Shown here: positions 1 to 64,000 of the stretch, piece by piece
Position numbering within the stretch: the first letter of the stretch is position 1
Layout: every line of letters begins with the position of its first letter
Source: an uncultured Fodinibius sp.
GTDB lineage: Bacteria; Bacteroidota; Rhodothermia; Balneolales; Balneolaceae
DNA: 64,000 bases
Direction: 5' to 3'
Assembly: GCA_913057775.1 (NCBI GenBank)
Contig: CAJXOG010000009.1
Coordinates: 1 to 64,000 of the forward strand
Notes under the pieces: generated by a model
Databases searched by the model: none
The model's input: only the letters and a program-made list of their open reading frames with translations
Told to the model about the DNA's origin: nothing
Program-made: the position numbers and the translations under genes

Positions 1-182
1 AGCAGAAAGAGTTCCTTTTAAGTTTTCAGCAAGCAGAACCGAAATGGGAGCTATTTTCAGTTGGTCACTTGAGGGAAATGCCGGGAATACAGTGGAAACT
101 CATAAATCTCAAGAAAATGGATAAACAAAAACATCAAGAGATGGGCAAGAAGCTTGAAAAGGTGCTCTTAGAAAGTCGGTAA
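1..182 (+). CDS. C-terminal end of an AbiEii/AbiGii-type nucleotidyltransferase (partial)
   Basis: The reading frame is open from the window edge (first full codon at base 3) to a TAA at 180-182, giving about 59 residues. The segment has the look of the C-terminal tail of AbiEii/AbiGii-toxin family nucleotidyltransferases: a Trp within EPKWELF, then PGIQWKLINL, followed by a Lys-rich amphipathic helix containing KHQEMGKKLEKVL. In that family the N-terminal part carries the nucleotidyltransferase fold and usually pairs with an AbiEi-like antitoxin. Both would lie outside the window, so activity cannot be judged. It sits beside a tRNA gene, a common place for acquired DNA. The assignment rests on tail resemblance only. 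Confidence 0.5.
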   Translation, partial: QKEFLLSFQQAEPKWELFSVGHLREMPGIQWKLINLKKMDKQKHQEMGKKLEKVLLESR

Positions 183-327
183 AAAGAGAAATATAAAGCC
201 TAAGGTATTTTCCCAAGAGTATATTTTTATAGTTGCTATTTTTAATTATATCTCAAATATATGAGATCATTATATGCACAAGATTATCATTCATTCAATC
301 TTTAAAATTTGTGTACACATGTAATCC

Positions 328-349
328 TGTTACCCAAATGTTACCCAAA
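328..349. repeat. 11-bp tandem duplication TGTTACCCAAA x2
   Basis: The 11-mer TGTTACCCAAA occurs twice head to tail without a spacer (328-338 and 339-349). The palindrome GTGTACAC lies just upstream (311-318), and a small hairpin ATCTCA/TGAGAT at 252-269. The 183-388 stretch otherwise holds no gene that I can see. The repeat lies between the AbiEii tail and the tRNA terminator. It could be a remnant of an element boundary or chance; nothing decides between them. Confidence 0.5.
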
Positions 350-388
350 TTTGAATTCTCCCTCCTGAATTACCCCAGATATTGAAAA

Positions 389-423
389 TAAAAAAGCCCA
401 TAACTCATTGCGAGTCATGGGCT
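389..423 (-). terminator. Rho-independent terminator of the tRNA-Arg transcript
   Basis: An 11-bp stem with one G-U pair (395-405 with 413-423, loop CATTGCG) is followed on the reverse strand by a run of U (389-394). It lies 10 bases beyond the 3' end of the reverse-strand tRNA-Arg, as expected for its terminator. Confidence 0.85.
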
Positions 424-432
424 TATAAGAAG

Positions 433-506
433 TACGCCCGAAAGGATTCGAACCCTTAACCTTCTGATCCGAAGTCAGACGCTCTATCCAGTTGAGCTAC
501 GGGCGC
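433..506 (-). tRNA. tRNA-Arg (anticodon TCG)
   Basis: Read on the reverse strand, the sequence folds into a complete cloverleaf: 7-bp acceptor GCGCCCG/CGGGCGT ending in a G-U pair, D arm with AGCTCAACTGGATAGAGC, anticodon stem TCTGA/TCAGA with loop CTTCGGA (anticodon TCG), variable loop, T arm with GGTTCGAATCC, and discriminator A. CCA is not encoded. A terminator follows directly. No duplicate of its 3' end is visible in the window, so there is no second attachment site here. Confidence 0.97.
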
Positions 507-769
507 AAATATTTGAAAAGAGTGTAAATATCTCGCTTTGGCGGACAAATTACAACCGAAAATCATGGCTGTTTAGGGGCGATAGTACAATGATTGGAGA
601 ACTCCATATTAGAATTAGTCACCTACCTGAAATAAGAAGTATTTATTGAATACATGTCTAAATGTATTATTCATAACTTTTTACGTGTATAATTGGCAAT
701 TATCGAACGAATGGTGTTAATTATTTATTCATAATTGTATCACGATGAATGGGAATAACAGTAATTATT

Positions 770-1930
770 ATGAGTACTAAAATGCATAAATACCTATCAA
801 TATTTGTAGCGGTAATATTTTTAACGGCTTGTAATGCTACCCCCGAAAATGAACCGGAGGCTGATACCGATCAGGGTCAAGAGGTTGAAAATCCAGAATA
901 TACCATGGAAACTATTACCAATGAGATAGATGTACCATGGGGTATGGATTGGCTTCCTGATGGGGATATGTTAATTACGGCTCGGAGCGGTAACCTATGG
1001 CTCTACAGTAATGGAAGCTTGGCTGATGAGCCTATTGCCGGAGTTCCGGAAGTTTGGGCCCGCAGTCAGGGTGGATTGCTCGACGTGCAAGCGCACCCCA
1101 ACTATGAGGAAAATGGCTGGATTTATTTGACCTATTCCAGCCCTGAAGGCGGTGAGGGAGCAAATACCGCATTGATGCGAGCAAAGTTAAATGAAGAGCG
1201 GACGGCCCTCACAGATAATGAGGTGTTGTATAAGGCTGAACCCAACAGTTCGCGAGGACAGCACTTTGGTAGTCGCATTGTGTTTGATAACGAAGGGCAT
1301 GTTTTCTTTGGAATTGGGGATCGAGGCAACCGCGACGTCAATCCCCAGGATATTACCCGTGACGGCGGAAAAGTTTATCGCCTGAATGATGACGGTAGCA
1401 TCCCACAAGACAATCCATTTGTAGGTAAGGAAGGGGTGGACGCTGTATTTGCCTATGGCATTAGAAATCCACAGGGCATGGATCTGCATCCTGAAACAGG
1501 ACAGCTCTGGGAGCATGAGCATGGTCCTCGCGGCGGTGATGAGATCAACATTATTGAAGCAGGAAATAATTACGGATGGCCGGAAATCAGTTTTGGCATC
1601 AATTACGATGGAACGTCATTTACAGATGATACGGCCAAGGCCGGAATGGAACAGCCGGAATGGTATTGGGATCCCTCTATTGCTCCTTCAGGGATGACGT
1701 TTGTGACCAGTGATAAATTTCCCGCATGGAAAGGAGATTTACTCGTAGGGTCGCTCAAGTTTGGTTATGTGATGCATGTTGATTTAGAAGACGGGAAGGT
1801 TGTCGGTGAAGAAAAGGTCTTTGAAGATGCCGGGCGGGTCCGCGATGTCCGTCAGGGTCCGGATGGTAATATTTACATTGCTACGGAGACAGAAAACGGT
1901 ATCATCCGTGTTTCTCCTGCAACGGAGTAG
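770..1930 (+). CDS. PQQ-dependent sugar dehydrogenase (YliI/GSDH family), lipoprotein
   Basis: This is a predicted periplasmic, membrane-anchored soluble-type aldose dehydrogenase. Members are six-bladed beta-propellers that oxidise sugars with PQQ and calcium. A lipobox FLTAC places the lipidated Cys at residue 21. Family motifs follow: VPWGMDW near 55, GQHFGSR at 163-169 (carrying the catalytic-base His of the family), RNPQG near 232, and EHEHGPRGGDE near 248. I chose the ATG at 770, which gives a normal signal peptide; an ATG at 749 adds seven residues and one at 782 is also possible. No PQQ synthesis genes are nearby, so the cofactor may be scavenged or another quinoprotein cofactor may apply. 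A terminator follows. Confidence 0.85.
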   Translation: MSTKMHKYLSIFVAVIFLTACNATPENEPEADTDQGQEVENPEYTMETITNEIDVPWGMDWLPDGDMLITARSGNLWLYSNGSLADEPIAGVPEVWARSQGGLLDVQAHPNYEENGWIYLTYSSPEGGEGANTALMRAKLNEERTALTDNEVLYKAEPNSSRGQHFGSRIVFDNEGHVFFGIGDRGNRDVNPQDITRDGGKVYRLNDDGSIPQDNPFVGKEGVDAVFAYGIRNPQGMDLHPETGQLWEHEHGPRGGDEINIIEAGNNYGWPEISFGINYDGTSFTDDTAKAGMEQPEWYWDPSIAPSGMTFVTSDKFPAWKGDLLVGSLKFGYVMHVDLEDGKVVGEEKVFEDAGRVRDVRQGPDGNIYIATETENGIIRVSPATE

Positions 1931-1970
1931 AAGAAACGCTACTTATTTGTAGATGCTATTGATTTAAATT

Positions 1971-2002
1971 TGGCGCAAGTGTAAAAGCTTGCGCCATTTT
2001 AA
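1971..2002 (+). terminator. Terminator after the sugar dehydrogenase gene
   Basis: The 9-bp perfect stem TGGCGCAAG/CTTGCGCCA (1971-1979 with 1988-1996) is followed by TTTTAATT. AT-rich sequence on the other side means it may also serve the convergent reverse-strand gene ending at 2024. Confidence 0.75.
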
Positions 2003-2023
2003 TTGGGATGGGAGATCAAATAT

Positions 2024-3019
2024 CTATTCTTGTTCTACATCTTGCTCTTCCAGGTTATCAACTTCTTCCACAGGATCAAGATTAAGATAGTCAACCAGGT
2101 CTTCTTGCATATCTTCGCGGATGCGTTCTGGGTGGGTAATTTTCGTATAAAATACTGTGAAGTAGATGACCTTGATAGCAGTAATGGTACGTTCAAACAC
2201 ATTACTAAAAAGTTTGCCGATCCAGAAAGCAAAAATAATGGGAACAAAGGTAAAGGCTATGTCGTCGCCTCCAACATCAATTGTAGTGGCTGGGAATATT
2301 TCACTTCCAAAATATCCCAATGCAGCAGAAATAATGAATAGTATAATATAGGCTGGAACTGTCACATGGCGGACAACCCTGCCTAAGAAATCGATTCCAA
2401 AGATACCTACCAGTGACTCTGGTACTCGGTCTTTTAGTTTTTTCATCTCTTTTACTGCAGTGGTAATATCCATTTTATCAACGGCTACTGATGGCAACAG
2501 GTAGTGGTTGGCCAGATCCCATACTTCTTCAAGTCCGGCAATGAAGAGTCGAATCAGCATTTTTATAATCCCGCCACCAAAGAATTTGCTTTTATTGACG
2601 AAGCTCATCAGGATATCGATCCACGCAATTTTTCTTATATGCCACTTTAATTCTTTGCTGGCAGTGGTTGCTCCTTTGTATGATGGATCATTGCCAATCA
2701 CGGTCTCGTAGACAATCCAGCTCATGCGCATCTCCTGTTTATTGTCATAAAAATGCTTGTATACAAAGAGTAGGAAGGCCAAAAAGAAAGAGAGCAATCC
2801 ATAACCCGGATGTTCGTATTGCCATAAAAAGAATCCGGCAAAAAAGAAGGTGACCATAAGTGAATGATAAATGATCATGCGAACCCATGGTGTAATGATA
2901 TCATGGTCTTTGCCAACAATGGTAAGTGTACTCTTTGCAAGCTCCCCTACCGATTTGAGTCGTTTGGAATATGGAAGTGAATCAAATGATTGATTGGCTT
3001 TTTTGAAATCAAAACTCAT
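2024..3019 (-). CDS. Multi-pass inner-membrane protein of unknown function
   Basis: The 331-residue protein has about six hydrophobic segments in three clusters (residues roughly 45-95, 145-175 and 220-290). A soluble N-terminus and an acidic C-terminal tail rich in Glu/Asp frame them. The stretch EEVWDLANHYLLPSVAVD followed by a basic amphipathic segment resembles the loop-helix pattern of DUF6159 and choline-transporter-like membrane proteins, but this is weak. It has its own short divergent promoter region (3020-3265) and no operon partner. Function unknown. Confidence 0.6.
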   Translation of the reverse strand: MSFDFKKANQSFDSLPYSKRLKSVGELAKSTLTIVGKDHDIITPWVRMIIYHSLMVTFFFAGFFLWQYEHPGYGLLSFFLAFLLFVYKHFYDNKQEMRMSWIVYETVIGNDPSYKGATTASKELKWHIRKIAWIDILMSFVNKSKFFGGGIIKMLIRLFIAGLEEVWDLANHYLLPSVAVDKMDITTAVKEMKKLKDRVPESLVGIFGIDFLGRVVRHVTVPAYIILFIISAALGYFGSEIFPATTIDVGGDDIAFTFVPIIFAFWIGKLFSNVFERTITAIKVIYFTVFYTKITHPERIREDMQEDLVDYLNLDPVEEVDNLEEQDVEQE

Positions 3020-3265
3020 ATGTACCCCAATATTTAATTATTTATTTAGACCTCTTGATATGCCGATAGGAAATAGAATCACTATTTAATTTCCCATTAA
3101 ATTTTAGTCATTGTACTGATCATAAGTCTAATCCTCAAATTCAGCTTTTCAAAGTTCTCTTTAGATAATAGATTTACCGGTGATAGATATTAAATACGAA
3201 ATCATGCAACTTTTCAGCTCATATTTTGATTAAAAAGAGTATAACCGTAATAAAATGAGGAGATT

Positions 3266-4114
3266 ATGCATCAACTAGGACGTGTATTTTTAGTATTGGG
3301 ATTGGCGATGCTTTTAACAGCATGCAGTAATAGCCCCAAAGAAGATTTCGTAGATCGAATGGATCGGGAGCACGAAGGAGATGCCCCTGTTGAAAATGCC
3401 GCTCAGGATCTAAAGCAATCAGCAGCGGTGTCGGGAGAAGAAGTGCAATATGCTACCGTGAACGGTCAAGAGATTACAGGATATATGGCCAGGCCCGAAG
3501 GAGCAACAAATGCTCCCGGAATTATTGTAATTCACGAATGGTGGGGATTGAATGATAATATTCGAATGATGGCTGATAAGCTGGCCGGTGAAGGATATAC
3601 AGCGTTGGCCGTAGATTTGTATAATGGAAAGGTTGCGGAATCATCCGATAGCGCAGGAACCTATGCTCGTTCTGTTGATGATAAAGAAGCGTTGGATAAT
3701 TTGACCCAGGCTTATGGCTATCTTAATAAAAAGCAGGGAGCAGAAAATATTGGAGTGATCGGCTGGTGCTTTGGTGGGGCATGGTCGCTGAACACAGCAT
3801 TGGCCCATCCGCAGAAGATTGATGCCACCGTTATTTATTACGGTCGACTGGTGACCGATACGCAAAAACTTAAAACCTTGGAGATGCCGGTACTTGGGAT
3901 ATTTGGTGAAGAGGATGGAGGAATTCCACCCAAAAAGGTGAAGGAGTTTGAATCTGCGCTAAACGAAGCAGACGTTGAGAATGCTATTCATATTTATGAA
4001 GGGGCGGGACATGCGTTCGCGAATCCTTCTGGTACGCGATATGTTGAAAAAGCCGCTGAGGACGCCTGGCAAAAGACGGTTCGTTTTTTAGAACAGAACT
4101 TAAAAGGAGAATAG
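3266..4114 (+). CDS. Dienelactone hydrolase family lipoprotein
   Basis: This alpha/beta hydrolase of the dienelactone hydrolase class is likely exported and lipid-anchored (lipobox LLTAC, Cys20). The class triad is visible: nucleophile Cys168 in GWCFGG, an acidic residue in GEEDGG near 217, and His249 in GAGHAF. The family Glu is in HEWWGL at 91. Length (282) is usual once the roughly 60-residue signal/linker region is allowed for. Substrate unknown; secreted members cleave esters or lactones. A GAGG sits just before the ATG. It is monocistronic and ends near a strong hairpin shared with the opposing nitroreductase. Confidence 0.85.
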   Translation: MHQLGRVFLVLGLAMLLTACSNSPKEDFVDRMDREHEGDAPVENAAQDLKQSAAVSGEEVQYATVNGQEITGYMARPEGATNAPGIIVIHEWWGLNDNIRMMADKLAGEGYTALAVDLYNGKVAESSDSAGTYARSVDDKEALDNLTQAYGYLNKKQGAENIGVIGWCFGGAWSLNTALAHPQKIDATVIYYGRLVTDTQKLKTLEMPVLGIFGEEDGGIPPKKVKEFESALNEADVENAIHIYEGAGHAFANPSGTRYVEKAAEDAWQKTVRFLEQNLKGE

Positions 4115-4116
4115 AG

Positions 4117-4151
4117 AATAAAAGCTGCTGATCGGAGATGATCAGCAGCTT
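4117..4151 (-). terminator. Strong terminator of the nitroreductase gene
   Basis: The perfect 12-bp stem AAGCTGCTGATC/GATCAGCAGCTT (4122-4133, 4140-4151) has a 6-base loop. On the reverse strand it continues into TTTTATTC, so it terminates the reverse-strand gene. It may also block readthrough from the forward hydrolase gene. Confidence 0.8.
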
Positions 4152-4174
4152 CTAAATGTCGGTATTGCGGATTA

Positions 4175-4780
4175 CTATTCTTCCCATTCGCCGTCAAAGA
4201 TGATTTCGTCGAGATCTTTGCGAATGCGTGGCGAAGTTTCTTGCTTTTGCATTTTGTCATTCAGTGATTCGGGTTGCCCTTTATAACCGATCGCAAACAT
4301 GGTCATCGGTTTATAATCGTCGGATATATTGTACAGCTCACGAGCCTTTTCAGGCAATATGCCGGCCATCTGATGCACATATAAATTATTTTTGGTGGCT
4401 TCGAAAGTCAGATGAGCAATAGCCTGTCCCAAATCATGCCCGGCATGAGGATTGTCTCTGCCATCTAAATCAAATGTTGTTTTGGTGAGGGCTAATACAA
4501 GTACCGGGGCATCCGTAGCCCAACTTTGGTTGAACTCATTCATCACGGAAGCGAGTTGTTTATACGCCTCCTGATCTTCTTTACGGGCTACGATAAAACG
4601 CCAGGGTTGTTCATTGTAGGATGAAGGAGCCCAGCGCGCGGCTTCAAAAAGTTGATTTAACATTTGGGTATCAATTAACTTTTCGGAAAAGGCTCGAGGA
4701 CTCCATCTTTTCTGAAGAAGTTCGTGAATGGGATATTCTGTATTTGCTAGTTTTACGGGTTGTTCTTCTGTAGATTGCAT
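4175..4780 (-). CDS. Nitroreductase family FMN oxidoreductase
   Basis: The 201-residue protein matches single-domain nitroreductases, which form FMN-binding dimers using NAD(P)H to reduce nitro compounds, quinones or related substrates. The N-terminal FMN-phosphate motif RWSPRAF lies near residue 25 and PSSYNEQPWRF near 52. AIGYKG, near 160, is the usual C-terminal strand. The region GHDLGQAIAHLTFEA contains the conserved dimer helix. Native substrate cannot be read from sequence. It is monocistronic and convergent with the hydrolase gene. Confidence 0.85.
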   Translation of the reverse strand: MQSTEEQPVKLANTEYPIHELLQKRWSPRAFSEKLIDTQMLNQLFEAARWAPSSYNEQPWRFIVARKEDQEAYKQLASVMNEFNQSWATDAPVLVLALTKTTFDLDGRDNPHAGHDLGQAIAHLTFEATKNNLYVHQMAGILPEKARELYNISDDYKPMTMFAIGYKGQPESLNDKMQKQETSPRIRKDLDEIIFDGEWEE

Positions 4781-4922
4781 ATAAATGGTTAATTCTTTGC
4801 ATTTAGTTTAATGTTAAAATAAATAACAAGTCAGCACCTCCAATAATTCCAATGATTTTTTGAATGGTTAAAGCCCCAAAAGCATTTCTTTAGTGAACAT
4901 TAATTAGAACAAGATAATAGCT

Positions 4923-5594
4923 ATGAGTCATAAGGTTGAGATTTTAAACATTGAAGATATTACCCATGATGTAAGAGCGTACACTTTTGAAAAACCCGAT
5001 GGCTATTCCTTTGCTCCGGGTCAGGCTACGGAGGTGGCTATTGACAAAGATGGATGGCGTGACGAAAAGCGTCCATTTACATTTACAAACCTGCAGGATG
5101 ATGATAACCTTGAGTTTGTGATTAAGAGCTATCCGGATCATAATGGGGTAACGGAACAAATTGGTCAGCTTGAAGAAGGAGACCAATTTATTATTGATGA
5201 TGCCTGGGGAAACATTGAATATAAGGGAGAAGGGGTATTTCTGGCCGGCGGTGCCGGAGTAACGCCGTTTATTGCCATTATACGTGATTTGTATGCCAAG
5301 AATGGCATCGGTTCGAATACGTTGATCTTTTCGAATAAAACGGAAGATGATATCATCCTGAAAGATGAATTTGAAGAAATACTTGGAGAACAGTTTATCA
5401 ATGTGATTACGGATGAGCCTACCGATGAGTATATCAATCTGGATGGATTTATTGATAAAGAATTTCTGGCAGACCAGATTGATGATTTTGATCAGCCTTT
5501 TTATGTGTGTGGTCCGCCAGCCTTTAACGATGCGATGATCGAATATCTAAAAGAGCTTGGCGCTACACCCGATGCCTTGGTCTTTGAGGAATAA
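4923..5594 (+). CDS. FAD/NAD(P)-binding flavodoxin/ferredoxin-reductase-like oxidoreductase
   Basis: The 223-residue protein has the two-domain ferredoxin-NADP reductase fold: an FAD-binding barrel with RPFTFTN at 50-56 and a nucleotide-binding domain with GGAGVTPF at 109-116. It ends in CGPPAF (Cys196), the family motif for hydride transfer. There is no 2Fe-2S domain, so it would transfer electrons to a separate acceptor. The acceptor is unknown. It is followed 102 bases later by a small Gln-rich protein gene and stands alone otherwise. Confidence 0.85.
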   Translation: MSHKVEILNIEDITHDVRAYTFEKPDGYSFAPGQATEVAIDKDGWRDEKRPFTFTNLQDDDNLEFVIKSYPDHNGVTEQIGQLEEGDQFIIDDAWGNIEYKGEGVFLAGGAGVTPFIAIIRDLYAKNGIGSNTLIFSNKTEDDIILKDEFEEILGEQFINVITDEPTDEYINLDGFIDKEFLADQIDDFDQPFYVCGPPAFNDAMIEYLKELGATPDALVFEE

Positions 5595-5696
5595 ATTATG
5601 GGAAGGGAACTTTTTTGAGTTCTGTAAGATAAACGATATCCTGTAAGACTGTGTTTAAAACATGAAGTAATTCTAAAACCAAAGTATTTGTAAATT

Positions 5697-6098
5697 ATGA
5701 AGTTAGTTGATGCTGACGGAAATGAAATAACAAGTAAAGAAAATGTTGACGCCAAAGAGCTGGAAAAGCAGATGTCCGAAAAGATTGAGACCCTGCTTGA
5801 ACCGGTAATGAATAAGATTAAGCTTTCCGGCGCGCAGGTTCCACAGGAGCAACTGATGCAATTAAGCTCCGCAGCCCAGCAGATGTTGCACAACCGTATG
5901 ATCTATAACCTGTTGCAAAAGGTTGGTATTGAGGATCTGGACCAAGTGCTCTCCGAGGATGATGTAGAAGAACTTTCAACATCACTCAAGAACCAGGTTA
6001 AAATGGTTGACGGTGACGAAGAGCAAAATGCTCAGCAACAAATGCAGCAGAAAATGAAAGAGATGCAGCAACAACAGCAGGATAAACCGGAAGCCTAA
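5697..6098 (+). CDS. Small hypothetical protein with Gln-rich C-terminus
   Basis: The 133-residue protein has no signal peptide and no membrane segment. Residues 20-95 are predicted helical, with many Leu/Met/Gln. The last 30 residues are a low-complexity Gln/Met/Lys run (repeats of QQ and MQQ). Acidic and amphipathic composition suggests a cytosolic coiled-coil or adaptor. I do not recognise a family. It is convergent with queA, with a 56-base gap lacking a convincing terminator. Confidence 0.55.
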   Translation: MKLVDADGNEITSKENVDAKELEKQMSEKIETLLEPVMNKIKLSGAQVPQEQLMQLSSAAQQMLHNRMIYNLLQKVGIEDLDQVLSEDDVEELSTSLKNQVKMVDGDEEQNAQQQMQQKMKEMQQQQQDKPEA

Positions 6099-6154
6099 AT
6101 ATTTCTACTTTTTAGTAGCTGTTATTTCTGCCAACAGAATACACTATTAACTCT

Positions 6155-7156
6155 TTAAAGTATCAGCATGGCGTCGCCAAAGGAATAGAAACGATACTCC
6201 TCATCGATGGCGTGCTGATATATTTTTTTCATTTCTTCATAACCGGTAAAGGCTGCCACTAACATCAGTAAGGTGCTTTTGGGCAGATGGAAATTGGTAA
6301 TTAGCGCATCGGTTCCCTTAAATTCAAAGCCGGGTCGGATAAAGATATCCGTATCCATCTTTGTTGAAGTAAATTGCTTATGCTCTCTGAGTGCCGACTC
6401 TAACACCCGAACGCTGGTTGTTCCCACTGCTGTAATATGTTCAGCGGTATTTAACTGTTTGGCTGTTTCTTTCGTTATTTTAAACCATTCCGAGTGCATG
6501 GTGTGTTCTTCGATGCTATCAGCTTTGACCGGCGCAAAGGTTCCGAGTCCCACATGCAGGGTTACCTCAGCCTGCTCAATACCCTGCTCCTGAATTTTAG
6601 CAAGAAGCTCATCGGTAAAATGAAGTCCCGCGGTAGGGGCGGCTTTGCTGCCTAAATCATCAGCATAAACGGTTTGATACTTTTCTGATAACGATTCGTT
6701 TTGCTCGATATAGGGCGGAAAAGGCGTATGTTTATACTGTTCATAAACCTTATGGTCGAGCGAAGGAGTCATTTTGAGGGTCCGCAACCCTTCATCATCA
6801 ATATCCAATACTTCAGCAGAGATAGTATCTGTCAACTCTACCGTTCTCCCCTTTTTGAACTTTTTGCCGGGACGAACCATCGCCTGTAAGGTGGTATTAT
6901 TGGCTGTATCGAGAATAAAAATCTCTTTGCTGCCGTCGTCAAAAAGGAGTCTGCATTTTTCCACTTTGCTGTTGTTAACCACAAGAGTAGTTTCTTGGGG
7001 CAAATAATCTAATATATTGTAGAAACGGTCATCGGTTATAGTGTCAGACTCACGATCATACACAAGAAGCCGTGAATGATCGCGCGGCGCGGTCGGTTGC
7101 TGGGCGATAAATTCATCGGGAAGATCGTAATCGAAATCGGAAAGAGTGTAACTCAT
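6155..7156 (-). CDS. queA: S-adenosylmethionine:tRNA ribosyltransferase-isomerase QueA
   Basis: QueA transfers and isomerises the ribosyl group of SAM onto 7-aminomethyl-7-deazaguanine at tRNA position 34, giving epoxyqueuosine. The N-terminus has the family signature FDYDLPDEFIAQQP and the segment with PRDHSRLLV. AAPTAGLHF at about 168 and HVGLGTFAPV near 200 are hallmark QueA blocks. FHLPKSTLLMLV occurs near 291, followed by the YRFYSFGDAM ending. At 333 residues it is slightly short for the family but complete. It follows dinB on the same strand after 140 bases. Confidence 0.97.
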   Translation of the reverse strand: MSYTLSDFDYDLPDEFIAQQPTAPRDHSRLLVYDRESDTITDDRFYNILDYLPQETTLVVNNSKVEKCRLLFDDGSKEIFILDTANNTTLQAMVRPGKKFKKGRTVELTDTISAEVLDIDDEGLRTLKMTPSLDHKVYEQYKHTPFPPYIEQNESLSEKYQTVYADDLGSKAAPTAGLHFTDELLAKIQEQGIEQAEVTLHVGLGTFAPVKADSIEEHTMHSEWFKITKETAKQLNTAEHITAVGTTSVRVLESALREHKQFTSTKMDTDIFIRPGFEFKGTDALITNFHLPKSTLLMLVAAFTGYEEMKKIYQHAIDEEYRFYSFGDAMLIL

Positions 7157-7296
7157 TAAAAAGTAGTGTTTGCCGCGGATATGCGGGGATTGGAACGAAT
7201 TATTTTAGCTGCTAAAGATAACGAAAATTAATGGGCATCAAGAGTAGTATGTTGTTTAAAATATCTGCATAAACCGATGATGGCACTTTAGACTAT

Positions 7297-8382
7297 TTAT
7301 CCAAAAGGAATTTCCAGCTGCTTGAAATGGCCTTTTTCATTAAGGTTTAAATTCGAAAGCGTAATACCGAGCAGGCGCACTTTCCGGTCACCTACTTTGG
7401 TTTCTTCGAGCAGTGTAATGGCAGTATTGGCGATGTCATTGGCATCGTTAATATAATGACTAAAAGAGGTGCTGCGGGTGATGGTTTCAAAATCTTCGTA
7501 TCGCACTTTAAGCGTTACCGTTTTGCCGGCAGCATTTTTGTCTTTCATGCTTTGAGAGATTTTCTCGGACAATTCCCGCAAAAAGTTGTTGATCCATCCC
7601 AAGTCATCAACATCCTCAGAAAAGGTACGTTCTTTTCCTATCGATTTTCGGATGCGGTGGGTCTTTACTTGTCGGTTGTCGATACCCCTAACAATGCGGT
7701 AGTAATACCGCCCGGTTTTGCCAAATTCATTAACCAGATCAATTTCCGTCCATTCCTTTAAATCTTTGCCTGTGTAAATGCCCAGCGATTTCATTTTGGA
7801 TTCGGTAGCATCTCCTATGCCATAAAATTCGCCGATCTCGAGTTTTTCTATAAAGTCTTGGGCATCTTCAGGTAGAATTACTGAAAGTCCGTCGGGTTTA
7901 TCTAAGTCGGAAGCGACCTTGGCCAGGAACTTATTATGTGCCACGCCCGCTGATGCGGTGAGCCGGGTTTTTTCTATGATCCGCTTACGAATCTTTTTTG
8001 CAATTAATGTGGCAGACGGCAGGTTTATATGATTTTCAGTGACATCAAGATAGGCTTCGTCGAGTGAGAGTGGTTCAACGAGATCCGTAAATTCGAAGAA
8101 TATCTCTCTGATCTGTTCCGATACTTTGCGGTAAACCTCAAAGCGGGGCTTAACAAAAATAGCATGCGGACATAAGCGAACGGCCTTGGCTGCAGGCATG
8201 GCAGAATGAACACCAAACTTTCGGACTTCGTAACTGGCGGCAGCTACGACCCCTCGCCCTTCGGGCGATCCTCCTACAATTACGGGCTTGCCACGATATT
8301 CGGGAAAATCACGTTGTTCAACGGATGCATAAAAGGCATCCATGTCAATATGGATAATTTTGCGGATATCTGATTCAGCCAT
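7297..8382 (-). CDS. dinB: DNA polymerase IV (Y family)
   Basis: This is an error-prone translesion polymerase. The catalytic acidic residues are in IHIDMDAFYAS (residues 10-20) and SLDEAYLDVT (D108, E109). The helix-hairpin-helix region GIGDATESKMKSLGI follows, then the little-finger domain. The protein ends with QLEIPFG, a typical beta-clamp-binding peptide, consistent with the clamp gene dnaN elsewhere in this window. Length of 361 is normal. I see no clear LexA-like operator in the upstream 130 bases. Confidence 0.96.
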   Translation of the reverse strand: MAESDIRKIIHIDMDAFYASVEQRDFPEYRGKPVIVGGSPEGRGVVAAASYEVRKFGVHSAMPAAKAVRLCPHAIFVKPRFEVYRKVSEQIREIFFEFTDLVEPLSLDEAYLDVTENHINLPSATLIAKKIRKRIIEKTRLTASAGVAHNKFLAKVASDLDKPDGLSVILPEDAQDFIEKLEIGEFYGIGDATESKMKSLGIYTGKDLKEWTEIDLVNEFGKTGRYYYRIVRGIDNRQVKTHRIRKSIGKERTFSEDVDDLGWINNFLRELSEKISQSMKDKNAAGKTVTLKVRYEDFETITRSTSFSHYINDANDIANTAITLLEETKVGDRKVRLLGITLSNLNLNEKGHFKQLEIPFG

Positions 8383-8514
8383 TGAACAACTATTGATAGA
8401 ATGCTAAGTAATATACGGTATCAGGATAGATGTATAGTAAAAAATCGGTTCCAAAATCGATTTAAAAAGTATATTTTTTGTGTAAATCATTTTAAAAATA
8501 AAATATATTTCAGA

Positions 8515-8778
8515 ATGGAAGAATTAAATGGGACGATAATATTCTGGCTAATTTCTGTTGGCTTGGTAGCCGGAGCACTTACCAAGGTAAGTATTTGGAA
8601 ACAAGGTGTTGAGCTTGTACCCAATCTTATTGCCGGTGTTATTGGGGCGGTAGTCGTTGGGAGTGTAGCCGTAATGGTTAATATGCCGGGAAGTTTGGTA
8701 TTTGGCTTTTTAGGGAGTTTAGCGGTGCTTTTTATTTTGAATGTCTTTTATTTACAATCTGATGAGGATCACGCTTAA
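8515..8778 (+). CDS. Small membrane protein, GlsB/YeaQ/YmgE (transglycosylase-associated) like
   Basis: Starting at the ATG at 8515 gives 87 residues with three hydrophobic helices separated by Gly-rich turns (GLVAGALTK, AGVIGAVVVG, GFLGSLAVLF). That pattern resembles the GlsB/YeaQ/YmgE stress-associated membrane proteins, though the match is by topology and glycine spacing only. An in-frame ATG at 8401 would add 38 basic residues translated from very AT-rich sequence and is less likely. It is followed about 110 bases later by a terminator. Confidence 0.6.
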   Translation: MEELNGTIIFWLISVGLVAGALTKVSIWKQGVELVPNLIAGVIGAVVVGSVAVMVNMPGSLVFGFLGSLAVLFILNVFYLQSDEDHA

Positions 8779-8892
8779 ACTTGTTGCTATACAATTGAAG
8801 GAATTCGCTTTGGAGTATTATTATCTGAGATAGATTGGATTCTTATCCAAAATTTATTTAATTAGCAATAGGGATTGTGATGAGTTGTACTG

Positions 8893-8922
8893 GGGTTCTG
8901 GTTTCGGCCAGGACCCTTTTTT
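8893..8922 (+). terminator. Rho-independent terminator
   Basis: The 9-bp stem GGGTTCTGG/CCAGGACCC (one G-U pair, loop TTTCGG) is followed by TTTTTT. It lies on the forward strand between the small membrane protein and the next gene. Confidence 0.85.
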
Positions 8923-8994
8923 ATTTTAGCGTGATGTAACTTCTGTTTTCGCCCGTCGTGCAAATAAGTGATCTTAAGTTATATCATAGCATCT

Positions 8995-9729
8995 ATGGAC
9001 ACAGAACAGAGCCTTTCTTTTAATCAGCTCAAAGAGTTAAATGATCGGTTCGATCAGCAGTTGCAAGCACTTGATGGAAATCAGCCACGCGCCCACTCAT
9101 TCTCATGGAAGAAGGTGTTGTTGAATGTTTTGTTGGGCATTATAGCTTTACCTCTACCCTTTTTTCTGCTTGTCAGAGCCTCGGTATTTATATATAACGG
9201 CTATCAAACTAATGGATGGCTGGCACTCTCGATTGGTTGTCTGGCTACGGTATTATTATTGTTGCTTTATGGGGCAATTCTCGTCTATAAGTTTGGTATG
9301 GGCAAGAAAGCCCTTAAGTATATCTTCCGAGGAGTTTTAGTGTTGGTGGCAGCGTATACTTTTTATGGGGTGTTGTACTATTCAAGTCTGAATACCAAGA
9401 CGGACGAAATTCATACCTATTATCGATCGCTACATCCCATTATGCGAGTTGCTTTAACTACAGTAACGCTTGCAGATAGCGAGGTGGTTGTGACAGATAT
9501 TCAGCGTAGCCCCGAGGACTATCAGCGAATGGGACTCTCCGAGAAGGAACACTCACTGCATTATATGCAAGCCAGCGGGTATGTACATGCTGTTGATTTA
9601 CGCACCAAGGGGAGGTCAAGATGGAAGAATTGGATGTTTGAGTATTCTTTTAAGCTTCTTGGACTATCAACGATTCGCCATGTAGGTACGGCTGATCATT
9701 TGCATGTTTATCTGCCGTTGAATAAATAA
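8995..9729 (+). CDS. Membrane protein with a possible M15-like metallopeptidase tail
   Basis: The ATG at 8995 gives 244 residues; a GTG at 8968 is the alternative. The N-terminal 45 residues are soluble, then come three membrane helices (about 45-70, 80-105 and 115-135). The C-terminal 105 residues face one side and contain SGYVHAVDLRTKG and, 40 residues later, HVGTADHLHVYLP. A His/Asp pair followed by a late His-x-His resembles the metal-ligand spacing in LAS/M15-type peptidases, although the order S-x-H-x-x-G-x-x-x-D is not exact. Function is unproven. No operon partner. Confidence 0.5.
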   Translation: MDTEQSLSFNQLKELNDRFDQQLQALDGNQPRAHSFSWKKVLLNVLLGIIALPLPFFLLVRASVFIYNGYQTNGWLALSIGCLATVLLLLLYGAILVYKFGMGKKALKYIFRGVLVLVAAYTFYGVLYYSSLNTKTDEIHTYYRSLHPIMRVALTTVTLADSEVVVTDIQRSPEDYQRMGLSEKEHSLHYMQASGYVHAVDLRTKGRSRWKNWMFEYSFKLLGLSTIRHVGTADHLHVYLPLNK

Positions 9730-9834
9730 AAAGTAACGTTACATTAGTTGCCCCCTGTTTTAAAAGGGTTGGTTTACTGTATATTTAATGAGAAGACAAC
9801 ATTAAATATTTAAGAGGGATAATTAGTCATAGTT

Positions 9835-10362
9835 ATGGAACAGTCAGCAACATATTCGCTATGGTTGGAACCCACGGGCAATACAGCCTATAAATTGCAA
9901 CAGCGTATTAAAGAGTTGAGCAAGAAGTACGATACGCCATTATTTTCTCCTCATGTTACGCTCCTTGGGGGGTTGACGGCGTCGAAAACCGAGCTTGAAG
10001 CACTAACAGAAACACTGGTCTCTTCAGTAACTCCATTTGATTTAAAGCTTACCAAAGCCGGTTATCTAAATACGTTTTATCAATCACTATTCATCCATGT
10101 AGAACAGAATGAAGGACTCACCTATCTGCATAAAAATGCTTGTCGCCTATTTGATTGCCCTGAAGAGTACGAAAACGAATATATGCCGCATCTTAGTTTG
10201 TTATATGGAGACATAAACCAAAAGCAAAAAGAAAAAATCCTAAACAATATTGGTCGTGAATTTTATATCCGGTTCACCGCAAAAAAAGTAGTGTTAATGC
10301 ATACCGATGGGAAACCTGAGCAGTGGAAGAAAATTCATACGGCTATGTTTAAACAGGGGTAA
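9835..10362 (+). CDS. 2H phosphoesterase (cyclic phosphodiesterase / 2'-5' RNA ligase-like)
   Basis: The 175-residue protein contains the two HxTx-type motifs of the 2H superfamily: PHVTLL near residue 42 and PHLSLL near 119. They are about 75 residues apart, as in single-domain cyclic nucleotide phosphodiesterases that open 2',3'-cyclic phosphates or ADP-ribose 1'',2''-cyclic phosphate. Motif order and length fit the CPDase branch better than the longer LigT/ThpR branch. Real substrate unknown. It stands alone, 93 bases before the glutamate dehydrogenase-like gene. Confidence 0.75.
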   Translation: MEQSATYSLWLEPTGNTAYKLQQRIKELSKKYDTPLFSPHVTLLGGLTASKTELEALTETLVSSVTPFDLKLTKAGYLNTFYQSLFIHVEQNEGLTYLHKNACRLFDCPEEYENEYMPHLSLLYGDINQKQKEKILNNIGREFYIRFTAKKVVLMHTDGKPEQWKKIHTAMFKQG

Positions 10363-10455
10363 TAAATGTTGACACTCTGTAATAATATTGCGATTGTCGA
10401 TCTATTGAGTCGCTAAGATTTTTTGAAATATTACATCAGTTAAAAAACCTATTTT

Positions 10456-11859
10456 ATGTCCGACTATAAATTTTTTGCTCAGGTAAATAAGGCGTTTGAT
10501 ATAGCAGCCAAATATTCTGACTTCGATCAGGGACTGCTTGATCAAATTAAAATCTGTAATAACGTTTATCACATTACCTTTCCACTTGAACGCGATGACG
10601 GTTCTATCGAAGTAATTCATGGGTGGCGGGTGGAGCACAGCCATCACAAATTGCCGACAAAGGGAGGAATTCGCTTTAGCACTACCGTTAATGAAGATGA
10701 AACAATGGCTCTGGCAGCACTTATGACCTATAAATGTGCGGTTGTTGATGTTCCGTTTGGAGGGGCAAAGGGAGGTATCAAGATTGATAAGTCTCGATTC
10801 TCGGACGATGAGCTTGAACGCATTACCCGCCGCTATACCTACGAGTTGATTAAAAAGGACTTTTTAGGACCGGGATCAGATGTTCCGGCTCCTGATTATG
10901 GTACCGGTGCTCGTGAAATGGGGTGGATTTTAGATACTTATCGGCAGTTAAAGTCTGATATTAATGCCGAAGCATGTGTGACAGGAAAACCCATTCCCCA
11001 AGGCGGAGTACGCGGACGTACCGAAGCAACCGGCCGAGGAGTATATTTTGGGATCCGGGAGGCTTGTAAAAATAAAGAAGATATGGAAGATCTCGGATTG
11101 GAGGCTGGATTAGAAGGGAAGACCTTTGTTATTCAGGGGCTCGGTAATGTGGGCTATCATACGGCACAGAATATGATTCAGGGCGGTGCCATTCTGGTTG
11201 GCGTAGCAGAAATAGAAGGATCCATCTATGACGCTGAAGGTATAGATCTTGAACGATTGATGCGGCACCGTGAGGATACCGGGTCCATACTGGGTTTTAG
11301 TGATACCAAAGAGCTTGAAAATAATACGGCCGTTTTAGAAGAGGAGTGTGACATCCTAATACCGGCTGCACTCGAAAATCAGCTTACTGAAGAGAATGCA
11401 CCTAATATCCAAGCAAAGATAATTGGTGAGGCTGCTAACGGACCAACAACGGCCAAGGCACACGATATTTTAAAAGAGAAGGGAGCACTTATAATACCTG
11501 ACAGTTATCTCAATGCCGGCGGAGTGACCGTTTCCTACTTTGAGTGGTTGAAAAATCTTTCGCACGTTCGCTTTGGCCGCATGGAAAAGCGGTTTGAGGA
11601 AAGCAGTTACCGAAAAATTTTAAATGTTATCGAAAATATTTCTGATCGTAAATTTTCGGAAGCAGAAATGGGGGTTTTGGCTCAAGGTGCAGATGAGAAG
11701 GATTTAGTTGATTCCGGTCTCGAAGAAACAATGGTTAATTCCTATAATGAGCTGAATGAATTGCGGAAAAAACATGATATCGATCTTCGTACGGCAGCTT
11801 TTCTAAACGCCATTAATAAAGTGGGTATCATGTACAATCAGATGGGCATTTTCCCATGA
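10456..11859 (+). CDS. Glu/Leu/Phe/Val dehydrogenase
   Basis: This NAD(P)-dependent oxidative deaminase of the glutamate dehydrogenase superfamily interconverts an amino acid and its 2-oxo acid. The substrate domain shows LPTKGGIRF (Lys69), the catalytic Lys105 in GGAKGGIKID and Asp147 in PAPDYGTG. The Rossmann motif FVIQGLGNVG lies near 226. The 467-residue length is a little longer than the common 410-450. Glutamate is the likely substrate but the specificity residues were not resolved here. It is followed by the symporter microprotein gene 39 bases later. Confidence 0.9.
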   Translation: MSDYKFFAQVNKAFDIAAKYSDFDQGLLDQIKICNNVYHITFPLERDDGSIEVIHGWRVEHSHHKLPTKGGIRFSTTVNEDETMALAALMTYKCAVVDVPFGGAKGGIKIDKSRFSDDELERITRRYTYELIKKDFLGPGSDVPAPDYGTGAREMGWILDTYRQLKSDINAEACVTGKPIPQGGVRGRTEATGRGVYFGIREACKNKEDMEDLGLEAGLEGKTFVIQGLGNVGYHTAQNMIQGGAILVGVAEIEGSIYDAEGIDLERLMRHREDTGSILGFSDTKELENNTAVLEEECDILIPAALENQLTEENAPNIQAKIIGEAANGPTTAKAHDILKEKGALIIPDSYLNAGGVTVSYFEWLKNLSHVRFGRMEKRFEESSYRKILNVIENISDRKFSEAEMGVLAQGADEKDLVDSGLEETMVNSYNELNELRKKHDIDLRTAAFLNAINKVGIMYNQMGIFP

Positions 11860-11898
11860 TATAATAGTTGACTCAGCGATTATAAGATGTCATAAGTT

Positions 11899-11997
11899 AT
11901 GACCTCATTTTATCTGGTTATGTTTGTGGTGCCACTGCTTATTCTTGGATTGGCAGTGGCTCTTTCTTATCGTGTAAAATTCCGTGACAATGGATGA
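11899..11997 (+). CDS. 32-residue membrane microprotein overlapping the symporter gene
   Basis: ATG at 11899 opens a 32-codon frame ending in TGA at 11995-11997. The product is a short N-terminus, one hydrophobic helix of about 20 residues (from FYLVMF to ALSYRV), and a basic then polar tail ending KFRDNG. The stop overlaps the symporter ATG at 11990 by 8 bases (ATGGATGA), so the two are probably translationally coupled. Known small subunits of NSS (MetS) and SSS symporters have this size, topology and position. I infer the same role; it is too short for family-level proof. Confidence 0.6.
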   Translation: MTSFYLVMFVVPLLILGLAVALSYRVKFRDNG

Positions 11998-13480
11998 AAC
12001 ACAGGTTATCTCAATCGCGGTAGATGAATATGCCATTGGAGCATTTGTTGGCTACCTCTTGCTACTTGTTGGTATAGGAATATATTCTTCCCGCTTTTCT
12101 TCGGAAGGTATCAGCGAGTTTTTTATTGGGGGACGGCAGATAAATCGGTTTGTGGTGGCTTTGTCAGCAGTGGTATCGGGGCGTAGTGCCTGGCTTCTTG
12201 TAGGCGTAACGGGCATGGCTTATGCCCAGGGCGCTTCGGCTATATGGGCTGTGATGGGTTATGTTATCGTTGAGCTTTTTCTTTTTCTGTATTATGCCCG
12301 GAGGCTCCGTAATTTTTCGGAGACCTATAACTGTATTACCGTCCCCGACTTTTTTGCAGAGCGATTCAACGACAAAAATGGCTATCTACGCATTGCCCTG
12401 GTTGTTGTATTCCTGATTTTTATGGTCAGTTATGTCTCCGCTCAATTTGTGGCGGGCGGTAAAGCTTTTGCCTCCAGTTTTGGACTTACGCAAACCAACG
12501 GCATTATTCTCACCGCTATTATTATCATGGGATATACGGTGCTGGGTGGCTTTTTGGCCGTCAGCCTTACGGATATGTTTCAGGCCATTTTTATGATTTT
12601 TGCACTGGTGGTGCTCCCTTTTATTGCTATCTGGGATGCAGGTGGTTTACCTCAGGTTCTATCGCAGCTAAGTAACATGGAAGCTGGATTTGTTGATCCC
12701 CTGGCTATTGGTTTTGGCGGACTCGTTGGCTTTCTGGGTATTGGGCTTGGTTCGCCGGGGAATCCGCATATTCTTTCTCGTTATATGTCTATTGATGATC
12801 CCAAACAGTTGCGATGGTCGGCTGTTGTAGGTACAATTTGGAATGTCTTGATGGGATGGGGCGCCATATTTATTGGTCTGGCAGGCAGGGTTTATTTTCC
12901 AGAGGTAGAACTGCTGCCGGCCAGTGATACCGAAAATCTCTATCCTGCCTTAGCACAAGAGCACTTGCATCCTATAATTTTTGGAGTAGTAGTTGCATCT
13001 ATCTTCGCGGCTATTATGTCTACGGCTGATTCACAGCTTCTGGTGGCGGCATCATCAGTTGTTCGTGATTTGTATGACAAGATTATCAAAAAAGGTCAGG
13101 ATATTACCCAGCGAAAGCTGGTACTTTATAGCCGGATTATTGTAGTGGTACTTGTAGCCATAGCTCTGGTCTTTAGTTTGGTTGCTCAGGAGCTAGTGTT
13201 TTGGCTGGTACTGTTTGCCTGGGCAGGATTGGGAGCAGCAGTTGGCCCTACATCTATACTTGCCCTTTATTGGAAAGGAACAACACGCAAGGGTATTTTT
13301 GCGGGGCTAATTACCGGAACGGTAGTAACCATAGTTTGGTACTACATTCCAGTGTTAAAAGATAATCTATATGAATTAATTCCAGCCTTTCTACTTAGTT
13401 TTCTGGCAACATGGATTGTAAGCAAATTTACCCAAACACCGGATAATATTGAGGAGGCCTTTGTGGAATTTGAAAAGTAA
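11990..13480 (+). CDS. Sodium:solute symporter (SSS family, PutP-like branch)
   Basis: This 496-residue inner-membrane carrier has about 13 hydrophobic helices and imports a small solute with Na+. Family signatures are FFIGGRQINRFVVALS near 40, GFLGIGLGSPGNPHILSRYM near 250 and MSTADSQLLVAAS near 345, where Ser/Thr residues contribute to sodium binding. The glycine/His stretch before the Arg resembles proline symporters, but the substrate is not decided; an amino acid would suit the dehydrogenase upstream. A GTG at 11984 is an alternative start. It overlaps the microprotein gene, which suggests coupled expression. Confidence 0.9.
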   Translation: MDETQVISIAVDEYAIGAFVGYLLLLVGIGIYSSRFSSEGISEFFIGGRQINRFVVALSAVVSGRSAWLLVGVTGMAYAQGASAIWAVMGYVIVELFLFLYYARRLRNFSETYNCITVPDFFAERFNDKNGYLRIALVVVFLIFMVSYVSAQFVAGGKAFASSFGLTQTNGIILTAIIIMGYTVLGGFLAVSLTDMFQAIFMIFALVVLPFIAIWDAGGLPQVLSQLSNMEAGFVDPLAIGFGGLVGFLGIGLGSPGNPHILSRYMSIDDPKQLRWSAVVGTIWNVLMGWGAIFIGLAGRVYFPEVELLPASDTENLYPALAQEHLHPIIFGVVVASIFAAIMSTADSQLLVAASSVVRDLYDKIIKKGQDITQRKLVLYSRIIVVVLVAIALVFSLVAQELVFWLVLFAWAGLGAAVGPTSILALYWKGTTRKGIFAGLITGTVVTIVWYYIPVLKDNLYELIPAFLLSFLATWIVSKFTQTPDNIEEAFVEFEK

Positions 13481-13489
13481 GCTTTTGTT

Positions 13490-15127
13490 CTACAGATCAA
13501 ATATTTCAGAAGGTTGTATGTTGCGGTAATCCGGCATAATCATCCCGGCATCGGCCCCAAAGTAAGTGGGATCGGAAACATAGTAGCGTTTCCCGTTATA
13601 TGTGATGGGATCGTTAATGCGCTCCCCGCTTGGTTGTTCGTTAGGAAAGTGAACAGCAAGGGTTAAATGCCCCGGATAACGTACTACGATATAGTCGAGA
13701 TCGGTAAGCTGATCAAGTAAATATCCAAGCATAATTGCTCGGTCATCACAGTCAGATGCCGGATAGTAAAGCGTTTCAACGGGGAACATTTTTTTCTCAG
13801 CTTTAAACTGTTCTGTATCAGTTTGATACTCAAAGGAGCGCTGTGTGAAACGAAGTAACAGGTTTACCTGCTCGAGGGTAGACTTGCCCTCCAGTAGAGG
13901 TTTTATTGATTTAGTTAACTGTGAATGCGTCTCATTATTTTCTATCTGGCTGCTAAAATATAGTTCCAAGTCAGCCTGAGGATAGTTTTTGAAGTAGTTA
14001 ACAGTCTGGACATCTACAGGTACGTTTATCGAATAAGTGGAATCCCGGAAGGTGAATTCCAGGTTCTGTTGCTGCTGTTTTTGCTGCAATGTAGGAAACT
14101 TTTCAAAAAGTAGATTGATGGGTCTTGTCTCTTTTTGAGCATGACGGCCTTTATATGTATAAAATCTTTCTGGAAGGGTTGGATAATCATTACTTAATTG
14201 AATGTCATAATATTTTGAACCATTCATAGTTAACGACTTTCGGAAAACGTGCGGGGTGGCTTTAACCAGTAGGTGAACCTTGTGATTTTTATAGGCTACC
14301 TTGGTGCCAAATCCAGATTGGGTTAGCATAAACCACGTAAATAACGTAGCCTCATTGCTCTTGTGTCCATAAATTTGTGTACCAATGTTATGCAGTAGTT
14401 GGGCATATCCAAAATCATTTAGCGACAATTGCGTCCGCACTTGCTGAATTTGTTCCAGGAAAGAAGGATAATCTTTTGTACTTAGGTGCTTCCAGAATTC
14501 TGCAATGGCTTTACGGTTAACCGGCTTTTCTAATTGTTTTTCGTAGGCGGTGTAATATTTGTAATTAATTGGAATGCCAAAGTATTGTAACTGCTTGGAG
14601 CGAATATCAGCTTTTTTGATGTTAGGCTTAAAGTCTGTCGTGATCCCTTTAGAGGGGGTGAAAGATTCAGATTCTACATTAACTTCCCGATCTTCTTCAG
14701 TTTTTATTGGTTCTTCTTTCTGAGGGTTAGAAGTAGTTCGTTTATTTTTTGTTTGAGGCTGGTCTGCTTCTGGGAATGGTTGCTTTTCTTTCGGTTGTTG
14801 CTCTTCCGTTTTTGGATCGGTTTCATCCCGTGGCTTTTCGGGTTTGGGATTCGGCGAATCGGGTTCTTCTACAACAGGAAGCTGCTTGGGTTTCGGTTTT
14901 TCATAGAATTGCGCGCTGTGCTCCGACTTAAAGTCTTCCCATTCTTTTTGGAGCATCTCATAGAACTCTTTGTCATACTCATTTTGAAACTCTTGGAACT
15001 CTTGAAGATAGTTTTCTTTCCACTCTTCAAAATCTTGGGCCTGTGCAGCATTAAACGATACGCCCAAAACCATAAGAAAGGCAGCTAAAATGTAATAGAA
15101 AGTGTTTTTAATATTGTCCGGAACCAT
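13490..15127 (-). CDS. Secreted transglutaminase-like cysteine protein with coiled N-terminus
   Basis: The 545-residue protein has a signal peptide (cleavage after AQA near residue 30). An acidic, aromatic-rich helix follows (about 31-75), then a Pro/Lys/Glu linker to about 150. The C-terminal transglutaminase-like domain has Cys460 in ASDCDDRA, His487 in PGHLTLAV and Asp519 in VSDPTY, a plausible triad. The pattern CDDRA is typical of periplasmic transglutaminase-like proteases. It is divergent from the lipoprotein cluster that begins at 15416, and its N-terminal helix resembles the one in the MltC-like protein at 19496. Substrate may be peptidoglycan or envelope protein; this is inference. 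Confidence 0.75.
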   Translation of the reverse strand: MVPDNIKNTFYYILAAFLMVLGVSFNAAQAQDFEEWKENYLQEFQEFQNEYDKEFYEMLQKEWEDFKSEHSAQFYEKPKPKQLPVVEEPDSPNPKPEKPRDETDPKTEEQQPKEKQPFPEADQPQTKNKRTTSNPQKEEPIKTEEDREVNVESESFTPSKGITTDFKPNIKKADIRSKQLQYFGIPINYKYYTAYEKQLEKPVNRKAIAEFWKHLSTKDYPSFLEQIQQVRTQLSLNDFGYAQLLHNIGTQIYGHKSNEATLFTWFMLTQSGFGTKVAYKNHKVHLLVKATPHVFRKSLTMNGSKYYDIQLSNDYPTLPERFYTYKGRHAQKETRPINLLFEKFPTLQQKQQQQNLEFTFRDSTYSINVPVDVQTVNYFKNYPQADLELYFSSQIENNETHSQLTKSIKPLLEGKSTLEQVNLLLRFTQRSFEYQTDTEQFKAEKKMFPVETLYYPASDCDDRAIMLGYLLDQLTDLDYIVVRYPGHLTLAVHFPNEQPSGERINDPITYNGKRYYVSDPTYFGADAGMIMPDYRNIQPSEIFDL

Positions 15128-15415
15128 AATTTTAACTCCTCGGGTTAGATGAATTATTTTGATAAATGGTAACCTCTAACTATAAGAGATACAAATATTT
15201 AAGTTATAGCTGAATATCTAAATGCGATTAAATAATTAAGCTTATTTATATTTTCGCAAAATAAAGTAAAGTATATTGTAATTATATTGGGTGGAATTTT
15301 GTAAAAAATAAAATTAATATTTGAAATCTCATCTGAAAAACAGCATGTTCACAGATGGTAAAAAAATAAAACGGGGACAAATTTCATATAAGTTTAAACA
15401 TAAGAGAGTTGACCT
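15128..15415. promoter_or_regulatory. AT-rich divergent intergenic region of the envelope cluster
   Basis: This 288-bp region separates the transglutaminase-like gene (reverse) from the LpoB-like gene (forward). It is strongly AT-rich and has no gene. Both promoters must lie here. AAATATTTG-like segments on each strand (near 15195 and 15320) are near misses to the Bacteroidetes -7 motif TAnnTTTG, so I do not assign exact promoters. The shared region suggests joint control of both sides of the cluster. Confidence 0.5.
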
Positions 15416-16012
15416 ATGACCTTTACAAAAGTTACTCTAACTACGGTAATTGCAGCATTTCTTTTTTTGGGATGTGGTCCAACACAAAGCGTTCAAAGAG
15501 TAGATCCGGGATCGCAGTCAGATTTATCAGGGAATTGGAATTCTACTGATGCCCGTATGGTGGCAGAAGATATGACTTCTGATATTCTTTCGGCCGCATG
15601 GTTGCAAAATGAAGATTCACCGGTTTTAATTGTTGGAGATATCAGGAATAATACTACAGAGCATATCCGGACGGATATTTTTATCAAAGAAATAGAGCGG
15701 GCGATTGTTAACAGTCAAAAAGTGGAGATTGTTGCAGATCCTGACCAGCGTGGGCAGATTAGGGCTGAGCGCGATGATCAGCAGCAACATGCTTCTTATG
15801 AGTCTGCAGCTTCTCTTGCACAAGAGCTTGGTGCCGATTATATGTTGATTGGTGGTATTGAAGCTAATGTAGACAAGAATTTAGATGGTACTCGTGCCGC
15901 CAAGTTTTATACTGTCAATCTTGAATTGATTAACGTGGAATCAAACCGAAAGGCATGGATTGGCAATAAGAAAATAAAGAAGATGATTGAGCGGAGTAGA
16001 GTAAAATGGTGA
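15416..16012 (+). CDS. LpoB-like penicillin-binding-protein activator lipoprotein
   Basis: The lipobox LFLGC gives lipidated Cys20, followed by a linker and a compact C-terminal domain. Motifs VLIVGDIRNNTTEHI, FIKEIERAIVNS and ASLAQELGADYMLIGGI match the LpoB/COG3417 fold, whose founding member docks on PBP1b and activates peptidoglycan synthesis from the outer membrane. The 198-residue length fits. Whether it activates a PBP here is inferred; no PBP is in the window. It leads a forward run of envelope lipoproteins, 172-187 bases ahead of the next one. Confidence 0.8.
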   Translation: MTFTKVTLTTVIAAFLFLGCGPTQSVQRVDPGSQSDLSGNWNSTDARMVAEDMTSDILSAAWLQNEDSPVLIVGDIRNNTTEHIRTDIFIKEIERAIVNSQKVEIVADPDQRGQIRAERDDQQQHASYESAASLAQELGADYMLIGGIEANVDKNLDGTRAAKFYTVNLELINVESNRKAWIGNKKIKKMIERSRVKW

Positions 16013-16199
16013 GCCCCTAACTCATAAGTGCTTCAGGTTGTTTTTATTCTATGGCTTTCAATAGTTTAGTGATTTGTTGAAGTACGTGAGAAGAGAGAGC
16101 AAAGAATTTTAGTCAATTGTAAAAACACAGCTCAGGCTAGGGATGTAATATTAACCCAATTGTAATCAAAGGGTAATTAAGAACGTGAGGATCAGTTTC

Positions 16200-17522
16200 A
16201 TGTTTGGCAGGAAGATAATGTGGGGCTTATTTATAGTAGTTTTTGTAGCACTGGTGTCGGGGTGTGGTTCGCAAAAGCTAGTGAATGGTCAAAAACAGAT
16301 GCGTATGTCCTTTCAGTCAGGAGATTTTGAAAGAGCTGATTATATAGCCGACAGCTTAAAAGAAAATGAGATCTATGAAGCAAAAGATCGTGTACTTTAT
16401 GCCTTGGAAAAGGGAACAATTAATTATTTCAAGGGAGATTATAAACAGAGCATTGAGTCTTTTACAAATGCCGAAGAATATATAGATCAGCTATTTACCA
16501 AAAGTATAAAAACAGGGATTGGTGCATTTATTAGTAACGATACTGAGCTGAACTATAATGGAGAGGTATATGAAGATGTGTATCTCAACGGGTTTAAGAG
16601 TTTGGGATATCTGAAAATGGATAACTTTGAGAGTGCGTTGGTTGAGGCTCGGCGAATTGCGCAAAAACTTTCTGAAGCAGAGCAAAAATATAGTGAATAC
16701 GCAAGTGCCATGGCTGAGTCTGATACCACGGAAAAGGATATAAAATGGGAGGCTGGCACTTCCAGTATTCATGATAGTCCCCTGAGCCATTATTTGGCAG
16801 GTGCCCTCTATGCCAAAGCCGGTGAAGAAGATGGGGCGCGGATCGAAATGAATAAATTGAAAAGGGCCATAAATAATCATCAGGCAATGCCTGATTCAAA
16901 GCTGAAGTTTGATTCTGCATTTACCAAGGTACAGCATCCTGATCATTATAATACAATGCTAATGGCTTTTTGTGGTAATGCTCCTGATAAGGTGGAATTT
17001 AGTATTAATACTGATTTAAACTTTGATGGGAAAGGTGTAAAAATTGCTATTCCCAGGCTAAAAATGAGACCCTCAAATGTGGGTATTATTGATGTGGTGA
17101 TAAATGATACTATGAGTACTGAGCTAAAGATTATTGAAGAGATGGATAAGGTGGCTCGGGAAACATTTGAAATTAAGAAGCCCATTATTATTGCACGAGC
17201 AACGATAAGGGGAATTCTAAAATCTGTTGCCCAAGAAGGTATTACCGATGCAATCGAAGATGAGTATGGTTCGATTGCAGGAGATGTTGCAAGTTTTCTG
17301 GGTGGCAGGGCCCGTGAGGCAACAGAGCAGGCCGATCTGCGGGGTTGGCAAACAATGCCAGGTAAGGTGTATACAAATGTAGTTAAGCTTCCAGCCGGAG
17401 AACATGATGTTACATTTAACTATTATTCGCCGGCAGGCGAATTGCTGTATTCAGAGGCACGCAATATAAAAATAAGTGAGCAGGAACGTTTAGAACCGAT
17501 AGCATCAATTTACTCTAACTAA
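16200..17522 (+). CDS. COG3014-like TPR-type lipoprotein
   Basis: Starting at ATG 16200 (GTGAGG 9 bases upstream acts as ribosome site) gives 440 residues with lipobox LVSGC at Cys22. A GTG at 16185 is the alternative start. The first half is helical and TPR-like (SGDFERADYIADSL, FKGDYKQSIESF, LAGALYAKAGEEDGARIEMNK in sequence). The C-terminal half contains the repeated beta segments usual for COG3014, ending in a strand-rich PAGEHDVTFNYY block. Proteins of this group regularly sit next to LpoB homologues. Molecular role is unknown; outer-membrane periplasmic face is expected. Confidence 0.75.
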   Translation: MFGRKIMWGLFIVVFVALVSGCGSQKLVNGQKQMRMSFQSGDFERADYIADSLKENEIYEAKDRVLYALEKGTINYFKGDYKQSIESFTNAEEYIDQLFTKSIKTGIGAFISNDTELNYNGEVYEDVYLNGFKSLGYLKMDNFESALVEARRIAQKLSEAEQKYSEYASAMAESDTTEKDIKWEAGTSSIHDSPLSHYLAGALYAKAGEEDGARIEMNKLKRAINNHQAMPDSKLKFDSAFTKVQHPDHYNTMLMAFCGNAPDKVEFSINTDLNFDGKGVKIAIPRLKMRPSNVGIIDVVINDTMSTELKIIEEMDKVARETFEIKKPIIIARATIRGILKSVAQEGITDAIEDEYGSIAGDVASFLGGRAREATEQADLRGWQTMPGKVYTNVVKLPAGEHDVTFNYYSPAGELLYSEARNIKISEQERLEPIASIYSN

Positions 17523-17547
17523 AAAGTGGACTCGCATCATCTATATT

Positions 17548-18597
17548 ATGAGAATCGATAGCATAAGCCATCAAATAGTACTATTGGCGGGACTTGTTTT
17601 GCTTGTATTTACCTATGGTTGTTCAGCAACGGCAGAAGCACAAAGCCAGGGATTACCGGTCTGGATTGATAACCCGTCAGATCAATATAGTGAGAACCAA
17701 TTTTTGATGGCAGTAGGTTCTTCGCCCACAAGAGAGGGAGCCCGAACACAGGCACAATCCAACTTGGCCCAAATATTTGTGTCGGAAGTTGAAGTTAACG
17801 AGTCATACGTTAATGAATTTCAAGAAATAACAGATTCCGAGGAAGGCACAACGATCCGGGAAAACACCAATTTAATTACTCAGTCAGAGGTGAACTCGGA
17901 TCAACAAATGAGGAATGTAGAAATTAAAGAAATGCATCAGGCTTCGGATGGCACATTCTATGCTCTTGCAGCAATGGATCGTATAGAAACAGCGCAGTTA
18001 TATAGTGGGGAAATAGCGGATAATCAAAATAAGATTAATTCCCTTCGTAAAAATGCTGTACAGACCAATAGTAGATTAGAAGGTCTAATTTATTTGAAGC
18101 AAGCATTAGCAACGGCACGAGTTAATGAAATGTTAATTAATCAGCGGGCTATTCTATCCGGACAGGCAGCACGGGGTAATGTAGCTTTGCCAGAAATTAT
18201 GCAAGAGTATAGAGAGGCGAAGAAAGCCTGTACTGTGAGGTTGTTAAAAGATGGAGAGGTGCCCAGAGAAGTACAGTCTGAAATTACCAGAAAACTGCAA
18301 AATGAGGGATTTGAGGTGGCCAATAATACTGGCGATCCGGTGATTGAAATGACTATCAGTCTTATGATGGAGCCGGTTGACCTAAATCGCCCCAAGTATG
18401 AATTTATCCAGTGGGCATTACAAATTGAAGCTCAAAACAAGGAAAATGGACAATGGTTTAGTACCTATATGGCCGAGGGACGTGAAGGAAGTATGAATGA
18501 AAAGTATGCGCGTCAGAGAGCAGTTCAGGCAGTACAGAAGAAGTTGTCTTCAGAGTTTGCAGGATTTATAAACAAGGAGTTACTATCTGTGGAGTAA
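17548..18597 (+). CDS. LPP20-family lipoprotein with long C-terminal extension
   Basis: The lipobox FTYGC gives Cys25, then the LPP20 pattern LPVWIDNP, FLMAVGSSPTREGARTQAQS (residues about 50-70) and LITQSEVNSDQQMRNVEI. ALAAMDRIETAQLY follows near 135. These match the LPP20/FlgP-like domain in which a YAxG strand precedes an Arg-rich helix. The final 120 residues add an extra alpha/beta domain that I cannot name. It follows the COG3014-like gene by 25 bases, so they are probably co-transcribed. Confidence 0.75.
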   Translation: MRIDSISHQIVLLAGLVLLVFTYGCSATAEAQSQGLPVWIDNPSDQYSENQFLMAVGSSPTREGARTQAQSNLAQIFVSEVEVNESYVNEFQEITDSEEGTTIRENTNLITQSEVNSDQQMRNVEIKEMHQASDGTFYALAAMDRIETAQLYSGEIADNQNKINSLRKNAVQTNSRLEGLIYLKQALATARVNEMLINQRAILSGQAARGNVALPEIMQEYREAKKACTVRLLKDGEVPREVQSEITRKLQNEGFEVANNTGDPVIEMTISLMMEPVDLNRPKYEFIQWALQIEAQNKENGQWFSTYMAEGREGSMNEKYARQRAVQAVQKKLSSEFAGFINKELLSVE

Positions 18598-18749
18598 GCA
18601 GGATTAGCCAAGCTATTTATCAAATAAATGTGATTTGCTGATAAATTTTTTTAAACTATCATTCCAATGAATGGAATAGGATTTTAATAAAAGTTCATCA
18701 ATATGGACTACTTTAATTACATCATCTAATAATATAAACAGGGATCATT

Positions 18750-19340
18750 ATGAAAATACGTATACTACTCACTTTTTTAGTAGCTGGATTTTTAGTTATG
18801 GGTTGCAGCAGTTCGGAACCGGCAACAGATAACTCGGGAAGTGATTTGCCAAGCTGGTACACCAACCCACCCAGTAGCGATAGTGAATATATCTATGCTA
18901 TCGGTGAAGGAACATCTTCTCGAAGAAGTATGGCGAGAAAGCAGGCGATGCAAAATGGACGAGCAGCACTTACGCTTAAGCTTGAGTCTGAAATAAGTGC
19001 TATGCAGAAAAATTTCGCTGAAGAGACAACATCAGGTGCAAACAGCAATTACAGTGAGGTGTTTACTGATGTATCTAAATCAGTGGGACAACAAACATTG
19101 CGCGGTGTGGATGTTGATAGAAGTAAGTTTTATCAGCGAGATAATAATACCAAGCATGAAGTGCTTATGCTGGTTCGTTTACCCGTTGGAGAAGCGGCGA
19201 ATGCTTTGAACCAAGCACTTGAAAACACACTATCTAAAGATGAAGAGCTTTACACAAAGTTCAAGGCAGAAAAGGGCTTTGAAGAAATGAAAAAAGCTAT
19301 TGAAGAAATGAAAAATGGCAGTATGCCATCCGGGCAATAG
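18750..19340 (+). CDS. LPP20-family lipoprotein
   Basis: The lipobox LVMGC gives Cys19. The LPP20 domain then runs LPSWYTNPP, YIYAIGEGTSSRRSMARKQA (about 50-70), a helix, and RGVDVDRSKFYQRDN with the closing strand HEVLMLVRLP. The 196-residue length is close to the compact family size, unlike its longer neighbour at 17548, so they look like paralogues or partner proteins. C-terminal 40 residues form a charged helix with EEMKKAIEEMKNG. A very strong terminator ends the run after this gene. Confidence 0.8.
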   Translation: MKIRILLTFLVAGFLVMGCSSSEPATDNSGSDLPSWYTNPPSSDSEYIYAIGEGTSSRRSMARKQAMQNGRAALTLKLESEISAMQKNFAEETTSGANSNYSEVFTDVSKSVGQQTLRGVDVDRSKFYQRDNNTKHEVLMLVRLPVGEAANALNQALENTLSKDEELYTKFKAEKGFEEMKKAIEEMKNGSMPSGQ

Positions 19341-19369
19341 CTTGGGAGAGAAATTACCATTAGGTTTTA

Positions 19370-19414
19370 AAATATCTCAACCCGGAATAACCGGGTTGAG
19401 ATATTTCTTTTATT
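19370..19414 (+). terminator. Strong terminator ending the lipoprotein run
   Basis: A perfect 16-bp stem (19370-19385 with 19391-19406) with loop AATAA is followed by TTTCTTTT. It separates the LPP20-like gene from the MltC-like gene, so the latter needs its own promoter in 19415-19495. Confidence 0.95.
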
Positions 19415-19495
19415 ATTAAAAGTGGGGATAATAAAGCGATAATATTGCCAATCGTATTAGTAGTATTAATTTCAATGCTAGGGAGAGAAAATATT

Positions 19496-20734
19496 ATGTT
19501 TAGGCAAAAAGGGGTGTGTTGCTTAGGAAGGTATCTTACAGGAATTTTATTAACAGTATTCTGTATTGGTATTTCATCTGTTTGGGCACAGGATAGTTTT
19601 GAAGATTATAAAAAACAGTACCAAGAGGGGTATCAGAAGTATTTGGAAAATATTGAGAATGGTGTAGCAAATTCTGAAGAGGATTATGAAAAATATAGAG
19701 AGGCATTTGAAAAGGAATACAAAGCATTTAAAGAGGAAATGCTGCAAAAATGGGGCGACTTCAAAGAGCGGTCCAAGAAACAATGGGTAGAATATAAAGA
19801 AAATGGTAATCTGCGAATTTCAACGGATTTTGAAAAAGGAAGTGGTCAGGTTGAGGTAATTACCGGGAGTAAAGAAGAAGCTGAAAAAGTAAAGGAGGAA
19901 ATGCCTAAAAAGGTTTCTGAAGCCATGAAATTTAAAGGAACCAGGGAAGGATTTGAAACAGAAAATGTACCTAACAAAGAGATTGCCAAGGAGGCAGTTT
20001 TAGCAGATCAGCTGAACAAACCTGAAGATCAGCCCGTGGATGAGTACGCCAAAGAGGTCGCAGAAAAAAACACGAAAACAAAAGAGGTGCAAGGTGACGA
20101 TGGGGAGACTCGTTATGTAGTATATGTGAATTTTCAGCTTTCGGATGATCATATGCAAAAAAGAGCAGAAAAGGTTGAGAATTTCATATATAAGTTCTCA
20201 AGTCAACATGATATTGATCCGGCTCTTGTATTTGCAATAATTCATGTTGAGTCTCATTTTAATCCTACCGCCGCCTCACATGCTAATGCGTATGGGTTAA
20301 TGCAGTTGGTGCCAACCACAGGAGGACGCGATGCCTATCGAAGAATTTTTAATGAAGATGGTATTCCTACCAAAGAATTTTTGTTTCAGCCGGACAATAA
20401 TATTCAGATGGGAACAACTTTTATAGATATCATGGAATCTAATTATTTTGATCGTGCTGAGGATGAGATAACGCGGGAGTATTTGATTATCTGTGCATAT
20501 AATACGGGTGCCGGAAATGTATCTGTAGCTTATACGGGCGACACTAATTTATCGAATGCGTTTTCAAAAATTAACAGCATGTCACCCGAAGAAAATTATA
20601 AACACCTGCGTGAAAACCTGGAATATGCTGAGGCTAGAAACTATCTCAAGAAGGTTACGACCCAACGTGAGAGATATAATAAGTGGAAACGACAGGTAGA
20701 AGAAGATCAGGGTTTATTTTTAAATTCGTTTTAA
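19496..20734 (+). CDS. MltC-like membrane/secreted murein lytic transglycosylase
   Basis: The ATG at 19496 has the strong ribosome site GGGAGAGA 8-9 bases upstream, so I prefer it to the TTG at 19445. The 412-residue product has a signal peptide ending VWA/Q near 31 rather than a lipobox. A 70-residue acidic helical region resembles the MltC N-terminal domain. The C-terminal SLT domain carries the catalytic Glu252 in IIHVESHFNP, then ANAYGLMQLVP and AYNTGAGNV. Lytic transglycosylases cleave the glycan strand, forming 1,6-anhydromuramic ends. It shares its N-terminal motif with the transglutaminase-like protein upstream of the cluster. Confidence 0.85.
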   Translation: MFRQKGVCCLGRYLTGILLTVFCIGISSVWAQDSFEDYKKQYQEGYQKYLENIENGVANSEEDYEKYREAFEKEYKAFKEEMLQKWGDFKERSKKQWVEYKENGNLRISTDFEKGSGQVEVITGSKEEAEKVKEEMPKKVSEAMKFKGTREGFETENVPNKEIAKEAVLADQLNKPEDQPVDEYAKEVAEKNTKTKEVQGDDGETRYVVYVNFQLSDDHMQKRAEKVENFIYKFSSQHDIDPALVFAIIHVESHFNPTAASHANAYGLMQLVPTTGGRDAYRRIFNEDGIPTKEFLFQPDNNIQMGTTFIDIMESNYFDRAEDEITREYLIICAYNTGAGNVSVAYTGDTNLSNAFSKINSMSPEENYKHLRENLEYAEARNYLKKVTTQRERYNKWKRQVEEDQGLFLNSF

Positions 20735-21124
20735 AACGAAGACAATAACTTTTATTCTTCTGTCAGCATCTTGGGCTATCTTTTTTACTTTTTAATAGCC
20801 TGTGCATTTGCTAGAGTAGAAAATAGTACGGACAATATGATAATCAGGTACAATAAGCTATAAGAGAATTGATCAAGTTGAAAAGCTGGCCCAGAAATTT
20901 TGATTGATCTCATAAATCTTGTGGTTAGCCTGACAAAAGAAAAACATCACTGATGTTGACATAGCTTCCTAAAAGCTGAATGTATGTGATGTATAGATTT
21001 AAATAGAAATCGCCAACTTGTAGTATTTCATTATAGATTGAATGGAAAGTTGTCGAAGTTGTTATTTGGTCTATTTTGCATTAACTATATCACGTGAATT
21101 TGATAATGCCCTAAATTCTAAACT
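20735..21124. other. 390-bp intergenic region without a recognisable gene
   Basis: No credible ORF, RNA or terminator was found. A short palindrome ACATCA/TGATGT lies near 20945, and a TTGACA-like element near 20956. A weak imperfect hairpin (GAAGA...TCTTC type) starts near 20738 and might help end the transglycosylase transcript. The glgB promoter should be in the distal half. Confidence 0.4.
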
Positions 21125-22990
21125 TTGAACACTATTTTAACAGATAAAGATAAGCAGTACTGGCAAGAGGGTCATCAACATGCGGCTTATAATTTTATGG
21201 GATCCCACTTTACTGATGATGGGGTGTACTTTGCTGTTTGGGCACCCAATGCTTATAGCGTGAGTGTAGTTGGTGAGTTTAATAATTGGGATGGCAGAAA
21301 ACATCCTATGGAGAAGGATGAAGATACGGGCATTTGGACGATCTTCATTCCTGATATTGAACATTGGGCTTTGTATAAGTATGAGTTAAAAACAGCTGAG
21401 GATGCTCCTCCCTTTTTAAAGTCAGATCCTTATGCTTATGCCATGGAGGTGCGTCCCAAAACAGCATCGCTAGTGTACGATTTATCGGATTATGAATGGG
21501 ACGATGATGATTGGATGGCAAGCCGGGAGCAGCGGCAATCATTTCAGCGCCCCATATCTATTTATGAAGTGCATTTGGCATCATGGAAAAGGAAGGGCGA
21601 AAATAATGATGAATATTTGAGCTATCGGGAATTAGCGCACGATTTGGTTCCCTATGTAAAGGATTGTGGGTTTACACATATCGAGTTGATGCCGATTGCT
21701 GAGCATCCCTATGATCCATCTTGGGGATACCAACTCACAGGTTATTTTGCTCCTACGAGTCGTCTGGGAGATCCCAAAGATTTTATGTACTTCGTAAATG
21801 AATGTCATAAAAACGGTATTGGGGTGATAATGGACTGGGTGCCCGGACATTTTCCAAAGGATGAGCAAGGGTTGCAAATGTTTGACAGTACTCCCTTGTA
21901 TGAATACGAGGATCCCAAAAAAAGAGAACAGAAAGATTGGGGCACCTATATTTTTGATTATGGCAAAGAAGGAGTGCGAAATTTTTTATTGTCAAATGCA
22001 CACTACTGGTGTAATAAATATCATATTGATGGGCTGCGTGTAGATGCAGTAGCTTCTATGTTATATCTGGACTACTCTAAGGGTCCAGGTGAATGGACGC
22101 CAAACAAACACGGAGGCAATGAACATTTAGAGGCTATACGTTTTTTGAAGGATTTTAATACGATGATCCATCGTGAATTTCCTGGAATATTAACATTTGC
22201 TGAGGAATCTACCTCGTGGCCTGGAGTAACAACACCTGTACATAACGATGGACTCGGTTTTGATTATAAGTGGAATATGGGCTGGATGAATGATACGCTG
22301 GAGTACATTAAAAAAAATCCAGAAGAACGCGAGAACGATCCCAACAAGATCACCTTCCCGATGATGTATAACTATTCGGAAAACTTTACCCTTCCCTTTT
22401 CACACGATGAGGTTGTACACCTTAAGAAGCCCCTTGTTTGGAAAAGTGCAGGCAATGAGCGTGAGCAGTTTTCCAACCTGCGCTTATTGTTCACATATTT
22501 TTTTGGCCATCCTGGCAAAAAATTAATGTTTATGGGTGGTGAATTTGCAGAGACAAGTGAGTGGGCCGAAGATCGATCGCTTCATTGGCATTTACTGGAC
22601 CACAAACGACACCAGGGAATTAAAAAGCTGGTAGATGATTTAAACCTATTATACAAACGGGAAGAATCGCTACACCAGCTGGATAAAGATCCCAATGGGT
22701 TTGAGTGGATAGCTTTGGGAAAAGAGCAGTCTTCGGTGTTTTCATTTTTGAGAAAGGCTAAGAATCCAGCAAATCACCTTTTGTTTATATTGAATTTTTC
22801 TGATCGAAAGATATCTGACTACTCGGTTGGACCTTTTAAGGGAGAGCAATATCGTATAGTTTTTAATAGTGAGTCGGAATATTACGGGGGGGCAAATAAG
22901 GGCGGTCACTACGGGCTTGGAGAAGAGCAGCATGTGTGGATGGAACCATACTCGGCAATGGTATTAAAGCCAGAACGAGAACTTGCTTAA
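21125..22990 (+). CDS. glgB: 1,4-alpha-glucan branching enzyme
   Basis: This GH13 enzyme makes alpha-1,6 branches in glycogen. Order: CBM48-type N-domain (about 20-120, VWAPNAYSVSVVGEFNNWDG), catalytic barrel with nucleophile Asp307 in GLRVDAVASMLY, acid Glu360 in TFAEES and transition-state Asp in FSHDEVVHLKK near 425, then a C-terminal beta domain. At 621 residues it lacks the extra N1 domain of the 730-residue E. coli enzyme, as many bacterial GlgBs do. The start is a TTG at 21125; the next ATG would remove conserved residues before the N-domain. Confidence 0.95.
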   Translation: MNTILTDKDKQYWQEGHQHAAYNFMGSHFTDDGVYFAVWAPNAYSVSVVGEFNNWDGRKHPMEKDEDTGIWTIFIPDIEHWALYKYELKTAEDAPPFLKSDPYAYAMEVRPKTASLVYDLSDYEWDDDDWMASREQRQSFQRPISIYEVHLASWKRKGENNDEYLSYRELAHDLVPYVKDCGFTHIELMPIAEHPYDPSWGYQLTGYFAPTSRLGDPKDFMYFVNECHKNGIGVIMDWVPGHFPKDEQGLQMFDSTPLYEYEDPKKREQKDWGTYIFDYGKEGVRNFLLSNAHYWCNKYHIDGLRVDAVASMLYLDYSKGPGEWTPNKHGGNEHLEAIRFLKDFNTMIHREFPGILTFAEESTSWPGVTTPVHNDGLGFDYKWNMGWMNDTLEYIKKNPEERENDPNKITFPMMYNYSENFTLPFSHDEVVHLKKPLVWKSAGNEREQFSNLRLLFTYFFGHPGKKLMFMGGEFAETSEWAEDRSLHWHLLDHKRHQGIKKLVDDLNLLYKREESLHQLDKDPNGFEWIALGKEQSSVFSFLRKAKNPANHLLFILNFSDRKISDYSVGPFKGEQYRIVFNSESEYYGGANKGGHYGLGEEQHVWMEPYSAMVLKPERELA

Positions 22991-23082
22991 GACGTTTGTT
23001 CTCGTTCATATAATGCAGGTGTTGCTGACAACTTAATAAGAATAAAGCTGTTAAAAGATTTTATTAACAGGCTCCATTTTAG

Positions 23083-23090
23083 TATATTTG
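23083..23090 (+). promoter_or_regulatory. Candidate Bacteroidetes-type -7 element before the ComA-like gene
   Basis: TATATTTG matches TAnnTTTG, the -7 element used by Bacteroidetes housekeeping sigma factor. It lies 31 bases before the ATG at 23122. The -33 side is only loosely matched, so the call is tentative. If real, it drives the ComA-like, GT5N and DUF4270 genes. Confidence 0.4.
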
Positions 23091-23121
23091 TCCGTTTAAT
23101 TTGTCAAATTTATAATTTCCA

Positions 23122-23940
23122 ATGGCTTTTAAGCTCAATCACCTCCCAAAGCGTACCGAGAAACCTCGAGAAAAAGGAATGACGCTTGTTTTAGACAAGG
23201 GTCTAAGTGTTCGACAAGTTGAAGATTTTTGCAAATCTTGTTCTAATTATATTGACATTGTAAAGCTTGGCTGGGGAACCAGTTACGTAACACAGAATTT
23301 GGAAGATAAGCTGGCTGTATATGCTAATGCAGATATCCCGGTTTATTTTGGGGGAACGCTTTTTGAGGCTTACGTACTGCGTGATCAGCTTGATGCGTAC
23401 ATGGAGTTGTTAGATCGATTTAATATCGAGCATGCCGAGGTGTCGAATGGCACAATATGGCTTTCCGATAAACGAAAGGTGGAGATTATTCAGAAGATGA
23501 GTAAGCACTTTACGATTTTGTCGGAAATAGGGAGTAAAAATCCCAATGATATAATACCGCCATATAAATGGGTTAAAATGATTGAGCGCGAGCTTGAGGC
23601 CGGCGCGTGGAAAATTATCTGTGAGGCTCGGGAAAGTGGAACAGTGGGCGTGTTTCGTCCCAACGGTGAAGTGCGATCAGGACTTATTGATGAGATCGCA
23701 GATTCAGTACCCGTAGAGAATTTGATTTTTGAGGCTCCTCAGAAAGAACAACAGGTTTGGTTTATTCGTAAGTTTGGAAGCAATGTAAATCTTGGCAATA
23801 TAAAGCCCTCAGAAGTAATTCCTGTTGAAACCCTGCGCTTAGGTCTGCGAGGCGATACGCTTTTTGATTTTTATTCACTTGACGACGAAGAGATGAGTCA
23901 GCTCTATGCGGATCAGGAAAAAAAAGAGTCCGACGAATAA
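23122..23940 (+). CDS. Phosphosulfolactate synthase (ComA) family protein
   Basis: ComA-family enzymes add sulfite to phosphoenolpyruvate to form phosphosulfolactate in a (beta/alpha)8 barrel. Family blocks in order: TLVLDKGLS near 22, DIVKLGWGTSYV near 48, YFGGTLFEAY near 75, AEVSNGTI near 103, SEIGSKNP near 134 and CEARESGTVG near 167. Length 272 is close to the archaeal enzyme. Bacteria with this family do not make coenzyme M; some use sulfolactate, and a role in sulfonated metabolites such as sulfonolipids is speculation. A 36-base gap to the GT5-like gene suggests an operon. Confidence 0.85.
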   Translation: MAFKLNHLPKRTEKPREKGMTLVLDKGLSVRQVEDFCKSCSNYIDIVKLGWGTSYVTQNLEDKLAVYANADIPVYFGGTLFEAYVLRDQLDAYMELLDRFNIEHAEVSNGTIWLSDKRKVEIIQKMSKHFTILSEIGSKNPNDIIPPYKWVKMIERELEAGAWKIICEARESGTVGVFRPNGEVRSGLIDEIADSVPVENLIFEAPQKEQQVWFIRKFGSNVNLGNIKPSEVIPVETLRLGLRGDTLFDFYSLDDEEMSQLYADQEKKESDE

Positions 23941-23976
23941 ACAATAAATAAACAACCAATTCATTAGTATTTATCT

Positions 23977-24795
23977 ATGAAAGTATTATATGCTGCTGCT
24001 GAAATATCTCCCTTTGCTAGAATGACACATACGGCTGATTTGCTCCGGTTTTTGCCGGCATCTTTGCAGGACAAGGGATATGAGATTCGCATTTTGTTAC
24101 CCAAATATGGTACTATTAATGATCGAAGAAATCGATTGCATGAGGTAATTCGCCTCTCTGGCATTGAGATCGAAGTGGGCGAAAAAATTGAAAATATGCG
24201 AATTAAGGTAGCTAGTATACCCAATGCAAAGCTACAAGTATACTTCCTGGATAATGACACCTACTTTAGCCGTAAGGCTATGTTCATGAATCCGGAAACA
24301 GATGAACACTATGATGATAACGACGAACGAATCGTTTTTTATAGTAAAGGTGTTTTGGAAACTGTGGCAAAGTTGGGATGGGAGCCTGATATCATTCACT
24401 GCCACGATTGGGCAGCAGGATTAATTCCATTGCTTGCCAAAGAGAAGTATAATGATCTGGATCTGTTTAAGGATACTAAAGTGATATACAATATCCATCA
24501 TCCCGAAAACAATGGAATATTTAACAAAAAGTTGTTAGATCTGGTCGGTTTACCCGATTCTGTTGATAAAGACAATCTTATAGAGGGGGAAAACGTTGAC
24601 TTACGCACCCTCGGTTTAAAATACAGCGATCATGTTGTTACCGGCAATCATATAACAGATGAATTAGACGATCTTTTTGAAGATCTGGGTATTTCGGCAA
24701 GAAAAATTCAGGGATCACCTGAAGATGTTTCGGATAAGTTTGCCAGTTACTATGATGAGATTGCCGGAACTGAAGAAGAAACGGAAGAATCATAA
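23977..24795 (+). CDS. Stand-alone N-terminal domain of glycogen/starch synthase (GT5)
   Basis: The 272-residue protein aligns with only the N-terminal Rossmann half of glycogen synthase: KVLYAAAEISPFA at 2-14, GYEIRILLPKYG near 34, PDIIHCHDWAAGLIPLL near 138, YNIHHPENNGIF near 170. The normal KxGGL nucleotide-contact motif after residue 14 reads RMTHTADLL and the whole C-terminal ADP-glucose-binding domain is missing. It is therefore probably not a glycosyltransferase by itself; a glucan-binding, scaffold or regulatory role is inferred. The same truncated form is known beside DUF4270 genes in Bacteroidetes. Sits between ComA-like and DUF4270. Confidence 0.8.
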   Translation: MKVLYAAAEISPFARMTHTADLLRFLPASLQDKGYEIRILLPKYGTINDRRNRLHEVIRLSGIEIEVGEKIENMRIKVASIPNAKLQVYFLDNDTYFSRKAMFMNPETDEHYDDNDERIVFYSKGVLETVAKLGWEPDIIHCHDWAAGLIPLLAKEKYNDLDLFKDTKVIYNIHHPENNGIFNKKLLDLVGLPDSVDKDNLIEGENVDLRTLGLKYSDHVVTGNHITDELDDLFEDLGISARKIQGSPEDVSDKFASYYDEIAGTEEETEES

Positions 24796-24813
24796 ATTTA
24801 GAGCAGTATCTCG

Positions 24814-26079
24814 TTGCAAAATTTTATACAAATCTCCTTTCAACAAGTAAGGTCATTTTACTTAGTTTTAATTTTAGGTGTCTTGGTAGGGTTCAGTGCC
24901 TGTGAAAATCCGGGCTCTGTAGGCAGCAACCTCACAGATCCTACATCAGAAGTAGTGCGAGACACATTAATTATCAATGGCTTAACCTCAGTAGATGCTA
25001 CATCTTATTCAGGTGAGCTGAATCTTTTTTCGGCCGGCAGCTTTGATGATCCGCTATTTGGCAGTATGGGCGTTACTGGTTATTTAAAGCCCAACCTTCC
25101 AGCAGCCTCTGATACATTGAAATCTGATGGCGAAGTGCTGTTGCGGATTATGTATGATCGCGGACAGGTTTCGGGAGATACCGTTGGTACTCAACAATTT
25201 GATTTGTATCAAATTAATCAATATTGGCGCGACCGAGTGTTAAAAGTGGATAATGAGCTTGCATTAGCGCAGCAAAAGCTTGGTGAATTTTCGGTTGGCT
25301 CAGAAGATTCTCTGATGATTAACCTATCTGACATTGCTCCACAGTGGGTGGATGAATATCGCATGTACGCAGATTCCTCAAAACAAGATACTACCGGAGC
25401 GGTAGATTCTTCATATGTGTATGATGCTCACGGATTGGCGTTAGTCCCCCAAAACAGTGCAAAGGTTATTCCGCTTTACCGAGATTCGACTCGTTTTTTT
25501 ATTCAACATCCCGAGGCGGATACTTTTGATGTATCGTTAAATAGGTGGGGATATTATTTAGACAGAGGCAGTAACACCACCATTCCGCAGGGATCATTAC
25601 CTTTGTACAGTACATACGAAAGTGTGCTTAATTTTAAAAAACTGGGAATCGAGGAGTTAGATATTCAGCCTCCGGGATTGTCTCGTGCAGAATTGGTACT
25701 GTATGAAAATACTTCTGCATTGGAACAAAGTTTAAACGGAGAGCCTTCAACTACGCAAAGGGCCAAAGAACAGGTAGCATATTTACATTTGGCTAACCCC
25801 GAGGGACTACCCGAAAATATTGATCCGGGCGTGCCGTTAAATAACCCGACACGATTGCAAGGCAGCTATTCTGCTGAAAATGGCACATATCGATTCGATG
25901 TTACAACACTGGTCGAAAATATTATAAGAAATGGATTTCCGGAAGATCGAGAGTTTTTTATAACACTTCCAAATGATGGTGTTATAAAATCCACTCTTAT
26001 AATGACTGATGATGATCAGGTTCCCAATGGACTGAAGCCTAAAATTATAATTACCTCTTTAAAAAATATTAAGAATTAG
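24814..26079 (+). CDS. DUF4270 family lipoprotein
   Basis: A TTG start at 24814 follows the GT5-like stop by 18 bases. The N-terminal hydrophobic helix ends in lipobox GFSAC, lipid Cys30, with the mature start CENPGSVG typical of Bacteroidetes DUF4270 proteins. The 421-residue body is rich in beta strands and Asp/Ser, with DTLIINGLTSVDATSYSGE near 50 and LFSAGSFDDPLFGSMGV near 71. The DUF4270 domain has no known activity; a surface or periplasmic beta-sandwich is likely. Two bases separate it from the next gene. Confidence 0.8.
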   Translation: MQNFIQISFQQVRSFYLVLILGVLVGFSACENPGSVGSNLTDPTSEVVRDTLIINGLTSVDATSYSGELNLFSAGSFDDPLFGSMGVTGYLKPNLPAASDTLKSDGEVLLRIMYDRGQVSGDTVGTQQFDLYQINQYWRDRVLKVDNELALAQQKLGEFSVGSEDSLMINLSDIAPQWVDEYRMYADSSKQDTTGAVDSSYVYDAHGLALVPQNSAKVIPLYRDSTRFFIQHPEADTFDVSLNRWGYYLDRGSNTTIPQGSLPLYSTYESVLNFKKLGIEELDIQPPGLSRAELVLYENTSALEQSLNGEPSTTQRAKEQVAYLHLANPEGLPENIDPGVPLNNPTRLQGSYSAENGTYRFDVTTLVENIIRNGFPEDREFFITLPNDGVIKSTLIMTDDDQVPNGLKPKIIITSLKNIKN

Positions 26080-26081
26080 CG

Positions 26082-27377
26082 TTGAAAAAGTTAGCTCTTA
26101 TAATAATACTACTGATTTTTGGAACTTCTACAGCATTTGCCCAATCAGGTGATGCTAAGGCCTCAAGTGGATCTGTTTATTCAAAAATAGGTATTGGATA
26201 TCCACTACCCACAAGTAATTCGGCAGCCCAATCTATGGGATTGCTAGGGGTTTCTTTTAATGATACATTTGTAGGAACGATTGCAAATCCTGCCCATTGG
26301 GGAAATACGGTATATGGTCTTGGCGTAGGAGAGATTGGCGTTGATTCTTATAGCGCCAGTGATGGCACAGGAAGTGTTACGAACTCAAATTTTTCAGTTG
26401 GTCAGTTTCAACTTCAACTCCCGATCATTCGAGGAGAATTGGGGGTTTCAGGTTCTTTTGCTCCTGTAACAGAGGCCAAATTTCGGACCTTTGAGCAGAA
26501 AACAATAGCAATCGGCGATAATATTCAGGGAGAAACAATCGATTTTAATCTTGAAAATCGTGGCAGTGGCGGATTAAATAGAGCTGAGTTAGGGCTTGGC
26601 TGGAGAATTAATTCAAATATCTCTGTCGGTTATGCAACGTCACTGTATTTTCTTTCGATGGATGATTCTTATGTGGCACGATTTCCACAATCTCCTTATC
26701 GTGATGTCAATTTCACTATTGAAACGAGTGGTCACAGTTTTGGACATCGTGTAGGAACATTTATTCGCTTACCCAATATTTTGCAAGAAGATGATCAGTT
26801 GGGGATTGGAGCGACCATTGATTTTCCTGTTGAGCTCAATTCAGAACGAAAACAAACGGGTTTTATAAATAATGGAGCCGTAAATTTGAGTAAGGATTTG
26901 CAAAATGCTACTGGTCCTATTAAACTACCAATGAAGGTAAGCGGTGGTGTGAGTTACAGCCCGAGTAATAAGCTGATGGTTGGTCTTGAAGGACTTTATG
27001 AGGGCTGGTCGGGATATGGAAATGATTTCAAGCCCTCTGAAGAACAGATGTTTGTAGACCGGTATAAAATGGGTTTGGGAGTACAGTATTTTCCCTATGT
27101 TACAGGATCAACGAATTTTTTATCGAACTTTAAGTATCGGGCGGGAGCTTCTTATGATACGGGTCATCTGGATATTGATGGACAACGGATTAACACACTA
27201 AAGTTTGCGTTTGGAATTGGTATCCGATCGCCACGGTCAAACTCCTCCATTGATTTAAGTTTTGAATATGGAATAAGGGGAACACAAACTTCAAATTTGG
27301 CTCAAGAAAATATTTGGGGAGTGCGACTTACGCTTAATTTGGCTGAAGTAATGTTTTTCCGTCCAAAGCTTCAATAA
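26082..27377 (+). CDS. Predicted outer-membrane beta-barrel protein
   Basis: A TTG at 26082 starts two bases after the DUF4270 stop, which suggests translational coupling. A signal peptide ends near AFAQ (residue 20). The rest is 400 residues of alternating short amphipathic strands with Gly/Tyr/Asn turns, as in FadL/OmpP1- or PorV-like barrels, and ends in LTLNLAEVMFFRPKLQ. The opening YSKIGIGYPLPTSNSAAQSM resembles long-chain-transporter-like barrels. No substrate can be named. Coupled with a DUF4270 lipoprotein it may form an outer-membrane complex. Confidence 0.65.
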   Translation: MKKLALIIILLIFGTSTAFAQSGDAKASSGSVYSKIGIGYPLPTSNSAAQSMGLLGVSFNDTFVGTIANPAHWGNTVYGLGVGEIGVDSYSASDGTGSVTNSNFSVGQFQLQLPIIRGELGVSGSFAPVTEAKFRTFEQKTIAIGDNIQGETIDFNLENRGSGGLNRAELGLGWRINSNISVGYATSLYFLSMDDSYVARFPQSPYRDVNFTIETSGHSFGHRVGTFIRLPNILQEDDQLGIGATIDFPVELNSERKQTGFINNGAVNLSKDLQNATGPIKLPMKVSGGVSYSPSNKLMVGLEGLYEGWSGYGNDFKPSEEQMFVDRYKMGLGVQYFPYVTGSTNFLSNFKYRAGASYDTGHLDIDGQRINTLKFAFGIGIRSPRSNSSIDLSFEYGIRGTQTSNLAQENIWGVRLTLNLAEVMFFRPKLQ

Positions 27378-27435
27378 CAATAAATTGCTTTAGTAACAGT
27401 TTTAAACTTGAACCATACAGCAAAATGTTATCATT

Positions 27436-28773
27436 ATGAAAAAGTTAATACTAATAACTGCTTTTATATTCTTAGGCAGTAGCTGGTCGTTGGCACAGAC
27501 AGAACAGTCTTCTGTGCAGCCGCCAAGTGGAATGAGTGAAATACAAGCTTATTCAATATTTTATGAAAACTATAAGAATGATTCTTTTGAAGAGGCTATA
27601 AAGTTTGGCCGCTGGATGTGGCAAGCAATGCCAGAAACCATTGAAGGATATTCCAGATTTGATTTAAAACGCCAAATTGATCGCCTTACCACCGCTTACA
27701 GTGAAGTGGCAAAGAAAAAGCAAGATCCCTCACTTAAAGAAGCCTACGTTGATAGTGCTTTGTTAATCTTTGACCGGGCATTTGAAAAGTTCTCAGATGA
27801 TACAGATGCAAAATATGATTGGCATATAAAAAGAGGTCGTTTGCTGCAGACTCATTCCGACAATGTTGATAATGCATCAATGCGTGCAGCAGATGATTAT
27901 TATAAAGCTTTTCAATTGAAGCCGGAAAAGCTTACGAAAAGATCTAAAGGATATTACATACAAAGGATACTCAATGAATATTCTTCTGGTGGCAAAAAGG
28001 ATGAAGCCTTAGCTGTGATGAAAAAAGCTGAGCCCCATGCTTCCCAAGAGTTATTGAATTCATTCAGTGATGTGCGAGAAAGTCTATTTGATTCCCCGGA
28101 AGAACAAATTAAATTTTTGGAAAGTGAACTGGAAAGCAGTCCGAAAGACGAAGAGGTTTTAACGAAATTACGGGAGGTTTATCAAAGTCAGGAAATGGCT
28201 GCGAAGGCACGAGAAGTAAGCCAGAAGCTATATGAGCTAAATCCTAACTTTGAAAATATAATGGCTGTAGCTGAGGCTGCAAAAAATAATGCCAATTATA
28301 ATACATCCATCAACTATTTTAAGGAAGCGATGGATAAGGCATCGACTGATAAAGAAAAGGCCGATATCGCCTTAAATATCTCTGATGCTTATCTAAACCA
28401 AGATCAATTGCAAAGTGCACGTAGGTTCGCTCGCCAGGCAATTAACTATAACAGTAGCTGGGGTGATCCTTATATTCAGATTGGCGATATTTATGCTCGT
28501 GCTGTAAATCAGTGCACTAGCGACCGAAAACTTACACCCGAAGATAAGGCTGTATACTGGTTAGTACTAGACTATTTGGATAAAGCCAAACAAACAGACC
28601 CTAATACAGCTAATGAAGTTGATCGAAAGTATCAGTCTTACAAACCGGTAACTCCTTCAAAATCAGAGAAGTTTTTCTGGAAACCACCATTGGAAGAAGG
28701 CGAAAGCTTTGAAATTAATTCTTCTCTGATGGACTGCTATGGCTGGATCAATGAAACAACAACAGTTCGGTAA
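27436..28773 (+). CDS. Secreted TPR-repeat protein
   Basis: The 445-residue protein has a signal peptide ending at LAQ (residue 20). It is all-helical with tetratricopeptide spacing: FEEAIKFGRWMWQAMPET near 52, LFDRAFEKF-type helices near 110, and a clear row from about 220 to 360 (AAKAREVSQKLYELNPN, YNTSINYFKEAMDKAS, QSARRFARQAINYNSSWGDP). It follows the barrel gene by 58 bases and ends before a strong terminator, so it closes that operon. A periplasmic scaffold role is inferred. Confidence 0.75.
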   Translation: MKKLILITAFIFLGSSWSLAQTEQSSVQPPSGMSEIQAYSIFYENYKNDSFEEAIKFGRWMWQAMPETIEGYSRFDLKRQIDRLTTAYSEVAKKKQDPSLKEAYVDSALLIFDRAFEKFSDDTDAKYDWHIKRGRLLQTHSDNVDNASMRAADDYYKAFQLKPEKLTKRSKGYYIQRILNEYSSGGKKDEALAVMKKAEPHASQELLNSFSDVRESLFDSPEEQIKFLESELESSPKDEEVLTKLREVYQSQEMAAKAREVSQKLYELNPNFENIMAVAEAAKNNANYNTSINYFKEAMDKASTDKEKADIALNISDAYLNQDQLQSARRFARQAINYNSSWGDPYIQIGDIYARAVNQCTSDRKLTPEDKAVYWLVLDYLDKAKQTDPNTANEVDRKYQSYKPVTPSKSEKFFWKPPLEEGESFEINSSLMDCYGWINETTTVR

Positions 28774-28818
28774 ATTTTAAATATCGGTAAAGATTATTAT
28801 CTTTATCTATTCAATTCG

Positions 28819-28850
28819 GCAGTACAGCATTTGAGCTGTACTGCTTTTTC
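28819..28850 (+). terminator. Terminator of the ComA/DUF4270/TPR operon
   Basis: A perfect 10-bp stem GCAGTACAGC/GCTGTACTGC (loop ATTTGA) is followed by TTTTTC. It is located 45 bases after the TPR gene stop and before rho. Confidence 0.95.
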
Positions 28851-28953
28851 ACCTCTCAATTCTTAAATCACAATCACTTTCCTACCTTCTGTGTGTTAGT
28901 AGTCATGATTACAACATCAGATACGTAGGTAATAAGTTAAATTATTGGATGTA

Positions 28954-30150
28954 ATGGGACGTTCACGAAATAATAAAAATCGCGGTCGCAACAAGAATAA
29001 GAATGTTTTTGTGCCTCGATTTAATGACAATCAAAATGTGGAAGTAGCCGGCCGATATAAAGGCGTGGTCGAAATTAATGAAAAGAATTACGGCTTTGCT
29101 CGAGAAAAGGATCATGAATTTAGCTATGAACCGAGCGATCCCTTTCTAAGACCCGACGAAGTTAAAAAATATAACCTCCGCCCCGGACTGGAAATTGAAG
29201 GTGAATATGAAGAAGATGAAAGAGGACATCGCCATATTTATTCTATTGAGAAGATAAATGGGCGTGATCCTATGGAGTGGCAGCGGGCCACACGTTTTGA
29301 GCTACAGACGCCTATTATGCCAAATAAGCATATTGAGTTGGGTATTGATCCCGAGGATATTGAGATGAGAGTGATGGATTTGATTGCTCCTATTGGAAAA
29401 GGACAACGGGGTTTGCTTGTAGCACCGCCCCGGACCGGGAAAACGGTGCTGTTGAAAAAAATTGCTGAGTCGTTAACAAAAAACCATCCCGATATTAGTA
29501 CCGGGATATTATTGGTAGATGAGCGTCCGGAAGAAGTAACTGATTTTATCCGATCAACTGATGCAGAAGTATTTGCTTCTTCGAATGACAAGCCTACCGA
29601 CAGCCATATACGAATTACGGAGCTTGCCCTTGGTTATGTTAAGAGAAAAGCTGAAATGGGTGATGATGCCGTATTGCTTATTGATTCTCTTACGCGATTA
29701 GGTCGGGCTTATAATAATATTCAAGAAAGCAGTGGGCGTACCCTATCAGGTGGATTGGATATACGCGCGCTGGAAATTCCTAAAAAAATATTTGGCTCGG
29801 CTCGAAAAATTGAGGGAGGCGGATCGTTAACAATAGTTGCGACCTGTCTTATTGAAACCAATTCCCGAATGGATGATCTTATTTTTGAGGAATTTAAGGG
29901 AACCGGGAATATGGAAGTTGTACTTGATCGTGAGTTGGCAAATGATCGTATTTATCCCGCCATAAATATTAGTGCATCGGGAACTCGAAATGAAGATAAG
30001 TTCATCGGCGATTCCATGGAAGAACGGAATATGGTACGCCGTTATCTGCTTAAGAAATCACCGAAAGAATCGATGCAGAGCCTACTCAAAGTACTTAGAA
30101 ATACGGATAGTAATGAGGAGCTGCTCAATCAGATTGCGGCCATGGTCTAA
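28954..30150 (+). CDS. rho: Transcription termination factor Rho
   Basis: The hexameric RNA-dependent ATPase ends transcripts lacking an intrinsic terminator. ATG 28954 gives 398 residues (TTG 28945 would add three). Order: short basic start RSRNNKNRGRNKNKN, an OB-fold RNA-binding domain (about 35-110), Walker A APPRTGKT at 157-164, Q-loop DERPEEVTD, then SGRTLSGGLD. The N-terminal helical bundle of E. coli Rho (419 residues) is absent, replaced by the Arg/Asn tail. Its stop overlaps the convergent rhodanese gene by 4 bases, with no intrinsic terminator between. Confidence 0.95.
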   Translation: MGRSRNNKNRGRNKNKNVFVPRFNDNQNVEVAGRYKGVVEINEKNYGFAREKDHEFSYEPSDPFLRPDEVKKYNLRPGLEIEGEYEEDERGHRHIYSIEKINGRDPMEWQRATRFELQTPIMPNKHIELGIDPEDIEMRVMDLIAPIGKGQRGLLVAPPRTGKTVLLKKIAESLTKNHPDISTGILLVDERPEEVTDFIRSTDAEVFASSNDKPTDSHIRITELALGYVKRKAEMGDDAVLLIDSLTRLGRAYNNIQESSGRTLSGGLDIRALEIPKKIFGSARKIEGGGSLTIVATCLIETNSRMDDLIFEEFKGTGNMEVVLDRELANDRIYPAINISASGTRNEDKFIGDSMEERNMVRRYLLKKSPKESMQSLLKVLRNTDSNEELLNQIAAMV

Positions 30151-30479
30151 TAAACGGGCAAGCTGTCATCAATTTCACGTGCCCATTTGTTAATACCGCC
30201 TTTGAGATTTTTTGCATTCTCAAACCCTTTCTCTTGCAGTAATTCGCATGCCTGGGCACTTCGTCCACCGCTGCGGCAAAGACAGATGATCTCATTATCT
30301 TTGTGATCTTCAAGCTCATCAATTCTATCTGTAAGTTCACCAACAGGAATTAATACTGAGTTTTCAATATCAATCTTAGACTGGTATTGTTCGAAAGGTT
30401 CGCGTACATCCAAAAGAAGAAAGTTGTTTTGGTCACTATCGATTTTTTCTTTTAGCGACTGTACAGAAATCTCATTCAT
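30147..30479 (-). CDS. Rhodanese-like sulfurtransferase domain protein
   Basis: The 110-residue single-domain rhodanese has LLDVREPFEQYQ near 22 and the active-site loop CRSGGRSA with Cys68. It would transfer sulfane sulfur to a thiol acceptor; donor and acceptor are unknown. It is the last gene of a reverse-strand series (miaA, purS, clpS, purQ, lptB) separated by 43 bases from lptB. The stop codon overlaps rho. Confidence 0.9.
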   Translation of the reverse strand: MNEISVQSLKEKIDSDQNNFLLLDVREPFEQYQSKIDIENSVLIPVGELTDRIDELEDHKDNEIICLCRSGGRSAQACELLQEKGFENAKNLKGGINKWAREIDDSLPVY

Positions 30480-30522
30480 CTTACTAATATTGTAATGTAT
30501 TAAGATTAAAAATTAATTCGTG

Positions 30523-31290
30523 CTACTCTTCTTGTTGTCGACCATAGCGATCCAGCTTGAACTGATTGCCGAGATATAGTCGTTTTGCTTCTTCATCTTC
30601 AGCCAGTTCATCAGCCGTTCCTTCCTTTAGGATATTTCCTTCAAACATCAGATAAGCTCGATCAGTAATTGCAAGGGTTTCGTGAACGTTATGATCGGTA
30701 ATAAAAATGCCGATATTACGGTATTTGAGATCGGCTACAATTTCCTGAATATCTTCAACGGCGATGGGATCAACGCCGGCAAAGGGCTCGTCTAAGAGGA
30801 TGAATTTCGGATCGGTGACGAGTGCCCGGGCAATCTCGGTACGGCGACGTTCGCCCCCCGAGAGGCTGTATCCCTTGTTATCAACCACGCGTTCTAGTCC
30901 AAACTCTTCAATTAGCTGTTCAACACGATCATTAATTTCCTGATCCGTAAAGTCAAAGAATTGGAGAATAGACTCGAGGTTTTCCCGGACGGTTAAATTG
31001 CGGAATACACTTGCTTCCTGAGAGAGATATCCAACCCCAAGGCGGGCTCTTTTATACATCGGCATGCCGGTAAGATTTTTCTCATCCAGAAAGATCTGAC
31101 CATCGTCGGGAGTTACCAATCCAACAAACATGTAAAAGGTAGTTGTTTTTCCCGCTCCGTTTGGTCCCAGCAGACCCACAATTTCTCCCTGTGTTACATC
31201 GATGGATACATCCGAAACAACGGTACGCTTTTTATAGCTTTTGGTAAGTCCGCGGCTGTGAAGCGTTTTGTTGGATGATTGTTTGGACAT
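30523..31290 (-). CDS. lptB: LPS export ABC transporter ATPase
   Basis: The LptB ATPase powers lipopolysaccharide extraction from the inner membrane with LptFG. Walker [10 protein letters not shown] near 40, signature [15 protein letters not shown] near 145, Walker [13 protein letters not shown] near 168 and switch His in FITDHNVHE near 195 are intact. Length 255 is slightly above the usual 240. The other Lpt genes are not in the window. Eighteen bases separate it from purQ upstream. Confidence 0.95.
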
Positions 31291-31308
31291 AAAATATTTG
31301 TTGCTGGT

Positions 31309-32010
31309 TTATGCAACAGCGAGTTCATTCAGAACAGATTCAAAAATAAGCTTACCATCATCAGAGCCGATAAGCTCTTCAACAGCGCGTTCGGGGTGAG
31401 GCATCATTCCAAGGATGTTACGCTGGGTATTACAAATTCCGGCGATATTATCGACAGATCCATTAAAGTTAGCTTCGTCCGTGACATTACCTTGTGAATC
31501 ACAATAGCGAAAGACAATCTGATCGTTATCCTGGAGCTTCTTTAATTGATCTTTATCCGTAAAGTAATTTCCCTCACCGTGAGCTACGGGAATTTGCAGC
31601 ACGCTATCCTCTTCAATATTTCGAGTAAAGAGTGTATCAGATGTTTCGCAGCGCAGATGTGTTTGCTTGCAAACGAAACGTAAATCTTTATTGTGCAGCA
31701 TTGCTCCTGGTAGCAGTCCTGCTTCCAGGAGAATTTGAAATCCGTTGCAGATACCCAATACGGGGCGGCCCTTTTCAGCAAAATCAATAACCGATTGCAT
31801 GATAGGTGAAAAACGGGCAATGGCACCGGAACGAAGATAATCACCGTAAGAAAATCCACCGGGTATCAACAAAAAGTCGATATCCGAAAGATCGGTATCT
31901 TTATGCCATAGAAATTTTGTTTCAGCGTTCATGACATGAGCCATTGCATGATACGCATCGTGATCGCAGTTAGAGCCGGGAAATACAATTACGCCAAATG
32001 TAGCAGACAC
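31309..32010 (-). CDS. purQ: Phosphoribosylformylglycinamidine synthase, glutaminase subunit
   Basis: PurQ supplies ammonia from glutamine to PurL for step 4 of purine synthesis. The class I glutamine amidotransferase triad is visible: Cys88 in VLGICNGFQ, then His and Glu in [11 protein letters not shown] near the C-terminus. HGEGNYF is near 170. The 233-residue length fits the small-subunit (PurS/PurQ/PurL) system, and purS lies two genes upstream. purL is outside the window. Only 3 bases separate it from clpS. Confidence 0.96.
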
Positions 32011-32013
32011 AGT

Positions 32014-32355
32014 TTATCCTTTTATTTCGGTGACAAGTTGAATTTCTTTGAGCACGCCGTTGATTTCAAAACAATCTTCAAAGCTGCCTTCATAGACTTC
32101 AGCTTTACCTTCATTATGTACTTTATAGGTTAACTCTTCGGCGTGATCTTGGGTACATCCAAGGGCTTTAATAAGCTGGCCGATAACCTCGTCAAAAGTA
32201 TGAATGTCATCGTCATAGAGAATGACTCTCCACGGGGACTTTTCATTTTCGTCCTCCTCTTCCTTTTCGAGAACGTCAACATCAATATCGGGAGCTTCTT
32301 GTTCCTCTTGTTCTCCCGGTTTAGATCCTAATAAGCTAAAAGGCAGATGGTTCAT
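32014..32355 (-). CDS. clpS: ATP-dependent Clp protease adaptor ClpS
   Basis: ClpS delivers N-degron substrates to ClpAP/ClpCP. The 113-residue protein has a flexible acidic N-terminus and a ClpS core from PWRVILYDDDIHTFDEVI (near 41), through the helix with HAEELTYKVHNEGKAEVYEG. The core is complete. Its location between purS and purQ is unusual, with 12 and 3 bases on either side, implying translation within the same messenger. No clpA is nearby. Confidence 0.93.
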   Translation of the reverse strand: MNHLPFSLLGSKPGEQEEQEAPDIDVDVLEKEEEDENEKSPWRVILYDDDIHTFDEVIGQLIKALGCTQDHAEELTYKVHNEGKAEVYEGSFEDCFEINGVLKEIQLVTEIKG

Positions 32356-32367
32356 AGCTATAGCTAA

Positions 32368-32616
32368 TTAGTTTTCGTGGATCTCAATTTCAAAGTCTTC
32401 CATAACCTCGTTGGCAAGTAATTTCGAACACGCTGTTTCGGCAACTTTGTGTGCCTCTTCTTTGTTATCAGCGTCAATATCGAGCTCAATAAGTTTGCCA
32501 ATACGAACTTGGTTAACCTCATTTAAGCCAAGGTTCTTGAGCGCATTATGCGCTGCCTTGCCCTGTGGATCAAGAATTGATTTACGGAGTGTAATGTTTA
32601 CGGTAGCCTTATACAT
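32368..32616 (-). CDS. purS: Phosphoribosylformylglycinamidine synthase subunit PurS
   Basis: PurS is the 82-residue bridging subunit of the PurLQS complex. It has the signature KATVNITLRKSILDPQGKA and the segment ALKNLGLNEVNQVRIGKL, then the acidic C-terminal helix CSKLLANEVMEDFEIEI. Same-strand arrangement with purQ is as expected, apart from the intervening clpS. Thirty-seven bases separate it from miaA. Confidence 0.95.
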   Translation of the reverse strand: MYKATVNITLRKSILDPQGKAAHNALKNLGLNEVNQVRIGKLIELDIDADNKEEAHKVAETACSKLLANEVMEDFEIEIHEN

Positions 32617-32653
32617 GCTTGTGTAAAATTGTGCGGTTTTAATGAGGGTAAAG

Positions 32654-33583
32654 TTAATCTTTATTTGCCTTAGCTGCTAACTGCGACTGGATAAAATTAC
32701 GAGCTTCAGATTGTTTGGTTTGATCCAAGTCGATCCAGTTAATAAAATCCCACCGTCGAAACCATGAAAGCTGTCGCTTGGCATAGCGCCGAGTTTGTGT
32801 TTTCATGTCTTTAATCATCTGTTCGCGGGATATTTCGTCCTTCAAATAAGCAATAGCTTCTTTATATCCAACCGTATTCAAACCGGGATCTTCCAACGAA
32901 TATCCCATATCAAGAATTGTACGAACCTCGTCCAGAAATCCTTCTTCAAACATTTGATCTACCCTGCGGTTAATTCGGTCGTATAGTTTCTGTCGATCAC
33001 GGTGTAGTCCGAATACAACCATATCGTCAGGGACAGATATCTTGTTGTCATCAGAATGAAATGAGGTAAACGGGCGACCGGTTTGCATCCATACATCGAG
33101 AGCGCGAACAATGCGCTGGGTATTCATGCCGTCCATTTTTTGTGCGTAATCGGGATCTACCTCTTGCAGTTTTTGATACAGTTTTTCGATGCCCTTCTCT
33201 TCAATCTGTTTCTCAAGTTTAGCAATATTGTCTTCGTTGGCTTCAGGAACATCATCCAAGGGTTGAATAACAGATTGCACGTGCAAGGTACTACCTCCAA
33301 CAAATAACACGTTTTTACCGCGCGATAGAATCTCTTTTTTCCATTCCATGGCCCGCTCATAAAAATTGACGACACTGTCTTTTGTGGCGGGATCGATGAT
33401 AGATAAATTGTAATGCGATATACCTGACCGCTCATTGTCGGTAGGTGTGGCGGTGCCAATATTCATGTATTTGTAACATTGGCGGGAATCGGTAGAAATA
33501 ATTTCGGCATCGAGTAGTTGGGCCAGCTCAATTGAGAGAGCGGTTTTGCCTACGGCAGTAGGTCCCAATAAAAGTATCTGCAC
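32654..33583 (-). CDS. miaA: tRNA dimethylallyltransferase
   Basis: MiaA attaches a dimethylallyl group to A37 of tRNAs reading UNN codons. P-loop GPTAVGKT lies at the start, DSRQCYKYMNIGTATP near 35, SHYNLSIIDP and FVGGSTLHVQSV near 100. An open frame extends to 33646 but the first 21 residues precede the P-loop motif and are hydrophobic and unusual; GTG at 33583 gives 310 residues, the normal size. It begins the reverse-strand series purS-clpS-purQ-lptB. Confidence 0.92.
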   Translation of the reverse strand: MQILLLGPTAVGKTALSIELAQLLDAEIISTDSRQCYKYMNIGTATPTDNERSGISHYNLSIIDPATKDSVVNFYERAMEWKKEILSRGKNVLFVGGSTLHVQSVIQPLDDVPEANEDNIAKLEKQIEEKGIEKLYQKLQEVDPDYAQKMDGMNTQRIVRALDVWMQTGRPFTSFHSDDNKISVPDDMVVFGLHRDRQKLYDRINRRVDQMFEEGFLDEVRTILDMGYSLEDPGLNTVGYKEAIAYLKDEISREQMIKDMKTQTRRYAKRQLSWFRRWDFINWIDLDQTKQSEARNFIQSQLAAKANKD

Positions 33584-33824
33584 GTTAATACGGAATAACC
33601 TAGCTGAAATTTTTACGAGACAAAATATAAGGAAAATTCTATCCATTTTTGGAGCATGTGCACATCCAAATAGCAGAATTAATAGGGGTAAGCACGCTAA
33701 AATTAGTGGTAGAAAGCATGGGTTATATGGTTGCTAAGAGAGTAAGTATTTATTAGTATATGGTACTTATTATTCAGACTAATAATTGCGGTCTGTCGAA
33801 CGCTTAGCCTAAAAATATTTATTT

Positions 33825-34940
33825 ATGAAATTCAACGTATCAAGCAGTGAACTGGTAAAAGCATTATCCGCTGTATCAGGGGCGGTGCCGAATAAGGCGA
33901 CTCTTCCAATTCTCGAAACTATTTTATTTGAAAGTGATGGAGATAAGTTGCGCCTTACCGCTACGGATCTTGAAATTTCTATCCTTGAATCGATGGATGC
34001 CGATATTGAGGAAGGAGGTGCAGTGGCGATTCCTGCTCATCGTCTAATAGAAACTCTGAGGCAGTTGCCGGATATTCCCGTTTCTTTTCAGGTGGATGAA
34101 AAATTCAATATTAAATTTCGAACGGACAAGGGAACCTATAAGCTTGTGGGCGAAGATCCCGATGAGTTTCCGGAGGTTCCCAACCTTGATGAAGGTCATA
34201 CCCTTGAAACCGATAAGGGAGTAATCACGACTGCGATAGATAAAACGCTTTTTGCTGTTTCCAATGATGATCTGCGTCCTGCTATGATGGGCGTTTATTT
34301 TGATATTGGTCCCGAGGAAAGCAAATTCGTAGCTACCGATGGTCATCGTTTGGTAAAGTATATCAAGGAAGATCTCACCAGTGATAAGGAGGTTGACTTT
34401 ATTGTACCCGAAAAAGCGTTGAATCTGGTGAAAAAGGCGTTGCACGATGAAGAGTGCGCCCTTACCATCACTGAAGATCACGCACGTTTTAAAAGTGGGA
34501 ACACAATTGTGATTACCCGGCTTATAAACGAACAGTATCCCAATTATGAGTCGGTAATTCCCAAAGACAACGAAAAAACGCTGATCATCAACAAAGAGCA
34601 GATGCTGGCTACGGTTAAGCGTGTAGCTATTTTCTCGAGTTCTACAACCCGTCAAATTCGCTTGCAGCTTAATTCCGACAAGCTGACGATTCGCGCTGAG
34701 GATATTGATATGAGCAGCGAGGCAAAAGAAACGATTGCCTGTGAATACAGCGACGACGAAATGGAGATAGGATTTAATGCTAAATACCTGGCTGATGTAT
34801 TAGGGAATGTTGATGATGAAGAAGTCTATTTTGAATTTTCTACTCCAAACAGGGCCGGAATTGTGAAACCATCAGACGAAGAAGAAAACGAGCGCATTCT
34901 GATGCTTGTTATGCCGGTGATGCTTAATACCTATGCGTAA
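33825..34940 (+). CDS. dnaN: DNA polymerase III beta subunit (sliding clamp)
   Basis: The 371-residue ring-forming clamp tethers polymerases; three topologically similar domains are seen by repeat of the strand pattern. Starts with KFNVSSSELVKALSAVSGAV and has ILETILFES near 26, GHRLVKYI near 180 and ends LMLVMPVMLNTYA. The terminal MPV/L-type motif forms the peptide-binding groove. It stands away from dnaA/gyrB, unusual for many bacteria but typical in some groups. It overlaps the next gene by 8 bases. Confidence 0.96.
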   Translation: MKFNVSSSELVKALSAVSGAVPNKATLPILETILFESDGDKLRLTATDLEISILESMDADIEEGGAVAIPAHRLIETLRQLPDIPVSFQVDEKFNIKFRTDKGTYKLVGEDPDEFPEVPNLDEGHTLETDKGVITTAIDKTLFAVSNDDLRPAMMGVYFDIGPEESKFVATDGHRLVKYIKEDLTSDKEVDFIVPEKALNLVKKALHDEECALTITEDHARFKSGNTIVITRLINEQYPNYESVIPKDNEKTLIINKEQMLATVKRVAIFSSSTTRQIRLQLNSDKLTIRAEDIDMSSEAKETIACEYSDDEMEIGFNAKYLADVLGNVDDEEVYFEFSTPNRAGIVKPSDEEENERILMLVMPVMLNTYA

Positions 34941-35739
34941 TGTGATTACTCTTACCACAGATTTCGGTCTGCAGGATTACTATGTGGGTGCCATGAAAGC
35001 TGCCATGCTGAATATCGCACCCGATGTTCGGCTGGTTGATATTTCCCATGAGATCCCCTCGCAGGATATTATGGCTGGTTCTTGGATCTTGAAAAATTCG
35101 GCAATGCTTTTTCCGGAGGGCACGGTACATACCGTTGTGGTTGATCCGGGCGTGGGTACAGATCGCGATCCGATCGCTTTAAAAATGGCTAATCAATATT
35201 TTGTTGGTCCCGATAACGGGATTTTTTCACTCCTTGCCACGGATGTTGATTACAAAGCGGTTCGTTTGACAAACGCAGAGTATTGGAGAGAAAATCCATC
35301 CAACACTTTTCACGGGCGCGATATTTTTGCTCCTGTCGCTGCACACTTAAGTCAAGGTGTGGCATTAGAAGACCTTGGAGATCCTGCGGAAGATTTGGTT
35401 AGTTACCGCTGGACGGTACCCATTGCCGATAAGGATGGACTTGAAGGTATGGTCATTCATATCGATAAGTTTGGCAATTTGATAACCAATATTTCAGAAG
35501 AGCTTTTGGAAGAAGTTATTGGGGATAAAAACGTGCGCATCTATGTAGGTAATACCATACTTGATGAGATTGAAACGACTTTTGGTGAAGTCACCGAAGG
35601 TGAACCGGTGGCCTATATCGGTAGTTCGGGGATGCTTGAAGTTGGAATTAATAAAGGAAATGCCGAGGAAATGTTGAGTGTGCAAAAGGGAGCTCAAATT
35701 TCCTTGATTCTTCAGAAAGAGAGTCAGTCAGAATTGTAA
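34933..35739 (+). CDS. SAM hydroxide adenosyltransferase family (DUF62) protein
   Basis: The family splits SAM into adenosine and methionine by water (SAM hydrolase) or, in relatives, halogenates it. Signatures: ITLTTDFGLQDYYVGAMKA at the N-terminus (catalytic Asp region), VDPGVGTDRDPIA near 73, PDNGIFSLL near 95 and FHGRDIFAPVAAHL near 123. Length 268 is usual. The start ATG overlaps dnaN by 8 bases, so expression is coupled. Role in salvage or signalling is unproven. Confidence 0.9.
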   Translation: MRNVITLTTDFGLQDYYVGAMKAAMLNIAPDVRLVDISHEIPSQDIMAGSWILKNSAMLFPEGTVHTVVVDPGVGTDRDPIALKMANQYFVGPDNGIFSLLATDVDYKAVRLTNAEYWRENPSNTFHGRDIFAPVAAHLSQGVALEDLGDPAEDLVSYRWTVPIADKDGLEGMVIHIDKFGNLITNISEELLEEVIGDKNVRIYVGNTILDEIETTFGEVTEGEPVAYIGSSGMLEVGINKGNAEEMLSVQKGAQISLILQKESQSEL

Positions 35740-35830
35740 CACCCGCCTATTTATTTGCGTATCATCCTGGGTTAGAACGAGTATGTCAGTAATGACTTCT
35801 TATTTTGAATATCAACGGTTATAATCCACT

Positions 35831-36637
35831 ATGTCTCTCGAAATCCGGTCTCCTAAATATGAGCGCGCGTCTATAACTATTCCTTCCGAAGTTGCTGACC
35901 TACAGAAAAACTTCAACGGAACTATTTGTTCCAATAAAGGGGATGAATATGAGATTGAAGGTAATATAATTGATTTATTGGGAGATGAGTCGTCTGAGAT
36001 GACTTGGGCACAAAGCTCAAATCATTGGAAGTTAACCGCGGCCGTTTATGAGGATATCTGGCGTAAACGATCGCTGTCTATTTTAACCGGAGAAGAGTTT
36101 CCCATCCAAAAAGAGCAAGAACTCTTGATCAATTGGTTGAATCCTCAGGCTAATAAACTATATATGGATATTGGTTGTTCGACAGCGCTTTACGGTCGGT
36201 TGGTTAAAAAGGAACAGCCGGAATGTGATGTGGTATCCCTCGATTTTGCTCGACAGATGCTTGATGAGGCACGGTTAAAGGCTGAGGCAGAGCAAGCAGA
36301 TTTGTATTTGCTTCGAGCTGATGCACGGCATCTACCCTTCTTTGGAGCAACTTTTGACGGCTTGATGATGGGGGGGACACTTAATGAGCTTACCGACCCT
36401 TTAAAAGTATTGTACGAGGCTAGACGCGTCATAAAAAAAGATGGAGTATTTTTTATGATGCACCTGATTAAATCGCCCACTTGGTATATTCGCTTGATGC
36501 AGGATTCGGCCGGCCTTGGCGGACTCACATTCTGGACTGTTGAGGATAGTAATCAGATGTTCGATCGGGCTGGGTTTTCAATTGCTGAGCAGTTTACAAA
36601 AGGGATTGTCTGCTTTACGAAGTTGATACCTGCATAG
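35831..36637 (+). CDS. SAM-dependent class I methyltransferase
   Basis: The 268-residue protein has a Rossmann methyltransferase: motif I YMDIGCSTALYGRLV near 111, acidic motif II VVSLDFARQML near 134, then ADARHLPFFGATFDGLMMGG near 167 and the post-motif ERLNELTDP-like strand. The N-terminal 60 residues include SKYER-like and WSSN-type sequence without a named domain; small-molecule (ubiquinone/UbiE-like) substrates are possible but not resolved. Ninety bases follow the SAM hydrolase gene. Confidence 0.8.
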   Translation: MSLEIRSPKYERASITIPSEVADLQKNFNGTICSNKGDEYEIEGNIIDLLGDESSEMTWAQSSNHWKLTAAVYEDIWRKRSLSILTGEEFPIQKEQELLINWLNPQANKLYMDIGCSTALYGRLVKKEQPECDVVSLDFARQMLDEARLKAEAEQADLYLLRADARHLPFFGATFDGLMMGGTLNELTDPLKVLYEARRVIKKDGVFFMMHLIKSPTWYIRLMQDSAGLGGLTFWTVEDSNQMFDRAGFSIAEQFTKGIVCFTKLIPA

Positions 36638-36709
36638 AAAATCATCTTAAATATTACAGGTTGAAGGGGTAGCTAAACATTCAACTTTCAACCTTTAACT
36701 TTCGATTTT

Positions 36710-38353
36710 CTACATCTTCTCTGGAGCTGAAATTCCCAGAATTCCCAATCCATTGGCAAGAACTTGGGCTGTTGCTTTAGCCAGGGCCGACCGTGCTTGA
36801 ATAAGCGCTTTCTCTTCGCCCAGAATACGACAGTCGTGATAAAAGGAGGTAAAGGCCGATGCAAGGTCTTCAAGGTAATTGATTAATCGATGTGGTTCTC
36901 GGCTTTCAGCAGCACTTTGAATCATTTCGGGAAATCGAAGCAGGCTTTTGATGAGCGCTGTCTCCGACTCATGCTTAAGCAGCTCTAATGTTGGCTCATC
37001 TCCGATATCAAAAGAATATTCTTGTTCTACTTTTCGCAATATACTGTGGATACGGGCATGGGCATATTGTAGATAGAAAACAGGATTCTTTTCACCGGCC
37101 TCCTTGGCTTGTCCGACATCGAATTCAAGGTGCGTATTCGGGTCGCGCATTTCAAAGAAGAAGCGGGTAACATCAGCCCCAACCTCATCCATCAGCTCAT
37201 CAAGGGTAACAAAATTAGCTTTACGGGTACTCATCTTAAAGGGCTTTCCGTCTTTGACAAGCGTCACAAACTGATAAACTATGACATCTACTTTGGACCG
37301 ATCATAGCCTAATGCCTCGATTCCGGAAAGAACATCGGGATAAGTATCGATGTGGTCAGCGCCAAAGACATCAATACATTGGTCGTAACCGCGATCAAGC
37401 TTGTTTGCATGATAAGCGATGTCGGGCAGTCGATAAGTGGGTTCGTCCGTACTTTTGATGAGTACGGTATCCTGATCTTTGCCAAACTCGGTGGTTCGGA
37501 ACCAAGTAGCACCGTCTTTGTCATAAGCCAGATCTTTTTCGCGTAGCTTCTTTACGATTTCATCAATGGAGCCGTCATCATACACTTCCTGCTCGTTAAA
37601 AAAGCGGTCCATCTCGATATTCATCCGCTTGAGCGTCGCTTGAATCATATCGAATATTTCTTTTTCTGCTGGTCCTTTGAAAGGGGTAATCATTTCTTTA
37701 GAACCAACAAGTGAGTCACCGTACTCCTTAACTAGACCTTTTGCAATATCTATAATGTATTCGCCTTCGTAGCCACCTTCAGGAAGGTCAGTATCATGTC
37801 CCAGCTCTTGCAGGTAACGCGCCCGGACGCTTTCGCCAAGCTTGCGCATTTGTCGGCCAGCGTTGTTGAAATAATATTCACGATCAACGTCGGCACCGGT
37901 CCATTCGAGCAGATTGGCAACCGTATCACCTAATACGGCATTACGTCCGTGACCCACGGTAAGCGGTCCTGTGGGATTGGCGCTCACAAATTCTACAAGA
38001 ATGCGCTTCCCTTTTAAAGAATCAGATTTTCCAAAGGTTGAGCCTTTATTTAGAATATCAGCAAGTTCATCAAAAAGGTAGTTCTCCGCATATCTAAAAT
38101 TGATGAATCCCGGTCCGGCTATTTCTACAGATTGGATTTTCTGCTCATCATGTTTTAGTCCCTCTACAATTTGTTCGGCAATTTTGCGCGGATTCATCTT
38201 AAGCACGCTGGCTAGGTTCATGGCAATATTGGAAGCAGCATCCCCATGCTCGGGTTGGTTAGGCTTTTCGATCTGAATTTCGGGAATGTTATTATCGCTT
38301 AAGTCAAACTGTTGCAACGATTGTTTGATGATAGAGCGCAGGTAATCCTTCAT
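36710..38353 (-). CDS. argS: Arginyl-tRNA synthetase
   Basis: A class I synthetase. N-terminal Add-1 domain is followed by the HIGH-type sequence ANPTGPLTVGHGRN near 125, the Rossmann fold, the KMSK-like KPFKMSTRKAN near 372 and the DALR anticodon-binding domain at the C-terminus. Length 547 fits the bacterial ArgS. Monocistronic; downstream 36640-36709 contains AT-rich TTTCAACC-type short repeats but no clear terminator. Confidence 0.97.
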   Translation of the reverse strand: MKDYLRSIIKQSLQQFDLSDNNIPEIQIEKPNQPEHGDAASNIAMNLASVLKMNPRKIAEQIVEGLKHDEQKIQSVEIAGPGFINFRYAENYLFDELADILNKGSTFGKSDSLKGKRILVEFVSANPTGPLTVGHGRNAVLGDTVANLLEWTGADVDREYYFNNAGRQMRKLGESVRARYLQELGHDTDLPEGGYEGEYIIDIAKGLVKEYGDSLVGSKEMITPFKGPAEKEIFDMIQATLKRMNIEMDRFFNEQEVYDDGSIDEIVKKLREKDLAYDKDGATWFRTTEFGKDQDTVLIKSTDEPTYRLPDIAYHANKLDRGYDQCIDVFGADHIDTYPDVLSGIEALGYDRSKVDVIVYQFVTLVKDGKPFKMSTRKANFVTLDELMDEVGADVTRFFFEMRDPNTHLEFDVGQAKEAGEKNPVFYLQYAHARIHSILRKVEQEYSFDIGDEPTLELLKHESETALIKSLLRFPEMIQSAAESREPHRLINYLEDLASAFTSFYHDCRILGEEKALIQARSALAKATAQVLANGLGILGISAPEKM

Positions 38354-38456
38354 GAGTTGATTTGTTGCTGAAAATGTAATGAGCGCTAAATATAAGAGTT
38401 TTTTGCCTCTAATATCGAATAGAATAGAACGCAGATAACACGGGTTTTACTGGTAG

Positions 38457-38829
38457 TCACTGGTGATTATTTGTGAATATTTTCCTTCTGAATTGAGGTT
38501 TCTTTCCAAAATTAAATAAAATACCTACTTCAATATCTGTGGCTTTAAGATAGTTGATAAGTTGGTACTCATTGGCTTTAGATAAACTTTTAGATACTTT
38601 GAGTTCGATAATGACCTTTTCCTCAACAATGAGATCAGCAAAGTATTCGCCGATAACTTTCTGATCATAATATATTTTTATGGGATGTTGAGAATAACAC
38701 TGGATGTTGCTTTTTCGGAGTTCTGTCTTTAGGGCATTTTCATAAACTTTTTCCAGAAATCCATATAAGTTTGTTATAAACCTTATAAAAAGACTTAATT
38801 ATTTGGCCGGTAAGTTCTTTGTGTTTCAT
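38457..38829 (-). pseudogene. GxxExxY protein with one frameshift
   Basis: On the reverse strand an ATG at 38829 starts KHKELTGQIIKSFYKVYNKL and runs in frame to CTT (Leu). The frame then breaks. One frame over, YGFLEKVYENALKTELRKS... continues for about 100 codons through GEYFADLIVEEKVIIEL and ends in TGA at 38457. GxxExxY-family proteins normally read N-x-LGYGFLEKVYENAL, so two bases (a GG) appear missing near 38764. It is a natural frameshift or a sequencing error. The family is of unknown function, often in mobile or defence islands. It sits between argS and radC. Confidence 0.85.
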
Positions 38830-38883
38830 TTCAAATAACTTTTCAGTGTAGATCTGCTTAACCTGTGTAACCCGTGTTCTATA

Positions 38884-39603
38884 TCAATTTAGTAATCCTT
38901 TTGCGCGGAAGCTGGTATAACCGTCGCCTGCGATGATGATATGATCATCTACCGGAATACCAAGCAATTTACCTGATTTGCTGATTCGTTTGGTAAGCTG
39001 AATATCGGCTTTTGACTCTTTGTTGTTGCCGCTGGGATGATTGTGAAGCAGTAAAATGCTATTTGCCTCATTCATAACAGCCTGACGCATAACCTCGGCC
39101 GGATCAACAATAGTAGCCGTTGAGCCTCCCGAACTGATCTTCTTATATCCCATTACCACTTTGGCATTATTGAGGAAAGCCACCATAAATACCTCTTTCG
39201 TGAGATCGCGTAGTTTTGGACCGAAATAAGCAACGGCATCTTCTGGTGAGGTGATCTGAACCTGTTCGCCCAAGCTGGCCATCTGAATCCGTCGCGAAAG
39301 TTCAAACACAGCTTCTAAAGTGAGCGATTTTACCTTACCCATCCCAGGGATTACTTTTAAATCCTGCCATCCCTTCCGAGCCAGGTAACGTAGCCCGTCA
39401 AAGTGATCAAGCAGGGCTTGCGACATCTGGATAACATTCATTTTTGGGCTGCCGGTACGCAAAAGAATGGCCAATAGTTCTGCATCCGAAAGGCTTTCAC
39501 TGCCGTAATTTGTAAGCTTTTCGCGCGGCTGTTCATCGGGATTCATCTCTTTTACAGTACGCTTTAAAAAGTCATTGGCTTCGAACTGCTCTTGATTAGA
39601 CAT
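38884..39603 (-). CDS. radC: RadC-like JAB-domain protein
   Basis: The ATG at 39603 gives 239 residues. The N-terminal UPF0758/HhH region (ETLTNYGSESLSDAELLAILLRTG in the same block) is followed by the JAB/MPN domain with the metal-binding SILLLHNHPSGNNKES near 190, including His-x-His and Asp further on. Historical assignment as DNA repair is doubtful; RadC homologues are associated with mobile elements. Start upstream of 39603 (39648) adds unconserved residues. An AT-rich 220-base promoter region follows on the other side. Confidence 0.85.
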   Translation of the reverse strand: MSNQEQFEANDFLKRTVKEMNPDEQPREKLTNYGSESLSDAELLAILLRTGSPKMNVIQMSQALLDHFDGLRYLARKGWQDLKVIPGMGKVKSLTLEAVFELSRRIQMASLGEQVQITSPEDAVAYFGPKLRDLTKEVFMVAFLNNAKVVMGYKKISSGGSTATIVDPAEVMRQAVMNEANSILLLHNHPSGNNKESKADIQLTKRISKSGKLLGIPVDDHIIIAGDGYTSFRAKGLLN

Positions 39604-39824
39604 ATTTATATACTCTTGATTTAGGTTTATTAGTAAGAGCAATGTCACCCAGAATCCTTACAAAAAAGTCATAGTTGGCCATTATTTTTTAACAACCTTT
39701 AAAAGCTTTAGACTGTTATTTCTTCTTTTTCTATAAGATTTTTGGTGTAACATTTTGTGAATTACCCGTAAGAGATAAACGCAATATTAAGTAGGGATAT
39801 TAATTTTTAGAATATAGTAGATAC

Positions 39825-42089
39825 ATGCTCCAGATAGCTATTGCCCGAAAATTTTTCGCGACAATTATGTTCTTCGCAGTTGTATTTAGTACCGCGAAAG
39901 CTCAGCCGGTAGCAGATACGCTCGAACAGATATCGCCTTATGCCATAGAAGAGGATTTTGAAGTTTCAGCCGATTTATCCAATTCAGTATGGCAAGAGGC
40001 AGAATCGGCTTACATCAAACACCAAGTACAACCGAACGATAATGTTCAGGCATGGATAAATACCGAAGTGAAAGTGCTGTACAGCGATCAAAATTTGTAT
40101 TTTGCTTTTATAAGCGAGGATCCCAATCCAAATAATATCAGGGCAAATATTTCTGATCGTGATAACAGCTTTCAGGATGACTATGTTGGTGTGATCTTGG
40201 ACCCTTTTAATAACAACCAACAGGCGTATGAGCTTTTTATAAATCCATTGGGGATTCAAATGGATGGCATGCGCACCGGTAATAATGAGGATATGAATTT
40301 TGATATGCTTTGGTATTCGGATGGGAAGATTACCGATAGCGGATATCGCGGGGTGATGAAAATTCCCTTCAAAAGTCTCAATTTTCCTGACCGTAATATT
40401 CACAACTGGTCTATTCAGTTTATAAGGAATTATCCCCGCAATAGTCGCTACCAGTTTGTATGGAGCGAAGTAGATCTGGATAACTCCTGCCTTGTATGCC
40501 AAAATGGGATATTAACGGGGATGAAAAATATTGAAAACACAAATACAGTAGAATTTCTGCCTTACGGTATGAGCTATCAAAGCAGTACCATTAATAATGC
40601 CGCGAATCCTAATTCGGGATTGGATCATGGGCGTATTAATGGACGTATCGGCGGAAGTGTGATGTATGAGCCAACCTCGACGACTTCGCTAAACGCTGTT
40701 GTTAATCCCGACTTTAGCCAAGTAGAGACTGATCAGGCTCAAATCTCTGCTAATGAAACCTTTGCACTATATTATTCTGAAAAGCGTCCTTTCTTTATGA
40801 AAGGCAGTGATTTGTTTAACACAAGAGAAAATCTGTTTTATTCCCGGATGATTAATCGTCCGTTGGCTGCCGGAAAAGTAACCCATCAGGCAGAAGATTA
40901 TAGTATTGCATTTTTGACAGCTTATGATCGTGAAGCCCCTTTTATTATTCCCGGGCGGTACGGGAGCTCACTGGTTCAATCTGATGTTGAGGCTTATAAT
41001 AATGTGGTTCGCGGGACATATAATTTTGGATCTGAATCGCATGTTGGCGGATTGATTACTACTCGTAATCAACAGGATGGACATAACTATGTGGGCAGTA
41101 TCGACTGGAGTATTTTGTTGACTGACAATTATTATTTTAGTGGTCAGGTGGCCTATGCTAATACAAAAGAGTTAGATGAGCAGGCCCTTTTTGATGAATC
41201 AAGGGTTCTTGGGCAGAGTTCATATGATGCGGCTTTCAACGGTGAACAGTTTGGAGGCTCGTTGTTGACTTCTCAGTTTTCACGTCAGGCCAAGTATTAC
41301 AACTTTTCTTTTGGTTATACTTCCTATTCCCCAACTTTCCATACCCAGAACGGTTTCATTAACCAAGTTGATCAGCGTAGGTTCGAGGCCTCGCAAAGCC
41401 TCTCCTATTATCCCGGCTGGGATTGGTTATCGAGAGGAAGCGTAAGTGTAAGTGGAACCTGGCGATACGATTTTGCCGGACAATTTCAGGAGCGATATAT
41501 CTTTACGCGATGGAGCAATAACTTCGGCGGACAAACGAATTTGTCGCTGAGCTATTTACCATTAAACGATGAGCGTTTTCGGGGACGGTTTTTTACGCAG
41601 ATGAACCGAATGATGGTAGATCTGAGTACCAACCCGTTAAACGAGCTATCCCTGAGTACACATATCGATTTTGGTAAATACGTCAACCGCCGGGAGAATC
41701 CTACGTTGGGAGAAGGATATAACTTTTCTGCGGATGCAACCATAAAACTCACCCCTCGTCTGGAGATGTCGCTTAGTTACAACTATTCAAAACTTTCGGC
41801 CGCAAATGGAGAGCAAGAATACTTTAGCGGTGATATCTATCGATTGAATGGCAATTATAACTTCTCCAAAAAGCTGTTTGCTCGTCTCATTACGCAGTAC
41901 AACTCTTTTAATGAGCAGCTGCAAATTTATCCTCTGGTGTATTACAAAGCTAACCCATTTACCAAATTTTATATTGGCATGACGGATTACCTCAATCACT
42001 TTGATCAGCCGGGTCCCAACGGATTCAGAGGATTCAAAGAGACGAATCGCCAGTTTTTTGTGAAGTTTCAGTATTTAATACGCAGCTGA
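39825..42089 (+). CDS. DUF5916 family outer-membrane protein with CBM9-like domain
   Basis: The 754-residue protein has a signal peptide (near 25), an N-terminal CBM9-like beta sandwich (about 35-230: YAIEEDFEVSADLSNSVWQE, WYSDGKITDSGYRGVMKIP), and a C-terminal barrel region of strand-turn repeats ending in aromatic residues. This domain order is typical of DUF5916, common in Bacteroidetes. Substrate not known; a sugar or xenobiotic porin/enzyme role is only conjecture. It ends 2 bases before the convergent ABC permease gene. Confidence 0.8.
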   Translation: MLQIAIARKFFATIMFFAVVFSTAKAQPVADTLEQISPYAIEEDFEVSADLSNSVWQEAESAYIKHQVQPNDNVQAWINTEVKVLYSDQNLYFAFISEDPNPNNIRANISDRDNSFQDDYVGVILDPFNNNQQAYELFINPLGIQMDGMRTGNNEDMNFDMLWYSDGKITDSGYRGVMKIPFKSLNFPDRNIHNWSIQFIRNYPRNSRYQFVWSEVDLDNSCLVCQNGILTGMKNIENTNTVEFLPYGMSYQSSTINNAANPNSGLDHGRINGRIGGSVMYEPTSTTSLNAVVNPDFSQVETDQAQISANETFALYYSEKRPFFMKGSDLFNTRENLFYSRMINRPLAAGKVTHQAEDYSIAFLTAYDREAPFIIPGRYGSSLVQSDVEAYNNVVRGTYNFGSESHVGGLITTRNQQDGHNYVGSIDWSILLTDNYYFSGQVAYANTKELDEQALFDESRVLGQSSYDAAFNGEQFGGSLLTSQFSRQAKYYNFSFGYTSYSPTFHTQNGFINQVDQRRFEASQSLSYYPGWDWLSRGSVSVSGTWRYDFAGQFQERYIFTRWSNNFGGQTNLSLSYLPLNDERFRGRFFTQMNRMMVDLSTNPLNELSLSTHIDFGKYVNRRENPTLGEGYNFSADATIKLTPRLEMSLSYNYSKLSAANGEQEYFSGDIYRLNGNYNFSKKLFARLITQYNSFNEQLQIYPLVYYKANPFTKFYIGMTDYLNHFDQPGPNGFRGFKETNRQFFVKFQYLIRS

Positions 42090-42091
42090 TA

Positions 42092-42877
42092 CTAAAACTG
42101 TTTCTTTCGTAACAAGTAGAAACCCAATAACGAAAAAGGCACACAACTGGCAAAAGCAAAGGCCAAAAGAGATCCGTCGAGACTTGAAAATCCGCTACTA
42201 AAAATATGCCCCATTATTTGTTGAAACCCTTCGGCACTGGGGATAAGATAGGCCAAGATATTTAGTAGGGTTTCGAACCAGGTATCCGTTAAACCGAACA
42301 TCTGTAGAAAGGGATCAACATTCAGGAATAGGGAAGAAAATCCGGCCAGGAAATATCCCAGTATAACTCCTCCGAGGTACGAGTTGGTGAGTATTAGGAA
42401 TAGAACGATCGTAATATAGTAGCTTATTAATATGAGGGGAAGAAATACGATCATAACAACGGCATGGTGGAAGGGGAATAGTACTCCGTGCACTGCGGTC
42501 AGCAAAGTTAAAAGTAGTACGCTAATGACCGTGTAGGCAAAACAAAAAGTGTACACGCCGGCAAAATCCGAAACGAATAATTCACTTCGCGATATGGGTT
42601 TGGATAGGAGCAGGGACGCTCGTTCGGGTTTAATATTTTCTGAAAAATGAGTAGGGATACCAATAATTGCGATGAGGATCGTGATCGAAACCAGTTGGTT
42701 TATCACTATTCCGGTTGGCAAGGGTAAGCCACCTAAATTTATTGCATAAGAATAACCCGAAGGGTCTGCCGAGACTCCACCCCATATAGTAACGGCAACT
42801 ACAAACAGGATAAAAATACCGGGCCATGCCCAGAGCGTTTTATTTTTGAGAAGTGTTCGTATGGTAAAACGAATCAT
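42092..42877 (-). CDS. ABC-2 type transporter permease
   Basis: The 261-residue membrane protein has about six helices, a short cytosolic N-terminus and the loop SENIKPERASLLLSKPISRSE (amphipathic coupling helix) of ABC-2 permeases. Pairing with the ATPase is clear from the 4-base overlap (42874-42877). As the last gene of the DUF2975 operon it is likely an efflux or export half-transporter forming dimers. Cargo unknown. Confidence 0.85.
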   Translation of the reverse strand: MIRFTIRTLLKNKTLWAWPGIFILFVVAVTIWGGVSADPSGYSYAINLGGLPLPTGIVINQLVSITILIAIIGIPTHFSENIKPERASLLLSKPISRSELFVSDFAGVYTFCFAYTVISVLLLTLLTAVHGVLFPFHHAVVMIVFLPLILISYYITIVLFLILTNSYLGGVILGYFLAGFSSLFLNVDPFLQMFGLTDTWFETLLNILAYLIPSAEGFQQIMGHIFSSGFSSLDGSLLAFAFASCVPFSLLGFYLLRKKQF

Positions 42878-43617
42878 GATATAACGGGGTCTTTGGTGTC
42901 AAAATAATTAAGATAGTAGTCCTCAACAGAGCCAAACTGATCCTGAATTTCATTTTTGGTAGCTGAATTGATGATTCGTCCGTCGTTGATAAGGAAAAGG
43001 GTATCGCAGGTTTTGTCGATATCTGAGAGGATGTGGGTGGTGATGAGAATAGATATATTTCGCTCCTTCTGAATTGTAAAAATGTAATCCATGATGGCCT
43101 TCTTTTGTACGGCATCGAGTCCGTTGAAGGGTTCATCGAGTATATAAAACTGATCATCGGCCAAAAAGGTGTGCATGAGTGCTGCCGTTTGTCTCATCCC
43201 CTTAGAGAGATTCTTCATCTTCTTGTTGAGGTAACTCACATTAAAAGCGTTAGCCAGTTTATTTATCTTATGATCGATCTTACCAACATTGAGCGCCGAT
43301 CTTTTGAGGTCGGCAAAAGCATGGAGCATCTCCCTTATCGTAAAATCCTCCGGAAAGGAATAGTTTTCGGGCAGATAGCTCACGTTGGCCCTTGACACTT
43401 TATCTTTATGATTTTTGTCCATCAGCGAAATGTGGCCGGAATCAGCATAAAGAAGATCGAGAATAATTTTCAAAAAGGTTGATTTCCCCGATCCGTTTGG
43501 ACCTAGGATGGCAGCAAAACTACCATCTTGAATCTCAAGATGATCAATATTGAGGTGAAAAGTATCTGCCTTCGATTTTTTAAAAGTTTTAGAAACGTTA
43601 TTAGCTTGTAAAATCAT
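42874..43617 (-). CDS. ABC transporter ATP-binding protein
   Basis: The 247-residue ATPase has Walker A LGPNGSGKST near 37, signature LSKGMRQTAAL near 140 and Walker B FYILDEPFNGLD near 160, then the His of the H-loop in ITTHIL. The signature LSKGM is a variant common in ABC-2 exporters. It lies 37 bases behind the regulator gene and overlaps the permease by 4. The pair probably pumps something out in response to the upstream membrane/regulator module. Confidence 0.9.
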   Translation of the reverse strand: MILQANNVSKTFKKSKADTFHLNIDHLEIQDGSFAAILGPNGSGKSTFLKIILDLLYADSGHISLMDKNHKDKVSRANVSYLPENYSFPEDFTIREMLHAFADLKRSALNVGKIDHKINKLANAFNVSYLNKKMKNLSKGMRQTAALMHTFLADDQFYILDEPFNGLDAVQKKAIMDYIFTIQKERNISILITTHILSDIDKTCDTLFLINDGRIINSATKNEIQDQFGSVEDYYLNYFDTKDPVIS

Positions 43618-43654
43618 ATCTAGTCATATCTGGGTTAAAACCGGCCGTATTACC

Positions 43655-43876
43655 TCAACCATTATCGTTATTATTTGCATCATATTCTAAAATGTCGCCC
43701 GGCTGACAGTCGAGGGATTTGCAAATGGCATTTAGCGTGGAAAAACGGATGGCCTTGGCTTTTCCGGTTTTTAAGATCGACAGATTTGAGATCGTAACGC
43801 CTACCTCCTCCGAAAGCTCGGTCAAGGTCATGTCGCGCTTAACCAGCATCAAATCTAAGTTTACTTTGATGGCCAT
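43655..43876 (-). CDS. Small Cro/C1-type (YozG-like) transcriptional regulator
   Basis: ATG at 43876 gives 73 residues, essentially one HTH domain: MLVKRDMTLTELSEEVGVTI at the N-terminus, recognition helix SNLSILKTGKAKAIRF, then C-terminal ICKSLDCQPGDILEY. This compact form matches the YozG-like regulators that accompany DUF2975 membrane proteins. It starts 4 bases after the last DUF2975-like gene. I infer it binds the operon promoter palindromes at 46607-46652 and responds to the membrane proteins. Confidence 0.85.
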   Translation of the reverse strand: MAIKVNLDLMLVKRDMTLTELSEEVGVTISNLSILKTGKAKAIRFSTLNAICKSLDCQPGDILEYDANNNDNG

Positions 43877-43880
43877 AATG

Positions 43881-44612
43881 TTAAATCGTGAGGTCTTGTT
43901 CGTTCTGGAGTGCAACGGCGCGCTTTAGAATAATGGCTGTGAATAGTAATATACCGCCAAGAAGTACCAAGTTATTGTCAATAGGCGGTGAGGGTTCACC
44001 AAGGTAAAATTGATTGTTGAGGAAGTTAAACAACCGAAAATCTAATCCCCATTTGAGTATGGCTCCGCCACTGAATAAAATCGAGAGGCTTAAAATCACA
44101 TTTTTGATGGCCGGCACAAACAGCTTGTTATTTTTCCGGTAGTTGATTTCGTAAAACAGCATGAACAGAATCCCGATGATGACGAATCCCCCATAATAAA
44201 ACAGGATCTGCAGGTAGAATTGTGATCTCCAGAACGACAGGTCATCCTGGAAGACGAGAAATGAGGGGAATCCCCGAAGTCCATAGATGGTACGTTGTTG
44301 TTGCCGTTCGGAAAGGGTGAGCAGCATATTATCAATTTGTGCCGACGGTGTTTTTTGATCCAGGTTAGTAACCGAAACATAGGTATTACCGTATACTGGG
44401 TGCTCCGGTTTATTTATATTCTGAATGGTGGTTTTAGTGATGCTGAGACTGCCGATTTTCAATGATTGTATTTTTGGTTTTTCGCTAGTCAATGTTTGGG
44501 CATCGAGCACCTTGTTAACGGATTGGTATTGATTAAATCCCAAGTAAGCCATCCAGACTATAAATATCGACAGTAGGCTAAGAATGACAATTCGGTAGGT
44601 TTTAGTGTACAT
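43881..44612 (-). CDS. DUF2975-like membrane protein, divergent fourth copy
   Basis: The 243-residue protein keeps the family frame: four membrane helices and the closing ...ALQNEQDLTI tail. Unlike its three siblings it has a 100-residue extracytoplasmic loop after helix 1 (about 35-120), containing KTTIQNINKP and DQKTPSAQIDN. That loop could sense a ligand. It follows the third copy by 4 bases and precedes the regulator by 4. Identity to the family is by tail, topology and operon position. Confidence 0.65.
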   Translation of the reverse strand: MYTKTYRIVILSLLSIFIVWMAYLGFNQYQSVNKVLDAQTLTSEKPKIQSLKIGSLSITKTTIQNINKPEHPVYGNTYVSVTNLDQKTPSAQIDNMLLTLSERQQQRTIYGLRGFPSFLVFQDDLSFWRSQFYLQILFYYGGFVIIGILFMLFYEINYRKNNKLFVPAIKNVILSLSILFSGGAILKWGLDFRLFNFLNNQFYLGEPSPPIDNNLVLLGGILLFTAIILKRAVALQNEQDLTI

Positions 44613-44616
44613 ATTG

Positions 44617-45255
44617 CTATACTGTGAGTTTTAATTCTTGATACATTTCGTTGCCTTTTTCGAATACGGCGGCTAGTGTAAAGACCAATAGTCCCATAAT
44701 AATAAAGGTCCACTCGTCGCCAACCATAGGTAGTCCAATCCGGATGTCGGCCGTTTCGGGTGGAGTTATGTTGTTTATCGTCTTAAAAATGAAGTGGTGC
44801 TGTATCCATCTTAGTGGATCCACGAGCACGATGATGCCAGCCAATATTTTTATGCGATTGACATTTTCTTGGATGAATATGGCATTATTTACGGAGGCCT
44901 TGAGCAGGTTACGAAGCTGATAAATCCCATAAATAAAGAGGAACAGCACTATGCAGAAAAACAGCGCCCATGCAATGTACAAGACGGAGCTATGTTGTAA
45001 GAGGTAGCTAAAATCCACCTGTCCCGATACCGAATCAACGGTGATGTGTTGGTATTGCTCAGGGTTTTTAAGCGCAACCATTGAGTCTGCGAGCGGCACA
45101 TTTATTCCCATGATGGAATCAGACTGGGGATCTTGAAAATATCCATATGTGAGTACAGCCGGTAGCATAAAGCCAACTATACACGATAGGTACCACCAAA
45201 GGTTGACAATAAGGTAGCAAATGTATGCCGTCGATTTTTTACCGAATCCAGTCAT
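44617..45255 (-). CDS. DUF2975-like membrane protein (third copy)
   Basis: The 212-residue protein has four predicted helices, with a roughly 60-residue loop between helices 1 and 2 and the family end EKGNEMYQELKLTV. The middle loop has the family pattern LRNLLKASVNNAIFIQENVNRIKILAGI. It is 4 bases after the second copy. Function unknown; DUF2975 proteins commonly pair with a Cro/C1 regulator, as here. Confidence 0.75.
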   Translation of the reverse strand: MTGFGKKSTAYICYLIVNLWWYLSCIVGFMLPAVLTYGYFQDPQSDSIMGINVPLADSMVALKNPEQYQHITVDSVSGQVDFSYLLQHSSVLYIAWALFFCIVLFLFIYGIYQLRNLLKASVNNAIFIQENVNRIKILAGIIVLVDPLRWIQHHFIFKTINNITPPETADIRIGLPMVGDEWTFIIMGLLVFTLAAVFEKGNEMYQELKLTV

Positions 45256-45259
45256 AATG

Positions 45260-45892
45260 CTATACCGTTAGTTTTTGTTCTTCATGGATTTGAGTCGCCT
45301 GCCGAAAAATTTCTGCCAACACAAGAATAACGAGTCCGATAACAACGTAAATGATATCAAAAGTGGGTGATATAGTCTGTAAGTTTTGAGGGACGTCAAC
45401 ATACGATGTAAAAAACCAGTAACTGAGCCATTCATAGCCGTAAAGGAAGGGTGTAATTAACATCACCAATATCGCGATAATACGAAGTCTTTTTTCGTTA
45501 TCCGATGCAAAGGGGTTCTCAATCATCAGATTCCGCAGAATGGCTTTCAGCTGTGAGAGTCCATACACAATGATTCCAAGTCCCGTAGCCTGTATCAGTG
45601 TGATAATGGCAATCGCCCACCTGCTTCCGTTTTCAAAAAGTGCGGGATGGTAGGAAGCCTGCATGGAGTCGGTAAATATGATCAGGCTATCTCTCGTTTT
45701 CATAGACAGCTTTTCAGGGAGCACCTCCGGCGAAATTTGGATGGGCAGGTCGATTAGTACGATTGATAAACCAAAAAACTGAAAAACGATTAAAAGAATA
45801 TGCAGGCAGAGTATAACTACCACACCTGCCCACGCCAGCTGTACCATAAAATTGATGAAAGAGGTCACCGACCATTTTCCCAAGATATTCAT
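45260..45892 (-). CDS. DUF2975-like membrane protein (second copy)
   Basis: The 210-residue protein has four hydrophobic helices and the motif LRNLMIENPFASDNEKRLRI near 140, the DUF2975 signature Pro-Phe..Asn..Lys-Arg-Leu-Arg. The tail ATQIHEEQKLTV matches the family end. It is the closest copy to the DUF2975 consensus in this operon. Gap to the first copy is 27 bases. Confidence 0.8.
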   Translation of the reverse strand: MNILGKWSVTSFINFMVQLAWAGVVVILCLHILLIVFQFFGLSIVLIDLPIQISPEVLPEKLSMKTRDSLIIFTDSMQASYHPALFENGSRWAIAIITLIQATGLGIIVYGLSQLKAILRNLMIENPFASDNEKRLRIIAILVMLITPFLYGYEWLSYWFFTSYVDVPQNLQTISPTFDIIYVVIGLVILVLAEIFRQATQIHEEQKLTV

Positions 45893-45919
45893 CGCATTCC
45901 CTATTAGATTATAATTGAG

Positions 45920-46555
45920 TTACACCGTTAGTTTTTGTTCTTCATAAAGTCGCGTACCTTCTTCAAAAATGAAGGCTACCAATAGCACAGCCAAACCGGC
46001 CAGTCCAAGCTCCCACGCAATTGGCGGCCAAAAAAGAGAGATACTTTCCGGAAGTTGGATCTGGTTGATCATCAGATACGAGAGCCATCCAATACCATAC
46101 TTATAGGGAACGGCAAGCAACATTAAATAGCCGATGATCTTCAGGTTTTTGGAGTTTTGGTTATTCCATGGCTCTTCGCGTCGCAAGCTTCGTAGTATGC
46201 GTCCGAGAAGGGTAAGTCCGTAAAGAATAATCCCATCGAGACCGATCGTCATTATAGAAGCCAGATAGTAGCTCCACTTGTTTTGGAGCTCGATATCCTC
46301 AAAGCTGGCATTCGTTTCTAGAATGGAACTGTTAAAAATGTTTGCTGTATCACTGTTGGTAATAATTTCTCCAAAGTCATAGATATAAATTCGAGCAGGT
46401 AATTCAAGGAAATGTAGATCACCAATAAAAATATCAGCTATAAATAATAGCGACCCGCCTAAAATTGAAATGAAATAAATACCCCAGGCAAGCAGAGCAA
46501 AAAAGTACAGAAAACCGGCGATACTCCCATCATTTTTGAACCAATTCCAAGCCAT
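45920..46555 (-). CDS. DUF2975-like membrane protein (first copy)
   Basis: The 211-residue protein leads the operon. It has four helices and the signature LRSLRREEPWNNQNSKNLKIIG, then the tail EGTRLYEEQKLTV. The extracellular loop between helices 1 and 2 is about 60 residues. Paralogue number three in the tandem; all four end in an [E/Q]-[Q/L]-[K/D]-L-T-[V/I] terminus. Promoter/operator sequences lie immediately upstream. Confidence 0.8.
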   Translation of the reverse strand: MAWNWFKNDGSIAGFLYFFALLAWGIYFISILGGSLLFIADIFIGDLHFLELPARIYIYDFGEIITNSDTANIFNSSILETNASFEDIELQNKWSYYLASIMTIGLDGIILYGLTLLGRILRSLRREEPWNNQNSKNLKIIGYLMLLAVPYKYGIGWLSYLMINQIQLPESISLFWPPIAWELGLAGLAVLLVAFIFEEGTRLYEEQKLTV

Positions 46556-46606
46556 ATCTTTAAATTATTTCTTGATGTTCACTAAGAAATAACAAGAAAT
46601 TTTACC

Positions 46607-46652
46607 GATAAGCAATCAATTTTTATTGATAAACAATAAATAGTTATTGTTT
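46607..46652. promoter_or_regulatory. Nested palindromes upstream of the DUF2975 operon (candidate operator)
   Basis: A 9-bp perfect inverted repeat AAACAATAA/TTATTGTTT with spacer ATAG spans 46631-46652. A second, ATCAAT/ATTGAT with spacer TTTT, spans 46615-46630. The 10-mer GATAARCAAT occurs directly at 46607-46616 and 46628-46637, 21 bp apart, two helical turns. This is what a dimeric HTH regulator would need. The first gene begins 52 bases away. Confidence 0.6.
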
Positions 46653-46676
46653 TATGGTAAATAATATCTGGTTGGG

Positions 46677-46721
46677 ATAAAAAAGAAAACCCGATAGGAT
46701 TACAAAAATCCTATCGGGTTT
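46677..46721 (-). terminator. Terminator of the AMP nucleosidase gene
   Basis: A perfect 15-bp stem (46687-46701 with 46707-46721, loop ACAAA) on the reverse strand is followed by a U-rich tail TTTTCTTTTTT. It lies 23 bases after amn and insulates it from the DUF2975 operon. Confidence 0.93.
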
Positions 46722-46744
46722 AAGGGCAAACTTTTGTTTTCTAC

Positions 46745-47932
46745 TTAGTCGTCGTCGGGACCACCCATCAGCGGTTCGTTCATAGCACGTATGCTGGCAT
46801 TGGGCAATCCCTCGGGATAGGTTTCTTTGCACATATTGAGGACTTCCACGGCCATCTCAACGTGAAGCTGCTTAGAGTCTTCATAAAACTCCTGGGCGTC
46901 ACTGCTAAGCTTTGGTTGGCCGTGCAGGGGCTTATCGCTGACACAGAGCATGGTGGCATTAGGAATACGATAGCGATAGCCGTTGGTGGCTACCGTGGCT
47001 GATTCCATATCCACGGCAATACTGCGGCTCATATGAATTTGTTCTACTGTTCGACGCTTGATGAATTCCCAATTTCGGTTCGCAGTCGTAAAGATAGTGC
47101 CCATGCGGTGATTGCGGTTATATTTATCCAGCACTTCTTTGAGAAAGACATTCATCAAGTAGTTGGGCGTAATGGGAATATTAAGCGGAAGGATATTATC
47201 CAAAACACCATCATTGCGCATAAATCCCGTTGCAAGCACGAAATCGCCAATATCCTGGTGGTTTCGCAGTCCACCACAATGGCCTACCATAATCATGGCA
47301 TCGGGTCGAAGAACGGCTACGTGATCCGTAATAGTTTTAGCATTTGAGGGTCCTACGCCAATATTAATAAGTGTGACCCCCTTATTGTTATCGAGCTTAT
47401 GATGATAGGCAGGCATTTGAACGCCTTCCCGAGCTGGGGTAACGCAATCAGGAAACATTTCTTGAAAAACATCTACGTGCATGTCGTAGTTTGTAAAGAG
47501 AATATAGCGCTGAAAATCTTCGGGATCAGTGCCGGTATAATGCTCAAGTCGATTAAGTGAAATTTCTATCCGTTCGGGACTAAATAGGAATAGCTTTTTT
47601 TGTGTAATATCCCAGTCATCTTCATCGGTGTTATCCAGCAGGTCGGGATCATTAAGCGGCAAGCGTTCACGCGAGGGAATGATCTTGATAACTGCTCCTT
47701 TTTCGCCCAGCTTTTTAAGCTCGCGCAGCAAATACCATCGAAAAGCTTCGGGCTTGGCCATTTCTCCTGTAATAATAGGATTGTGTTTGGACCACGATCG
47801 CTTGACCAGTAATTTGGGATATTCACCGTTTTCATAAATATTCTCCATCGCATCGCAGGCATCAACCATGCGCTCGTGGAGTTCTTCTTGAGAATTTACT
47901 TCTTCTGTTTCAAATTCAAATCGATCAGACAT
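46745..47932 (-). CDS. amn: AMP nucleosidase
   Basis: Amn hydrolyses AMP to adenine and ribose 5-phosphate. N-terminal Amn-specific domain is followed by the phosphorylase-type catalytic domain with GVGPSNAKTITDHVAVLRP near 195, MVGHCGGLRNHQDIGD near 216 and the metal/phosphate residue set in AVDMESATVATNGY near 305. At 395 residues it is shorter than E. coli Amn (484) but the catalytic parts are intact. It is divergent from the Nudix gene with only 21 bases between starts. Confidence 0.93.
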   Translation of the reverse strand: MSDRFEFETEEVNSQEELHERMVDACDAMENIYENGEYPKLLVKRSWSKHNPIITGEMAKPEAFRWYLLRELKKLGEKGAVIKIIPSRERLPLNDPDLLDNTDEDDWDITQKKLFLFSPERIEISLNRLEHYTGTDPEDFQRYILFTNYDMHVDVFQEMFPDCVTPAREGVQMPAYHHKLDNNKGVTLINIGVGPSNAKTITDHVAVLRPDAMIMVGHCGGLRNHQDIGDFVLATGFMRNDGVLDNILPLNIPITPNYLMNVFLKEVLDKYNRNHRMGTIFTTANRNWEFIKRRTVEQIHMSRSIAVDMESATVATNGYRYRIPNATMLCVSDKPLHGQPKLSSDAQEFYEDSKQLHVEMAVEVLNMCKETYPEGLPNASIRAMNEPLMGGPDDD

Positions 47933-47953
47933 AAATCGTAACCTGTTAATCTT

Positions 47954-48532
47954 ATGAGTGAAAAATCATTCCAATTTACTATTGAACCGTGGTCGGTAGT
48001 CCATGAAAATAAGGAATATCATACACCAATTTTTAATCTTTTGCAGCGAAAAATGCGATTGGAAGCAAATGATGAGAAAAATGAGGGTGAATTTTATGTG
48101 CTGGATGCTCCTGAATGGGTTAATGTAATCCCTATAACAAAAAATGAGGAGGTAGTGTTGGTTGAACAGTATCGATATGGGATCGAGCAGCCAACGTTGG
48201 AAATTCCGGGTGGCATGGTTGACCCGGGAGAAAAGCCGTTAGAATCTATCAAGCGGGAGCTGGTCGAAGAAACCGGATATAATTCGGTGGAATGGAGCAG
48301 TTTGGGAAAAGTGAGTTCCAATCCTGCCATCATGACCAATTATACATTTTTGTATCTAGCTGAAGATTGTGAACTGATAACATCCGAAAAACCAACTGGA
48401 GACGAGCACGAACGCATTAATGTACATCTTTTACCGATGGATAAGTTTCTGGACTATGTGGCTGATGGGACCATTCATCATAGTATTATGGTGGCAGCCG
48501 TAGCGCGATTTTTATTGAAGAAAGAGCAATAA
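47954..48532 (+). CDS. Nudix hydrolase (ADP-ribose pyrophosphatase type)
   Basis: The 192-residue protein has the complete Nudix box GGMVDPGEKPLESIKRELVEE near 91, with a hydrophobic beta strand and ETGY after it. The upstream VLVEQYRYG pattern is typical for ADP-ribose/sugar-nucleotide pyrophosphatases. ADP-ribose cleavage would give AMP and ribose 5-phosphate; the neighbouring amn consumes AMP, suggesting linked nucleotide scavenging. Substrate remains inferred. The 21-base gap means its promoter likely lies within amn. Confidence 0.88.
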   Translation: MSEKSFQFTIEPWSVVHENKEYHTPIFNLLQRKMRLEANDEKNEGEFYVLDAPEWVNVIPITKNEEVVLVEQYRYGIEQPTLEIPGGMVDPGEKPLESIKRELVEETGYNSVEWSSLGKVSSNPAIMTNYTFLYLAEDCELITSEKPTGDEHERINVHLLPMDKFLDYVADGTIHHSIMVAAVARFLLKKEQ

Positions 48533-48582
48533 GCGAGAAGTTAAAAGAATTGTATTCTTGCTCTTTACTTTATGCTTCTCGC
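48533..48582. repeat. Nested hairpin after the Nudix gene
   Basis: The outer arm GCGAGAAG/CTTCTCGC (48533-48540 with 48575-48582) encloses AAGAAT/ATTCTT (loop TGT; 48545-48559). There is no U-run, so it is not a normal intrinsic terminator. It resembles short repeat elements found in intergenic DNA. The remaining stretch to 48760 shows no gene. Confidence 0.5.
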
Positions 48583-48760
48583 CCTTCATCTAATCTTCAA
48601 TTAATAGCCATACCTTCCGCCATCAAAAAGATTTATTGCAGTATGGGGCTGATCACTTTATTATAAAAGATGCAATAATCATTAGATACAGAACGAAAGT
48701 GACCAAAATTACGGTTAGTACATGCGTCGCTAATCATAAAATATCTTTACAGAAACAGAT

Positions 48761-49234
48761 ATGATTGATACAGGAACAGAAATTAATACTGATTTTACGC
48801 TCGATATCGTCGAGAATGGTGAAGAAAAAACCGTATCATTTGCCGAATTGTTAGATCGACCGACGATTGTATCGGTGTATATGCGCAATAATACATCGGG
48901 CTGTGACAAGCAGAATAAAAGCTTGGCTGAGCATGCCGATTGGTTTGACGAGCAGGGATACAATCTTATAGCCATCAGCAAAGACAGCTGCGGGTCACAT
49001 AAAAATTATGCCGAAAAGTTGGGTATAAACTATGTTCTGGCATCTGATCCTGAATATAAATTTGCTGAAGCAACCGATTCAATCGTAGAAAAAAATATGT
49101 TTGGCAATAAATTCAAGGCGCCAACACGTTCTGCTTATGTGATCGACACCGATGGCACCGTTAAAGCCCTTATTGAAAAAGTAAATACTAAAGATCATGC
49201 TTCCGAGTTGAAGGAAGTGATCAAGAATTTGTAG
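48761..49234 (+). CDS. Atypical peroxiredoxin of the BCP/PrxQ type
   Basis: The 157-residue thioredoxin-fold protein follows the PrxQ pattern: peroxidatic Cys48 in MRNNTSGCDKQ, then ISKDSCGSHKNYAEKLG and a C-terminal DTDGTVKALIEKV strand. The normal PxxxTPGC reads MRNNTSGC, so the Pro is lost. The usual second Cys five residues on is Asn; a Cys77 in DSCGS could be the resolving residue. It ends 12 bases before topA, so likely co-transcribed. Activity is plausible but not proven. Confidence 0.75.
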   Translation: MIDTGTEINTDFTLDIVENGEEKTVSFAELLDRPTIVSVYMRNNTSGCDKQNKSLAEHADWFDEQGYNLIAISKDSCGSHKNYAEKLGINYVLASDPEYKFAEATDSIVEKNMFGNKFKAPTRSAYVIDTDGTVKALIEKVNTKDHASELKEVIKNL

Positions 49235-49246
49235 AAACCGAGGTAT

Positions 49247-51793
49247 ATGAAGTCTCTTGTAATTGTAGAGTCACCCACAAAAATTAAAACACTCAAGAAG
49301 TATCTGCCCAAGGATTATACTATTGATTCGTCGATGGGACATATCCGTGATCTTCCCGCTAACGCCAAGGAAGTGCCAAAAAAGTTTAAGGGCGAAGAAT
49401 GGGCCAACCTGGGTGTAAATACTGATGAAGGATTTGAGCCATTATATGTTGTTCCACGCGGCAAAAAGAAGGTCATCAATCGCCTGAAGAAAGAGCTTAA
49501 AAATTCGGATGAACTTATTCTGGCAACGGATGAAGATCGGGAAGGTGAGGCCATCTCTTGGCATCTCACCGAGCTCTTGAATCCTGATGTGCCGGTTAAG
49601 CGTATGGTATTCCGCGAGATTACCGAGGAGGCAATTAAGGAAGCCCTTAATCATTTCCGTGATATCGATATGGATCTCGTAAATGCTCAGGAGGCTCGCA
49701 GAATTATTGACCGGCTGGCGGGATATACGATTTCCCCACTGCTCTGGAAGAAGATTGCACCCGGTCTTTCAGCGGGACGAGTGCAGTCGGTGGCTGTCCG
49801 ATTTTTGGTCGAGCGTGAGCGAGAACGCATGAAATTTCGTTCAGCACGCTATTGGGATTTGAAAGCACAGCTTCACAAGCAGGACGACAGCAATATATTT
49901 GAAGCTGATCTTACCCATCTGGATGGCAAGCGACTGGCTTCGGGTAAGGACTTTGATGAAAATACCGGGAAGCTCAAAAAGCCCAAGAAGGTTGTCTTGC
50001 TGGATGACAAGACTGCCGGTGAATTGCGTGACGATCTGGATAAGTCAAAGTGGGAAGTTTCTGAAGTCAAGAAAAATCGCCAGAAACGGAATCCTTCGGC
50101 TGCTTTTATTACCTCTACACTACAGCAGGAAGCCAACCGGAAACTGAACTTTTCGGCCAAGCGCACTATGGGTGTGGCACAGAAGCTTTACGAAAATGGA
50201 TATATTACTTACATGCGTACCGACTCTGCTCGTTTGTCGGGGCAAGCAATTAATGCCGCGCGTAATGCGGTGAAGAAGGAATACGGCGAAGAGTATTTGT
50301 TTGACCGGCCTAGAAATTACGGCGGTGGATCTAATGCGCAAGAAGCACACGAAGCTATTCGTCCGGCGGGCAGTTATTTTAGGAAGCCGGAAGAAGCAGG
50401 ACTAAGTGGTGATCAGTTCAGGTTGTATGATTTGATCTGGAAGCGAACCATAGCAACACAGATGGCGCAAGCAGAGCTCGAATTTACCAATGTGACGATC
50501 AAAGCGGAAGCTAACGGCAAAGTTGCTGAGTTTAAAAGCAGTGGGAAAACGATTGTCTTTCCCGGTTTCTTTAGAGCATATGTGGAAGGCAGTGACGATC
50601 CCGATGCAGCGCTCGAAAATCAGGAGAAGTTCTTGCCCGAACTGAGTGAAGGGGAAGAAGTGGTGGAAGAAGGTATTGAGCCCATATCCCACGAGACTAA
50701 ACCGCCGGCGCGATTTACGGAAGCTACACTTGTTAAAGAGCTTGAAAAGCGAGGCGTTGGACGTCCAAGTACGTATGCATCTATTATCAGTACCATCCAG
50801 AACCGGGGGTATTGTGAGGCCGATGGGAAAACGCTGGTGCCTACGTTTACGGCATTTGCAGTAACGGAATTACTTGAAGAAAATCTGCATGATGTAGTAG
50901 ACAGTGATTTTACATCAGAGATGGAAACGAAGCTGGATGAAATTGCCAGGGGCAAGTTAGATACCAAAGAGTATCTACAAACGTACTATAATGGTGAAAA
51001 GGGACTGAAGGCTAAAGTGAAGGAACAGGAAGATAAAATTGATCCCAAAGAAGCACGTCAGCTGGATCTGCCCATTCAGGACCTCGATGATATCCAGATT
51101 TTTGTAGGACGCTATGGCCCATATATCAAAAAGAAGGTGAAAGGAGAAGAGTTGACGACCTCGATTCCGGAAAGTTGGAAGCCAAGCGATATTACTGGAG
51201 AAAAACTGGAAGAGTTGATTAAGGCTGAAGAAGAGGGACCGAAGTCTATCGGTAATCATCCCGATACCGGAGAGCCAATTTTTGTACTGAATGGGCGATA
51301 CGGTCCCTATGTGCAAGTTGGGGAGCGTACGGAAGACAATAAGAAACCGGAGCGCGCTTCGCTTCTTAAAGATATGAAGCCCGAAGAGGTAGATGTGGAT
51401 TTAGCGCTGCGCTTGTTAGAGCTGCCCCGTCCGCTGGGGGAACATCCGGAAACCGGTGAGGTTGTTCGAGCCGGTGTAGGTCGTTATGGTCCTTTTGTGG
51501 TGCATGACGGAACCTTTGCTTCACTTCGCAAAAGTGATCACGTGCTGGATGTTGAGCTGGATCGTGCTCTTGAGCTTTTGGAGCAGAAAAAGAATAAGAA
51601 ATCGCGCAAAAGCAATGTTATCAAAGAGTTGGGGGATCATCCCGATAACGGAAAAAAAGTTCGGGTAATGACCGGCCGATACGGACCCTATATCAAGTAT
51701 GGTAAAACCAATATCAGCCTGCCTGATGATTTTGATCCCGAAGACGTAAATATGGATATTGCGGTGCAGCTTATTACTGAGAAAGGAAAGTAA
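49247..51793 (+). CDS. topA: DNA topoisomerase I
   Basis: Type IA topoisomerase relaxing negative supercoils. TOPRIM region has Glu8 (SLVIVESP) and TDEDREGEA (D95, D97, E99). Active Tyr322 is in ITYMRTDSARLS. The C-terminal third has no zinc ribbons but four repeats with GRYGP(Y/F) (near 625, 685, 745 and 805), the Toprim C-terminal repeat type. At 848 residues it is complete. Twelve bases after the peroxiredoxin gene. Confidence 0.97.
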   Translation: MKSLVIVESPTKIKTLKKYLPKDYTIDSSMGHIRDLPANAKEVPKKFKGEEWANLGVNTDEGFEPLYVVPRGKKKVINRLKKELKNSDELILATDEDREGEAISWHLTELLNPDVPVKRMVFREITEEAIKEALNHFRDIDMDLVNAQEARRIIDRLAGYTISPLLWKKIAPGLSAGRVQSVAVRFLVERERERMKFRSARYWDLKAQLHKQDDSNIFEADLTHLDGKRLASGKDFDENTGKLKKPKKVVLLDDKTAGELRDDLDKSKWEVSEVKKNRQKRNPSAAFITSTLQQEANRKLNFSAKRTMGVAQKLYENGYITYMRTDSARLSGQAINAARNAVKKEYGEEYLFDRPRNYGGGSNAQEAHEAIRPAGSYFRKPEEAGLSGDQFRLYDLIWKRTIATQMAQAELEFTNVTIKAEANGKVAEFKSSGKTIVFPGFFRAYVEGSDDPDAALENQEKFLPELSEGEEVVEEGIEPISHETKPPARFTEATLVKELEKRGVGRPSTYASIISTIQNRGYCEADGKTLVPTFTAFAVTELLEENLHDVVDSDFTSEMETKLDEIARGKLDTKEYLQTYYNGEKGLKAKVKEQEDKIDPKEARQLDLPIQDLDDIQIFVGRYGPYIKKKVKGEELTTSIPESWKPSDITGEKLEELIKAEEEGPKSIGNHPDTGEPIFVLNGRYGPYVQVGERTEDNKKPERASLLKDMKPEEVDVDLALRLLELPRPLGEHPETGEVVRAGVGRYGPFVVHDGTFASLRKSDHVLDVELDRALELLEQKKNKKSRKSNVIKELGDHPDNGKKVRVMTGRYGPYIKYGKTNISLPDDFDPEDVNMDIAVQLITEKGK

Positions 51794-51883
51794 GGTAGCA
51801 GACGAGGGTCGTGAAATGGCAAATTTGAAACGCGAGGCGTCTGCCATCTCACATTATTTAACTATTTAAACTATTTATCGAGT

Positions 51884-51952
51884 TTCGTGTCATGCTGAAT
51901 ATATTTCAGCTCCTTTTACAAGTAGATACTGAAACGAGTTCAGGATACACGA
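51884..51952. repeat. REP-like imperfect inverted repeat
   Basis: The left arm TTTCGTGTCATGCTGAATAT and the right arm with ACTGAAACGAGTTCAGGATA form an imperfect inverted repeat, with an 11-base centre TTTTACAAGTA. A second palindrome CGAATT/AATTCG follows (51950-51964). The motif TCATGCTGAA...TTCAGCAT-like is known as a family of short intergenic repeats in this phylum. The rest of 51794-52013 has no gene. Confidence 0.65.
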
Positions 51953-52013
51953 ATTAGAAATTCGCGTAAATTTAACATGACAATAAGGTTCCAGTTTTCT
52001 AACTTGAGGCGTC

Positions 52014-52583
52014 ATGGAAAAACAATCAGATACATATTTTAGCTATCCGCCGAATCTTCACGAACTGGATTTGGCAACGTTAGTTTCGATGTATCGCGAC
52101 CGGGGCATTCCCAAGAAAGCTAAACCCGGCGAATACTTTGCCTGCACGGTAACCAATAAGCTTATCAAGGAAGGGAAATGGTGGTTTGGCAGATATTACA
52201 GCCAACAGGCTTGGGATGATACGCTGAGTCGCGGATCGGAAGGCTTTCCACTTACCGAGGTTGAAATGAATGTTCTCGGGCTTGTTTATGCTGCGGATGA
52301 AGAAGCGCCACGCCGGAATTATGTGGAGCAAAATTGTGGGGCCGTAAGCAAGCTTGCCTATATGATTGTTAATGATTTGAAAGAGTTTGGTTTCTTATCG
52401 TTGGATGACCATGATCGGCTGCTTATTACTCCCCGTGGGGAAAAGGCGCTGCAAGGTATAGCCAAGCAAATTTACGGGAAAAAGTTCAAATCCGATATGC
52501 TTAAAGTTGAGCAGGGTGAAATTACCAATCCCAAGATTGAACGTGCGCCAAAGGAAGACAGCGAACAGGCCAATCTTTTTTAG
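52014..52583 (+). CDS. Conserved hypothetical protein with possible winged-helix region
   Basis: The 189-residue soluble protein has no signal peptide. An N-terminal segment includes PKKAKPGEYFACTVTNKLI and KWWFGRYYSQQAWDDTL. The central part (about 85-155) has helix-turn-helix-like spacing LAYMIVNDLKEFGFL followed by the turn LLITPRGEKALQGI, suggestive of a wing. The C-terminus is acidic and disordered. I do not know a named family, and the winged-helix idea is weak. Monocistronic. Confidence 0.5.
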   Translation: MEKQSDTYFSYPPNLHELDLATLVSMYRDRGIPKKAKPGEYFACTVTNKLIKEGKWWFGRYYSQQAWDDTLSRGSEGFPLTEVEMNVLGLVYAADEEAPRRNYVEQNCGAVSKLAYMIVNDLKEFGFLSLDDHDRLLITPRGEKALQGIAKQIYGKKFKSDMLKVEQGEITNPKIERAPKEDSEQANLF

Positions 52584-52620
52584 GGATAAGTTTATCTGCC
52601 TTTTAATTGAGGAGAATAAG

Positions 52621-53403
52621 TTAATCTACTCGTCGAGCTCGTACTCCAAAATCAACGTTATCCTTAGTCCACTTCAGCCAGCGATCTTGTTTGGCCAACG
52701 TAGAATCCTGGAAAAATATGGTGGAATCGTTCCAAGTGGTCATTACCTCTGAACTTTGTGTCCATATCTTTACTCTTCGCCTTGGTATTTCGGTGCGCCA
52801 CTTTTTACCTGTAACAGGATCGGTGTAAAGCAGGCGAACGGTAATATTGCGAGAAAGTTTTTCCAGTGGACTCAGTTTAATGCTGCGATAATCGGTTTCG
52901 CCATTTTTTTGTAGATCAGGAACCCCATCACTAAGCATAACAATCGAAACAGGTCGTAATATTAGGTTTTTGGAGCGAATAGTTTCGGCAATCTGTTCAA
53001 AGAACGCATTGAAATCGGTAAGATCATTTTGCTTCTTTTTTGGAAAGTATTCCCGCAGTTTAGCTTCGATTTCATCCACCGATTTATTTTCAAATACGTG
53101 TATGGGGTAGAACGATTTGGGTTGGCCGGGTTCTGCACCGCCAATAGAGCTCACAAAAAGTTCATTTGGCTTTTCGAGCTCTCCCAGTCCGTTTAAGTGA
53201 GCATAAATATAGTTGGCCATAAAGCTGATTGATTCATCGTAGTGTCCGCTATTTACGTAGGAGCCACTTACATCTACGCCAATAAATAGTGATAATCGAG
53301 GATTCGGTTCACCTTCAATGCTGCAACCCGAAAAGGTCACTGCTAAGACTATGAAAGCGAAAAATAAGCTCTTCTTATTTTTGAAATATGTATTCATAAT
53401 CAA
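52621..53403 (-). CDS. VWA-domain lipoprotein
   Basis: The 260-residue protein has a lipobox TFSGC at about Cys27. A von Willebrand A domain follows with full MIDAS: GVDVSGSYVNSG (DxSxS) near 43, Thr in DLTDFNAFFEQI near 130 and Asp in VMLSDGVPD near 160. The fold binds Mg2+ and a ligand protein. It ends in a charged Arg-rich tail. Two bases follow the membrane protein gene upstream, so the two are coupled. Ligand unknown. Confidence 0.8.
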   Translation of the reverse strand: MIMNTYFKNKKSLFFAFIVLAVTFSGCSIEGEPNPRLSLFIGVDVSGSYVNSGHYDESISFMANYIYAHLNGLGELEKPNELFVSSIGGAEPGQPKSFYPIHVFENKSVDEIEAKLREYFPKKKQNDLTDFNAFFEQIAETIRSKNLILRPVSIVMLSDGVPDLQKNGETDYRSIKLSPLEKLSRNITVRLLYTDPVTGKKWRTEIPRRRVKIWTQSSEVMTTWNDSTIFFQDSTLAKQDRWLKWTKDNVDFGVRARRVD

Positions 53404-53405
53404 AA

Positions 53406-54635
53406 TTAATTTGAAGAAGCGGATGTTTTCAGTTCTTCGCTTTTTTTAGAGATGGTTTCGATAAGTACATTACTTGGTTTGATGTCATCAAGCTTCTTAA
53501 AGGGCAGTTCAAAAAGGTGTGTGCCGCTAACTAAAAGGGTCAGAAAGTTGATTCCCGCTGCAATAATTTGAAGGGGTGGCAGCATAAAGGCAGCCAGAAG
53601 TTCTTCTCCCTTCTCCTGTACCCAGTCGGCATCATCTTTCAATTGTTGCATAAATCCTCTGGAGAAATCCCACGAACCCTTATCTTTCTTAGATTTTTTC
53701 TTAGTGGATGCTTTGATTTCAATACCTTCGCCTTGGATGATTGACATAATCGTAGGTGTGCCGTACGCGGCAAACAGAAACCATGATAGGCTTCGAATCC
53801 CAAACCACATAAATGCTGATACAGCAAGTATACCCAGCATACTAATTTGAAAGTTTTCGGCGTAAATGGAGAACCAAGGCACCAGGGCATCTACAAATTC
53901 GCGATACAGGAATACGACTTCTACGAATAGGACAATAATTTCAATGGCACCAATACCAAGAATCTGAGAAATATCTTTTTCTTTTACGGAATCTACAAAG
54001 GTGGAAAGTACGGCATAACTACCCAGTACGATAAAAAACAGAAAAGTAAAAAGCGGGATGCGTACCATTGTTACTGATAACTGCTCACCCGTAATGTTCG
54101 ACATGGTATCAAGTACGAGCGGTGTGGTTACGTAGGTAAAGATGATGGTTTCAACCAATACCCAGAACAGTGTTAGAAATACAGCAATCCAGGGCACTTT
54201 TGAGCCCACTACCTTTTGCGTGGCTTTGCCCAGCATTTGAAAAGGCATTAGTATAATGGATTGGATTAACGACCATATTCCCAACATAAGCGTTTTCAAC
54301 AATCCAAGCAGTGCAACAACCAAATAAAAGAAAAAGCGGATAATTCCACCCCAAAATGAAACGATAGCTTTCCCTAAATCCCACCAAGTGATGAAAAGGG
54401 TGATGACATAACTTTTTCTGTTATGCCGAAATATTGCGGTCAATAATGCCGGAACAGTAATCCAGCATCCCAAAATAAAGGCAAAGGCCGGAAGTAGTAG
54501 GAATAACCGTTTGGCGGCCATTAAGATAACCGGATCGCTGGCGGCCCAAGTGAACTCAATAAGTGCACCTTGAAATAGTGCGGGAAAGAGCAACAGATAC
54601 AATAAAAATTTAGTAAATCCCGAATCATTAACCAT
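53406..54635 (-). CDS. Large multi-pass membrane protein paired with the VWA lipoprotein
   Basis: The 409-residue protein has about eight membrane helices: residues 8-26, 40-65, 75-140 (two or three), 150-175, 190-215, 230-255 and 265-300. The C-terminal third is soluble and charged (KKKSKKDKGS), then a final hydrophobic piece. No motif recognised. The 2-base gap to the VWA gene and shared strand argue for one complex; inner-membrane platform plus periplasmic or outer-membrane VWA protein is inference. Confidence 0.55.
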   Translation of the reverse strand: MVNDSGFTKFLLYLLLFPALFQGALIEFTWAASDPVILMAAKRLFLLLPAFAFILGCWITVPALLTAIFRHNRKSYVITLFITWWDLGKAIVSFWGGIIRFFFYLVVALLGLLKTLMLGIWSLIQSIILMPFQMLGKATQKVVGSKVPWIAVFLTLFWVLVETIIFTYVTTPLVLDTMSNITGEQLSVTMVRIPLFTFLFFIVLGSYAVLSTFVDSVKEKDISQILGIGAIEIIVLFVEVVFLYREFVDALVPWFSIYAENFQISMLGILAVSAFMWFGIRSLSWFLFAAYGTPTIMSIIQGEGIEIKASTKKKSKKDKGSWDFSRGFMQQLKDDADWVQEKGEELLAAFMLPPLQIIAAGINFLTLLVSGTHLFELPFKKLDDIKPSNVLIETISKKSEELKTSASSN

Positions 54636-54903
54636 AATACCCCTAATTTTATCGGAAGTTAGAGATTCTTTGCTTTTTAGAGATACTGGGAAAAATTGTT
54701 CCCATATATCTTACGGGTATCAATAAGAGGAGAGTAATATGCTTTTGTTACAAGAAGGGAGTTGCAGTAGCCTCGAAATTGATCACTATAGCTATCTATA
54801 ATATGGAGTGAAGCAGGATAAAATTCCTATTTATAATAAAAATTTGGCGGAGTTAGAAAAGCTAAGATAAATTTCGCCCTTTTATTGGGCTAGGATTGGT
54901 TTT

Positions 54904-55326
54904 TTATTCTTCCATTGTGTCCAGTGCATTTGAAATCATCTCTGATAACACTTCGACATAGCGTCCACCTAACTCCTCTCTTTTTTGTTGGATCAGCTTA
55001 TCCCACTTCGTTCGTATATTTCCAGCAGTATTTTGTCCATCATTTGTACATACAATTTTTGTAGCACGACCTTTAGATTGTTTTTCAACCATTCCGCGAC
55101 GCTCCAGTTTTTGAACCAATCGGGTTATCGTGGATGGTTTTAGATGAAGCATTTCCGCCAGTTGGCCCGGCTGAATTTCGGGATTTTTATTGATTAGATG
55201 TAATAGTAAGGCATGTGATGAGGATAAACCGATGCTTTCAAAAAGTTCATCAGCTTGGTTCCCCAGCTTGCGTGCAAATGCGGAGGTAAGAAAAAAGATG
55301 TTGTTTTCTGTCAGTTTATCAGCCAT
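54904..55326 (-). CDS. MarR-family transcriptional regulator
   Basis: ATG at 55326 (MADKLTENN) gives 140 residues; longer starts to 55428 read through sequence with no conservation. The winged-helix domain contains PGQLAEMLHLKPSTITRLVQKLE (the recognition helix part) near 62, then RRGMVEKQSKGRATKIV, the wing. Dimerising helices are at both ends. MarR proteins often respond to phenolics or oxidants. It sits upstream of, but on the same strand and beyond, glgP; target unknown. Confidence 0.85.
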   Translation of the reverse strand: MADKLTENNIFFLTSAFARKLGNQADELFESIGLSSSHALLLHLINKNPEIQPGQLAEMLHLKPSTITRLVQKLERRGMVEKQSKGRATKIVCTNDGQNTAGNIRTKWDKLIQQKREELGGRYVEVLSEMISNALDTMEE

Positions 55327-55398
55327 AACCCTAAATTTAGTTGAGCATACAAATAAATATACCCAAAAGTTATTGCTTTTCAAGTTTAAAATATACCA

Positions 55399-55429
55399 AG
55401 TGCCATGGAAGGCTAAATTCCACGGCACT
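55399..55429 (-). terminator. Hairpin likely ending the glgP transcript
   Basis: A 12-bp stem with one G-U pair (55399-55410 with 55418-55429, loop GGCTAAA) lies 30 bases after glgP on the reverse strand. The U tail is broken (TTGGTATATTTT), so it is a moderate call. Confidence 0.5.
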
Positions 55430-55458
55430 CAAAAAAGTTAAGGTAAGATGGTTTTTAA

Positions 55459-57918
55459 TTATTGATTGACTTCTACATCCCAGATGCGTTCGCAGTAATC
55501 TTTAATAGAGCGATCAGATGAAAAGTGCCCCATATTAGCTACGTTGATAATTGCCTTACGATTCCAGTCAAACTCGTCGCGGTAATTGGCTTCGACCTCT
55601 TCCTGTTTTTCTACATACTTACGGAAATCAGCAAGCACCATAAAGTAGTCGCCCTGATTTAGTAATGCATTAGTTATTGGATGAAACAGATCGGGATTGT
55701 CGGGACTGAAATATCCTTCGTGGATCTGGTCAATCACTTGTTTAAGCTCCTCATCCGACTCATAAATTTCCTGTGGATTATATCCCTGAGCTCGGACTTC
55801 TTCAATTTCATCTACGGTATACCCAAAGATAAAGATATTCTCTTTCCCCACCTGCTCGCGGATCTCAATATTGGCACCGTCCAGCGTGCCGATGGTCAAG
55901 GCCCCATTCAGCGCAAATTTCATGTTTCCGGTTCCGGACGCCTCCATACCCGCTGTGGAAATCTGCTCTGATAGGTTTGCGGCCGGAATCATTTTTTCTG
56001 CCAGTGTTACGCTATAGTCTGGCAAGAACAAGACCTTCAATTTGGGTGCTACCTCTGGGTCATTGTTAATCACTTCAGCTACGCTATTAATTAACTTGAT
56101 GTGCAATTTAGCCATGGTATAGCCCGGCGCAGCTTTTCCCGCAAAGAGCAGTGTACGTGGCTCGATGTCTGCATTGGGATCATCTTTAATGCGGTTGTAC
56201 AGCGTAATGGCATGCATCAAAGCCATCAGCTGACGTTTGTACTCGTGTATGCGTTTGATCTGAATATCAAAAATGGATTCCGGATTAACGGTCACACCCA
56301 TGGTATCTTTGATATATTCAGCCAGTTTCTGCTTGTTGCTCAGCTTAATTTCCTTAAATGCCTCTTGGAATTCCTCGTCCTCAGCAAACTGTTCTATCTT
56401 TTGTAGTTGATCCAAATGGGTAACCCATTTATCACCGATCTGTCTAGAAATTAAGTCGGACAGTTCGCGATTACATTGCCGGAGCCAGCGACGGGGTGTT
56501 ATGCCGTTCGTCACATTTGTAAATTTTTCCGGGTAGTGATCTGCAAAATCTTTGAAAATGGTTTTTTTCATCAAATCACTATGCAACTCTGATACCCCAT
56601 TTATTTTTTTTGCGCCGATGATACCCAGATTTCCCATACGTACGCGGGCATCCATCTCATTGCTGATTACGCGCATTCGATTCTTTTTATCGCGATCATC
56701 GCCGGATACCTCAATGGAATCCAAAAACCGTCGGTCGATCTCTCGGATAATCTGTACGTGTCGTGGTAGTAGATTTGACATCAGTGAAAGCGGCCACTTT
56801 TCGAGCGCTTCGGGCATCAACGTATGATTAGTATAGTTGATGGTCTGCGAGACGATATCCCAGGCCGGCTCCCACTCTAATCCTTCCAAATCCATTAGCA
56901 TACGCATGAGTTCGGGCACTGCTAAGTTTGGATGGGTATCGTTGCATTGAATAGCCATCTGATCCGGAATCTTGCGCAGGTCATCGAACTGTTTTTTAAA
57001 GCGATTCATGGCGTCCTGTAAAGATGCAGAAACCAAGAAGTACTCCTGTTTTAGCCGCAACTCCTGTCCTTTAAACACTTTGTCATTGGGATAGAGTACG
57101 CGCGAAATATTTTCTTCAAGCAGGTTACTGCGTACTGCCTCAATATAATCTCCCTGATTAAAGCTTTTAAGATCAAAGCCTTCATCAGACGTTGCTTTCC
57201 AGAGGCGTAGGTTGTTGACGACATCATTCTGGAAGCCGGGAATAGGTGTATCGTAAGCCAGCGCTGTTACATTATGAGAATTTACCCATTCGTAATGCAG
57301 GCGGCCACTGCTGTCTTCACTGGCGGTAGTTTCTCCATAGAACTGCACCCTGTATTTTTTCTTGGGACGCACGACGCTCCACGGATAGCCGTATTGCAGC
57401 CACATATCGGGCTTTTCGACCTGCCAGCCATCTTCGATATCCTGATCAAAAATACCGTAGTCATACCGGATGCCGTATCCCAGTGCCGGTACGCCAAGCG
57501 TAGCCATGGAATCTAAAAAACAGGCAGCAAGCCGACCGAGACCACCGTTACCCAATCCGGCATCTAACTCGGCTTCGCGCACTTTGTCGTAATCAAAACC
57601 AACTTCTTCAATTGCTTCGGCGGCCACATCCTGCATACCCAGATTAATGAGCATATTATCCATTAATCGGCCAATCAGATACTCCATCGACAGGTAATAT
57701 ACCCGCTTTGATTCGTTCTGATAATAGTATTGCTGGGTATTAATCCAACGATCATGCAGCCGATCCATCACGGCCAACACTACGCTGCGATATTGATCCC
57801 AGTCGGTGGAAGAGTATTTATCTTTGGCTAAGGTATAATGAAGGTGCTGCTTTATATCTTCCCGAAAGGAATCGACATCCATTCCGGTGCGGGGATTGAG
57901 CGTTGTATCAGTTGACAT
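55459..57918 (-). CDS. glgP: Glycogen/maltodextrin phosphorylase
   Basis: The PLP-dependent phosphorylase releases glucose 1-phosphate from glycogen. Catalytic and PLP region GMEASGTGNMKFALNG near 650 includes the Schiff-base Lys. FLDSMATLGVPALGYGIRYDYG near 133 and RKYRVQFYG near 184 match glycogen phosphorylase. Length 819 equals typical bacterial enzymes. It is 35 kb from glgB; no glgC or full glgA is present in the window. Confidence 0.95.
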   Translation of the reverse strand: MSTDTTLNPRTGMDVDSFREDIKQHLHYTLAKDKYSSTDWDQYRSVVLAVMDRLHDRWINTQQYYYQNESKRVYYLSMEYLIGRLMDNMLINLGMQDVAAEAIEEVGFDYDKVREAELDAGLGNGGLGRLAACFLDSMATLGVPALGYGIRYDYGIFDQDIEDGWQVEKPDMWLQYGYPWSVVRPKKKYRVQFYGETTASEDSSGRLHYEWVNSHNVTALAYDTPIPGFQNDVVNNLRLWKATSDEGFDLKSFNQGDYIEAVRSNLLEENISRVLYPNDKVFKGQELRLKQEYFLVSASLQDAMNRFKKQFDDLRKIPDQMAIQCNDTHPNLAVPELMRMLMDLEGLEWEPAWDIVSQTINYTNHTLMPEALEKWPLSLMSNLLPRHVQIIREIDRRFLDSIEVSGDDRDKKNRMRVISNEMDARVRMGNLGIIGAKKINGVSELHSDLMKKTIFKDFADHYPEKFTNVTNGITPRRWLRQCNRELSDLISRQIGDKWVTHLDQLQKIEQFAEDEEFQEAFKEIKLSNKQKLAEYIKDTMGVTVNPESIFDIQIKRIHEYKRQLMALMHAITLYNRIKDDPNADIEPRTLLFAGKAAPGYTMAKLHIKLINSVAEVINNDPEVAPKLKVLFLPDYSVTLAEKMIPAANLSEQISTAGMEASGTGNMKFALNGALTIGTLDGANIEIREQVGKENIFIFGYTVDEIEEVRAQGYNPQEIYESDEELKQVIDQIHEGYFSPDNPDLFHPITNALLNQGDYFMVLADFRKYVEKQEEVEANYRDEFDWNRKAIINVANMGHFSSDRSIKDYCERIWDVEVNQ

Positions 57919-58007
57919 CTATAGAAGCTGTTAGGTTGCTGAATTAGTGACGAAACAAGTAATGAGGAAAATACAAGAATTAAAAGTAGAAAATGAAGAA
58001 GAAAGAA

Positions 58008-59207
58008 TTAATTGGAATGCGTTAGTTTAGGTTCGGGCAGATACTTCCAAACAATGAAAGCCATCCCAAAAATCATCGCTGCCCCGATAATGGTATTGCT
58101 AATATATCCTTGAGAAACATAAGCAGGTCCCGCTATGGTGCCGCCTATTCCATATCCTACTTGCCCGATAGCTACAAGCAGACTCATGAGTGTTCCTCGT
58201 TTCCGTGCCGATACCAACTCGGTAGTTAATGCCTGAAATGGGCTGATGCGCATAGCCACCAGAACCATAATCAGGAAAAAGAGGATATATGCCACCCAAA
58301 ATGATTGTACGAGCTGCGTTGTGAGAGCCATCACTATAGCCAATCCGATGCAGGAGAATATGATGATGCTTTTACGTCCCCATAAGTCGGATAATTTACC
58401 GGCTTGTGGACCCGTAATAACATTGGCGACGCCACCCACTAAAAAGAGTGTAGCAATTTCATTTCCTGATACATTAAAGGTCGTTTCCAGCCACGTAGGC
58501 AAATAAATTACATATACTGACAGGCTTAGAAACATCAAAAAATAGCTCACCGCTGAGCCCAATATTTCTGGCTTTCTAAGCATTAACAAATATTTTCGGA
58601 TGGATCCCAGTACGGTAATTTTTGCTTTCTGAAGATGTACGTTGGGTTGTGGAACGGTAATCCATATCAGAAGCAAAGCAAATAACATAAGCACAGCAAA
58701 AGCTAGGAATGGTGCTCGAAATCCAAAGTATTCTGCTAAAATTGTCCCGATAGGAATGCCCAGAATTTGTCCTATGGCGATGCCGCTCATAATCCAACCA
58801 TTGGCCCATCCGCGACGTTCGTACGGAAAATAATCCCCCACATACGAAACCGAGGCTCCACTTAGAATCCCACCGGCAGCCCCGGCTAATCCTCGAACTA
58901 AAAGAAAACTCACGAAGTTAAAAACCAGTCCGTGCAAAAACAGCGCAACGGTCATTAGTCCCGTGCCTAAAATTAAAATACGCCGACGACCAATTTTGTC
59001 GGAAATAGGCCCGGTAATAAGAGCACAGATACCAACCATCACAGCATAAGCGGTAACAAGAGTTCCCAGTAGTGCTTCAGATACGGCCAGTTGCTCACTA
59101 ATGCGCGGAAGGATAGGTGCTATAATCATAATTTGGCTGCTGGCGGCAAAGACCAGCAACCAAAGTGAAAAGATGATAAAAAAGACTTCCTTTTTCTTGT
59201 TGGGCAT
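58008..59207 (-). CDS. MFS transporter
   Basis: The 399-residue protein has 12 predicted helices. The A-loop motif GPISDKIGRRRILILG after helix 2 near 66 and a second GKLSDLWGRKSIIIF near 265 are major facilitator signatures. The motif GILSGASVSYVGDYF and AGAAGGILSG are helix 4 features of drug-efflux families. Substrate unknown; location next to glgP carries no clear meaning. Start begins 90 bases after glgP's start region. Confidence 0.9.
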   Translation of the reverse strand: MPNKKKEVFFIIFSLWLLVFAASSQIMIIAPILPRISEQLAVSEALLGTLVTAYAVMVGICALITGPISDKIGRRRILILGTGLMTVALFLHGLVFNFVSFLLVRGLAGAAGGILSGASVSYVGDYFPYERRGWANGWIMSGIAIGQILGIPIGTILAEYFGFRAPFLAFAVLMLFALLLIWITVPQPNVHLQKAKITVLGSIRKYLLMLRKPEILGSAVSYFLMFLSLSVYVIYLPTWLETTFNVSGNEIATLFLVGGVANVITGPQAGKLSDLWGRKSIIIFSCIGLAIVMALTTQLVQSFWVAYILFFLIMVLVAMRISPFQALTTELVSARKRGTLMSLLVAIGQVGYGIGGTIAGPAYVSQGYISNTIIGAAMIFGMAFIVWKYLPEPKLTHSN

Positions 59208-59279
59208 AATACTTGGAAGCCCGACACTGTTGAAATGCAGGGCATTTTATCGTGCACCTCTTAATATTTAGAATTTATT

Positions 59280-60155
59280 TCATGCTTTTCTGTAAATACC
59301 ATAATCTGGTTCAAAGCCGGGACGTGTTAAATTCGTTGGGAAGTCCAGCTCTAATAATCCCTTATAAGCATTGGTAGCCACAAAATCTTGTTCAAAAATA
59401 CCATACACCGCTGATCCACTTCCGGTCATCGAAGCATAGGTAGCCCCAAATTCGTACATCTGATCTTTCATATTCCCGGATACATTAATACGCGGGAAGA
59501 CTGATTTCTCCAGATCGTTATTGAGGATAAATTGCCACTCGTCAATATCTTCTTCGGTAAGTATCTTCTTTAGGTCGAATTCCGGATCGGGATCAGGCAC
59601 ACAGTTTTGATATGCTTCGGCCGTACTGCTCTGCTCATTGGGAAAGCAGGTAACAATCCAGAAATTAGGTTGCAGATCCAGCTGTTCAATTTTATGGCCA
59701 ATACCTTTTGCAATGCCGGTTTTCCCTTTGATAAAGAAGGGCACATCGGCTCCCAGATCGCGGCTTAAGTCAATAAGTTCATCATTGGTAAGCCCCAGCT
59801 CTTCAATTTTATTCAGCATTCGAAGTGTTAAGGCTGCGTTACTGCTCCCGCCGCCAAGTCCGGCCCCTGCGGGAATTCGTTTATCAACGCGAATCAAATA
59901 ATTATGCTGCAGCCCGATGTATCGATCAAGCGTTTCAACAGCTTTGTTGATGAGATTACTGTCATCAGTAGGGATATTCTCATCGTCCATCTCCAGCCTC
60001 ATTTCAGGAGCCTGCTTCACCTCAAAATGGTCACGCCATTCCAAAAAACACATCCCGGTCTCTATGGCGTGGTAACCGGTGGGCAGTCGTTCCAAAACGT
60101 GTAATCCTAAATTAATTTTTGCATATGAATCGGCAATCCAGACGTCGTTGGCCAT
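59280..60155 (-). CDS. ispE: 4-diphosphocytidyl-2-C-methyl-D-erythritol kinase
   Basis: IspE phosphorylates CDP-ME in the MEP isoprenoid pathway. The GHMP kinase motif RIPAGAGLGGGSSNAALTL is near 92 and SYAKINLGLHVL near 10; TGSGSAVYGIF near 240 is the final motif. The 291-residue length is typical. Eleven bases after the CCA-adding gene on the same strand, likely cotranscribed. Confidence 0.96.
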   Translation of the reverse strand: MANDVWIADSYAKINLGLHVLERLPTGYHAIETGMCFLEWRDHFEVKQAPEMRLEMDDENIPTDDSNLINKAVETLDRYIGLQHNYLIRVDKRIPAGAGLGGGSSNAALTLRMLNKIEELGLTNDELIDLSRDLGADVPFFIKGKTGIAKGIGHKIEQLDLQPNFWIVTCFPNEQSSTAEAYQNCVPDPDPEFDLKKILTEEDIDEWQFILNNDLEKSVFPRINVSGNMKDQMYEFGATYASMTGSGSAVYGIFEQDFVATNAYKGLLELDFPTNLTRPGFEPDYGIYRKA

Positions 60156-60166
60156 GAAATATTATT

Positions 60167-61600
60167 TTAATTCTTTTCTAAAAATTGATCTTTGATTTCA
60201 ATCATATAATTATGAGCGGCATCGTGCTCGTTGGGAATTTCGCCATCTAAAATAGCTTCTTTGATCGCATCTTTGATGTCTCCGATAACTGGGCCTGGCT
60301 CAAGATCTAAGGCCTCCATAATCTCATCTCCGCTGATTGGATTTGTCCAATTGCGAATACGATCTTTCTTTTCAACCTCTTCTATTTTGTTCTCCACATA
60401 ATCAAAATTACGGTTGTACTGCTTTACCTTGTAATCATTTTTACTGGTAATATCCGCACGACATAGCATCATCAGATCATCAATATCATCGCCGGCTTCA
60501 TAGATCAGGCGACGCACTGCACTATCGGTTACATCATCAGAAACAAGCGCAATGGGACGCAAGTGCAGGCGAACCAACTTACGGACATACCGCAACCGTT
60601 CATCGAGTGGTAGCCCCAATCGCCGAAAAATGGGCTTTACCCATTTGGCACCCAGGGCATCGTGACCGTGAAATGTCCACCCCGTACCTTCTACAAATTT
60701 CTGGGTAGCCGGCTTGGCAATATCGTGCATAATTGCGGCCCAGCGAAGCCACAAGTTATCACTCATTTCAGCCACATTATCAAGTACTTTGAGTGTATGC
60801 CAGAAGTTGTCTTTATGACGAACGCCCCGCACCTCCTCAACGCCGTGGAGCTCTACCATCTCCGGGAAGAAATTTTCAAGCAAACCCGTTTTAAACAAAT
60901 AATTAAATCCAATAGAAGGTTTGTCGGCCAGCACAATTTTGTTTAACTCCTCGATGATACGCTCTTTGGAGATAATCTCGATACGTTCGGCCATTTCTTC
61001 AATACCGCGATAGGTTTGTTCCTCGATATCAAAGTTAAGCTGGGTAGCAAAACGGATGGCGCGCATCATCCGGAGGGGATCATCCTCAAAGGTTTTGAGT
61101 GGATCTACCGGGGTGCGAACGAGCTGCTTTTTAAGGTCTTGTATCCCGCCAAACGGATCCACGAGCTGACCATAATTTTCTTCGTTCAGTGACCATGAAA
61201 GCGCATTAATCGTAAAGTCACGCCGCAGTTGGTCATCCTCCAGCGTTCCATCTTCTACGATAGGTTTGCGGGAATCACTTCGATAACTTTCTTTGCGTGC
61301 CCCTACAAATTCAAGATCCATATTGTCGTGCCTGATGTGCGCGGTGCCAAACTGCTTATACACCGAAAGGTTATCAGCATCCAGGCGATCGGCAATTTCT
61401 TTAGCCAGATCAATACCTGATCCTACTGTCACAAAATCGATATCTAATTTATCAGCATCTTTGGTACGGTTGAGGTAGAAATCGCGCACATATCCGCCAA
61501 CGACATACACCTCCTGATCAACCGTTTTCCCGGCTGCTGATATTTCCTTAAATACTTTCTGATGCTTGGGAGGGATATCTTCCACTTCGCTGTCTTTCAT
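60167..61600 (-). CDS. cca: CCA tRNA nucleotidyltransferase (HD-domain type)
   Basis: The enzyme adds or repairs the CCA tail of tRNAs, which matches the lack of encoded CCA in the tRNA-Arg. Class II poly(A) polymerase head: YVVGGYVRDFYL near 33, DIDFVTVG (catalytic Asp pair) near 51, RRDFTINAL near 144 and RMMRAIRFA near 187. A C-terminal HD domain shows IMHDIAKP near 290. Length 477 fits. Sits 11 bases before ispE. Confidence 0.93.
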   Translation of the reverse strand: MKDSEVEDIPPKHQKVFKEISAAGKTVDQEVYVVGGYVRDFYLNRTKDADKLDIDFVTVGSGIDLAKEIADRLDADNLSVYKQFGTAHIRHDNMDLEFVGARKESYRSDSRKPIVEDGTLEDDQLRRDFTINALSWSLNEENYGQLVDPFGGIQDLKKQLVRTPVDPLKTFEDDPLRMMRAIRFATQLNFDIEEQTYRGIEEMAERIEIISKERIIEELNKIVLADKPSIGFNYLFKTGLLENFFPEMVELHGVEEVRGVRHKDNFWHTLKVLDNVAEMSDNLWLRWAAIMHDIAKPATQKFVEGTGWTFHGHDALGAKWVKPIFRRLGLPLDERLRYVRKLVRLHLRPIALVSDDVTDSAVRRLIYEAGDDIDDLMMLCRADITSKNDYKVKQYNRNFDYVENKIEEVEKKDRIRNWTNPISGDEIMEALDLEPGPVIGDIKDAIKEAILDGEIPNEHDAAHNYMIEIKDQFLEKN

Positions 61601-61711
61601 TAATTACTTGTCATAAAACGAGCGTAAAAATAAGAACAAATACACTTGCTTTCAGGTATTCTTTGCGTAATCTTTTAACCCTGTTATAACCAACATTTAT
61701 CGGAAAAATCA

Positions 61712-62644
61712 TTGAAAACATCTTCTGCTAAAACAGCTCTGCGTATTAGCCTGCTGGTATCGGTATTGTCTCTTTCGCTCAAAGTCACGGGCTTTGGCAT
61801 TACTGGTTCCAATACAGCCTTGTCTGATGCCGCAGAATCTGTGATCCATGTTCTTGCAGTTGCCTTTGTGTATTACGGATTGCTGCTGAGTACCAAACCT
61901 GCAGATGAAAAACACCTTTACGGACACGAGCGCGTCGAGTTTTTATCTGTGGGAATCGAAGGGGCCGTTATCACGCTTGCAGGTATTACTATTATTTATC
62001 AATCTGTCGAAAATTACCTGTACGGATATAATTTGCGTGAGCTGATGACCGGTGTTTACCTGATCGGTGGAGCGGGCATTGTGAATCTTGCCTTAGGTAG
62101 CTACCTGTTGAAAGTTGGGCGGCGCGAAGAAAATATGATTGTGGTAAGCAATGCCAAGCATACCCTTACCGATGTATGGACCAGCGCCGGGGCCGTTGCC
62201 ACACTGCTTATTATTAAGTTTACGGATTTCCTTATACTGGATTCGGCGGTCGCCATTTTATTGGCCTTTTATATCATGTACGAGGGATTCAAGCTGCTCA
62301 AATATTCAGTAGACGGACTGATGGACTCCCGTGATCCGGAAGTAGATAAAGCCATCCGCGAAGAAATATCCAAAGAACTGCCGGGCTCTATGGTCAACGT
62401 CCATAATTTACGTCACCGTACCACCGGCAGCACAACGTGGATTGAATTCCACGCTATTTTTGAGGAAGATGTAAACTTGGAGCAGGCTCATGATGAGGCA
62501 ACGCTACTCGAAAAACGACTTATTAATGCCGTCAAAGGAGATGTTATTGTTACGATCCATCTGGAGCCCGAGGGGAGCCACGAAGAGGTACACGATACTT
62601 TAAAAGATGCTGATCAGAATCGACCTCTAGAAGACTTTATTTAA
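61712..62644 (+). CDS. Cation diffusion facilitator (zinc/iron/manganese efflux)
   Basis: The 310-residue CDF protein has six helices. The transport site is readable: Asp39 and His46 in SDAAESVIHVL of helix 2, and His150 and Asp154 in KHTLTDVWTSAG of helix 5. The C-terminal cytosolic domain carries HNLRHRTTGS and HLEPEGSHEEVH. The D-(x)6-H helix 2 arrangement with HxxxD helix 5 is common in Zn or Fe/Mn exporters; metal not assigned. TTG start at 61712. Confidence 0.93.
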   Translation: MKTSSAKTALRISLLVSVLSLSLKVTGFGITGSNTALSDAAESVIHVLAVAFVYYGLLLSTKPADEKHLYGHERVEFLSVGIEGAVITLAGITIIYQSVENYLYGYNLRELMTGVYLIGGAGIVNLALGSYLLKVGRREENMIVVSNAKHTLTDVWTSAGAVATLLIIKFTDFLILDSAVAILLAFYIMYEGFKLLKYSVDGLMDSRDPEVDKAIREEISKELPGSMVNVHNLRHRTTGSTTWIEFHAIFEEDVNLEQAHDEATLLEKRLINAVKGDVIVTIHLEPEGSHEEVHDTLKDADQNRPLEDFI

Positions 62645-62660
62645 TGGTAGTATTGAATAT

Positions 62661-62772
62661 TGAGATATGAGTATTGGGAAAACCCATTCCCAATACGGGC
62701 TTGAGAGATTAAAGCTAAGAAAAATAGCCCCGGGATTAATCCCGGGGCTATAATCTCAGTACTCAGATCTCA
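62661..62772. repeat. Inverted repeat flanking two hairpins in a convergent intergenic region
   Basis: TGAGATATGAGTATTGGGA (62661-62679) pairs with TCTCAGTACTCAGATCTCA (62754-62772), 16 of 19 positions complementary. Inside lie GTATTGGGAA/TTCCCAATAC (62671-62696) and the terminator palindrome. The arms use the same TGAGAT/GAGTA words, suggesting a mobile repeat unit. Confidence 0.6.
62718..62750 (-). terminator. 26-bp perfect palindrome terminator
   Basis: TAGCCCCGGGAT and ATCCCGGGGCTA (62725-62736 with 62739-62750, loop TA) form a very stable hairpin. On the reverse strand it is followed by TTTTTCTT, so it ends the sugar-nucleotide transferase transcript. It also lies downstream of the forward CDF gene. 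Confidence 0.9.
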
Positions 62773-62778
62773 CTACTC

Positions 62779-63786
62779 TTATACTTCGATTCCAATCTTT
62801 GTATGATCTCCCAAATGCACTTCCTGATCAACATCTTTGAGCTCTACGTGTCGACCGATGGTTGAATCTTCGATCTTGCAATCTTCGAGCTGTGCATGTT
62901 CCTGAATCAGGCTGTTTTTGACCGTACACTTTTTGAGCTTTGATCCCTCGGCAATACTGGCTTTGGGCCCTATAATGCAGTTTTCAAGCTCCACGTCATT
63001 CCCAATATAAACGGGAGGAATAATCTTAGTATCGGGAAAACGATCTTCGTCTACCTCTTCATATTCTTTCTCAGTAATAATGCCGGAAGTTTCTCTCCAG
63101 GCTGGCAGCGTACCGCAATCCAGCCATTGATCAACTGTTGCCTTCTTAAACACTTTATCGTCCTTCAGCAGGCGGTCTAACGCATCGGTAAGCTGGAACT
63201 CGTTTCCTTTACCGCGAATATCGTTATCCAGCAGGTATTCAATTTCCTTTTTAAGCTCGGCGCCATCCTTGAAGTAATATACGCCGATGATGGCCAGATT
63301 AGATATCGGTTCATCTGGTTTTTCTACGAAATCAGTAATCTTGCCATCCTTTTCTACGGCTACGCCAAAACGAGAGGGATCTTCCACTTCTTTTAGCCAG
63401 ACAACGCTGTCGGCATCTTCGATGGACACAGAACCTTCCATATCAAAAATGGTATCAGCAAAAACAATAATGCATTCGCCATCCAGATCCTCTTCTGCGC
63501 AATATACAGCATGTGCTGTTCCCTCAGCTTTCTCCTGCACTCGGAACGTAGCCTCAGCGTTCTGACGATCGTTCATGGCTTTTAGGGCATCTTTAATCTC
63601 CTGACCAAAATCGGGACCAAGAATAAATACGATTTCATCTATGTTACGATCGAGTGTGCGCGCAAACGTCTCTACAATCCGTTCCACAATCATTTTTCCG
63701 GCGACGGGCAGCAGTGGTTTGGGAACGGTATGTGAATGGGGTCGAACTCTTGTGCCTCGACCTGCCATTGGGATTATTAATTTCAT
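62779..63786 (-). CDS. Sugar-phosphate nucleotidyltransferase (RmlA/GlmU-like)
   Basis: The 335-residue enzyme makes an NDP-sugar from a sugar 1-phosphate. Nucleotidyltransferase domain: IIPMAGRGTRVRPHSHTVPKPLLPVAG near 4 in sections, with Lys23 of the PKPLLP motif, FADTIFDMEG, and FVEKPDEPI near 153. A C-terminal left-handed helix begins near 253 (YIGNDVELENCIIG, IGPKASIAEG). Hexapeptide strands are few. It is not GlgC: the ADP-glucose site motifs are absent. The sugar and base are not assigned. Confidence 0.85.
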   Translation of the reverse strand: MKLIIPMAGRGTRVRPHSHTVPKPLLPVAGKMIVERIVETFARTLDRNIDEIVFILGPDFGQEIKDALKAMNDRQNAEATFRVQEKAEGTAHAVYCAEEDLDGECIIVFADTIFDMEGSVSIEDADSVVWLKEVEDPSRFGVAVEKDGKITDFVEKPDEPISNLAIIGVYYFKDGAELKKEIEYLLDNDIRGKGNEFQLTDALDRLLKDDKVFKKATVDQWLDCGTLPAWRETSGIITEKEYEEVDEDRFPDTKIIPPVYIGNDVELENCIIGPKASIAEGSKLKKCTVKNSLIQEHAQLEDCKIEDSTIGRHVELKDVDQEVHLGDHTKIGIEV

Positions 63787-63906
63787 ATATTTGAACGAAT
63801 TTTAGATGAAAGATTATCTATTTTGTTAAGCGCGTTAATATAACGGATGTTCCAAACTTTAGCGACCATTCATCATTTGCTATTTCTTTAATCTAACTGC
63901 TGTATA

Positions 63907-64000
63907 TTGAACTGGTATTTAAATTTTATTGATATCCTGATCTTGGTTTTTGTGCTGGTCATGGCACGTCACACCTTGCTCAGAGGACGTTATTTTCTGC
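63907..64000 (+). CDS. N-terminus of a possible CvpA-like membrane protein (partial)
   Basis: A TTG at 63907 opens MNWYLNFIDILILVFVLVMA, a short start followed by a hydrophobic helix and RHTLLRGRYFL, with the window ending mid-frame. CvpA proteins begin similarly (MNWIDILIL). Only 31 codons are seen, so this is a guess; any membrane protein with one N-terminal helix would look alike. Confidence 0.35.
   Translation, partial: MNWYLNFIDILILVFVLVMARHTLLRGRYFL

Follow-up and report, generated by a model that had tools for sequence, protein, structure and literature searches.

Four lipoprotein genes of a Fodinibius-type Balneolales genome lie between genes for two putative envelope enzymes, which raises the question of whether the six genes form a unit, and whether the LpoB-family protein among them works as LpoB does in enteric bacteria. 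The window, that is, the whole analysed stretch of 64,000 nucleotides, contains all six ORFs where an earlier note had placed them, and its count of four lipoproteins and two enzymes was confirmed (Table 1). The lipoproteins are LpoB, a COG3014-type protein, and a long and a short LPP20 protein (LPP20L and LPP20S). On inspection, the lipoboxes are clear in LpoB and the COG3014 protein and weaker in both LPP20 proteins. The enzymes, TG and the MltC-like protein, have ordinary signal peptides and no lipobox; therefore, exactly four lipoproteins are predicted.

Table 1. Features of the six-gene locus (positions in the window).
Feature	Position	Strand	Remarks
TG, secreted 545-aa protein	13490..15127	-	ORF; C-terminal fold like LapG
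N-terminal helical element of TG (DFEEWKENYLQEF...EWEDFK)	14918..15037	-	common to the MltC-like enzyme; profile matches
Divergent intergenic region, TG / lpoB	15128..15415	no strand	288 nt
LpoB-family lipoprotein, 198 aa	15416..16012	+	lipobox FLGC, Cys20; PF13036
COG3014-type TPR lipoprotein, 445 aa	16185..17522	+	lipobox VSGC, Cys27; model
LPP20L, 349-aa LPP20 lipoprotein with C-terminal extension	17548..18597	+	PF02169
LPP20S, 196-aa LPP20 lipoprotein	18750..19340	+	PF02169
Intrinsic-terminator-like hairpin, LPP20S / MltC-like gene gap	19370..19406	+	16-bp stem, T-rich tail
MltC-like lytic transglycosylase, 412 aa from ATG 19496	19496..20734	+	Mltc_N + SLT domains
N-terminal helical element of the MltC-like enzyme (DSFEDYKKQY...KWGDFKERSKKQWVEY)	19601..19810	+	related to the TG element

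Of the family names given previously, LpoB, LPP20 and MltC-like stand on Pfam or NCBIfam domains. LpoB covers the whole PF13036 model (positions 1-147 of 147, E 3.1e-33), while its score against the NCBIfam equivalog TIGR02722, 90.7 bits, is under the cut-off of 110.55. LPP20L and LPP20S match PF02169 with E 1e-10 (42.4 bits) and E 3e-08 (34.4 bits), respectively, the cut-off being 25.9; the LPP20L alignment (A6) includes 28 sequences from several phyla. The COG3014 protein has no Pfam match above the cut-off, and its name rests on the earlier label, the predicted TPR fold, and the pairing with LpoB. Its model (pLDDT 89.5, pTM 0.88) combines a TPR superhelix, two beta blocks and a long helix, and a fold search with the whole model returned only generic TPR proteins (Z up to 12.6). 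We found 358 relatives of this protein in a search of genome contigs, and a literature search for "COG3014" gave nothing.

The transglycosylase resembles MltC in its Mltc_N and SLT architecture (Pfam E 2e-06 and 1e-23, respectively), in nearly full-length similarity to the PDB entries for MltC (9vi7, E 1e-40; 4c5f, E 7e-36), and in the invariant catalytic Glu252, encoded at 20249-20251. The match to the NCBIfam MltC model (E 1e-55, 188.9 bits) is below the cut-off of 375. The ATG at 19496 is a more likely start than the TTG at 19445. The signal peptide ends in SSVWAQ-D, and neither this protein nor its relatives have a lipobox. While MltC itself is membrane-bound, the enzyme here is predicted to be secreted and not lipidated. 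It also differs from MltC in an extra N-terminal helical element, common to TG.

TG consists of an N-terminal helix (residues ~31-70), a Pro-rich linker, a middle domain without a recognised fold, and a C-terminal papain/transglutaminase-like (LapG-like) peptidase domain (397-545) with the predicted triad Cys460-His487-Asp519. The triad is invariant in three alignments (A2, A5, A8) and in the full-length copies checked. The mean pLDDT of the model is 61; the C-terminal domain is mostly at 76-92, with residues 431-460 at only 55-65. LapG structures are the best structural matches of TG (Z 12.8 and 11.3; for 4u65_E, Z 12.8 and rmsd 4.0 over 140 residues of the C-terminal domain). TG thus shares with LapG and BTLCP the catalytic-domain fold and the Cys-His-Asp triad, but this covers only the C-terminal quarter to third of the protein; the long N-terminal helix, the linker, the middle domain and the gene neighbours are different, and no Pfam or NCBIfam family matches (13 bits for NCBIfam LapG, cut-off 320). 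A second, tandem transglutaminase domain in the middle part was considered and found to be unsupported (hhalign E 0.044, probability 1.2). PDB sequence searches with the TG, COG3014 and LPP20L profiles gave nothing useful. To our knowledge, LapG-type enzymes are proteases and not wall enzymes. In one relative (G035), a CHASE2 cyclase gene adjoins TG.

The 288 nt that separate TG from lpoB presumably carry promoters reading each way, and a promoter scan of them gave nothing above chance. A strong hairpin separates LPP20S from the MltC-like gene in seven of the seven intact clusters of the genus, the 110-nt segments bearing it folding at -24 to -42 kcal/mol; in the five clusters that were aligned, changes occur on both sides of the stem. 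As this terminator sets the MltC-like gene apart, the cluster is probably not a single transcript. A role in anti-phage defence was rejected, as PADLOC gave no match.

The grouping of the six genes is not accidental. Among 58 related genomes, TG, LPP20L, LPP20S and the MltC-like gene tend to be present or missing jointly, even when unlinked; in several relatives (e.g., G020, G023 and G032) the genes are on separate contigs and yet all present. TG and LPP20S occur together in 18 genomes, TG alone in none, LPP20S alone in two, and neither in 38 (p 4e-13); for LPP20L and LPP20S, the corresponding counts are 16, 0, 4 and 38. TG is similarly associated with MltC (p 4e-10). Many of these genomes are close relatives, so these Fisher tests overstate independence; with genera collapsed, p is 1.9e-6 for TG with MltC and 7e-8 for LPP20S with MltC. 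In the genus itself, seven genomes have the intact set, four lack it, and in one it is decaying. Independent occurrence in most relatives, named in the earlier note as grounds against a unit, was not seen for these four families; only the LpoB-COG3014 pair is also found alone, and it is the older pair within the module. One genome (G036) has LPP20S and MltC without LpoB, COG3014 and TG, and another (G042) has TG, LPP20S and MltC without LpoB, COG3014 and LPP20L; therefore, the enzymes are not strictly dependent on the LpoB-COG3014 core.

The association extends beyond Balneolales, and together with co-occurrence it exceeds chance, in agreement with the proposal that the families form one unit. 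The LpoB-COG3014-LPP20L order is found in Spirochaetota, Cloacimonadota, Calditrichota and Kiritimatiellae/Lentisphaerae. Over eight major groups, TG is present in 16 of the 30 genomes with LPP20L at the COG3014 locus, compared with none of the 18 without it. The same nesting is seen separately in Cloacimonadota (8/8 with LPP20L vs. 0/4 without) and in Balneolales (6/7 vs. 0/8), where LPP20S was searched for genome-wide. Calditrichota runs add LPP20S together with either TG (L178) or MltC (L145, in a genome lacking TG), and a Cloacimonadota run (L300) has the order COG3014-LPP20L-..-LPP20S-..-TG; in Cloacimonadota, TG is present and the MltC-like enzyme is absent. Related gene runs also hold FlgT_N, FecR, PEGA and carboxypeptidase-regulatory-like proteins.

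The two enzymes are linked by their N-termini. The MltC profile (model positions 8-80) matches the TG N-termini in nine genomes (E 2e-6 to 7e-4), and the TG profile matches the N-terminus of the MltC-like protein in G075 (E 1.6e-4); the comparison also used shuffles and ORF ranking. From these sequence matches, the helix appears to be a docking-like element that has previously gone unremarked, though it could also be a convergent amphipathic helix. A FecR-domain protein encoded in one of the Calditrichota runs perhaps carries the same helical tag.

What does the set do? A tie to peptidoglycan is supported by gene order elsewhere: in Cloacimonadota, TG shares a gene run with a class A PBP, and in one Balneolaceae (G020) LPP20S immediately follows the class A PBP; these are one conserved arrangement and one further instance, hence few independent events. 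Along with the PF13036 match, they would fit an LpoB that crosses the wall and directly activates the class A PBP, the neighbouring enzymes cutting in an accessory role. However, E. coli LpoB docks on the UB2H domain of its PBP, and the LpoB/UB2H system has been reported as restricted to enterobacteria (PMC3060616), whereas the only class A PBP of this genome has GT and TP domains and no UB2H; a UB2H search of the genome gave matches only in ORFs of Mfd/UvrB size. Moreover, the LpoB domain begins at residue 45, leaving a tether of ~24 residues after Cys20, while the E. coli tether can reach 145 A (PMC4632607), and none of 80 LpoB-COG3014 loci contains a PBP gene. Activation in the enteric manner, on which the earlier note drew, thus finds no support in either dock or tether, and we regard this reading as quite improbable.

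Somewhat less improbable, but still unlikely, is that TG acts on a protein of the outer membrane or the surface, such as an adhesin, an S-layer or a polymer export apparatus, which it frees or matures, with the lipoproteins regulating it and the transglycosylase only opening the wall for assembly. LapG is the closest structure, the LapG relative HvyA controls capsulation (PMC4241560), the neighbouring CHASE2 cyclase suggests a signalling input, and the FlgT_N, FecR and other proteins of related runs fit a trans-envelope apparatus. On the other hand, the NCBIfam LapG score is far under its cut-off, the conserved Cloacimonadota neighbour is a class A PBP and not an exporter, and an unsystematic look noticed no LapA-type adhesin or LapD beside TG. 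Co-inheritance of unlinked functions through shared Balneolales ancestry, to which the many close relatives might point, is very improbable given the all-or-none pattern inside one genus, the joint presence of unlinked genes, the nesting seen separately in two groups, and the helix common to both enzymes. A flagellar or motility-associated disk is suggested by LPP20 (FlgP) and FlgT_N domains, common to flagellar accessory proteins (PMC11756786), but FliF is absent from this genome (100% complete) and shows no association with four of the families in the 58 genomes (p 0.38-0.78); we dropped this explanation as scarcely credible.

We lean, though not strongly, towards an envelope module for peptidoglycan remodelling, in which an outer-membrane scaffold recruits a pair of wall-cutting enzymes close to the class A PBP. 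This reading builds on gene content, folds, the triad, co-occurrence, nested dependency, cross-phylum synteny and the common helix. LpoB and the TPR lipoprotein would be the old core, a periplasm-facing scaffold of outer-membrane-type lipoproteins extended by LPP20L, then by LPP20S, and in relatives also by a third LPP20-type protein; their location in the outer membrane is likely. The common helix would bring the secreted TG and MltC-like enzyme onto this scaffold, probably by binding COG3014 or LPP20, so that glycan would be cut, and a peptide or protein cleaved, at one place. TG may cleave either the peptides of peptidoglycan or an anchor protein, and the class A PBP may be the synthetic partner, with synthesis coordinated with cutting. 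More tentatively, this may be an undescribed multi-phylum complex, in which an LpoB-TPR-LPP20 scaffold recruits a lytic transglycosylase and a LapG-like peptidase by one helical tag and is coupled to a class A PBP lacking UB2H.

Known systems resemble parts of the module. E. coli PBP1B-LpoB shares the LpoB family domain on a lipoprotein, but here the PBP lacks UB2H, the tether is short, and LpoB is paired with COG3014; in the PBP1B-LpoP system of P. aeruginosa, the activator is a TPR lipoprotein (PMC7267771). LPP20/FlgP lipoproteins share the LPP20 domain with LPP20L and LPP20S, although LPP20L has an added C-terminal part and the genome has no flagellum. The Cj0089-Cj0090-Cj0091 operon of Campylobacter and HP0018/HP1457 of Helicobacter also encode a TPR lipoprotein together with an LpoB homologue, but the operon as described has no LPP20-TG-MltC extension; the likeness of COG3014 to HP0018/Cj0089 is one of gene pairing, TPR content and size (PMC3100323). 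In favour of a remodelling module, HP0018, which is homologous to the Cj0089 lipoprotein, itself encoded with an LpoB homologue (PMC11394524, PMC3100323), co-precipitates the lytic transglycosylase MltD and the amidase AmiA, and cells that lose HP0018 show hypervesiculation and a change of shape (PMC11394524).

Many phyla have annotated LpoB homologues where, as here, the PBP dock may be missing. The cluster supplies a list of LpoB partners (COG3014, LPP20L, LPP20S, TG and the MltC-like enzyme) and the nested dependency among them, and it sets COG3014 and LPP20, families with an unsettled molecular role, in context. Through gene order, a peptidase of the LapG type is connected with a peptidoglycan synthase, and the short helix common to TG and the MltC-like enzyme is a candidate recruitment tag.

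All six ORFs of the envelope cluster described in the earlier note were found. Of its family labels, those of LpoB, the long and short LPP20 proteins (LPP20L, LPP20S) and the MltC-like transglycosylase were confirmed by Pfam and NCBIfam, while the transglutaminase-like protein (TG) and the COG3014 protein fell in no Pfam family. Of the four central proteins, LpoB and COG3014 have clear lipoboxes and both LPP20s have weaker ones; TG and the MltC-like enzyme have ordinary signal peptides. If the MltC-like gene starts at ATG 19496, the gap before it is ∼155 nt. A strong hairpin occurs at the LPP20S/MltC-like junction in 7/7 intact clusters of the genus. Because it is conserved, with changes on both stem sides in an alignment of five clusters, the MltC-like gene probably has its own transcript or is reached by read-through. 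The MltC-like proteins of genomes G005 and G002 end ∼10 residues before the window's version, and the stop codons reported in their matches (loci L076, L077) are at the extreme C-terminal end.

Features of the window and of related loci
Feature	Location	Strand	Description
Intergenic gaps of the cluster		+	172, 25, 152, 104 nt, the last measured to the TTG start
Terminator-like hairpin	window, 19370-19406		between LPP20S and MltC-like gene; 16-bp stem, T-rich tail
DUF2975 genes	window, 44617-46555	-	three in tandem (Pfam)
Adjacent ORFs	window, 24814-27377		421 and 431 aa; neither matches Pfam
FecR-domain protein	L178 (Calditrichota), 16727-17539		beside TG; C-terminal helical stretch resembles the TG/MltC N-terminal helix
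CHASE2-adenylate/guanylate cyclase	L198 (G035), 7476-9704		directly adjoins TG (Pfam)
M48 peptidase protein	L191 (G023), 9399-12906		after LPP20S gene
Single gene run	L195 (G020), 3537-12578		class A PBP, LPP20S, PEGA protein, more uncharacterised proteins, LPP20-type protein
Extra LpoB-COG3014 copies	L215, L216; G009:C2:419411-420472		in G009

The structure model of TG is poor overall (pLDDT 61), with most of the C-terminal domain good. The top match of this domain is LapG (Z 12.8, rmsd 4.0 over 140 residues), followed by TglA (Z 11.1) and the pseudomurein endoisopeptidases PeiP (Z 9.5) and PeiW (Z 9.1); Cys460, His487 and Asp519 are invariant and papain-like in modelled placement. The alignment of the MltC-like protein with solved MltC spans almost the entire protein.

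We called presence in 58 genomes, the window's own included, using family-specific E-value cut-offs picked by eye (roughly 1e-20 to 1e-50). Within the genus (closest named relatives Aliifodinibius/Fodinibius), seven genomes have the full set, four have none, and G003 is decayed, its LPP20S being intact but TG and LPP20L reduced to remnants. Beyond it, the genes form two linked modules: COG3014-LPP20L-LpoB, and LPP20S together with TG, MltC or both. The two often sit on separate contigs but mostly occur in the same genome. Fisher tests gave p 4e-13 for TG-LPP20S, 2e-12 for TG-LPP20L, 4e-10 for TG-MltC and 1.5e-15 for LpoB-COG3014 (6e-6 to 2e-9 after genus collapse, the sole account taken of phylogeny). 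LpoB-COG3014 stands without other members in nine genomes. The exceptions are G036 (LPP20S and MltC only), G042 (TG, LPP20S and MltC, core pair absent), G057 (TG and LPP20S, fragmented assembly), and G040 and G048, where full-length MltC was not found. In G009, one COG3014 copy is split by a frameshift or stop, which suggests paralogue decay.

A scan with the COG3014 alignment yielded 358 relatives. In nearly all of the best 80 loci LpoB adjoins COG3014, and the order LpoB-COG3014-LPP20L recurs in Spirochaetota, Cloacimonadota, Calditrichota, Kiritimatiellae and Lentisphaerae, as well as in one MAG labelled Armatimonadota. Two Calditrichota loci, L178 and L145, extend it. Both add LPP20S, one more LPP20-type protein and a regulatory-like protein (carboxypeptidase-regulatory-like in L178, similar in L145); L178 also carries TG and a FecR protein, and L145 a FlgT_N protein and MltC. 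X253, yet another LPP20-type protein, connects LPP20S with MltC in G035 and with TG in family f4; its relatives lie just past MltC in G004 and G009, and none does so in the window.

In 48 genomes behind these COG3014 loci, TG occurs 16 times, in one case cut short by a contig end. All 16 genomes have LPP20L at the COG3014 locus, and 0/18 genomes lacking it there have TG (p 8e-5). Contig ends interrupt some loci, and LPP20L may therefore have been missed in a few genomes. With and without LPP20L, TG is found in 6/7 vs 0/8 Balneolales and 8/8 vs 0/4 Cloacimonadota. In this set, Balneolales, the genome of L145 and one Melioribacteraceae carry a full-length MltC-like gene; the Armatimonadota-labelled MAG has a partial one, and none was found in Cloacimonadota.

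A helical segment opens both mature enzymes and is similar in the two. Within the genus, composition shuffles gave z 5-6.5, the heptad pattern not being preserved by shuffling. Stronger support comes from profile comparisons: positions 8-80 of the MltC-like profile match TG N-termini at ten places in nine genomes (E 2e-6 to 7e-4) and, MltC-like proteins aside, no other protein among the matches listed for the 48 genomes, and the TG profile matches the MltC-like N-terminus of G075 (E 1.6e-4). Across 6603 ORFs, the MltC N-terminal profile retrieved, after MltC, mostly TGs and one FecR protein, with weak individual E-values.

Five Cloacimonadota loci have the order class A PBP, family 2 glycosyltransferase, TG, sugar nucleotidyl transferase (Pfam assigned all five PBPs and, for each of the two transferases, one protein); in a sixth locus, lying at a contig edge, a PBP-like C-terminal piece takes the corresponding position. 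The second TG of one Cloacimonadota genome belongs to a COG3014-LPP20L-LPP20S-TG cluster (L300). In G020, LPP20S lies 106 nt behind a class A PBP. No PBP gene lies in the best 80 LpoB-COG3014 loci. The enteric mode of LpoB action invoked in the earlier note is not supported here: in E. coli, LpoB docks on UB2H (PMC3060616) and its tether can reach 145 A (PMC4632607), whereas the sole class A PBP here has GT and TP domains only, and ∼24 residues precede the LpoB domain. Any LpoB contact with the PBP would thus differ from that of E. coli. In this genome, the ORFs with UB2H-like matches are the size of Mfd and UvrB.

The neighbours of TG in G035 and of LPP20S in G023, where, judged by eye, the M48 peptidase protein comes with an SH3-like segment and has a CHASE2-like protein next to it, hint at signalling input.

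Genes for a TPR lipoprotein and an LpoB homologue are paired in Helicobacter and Campylobacter; MltD and AmiA co-precipitate with HP0018, and cells that lose HP0018 hypervesiculate and become less helical (PMC11394524, PMC3100323). By analogy of this pairing, rather than sequence comparison with COG3014, these data would fit a wall-hydrolase scaffold. The gene set is well supported as a real module, and it likely acts on peptidoglycan together with a class A PBP. We lean slightly towards the fuller reading, in which an outer-membrane lipoprotein scaffold would recruit the two enzymes by their shared helix near that PBP.
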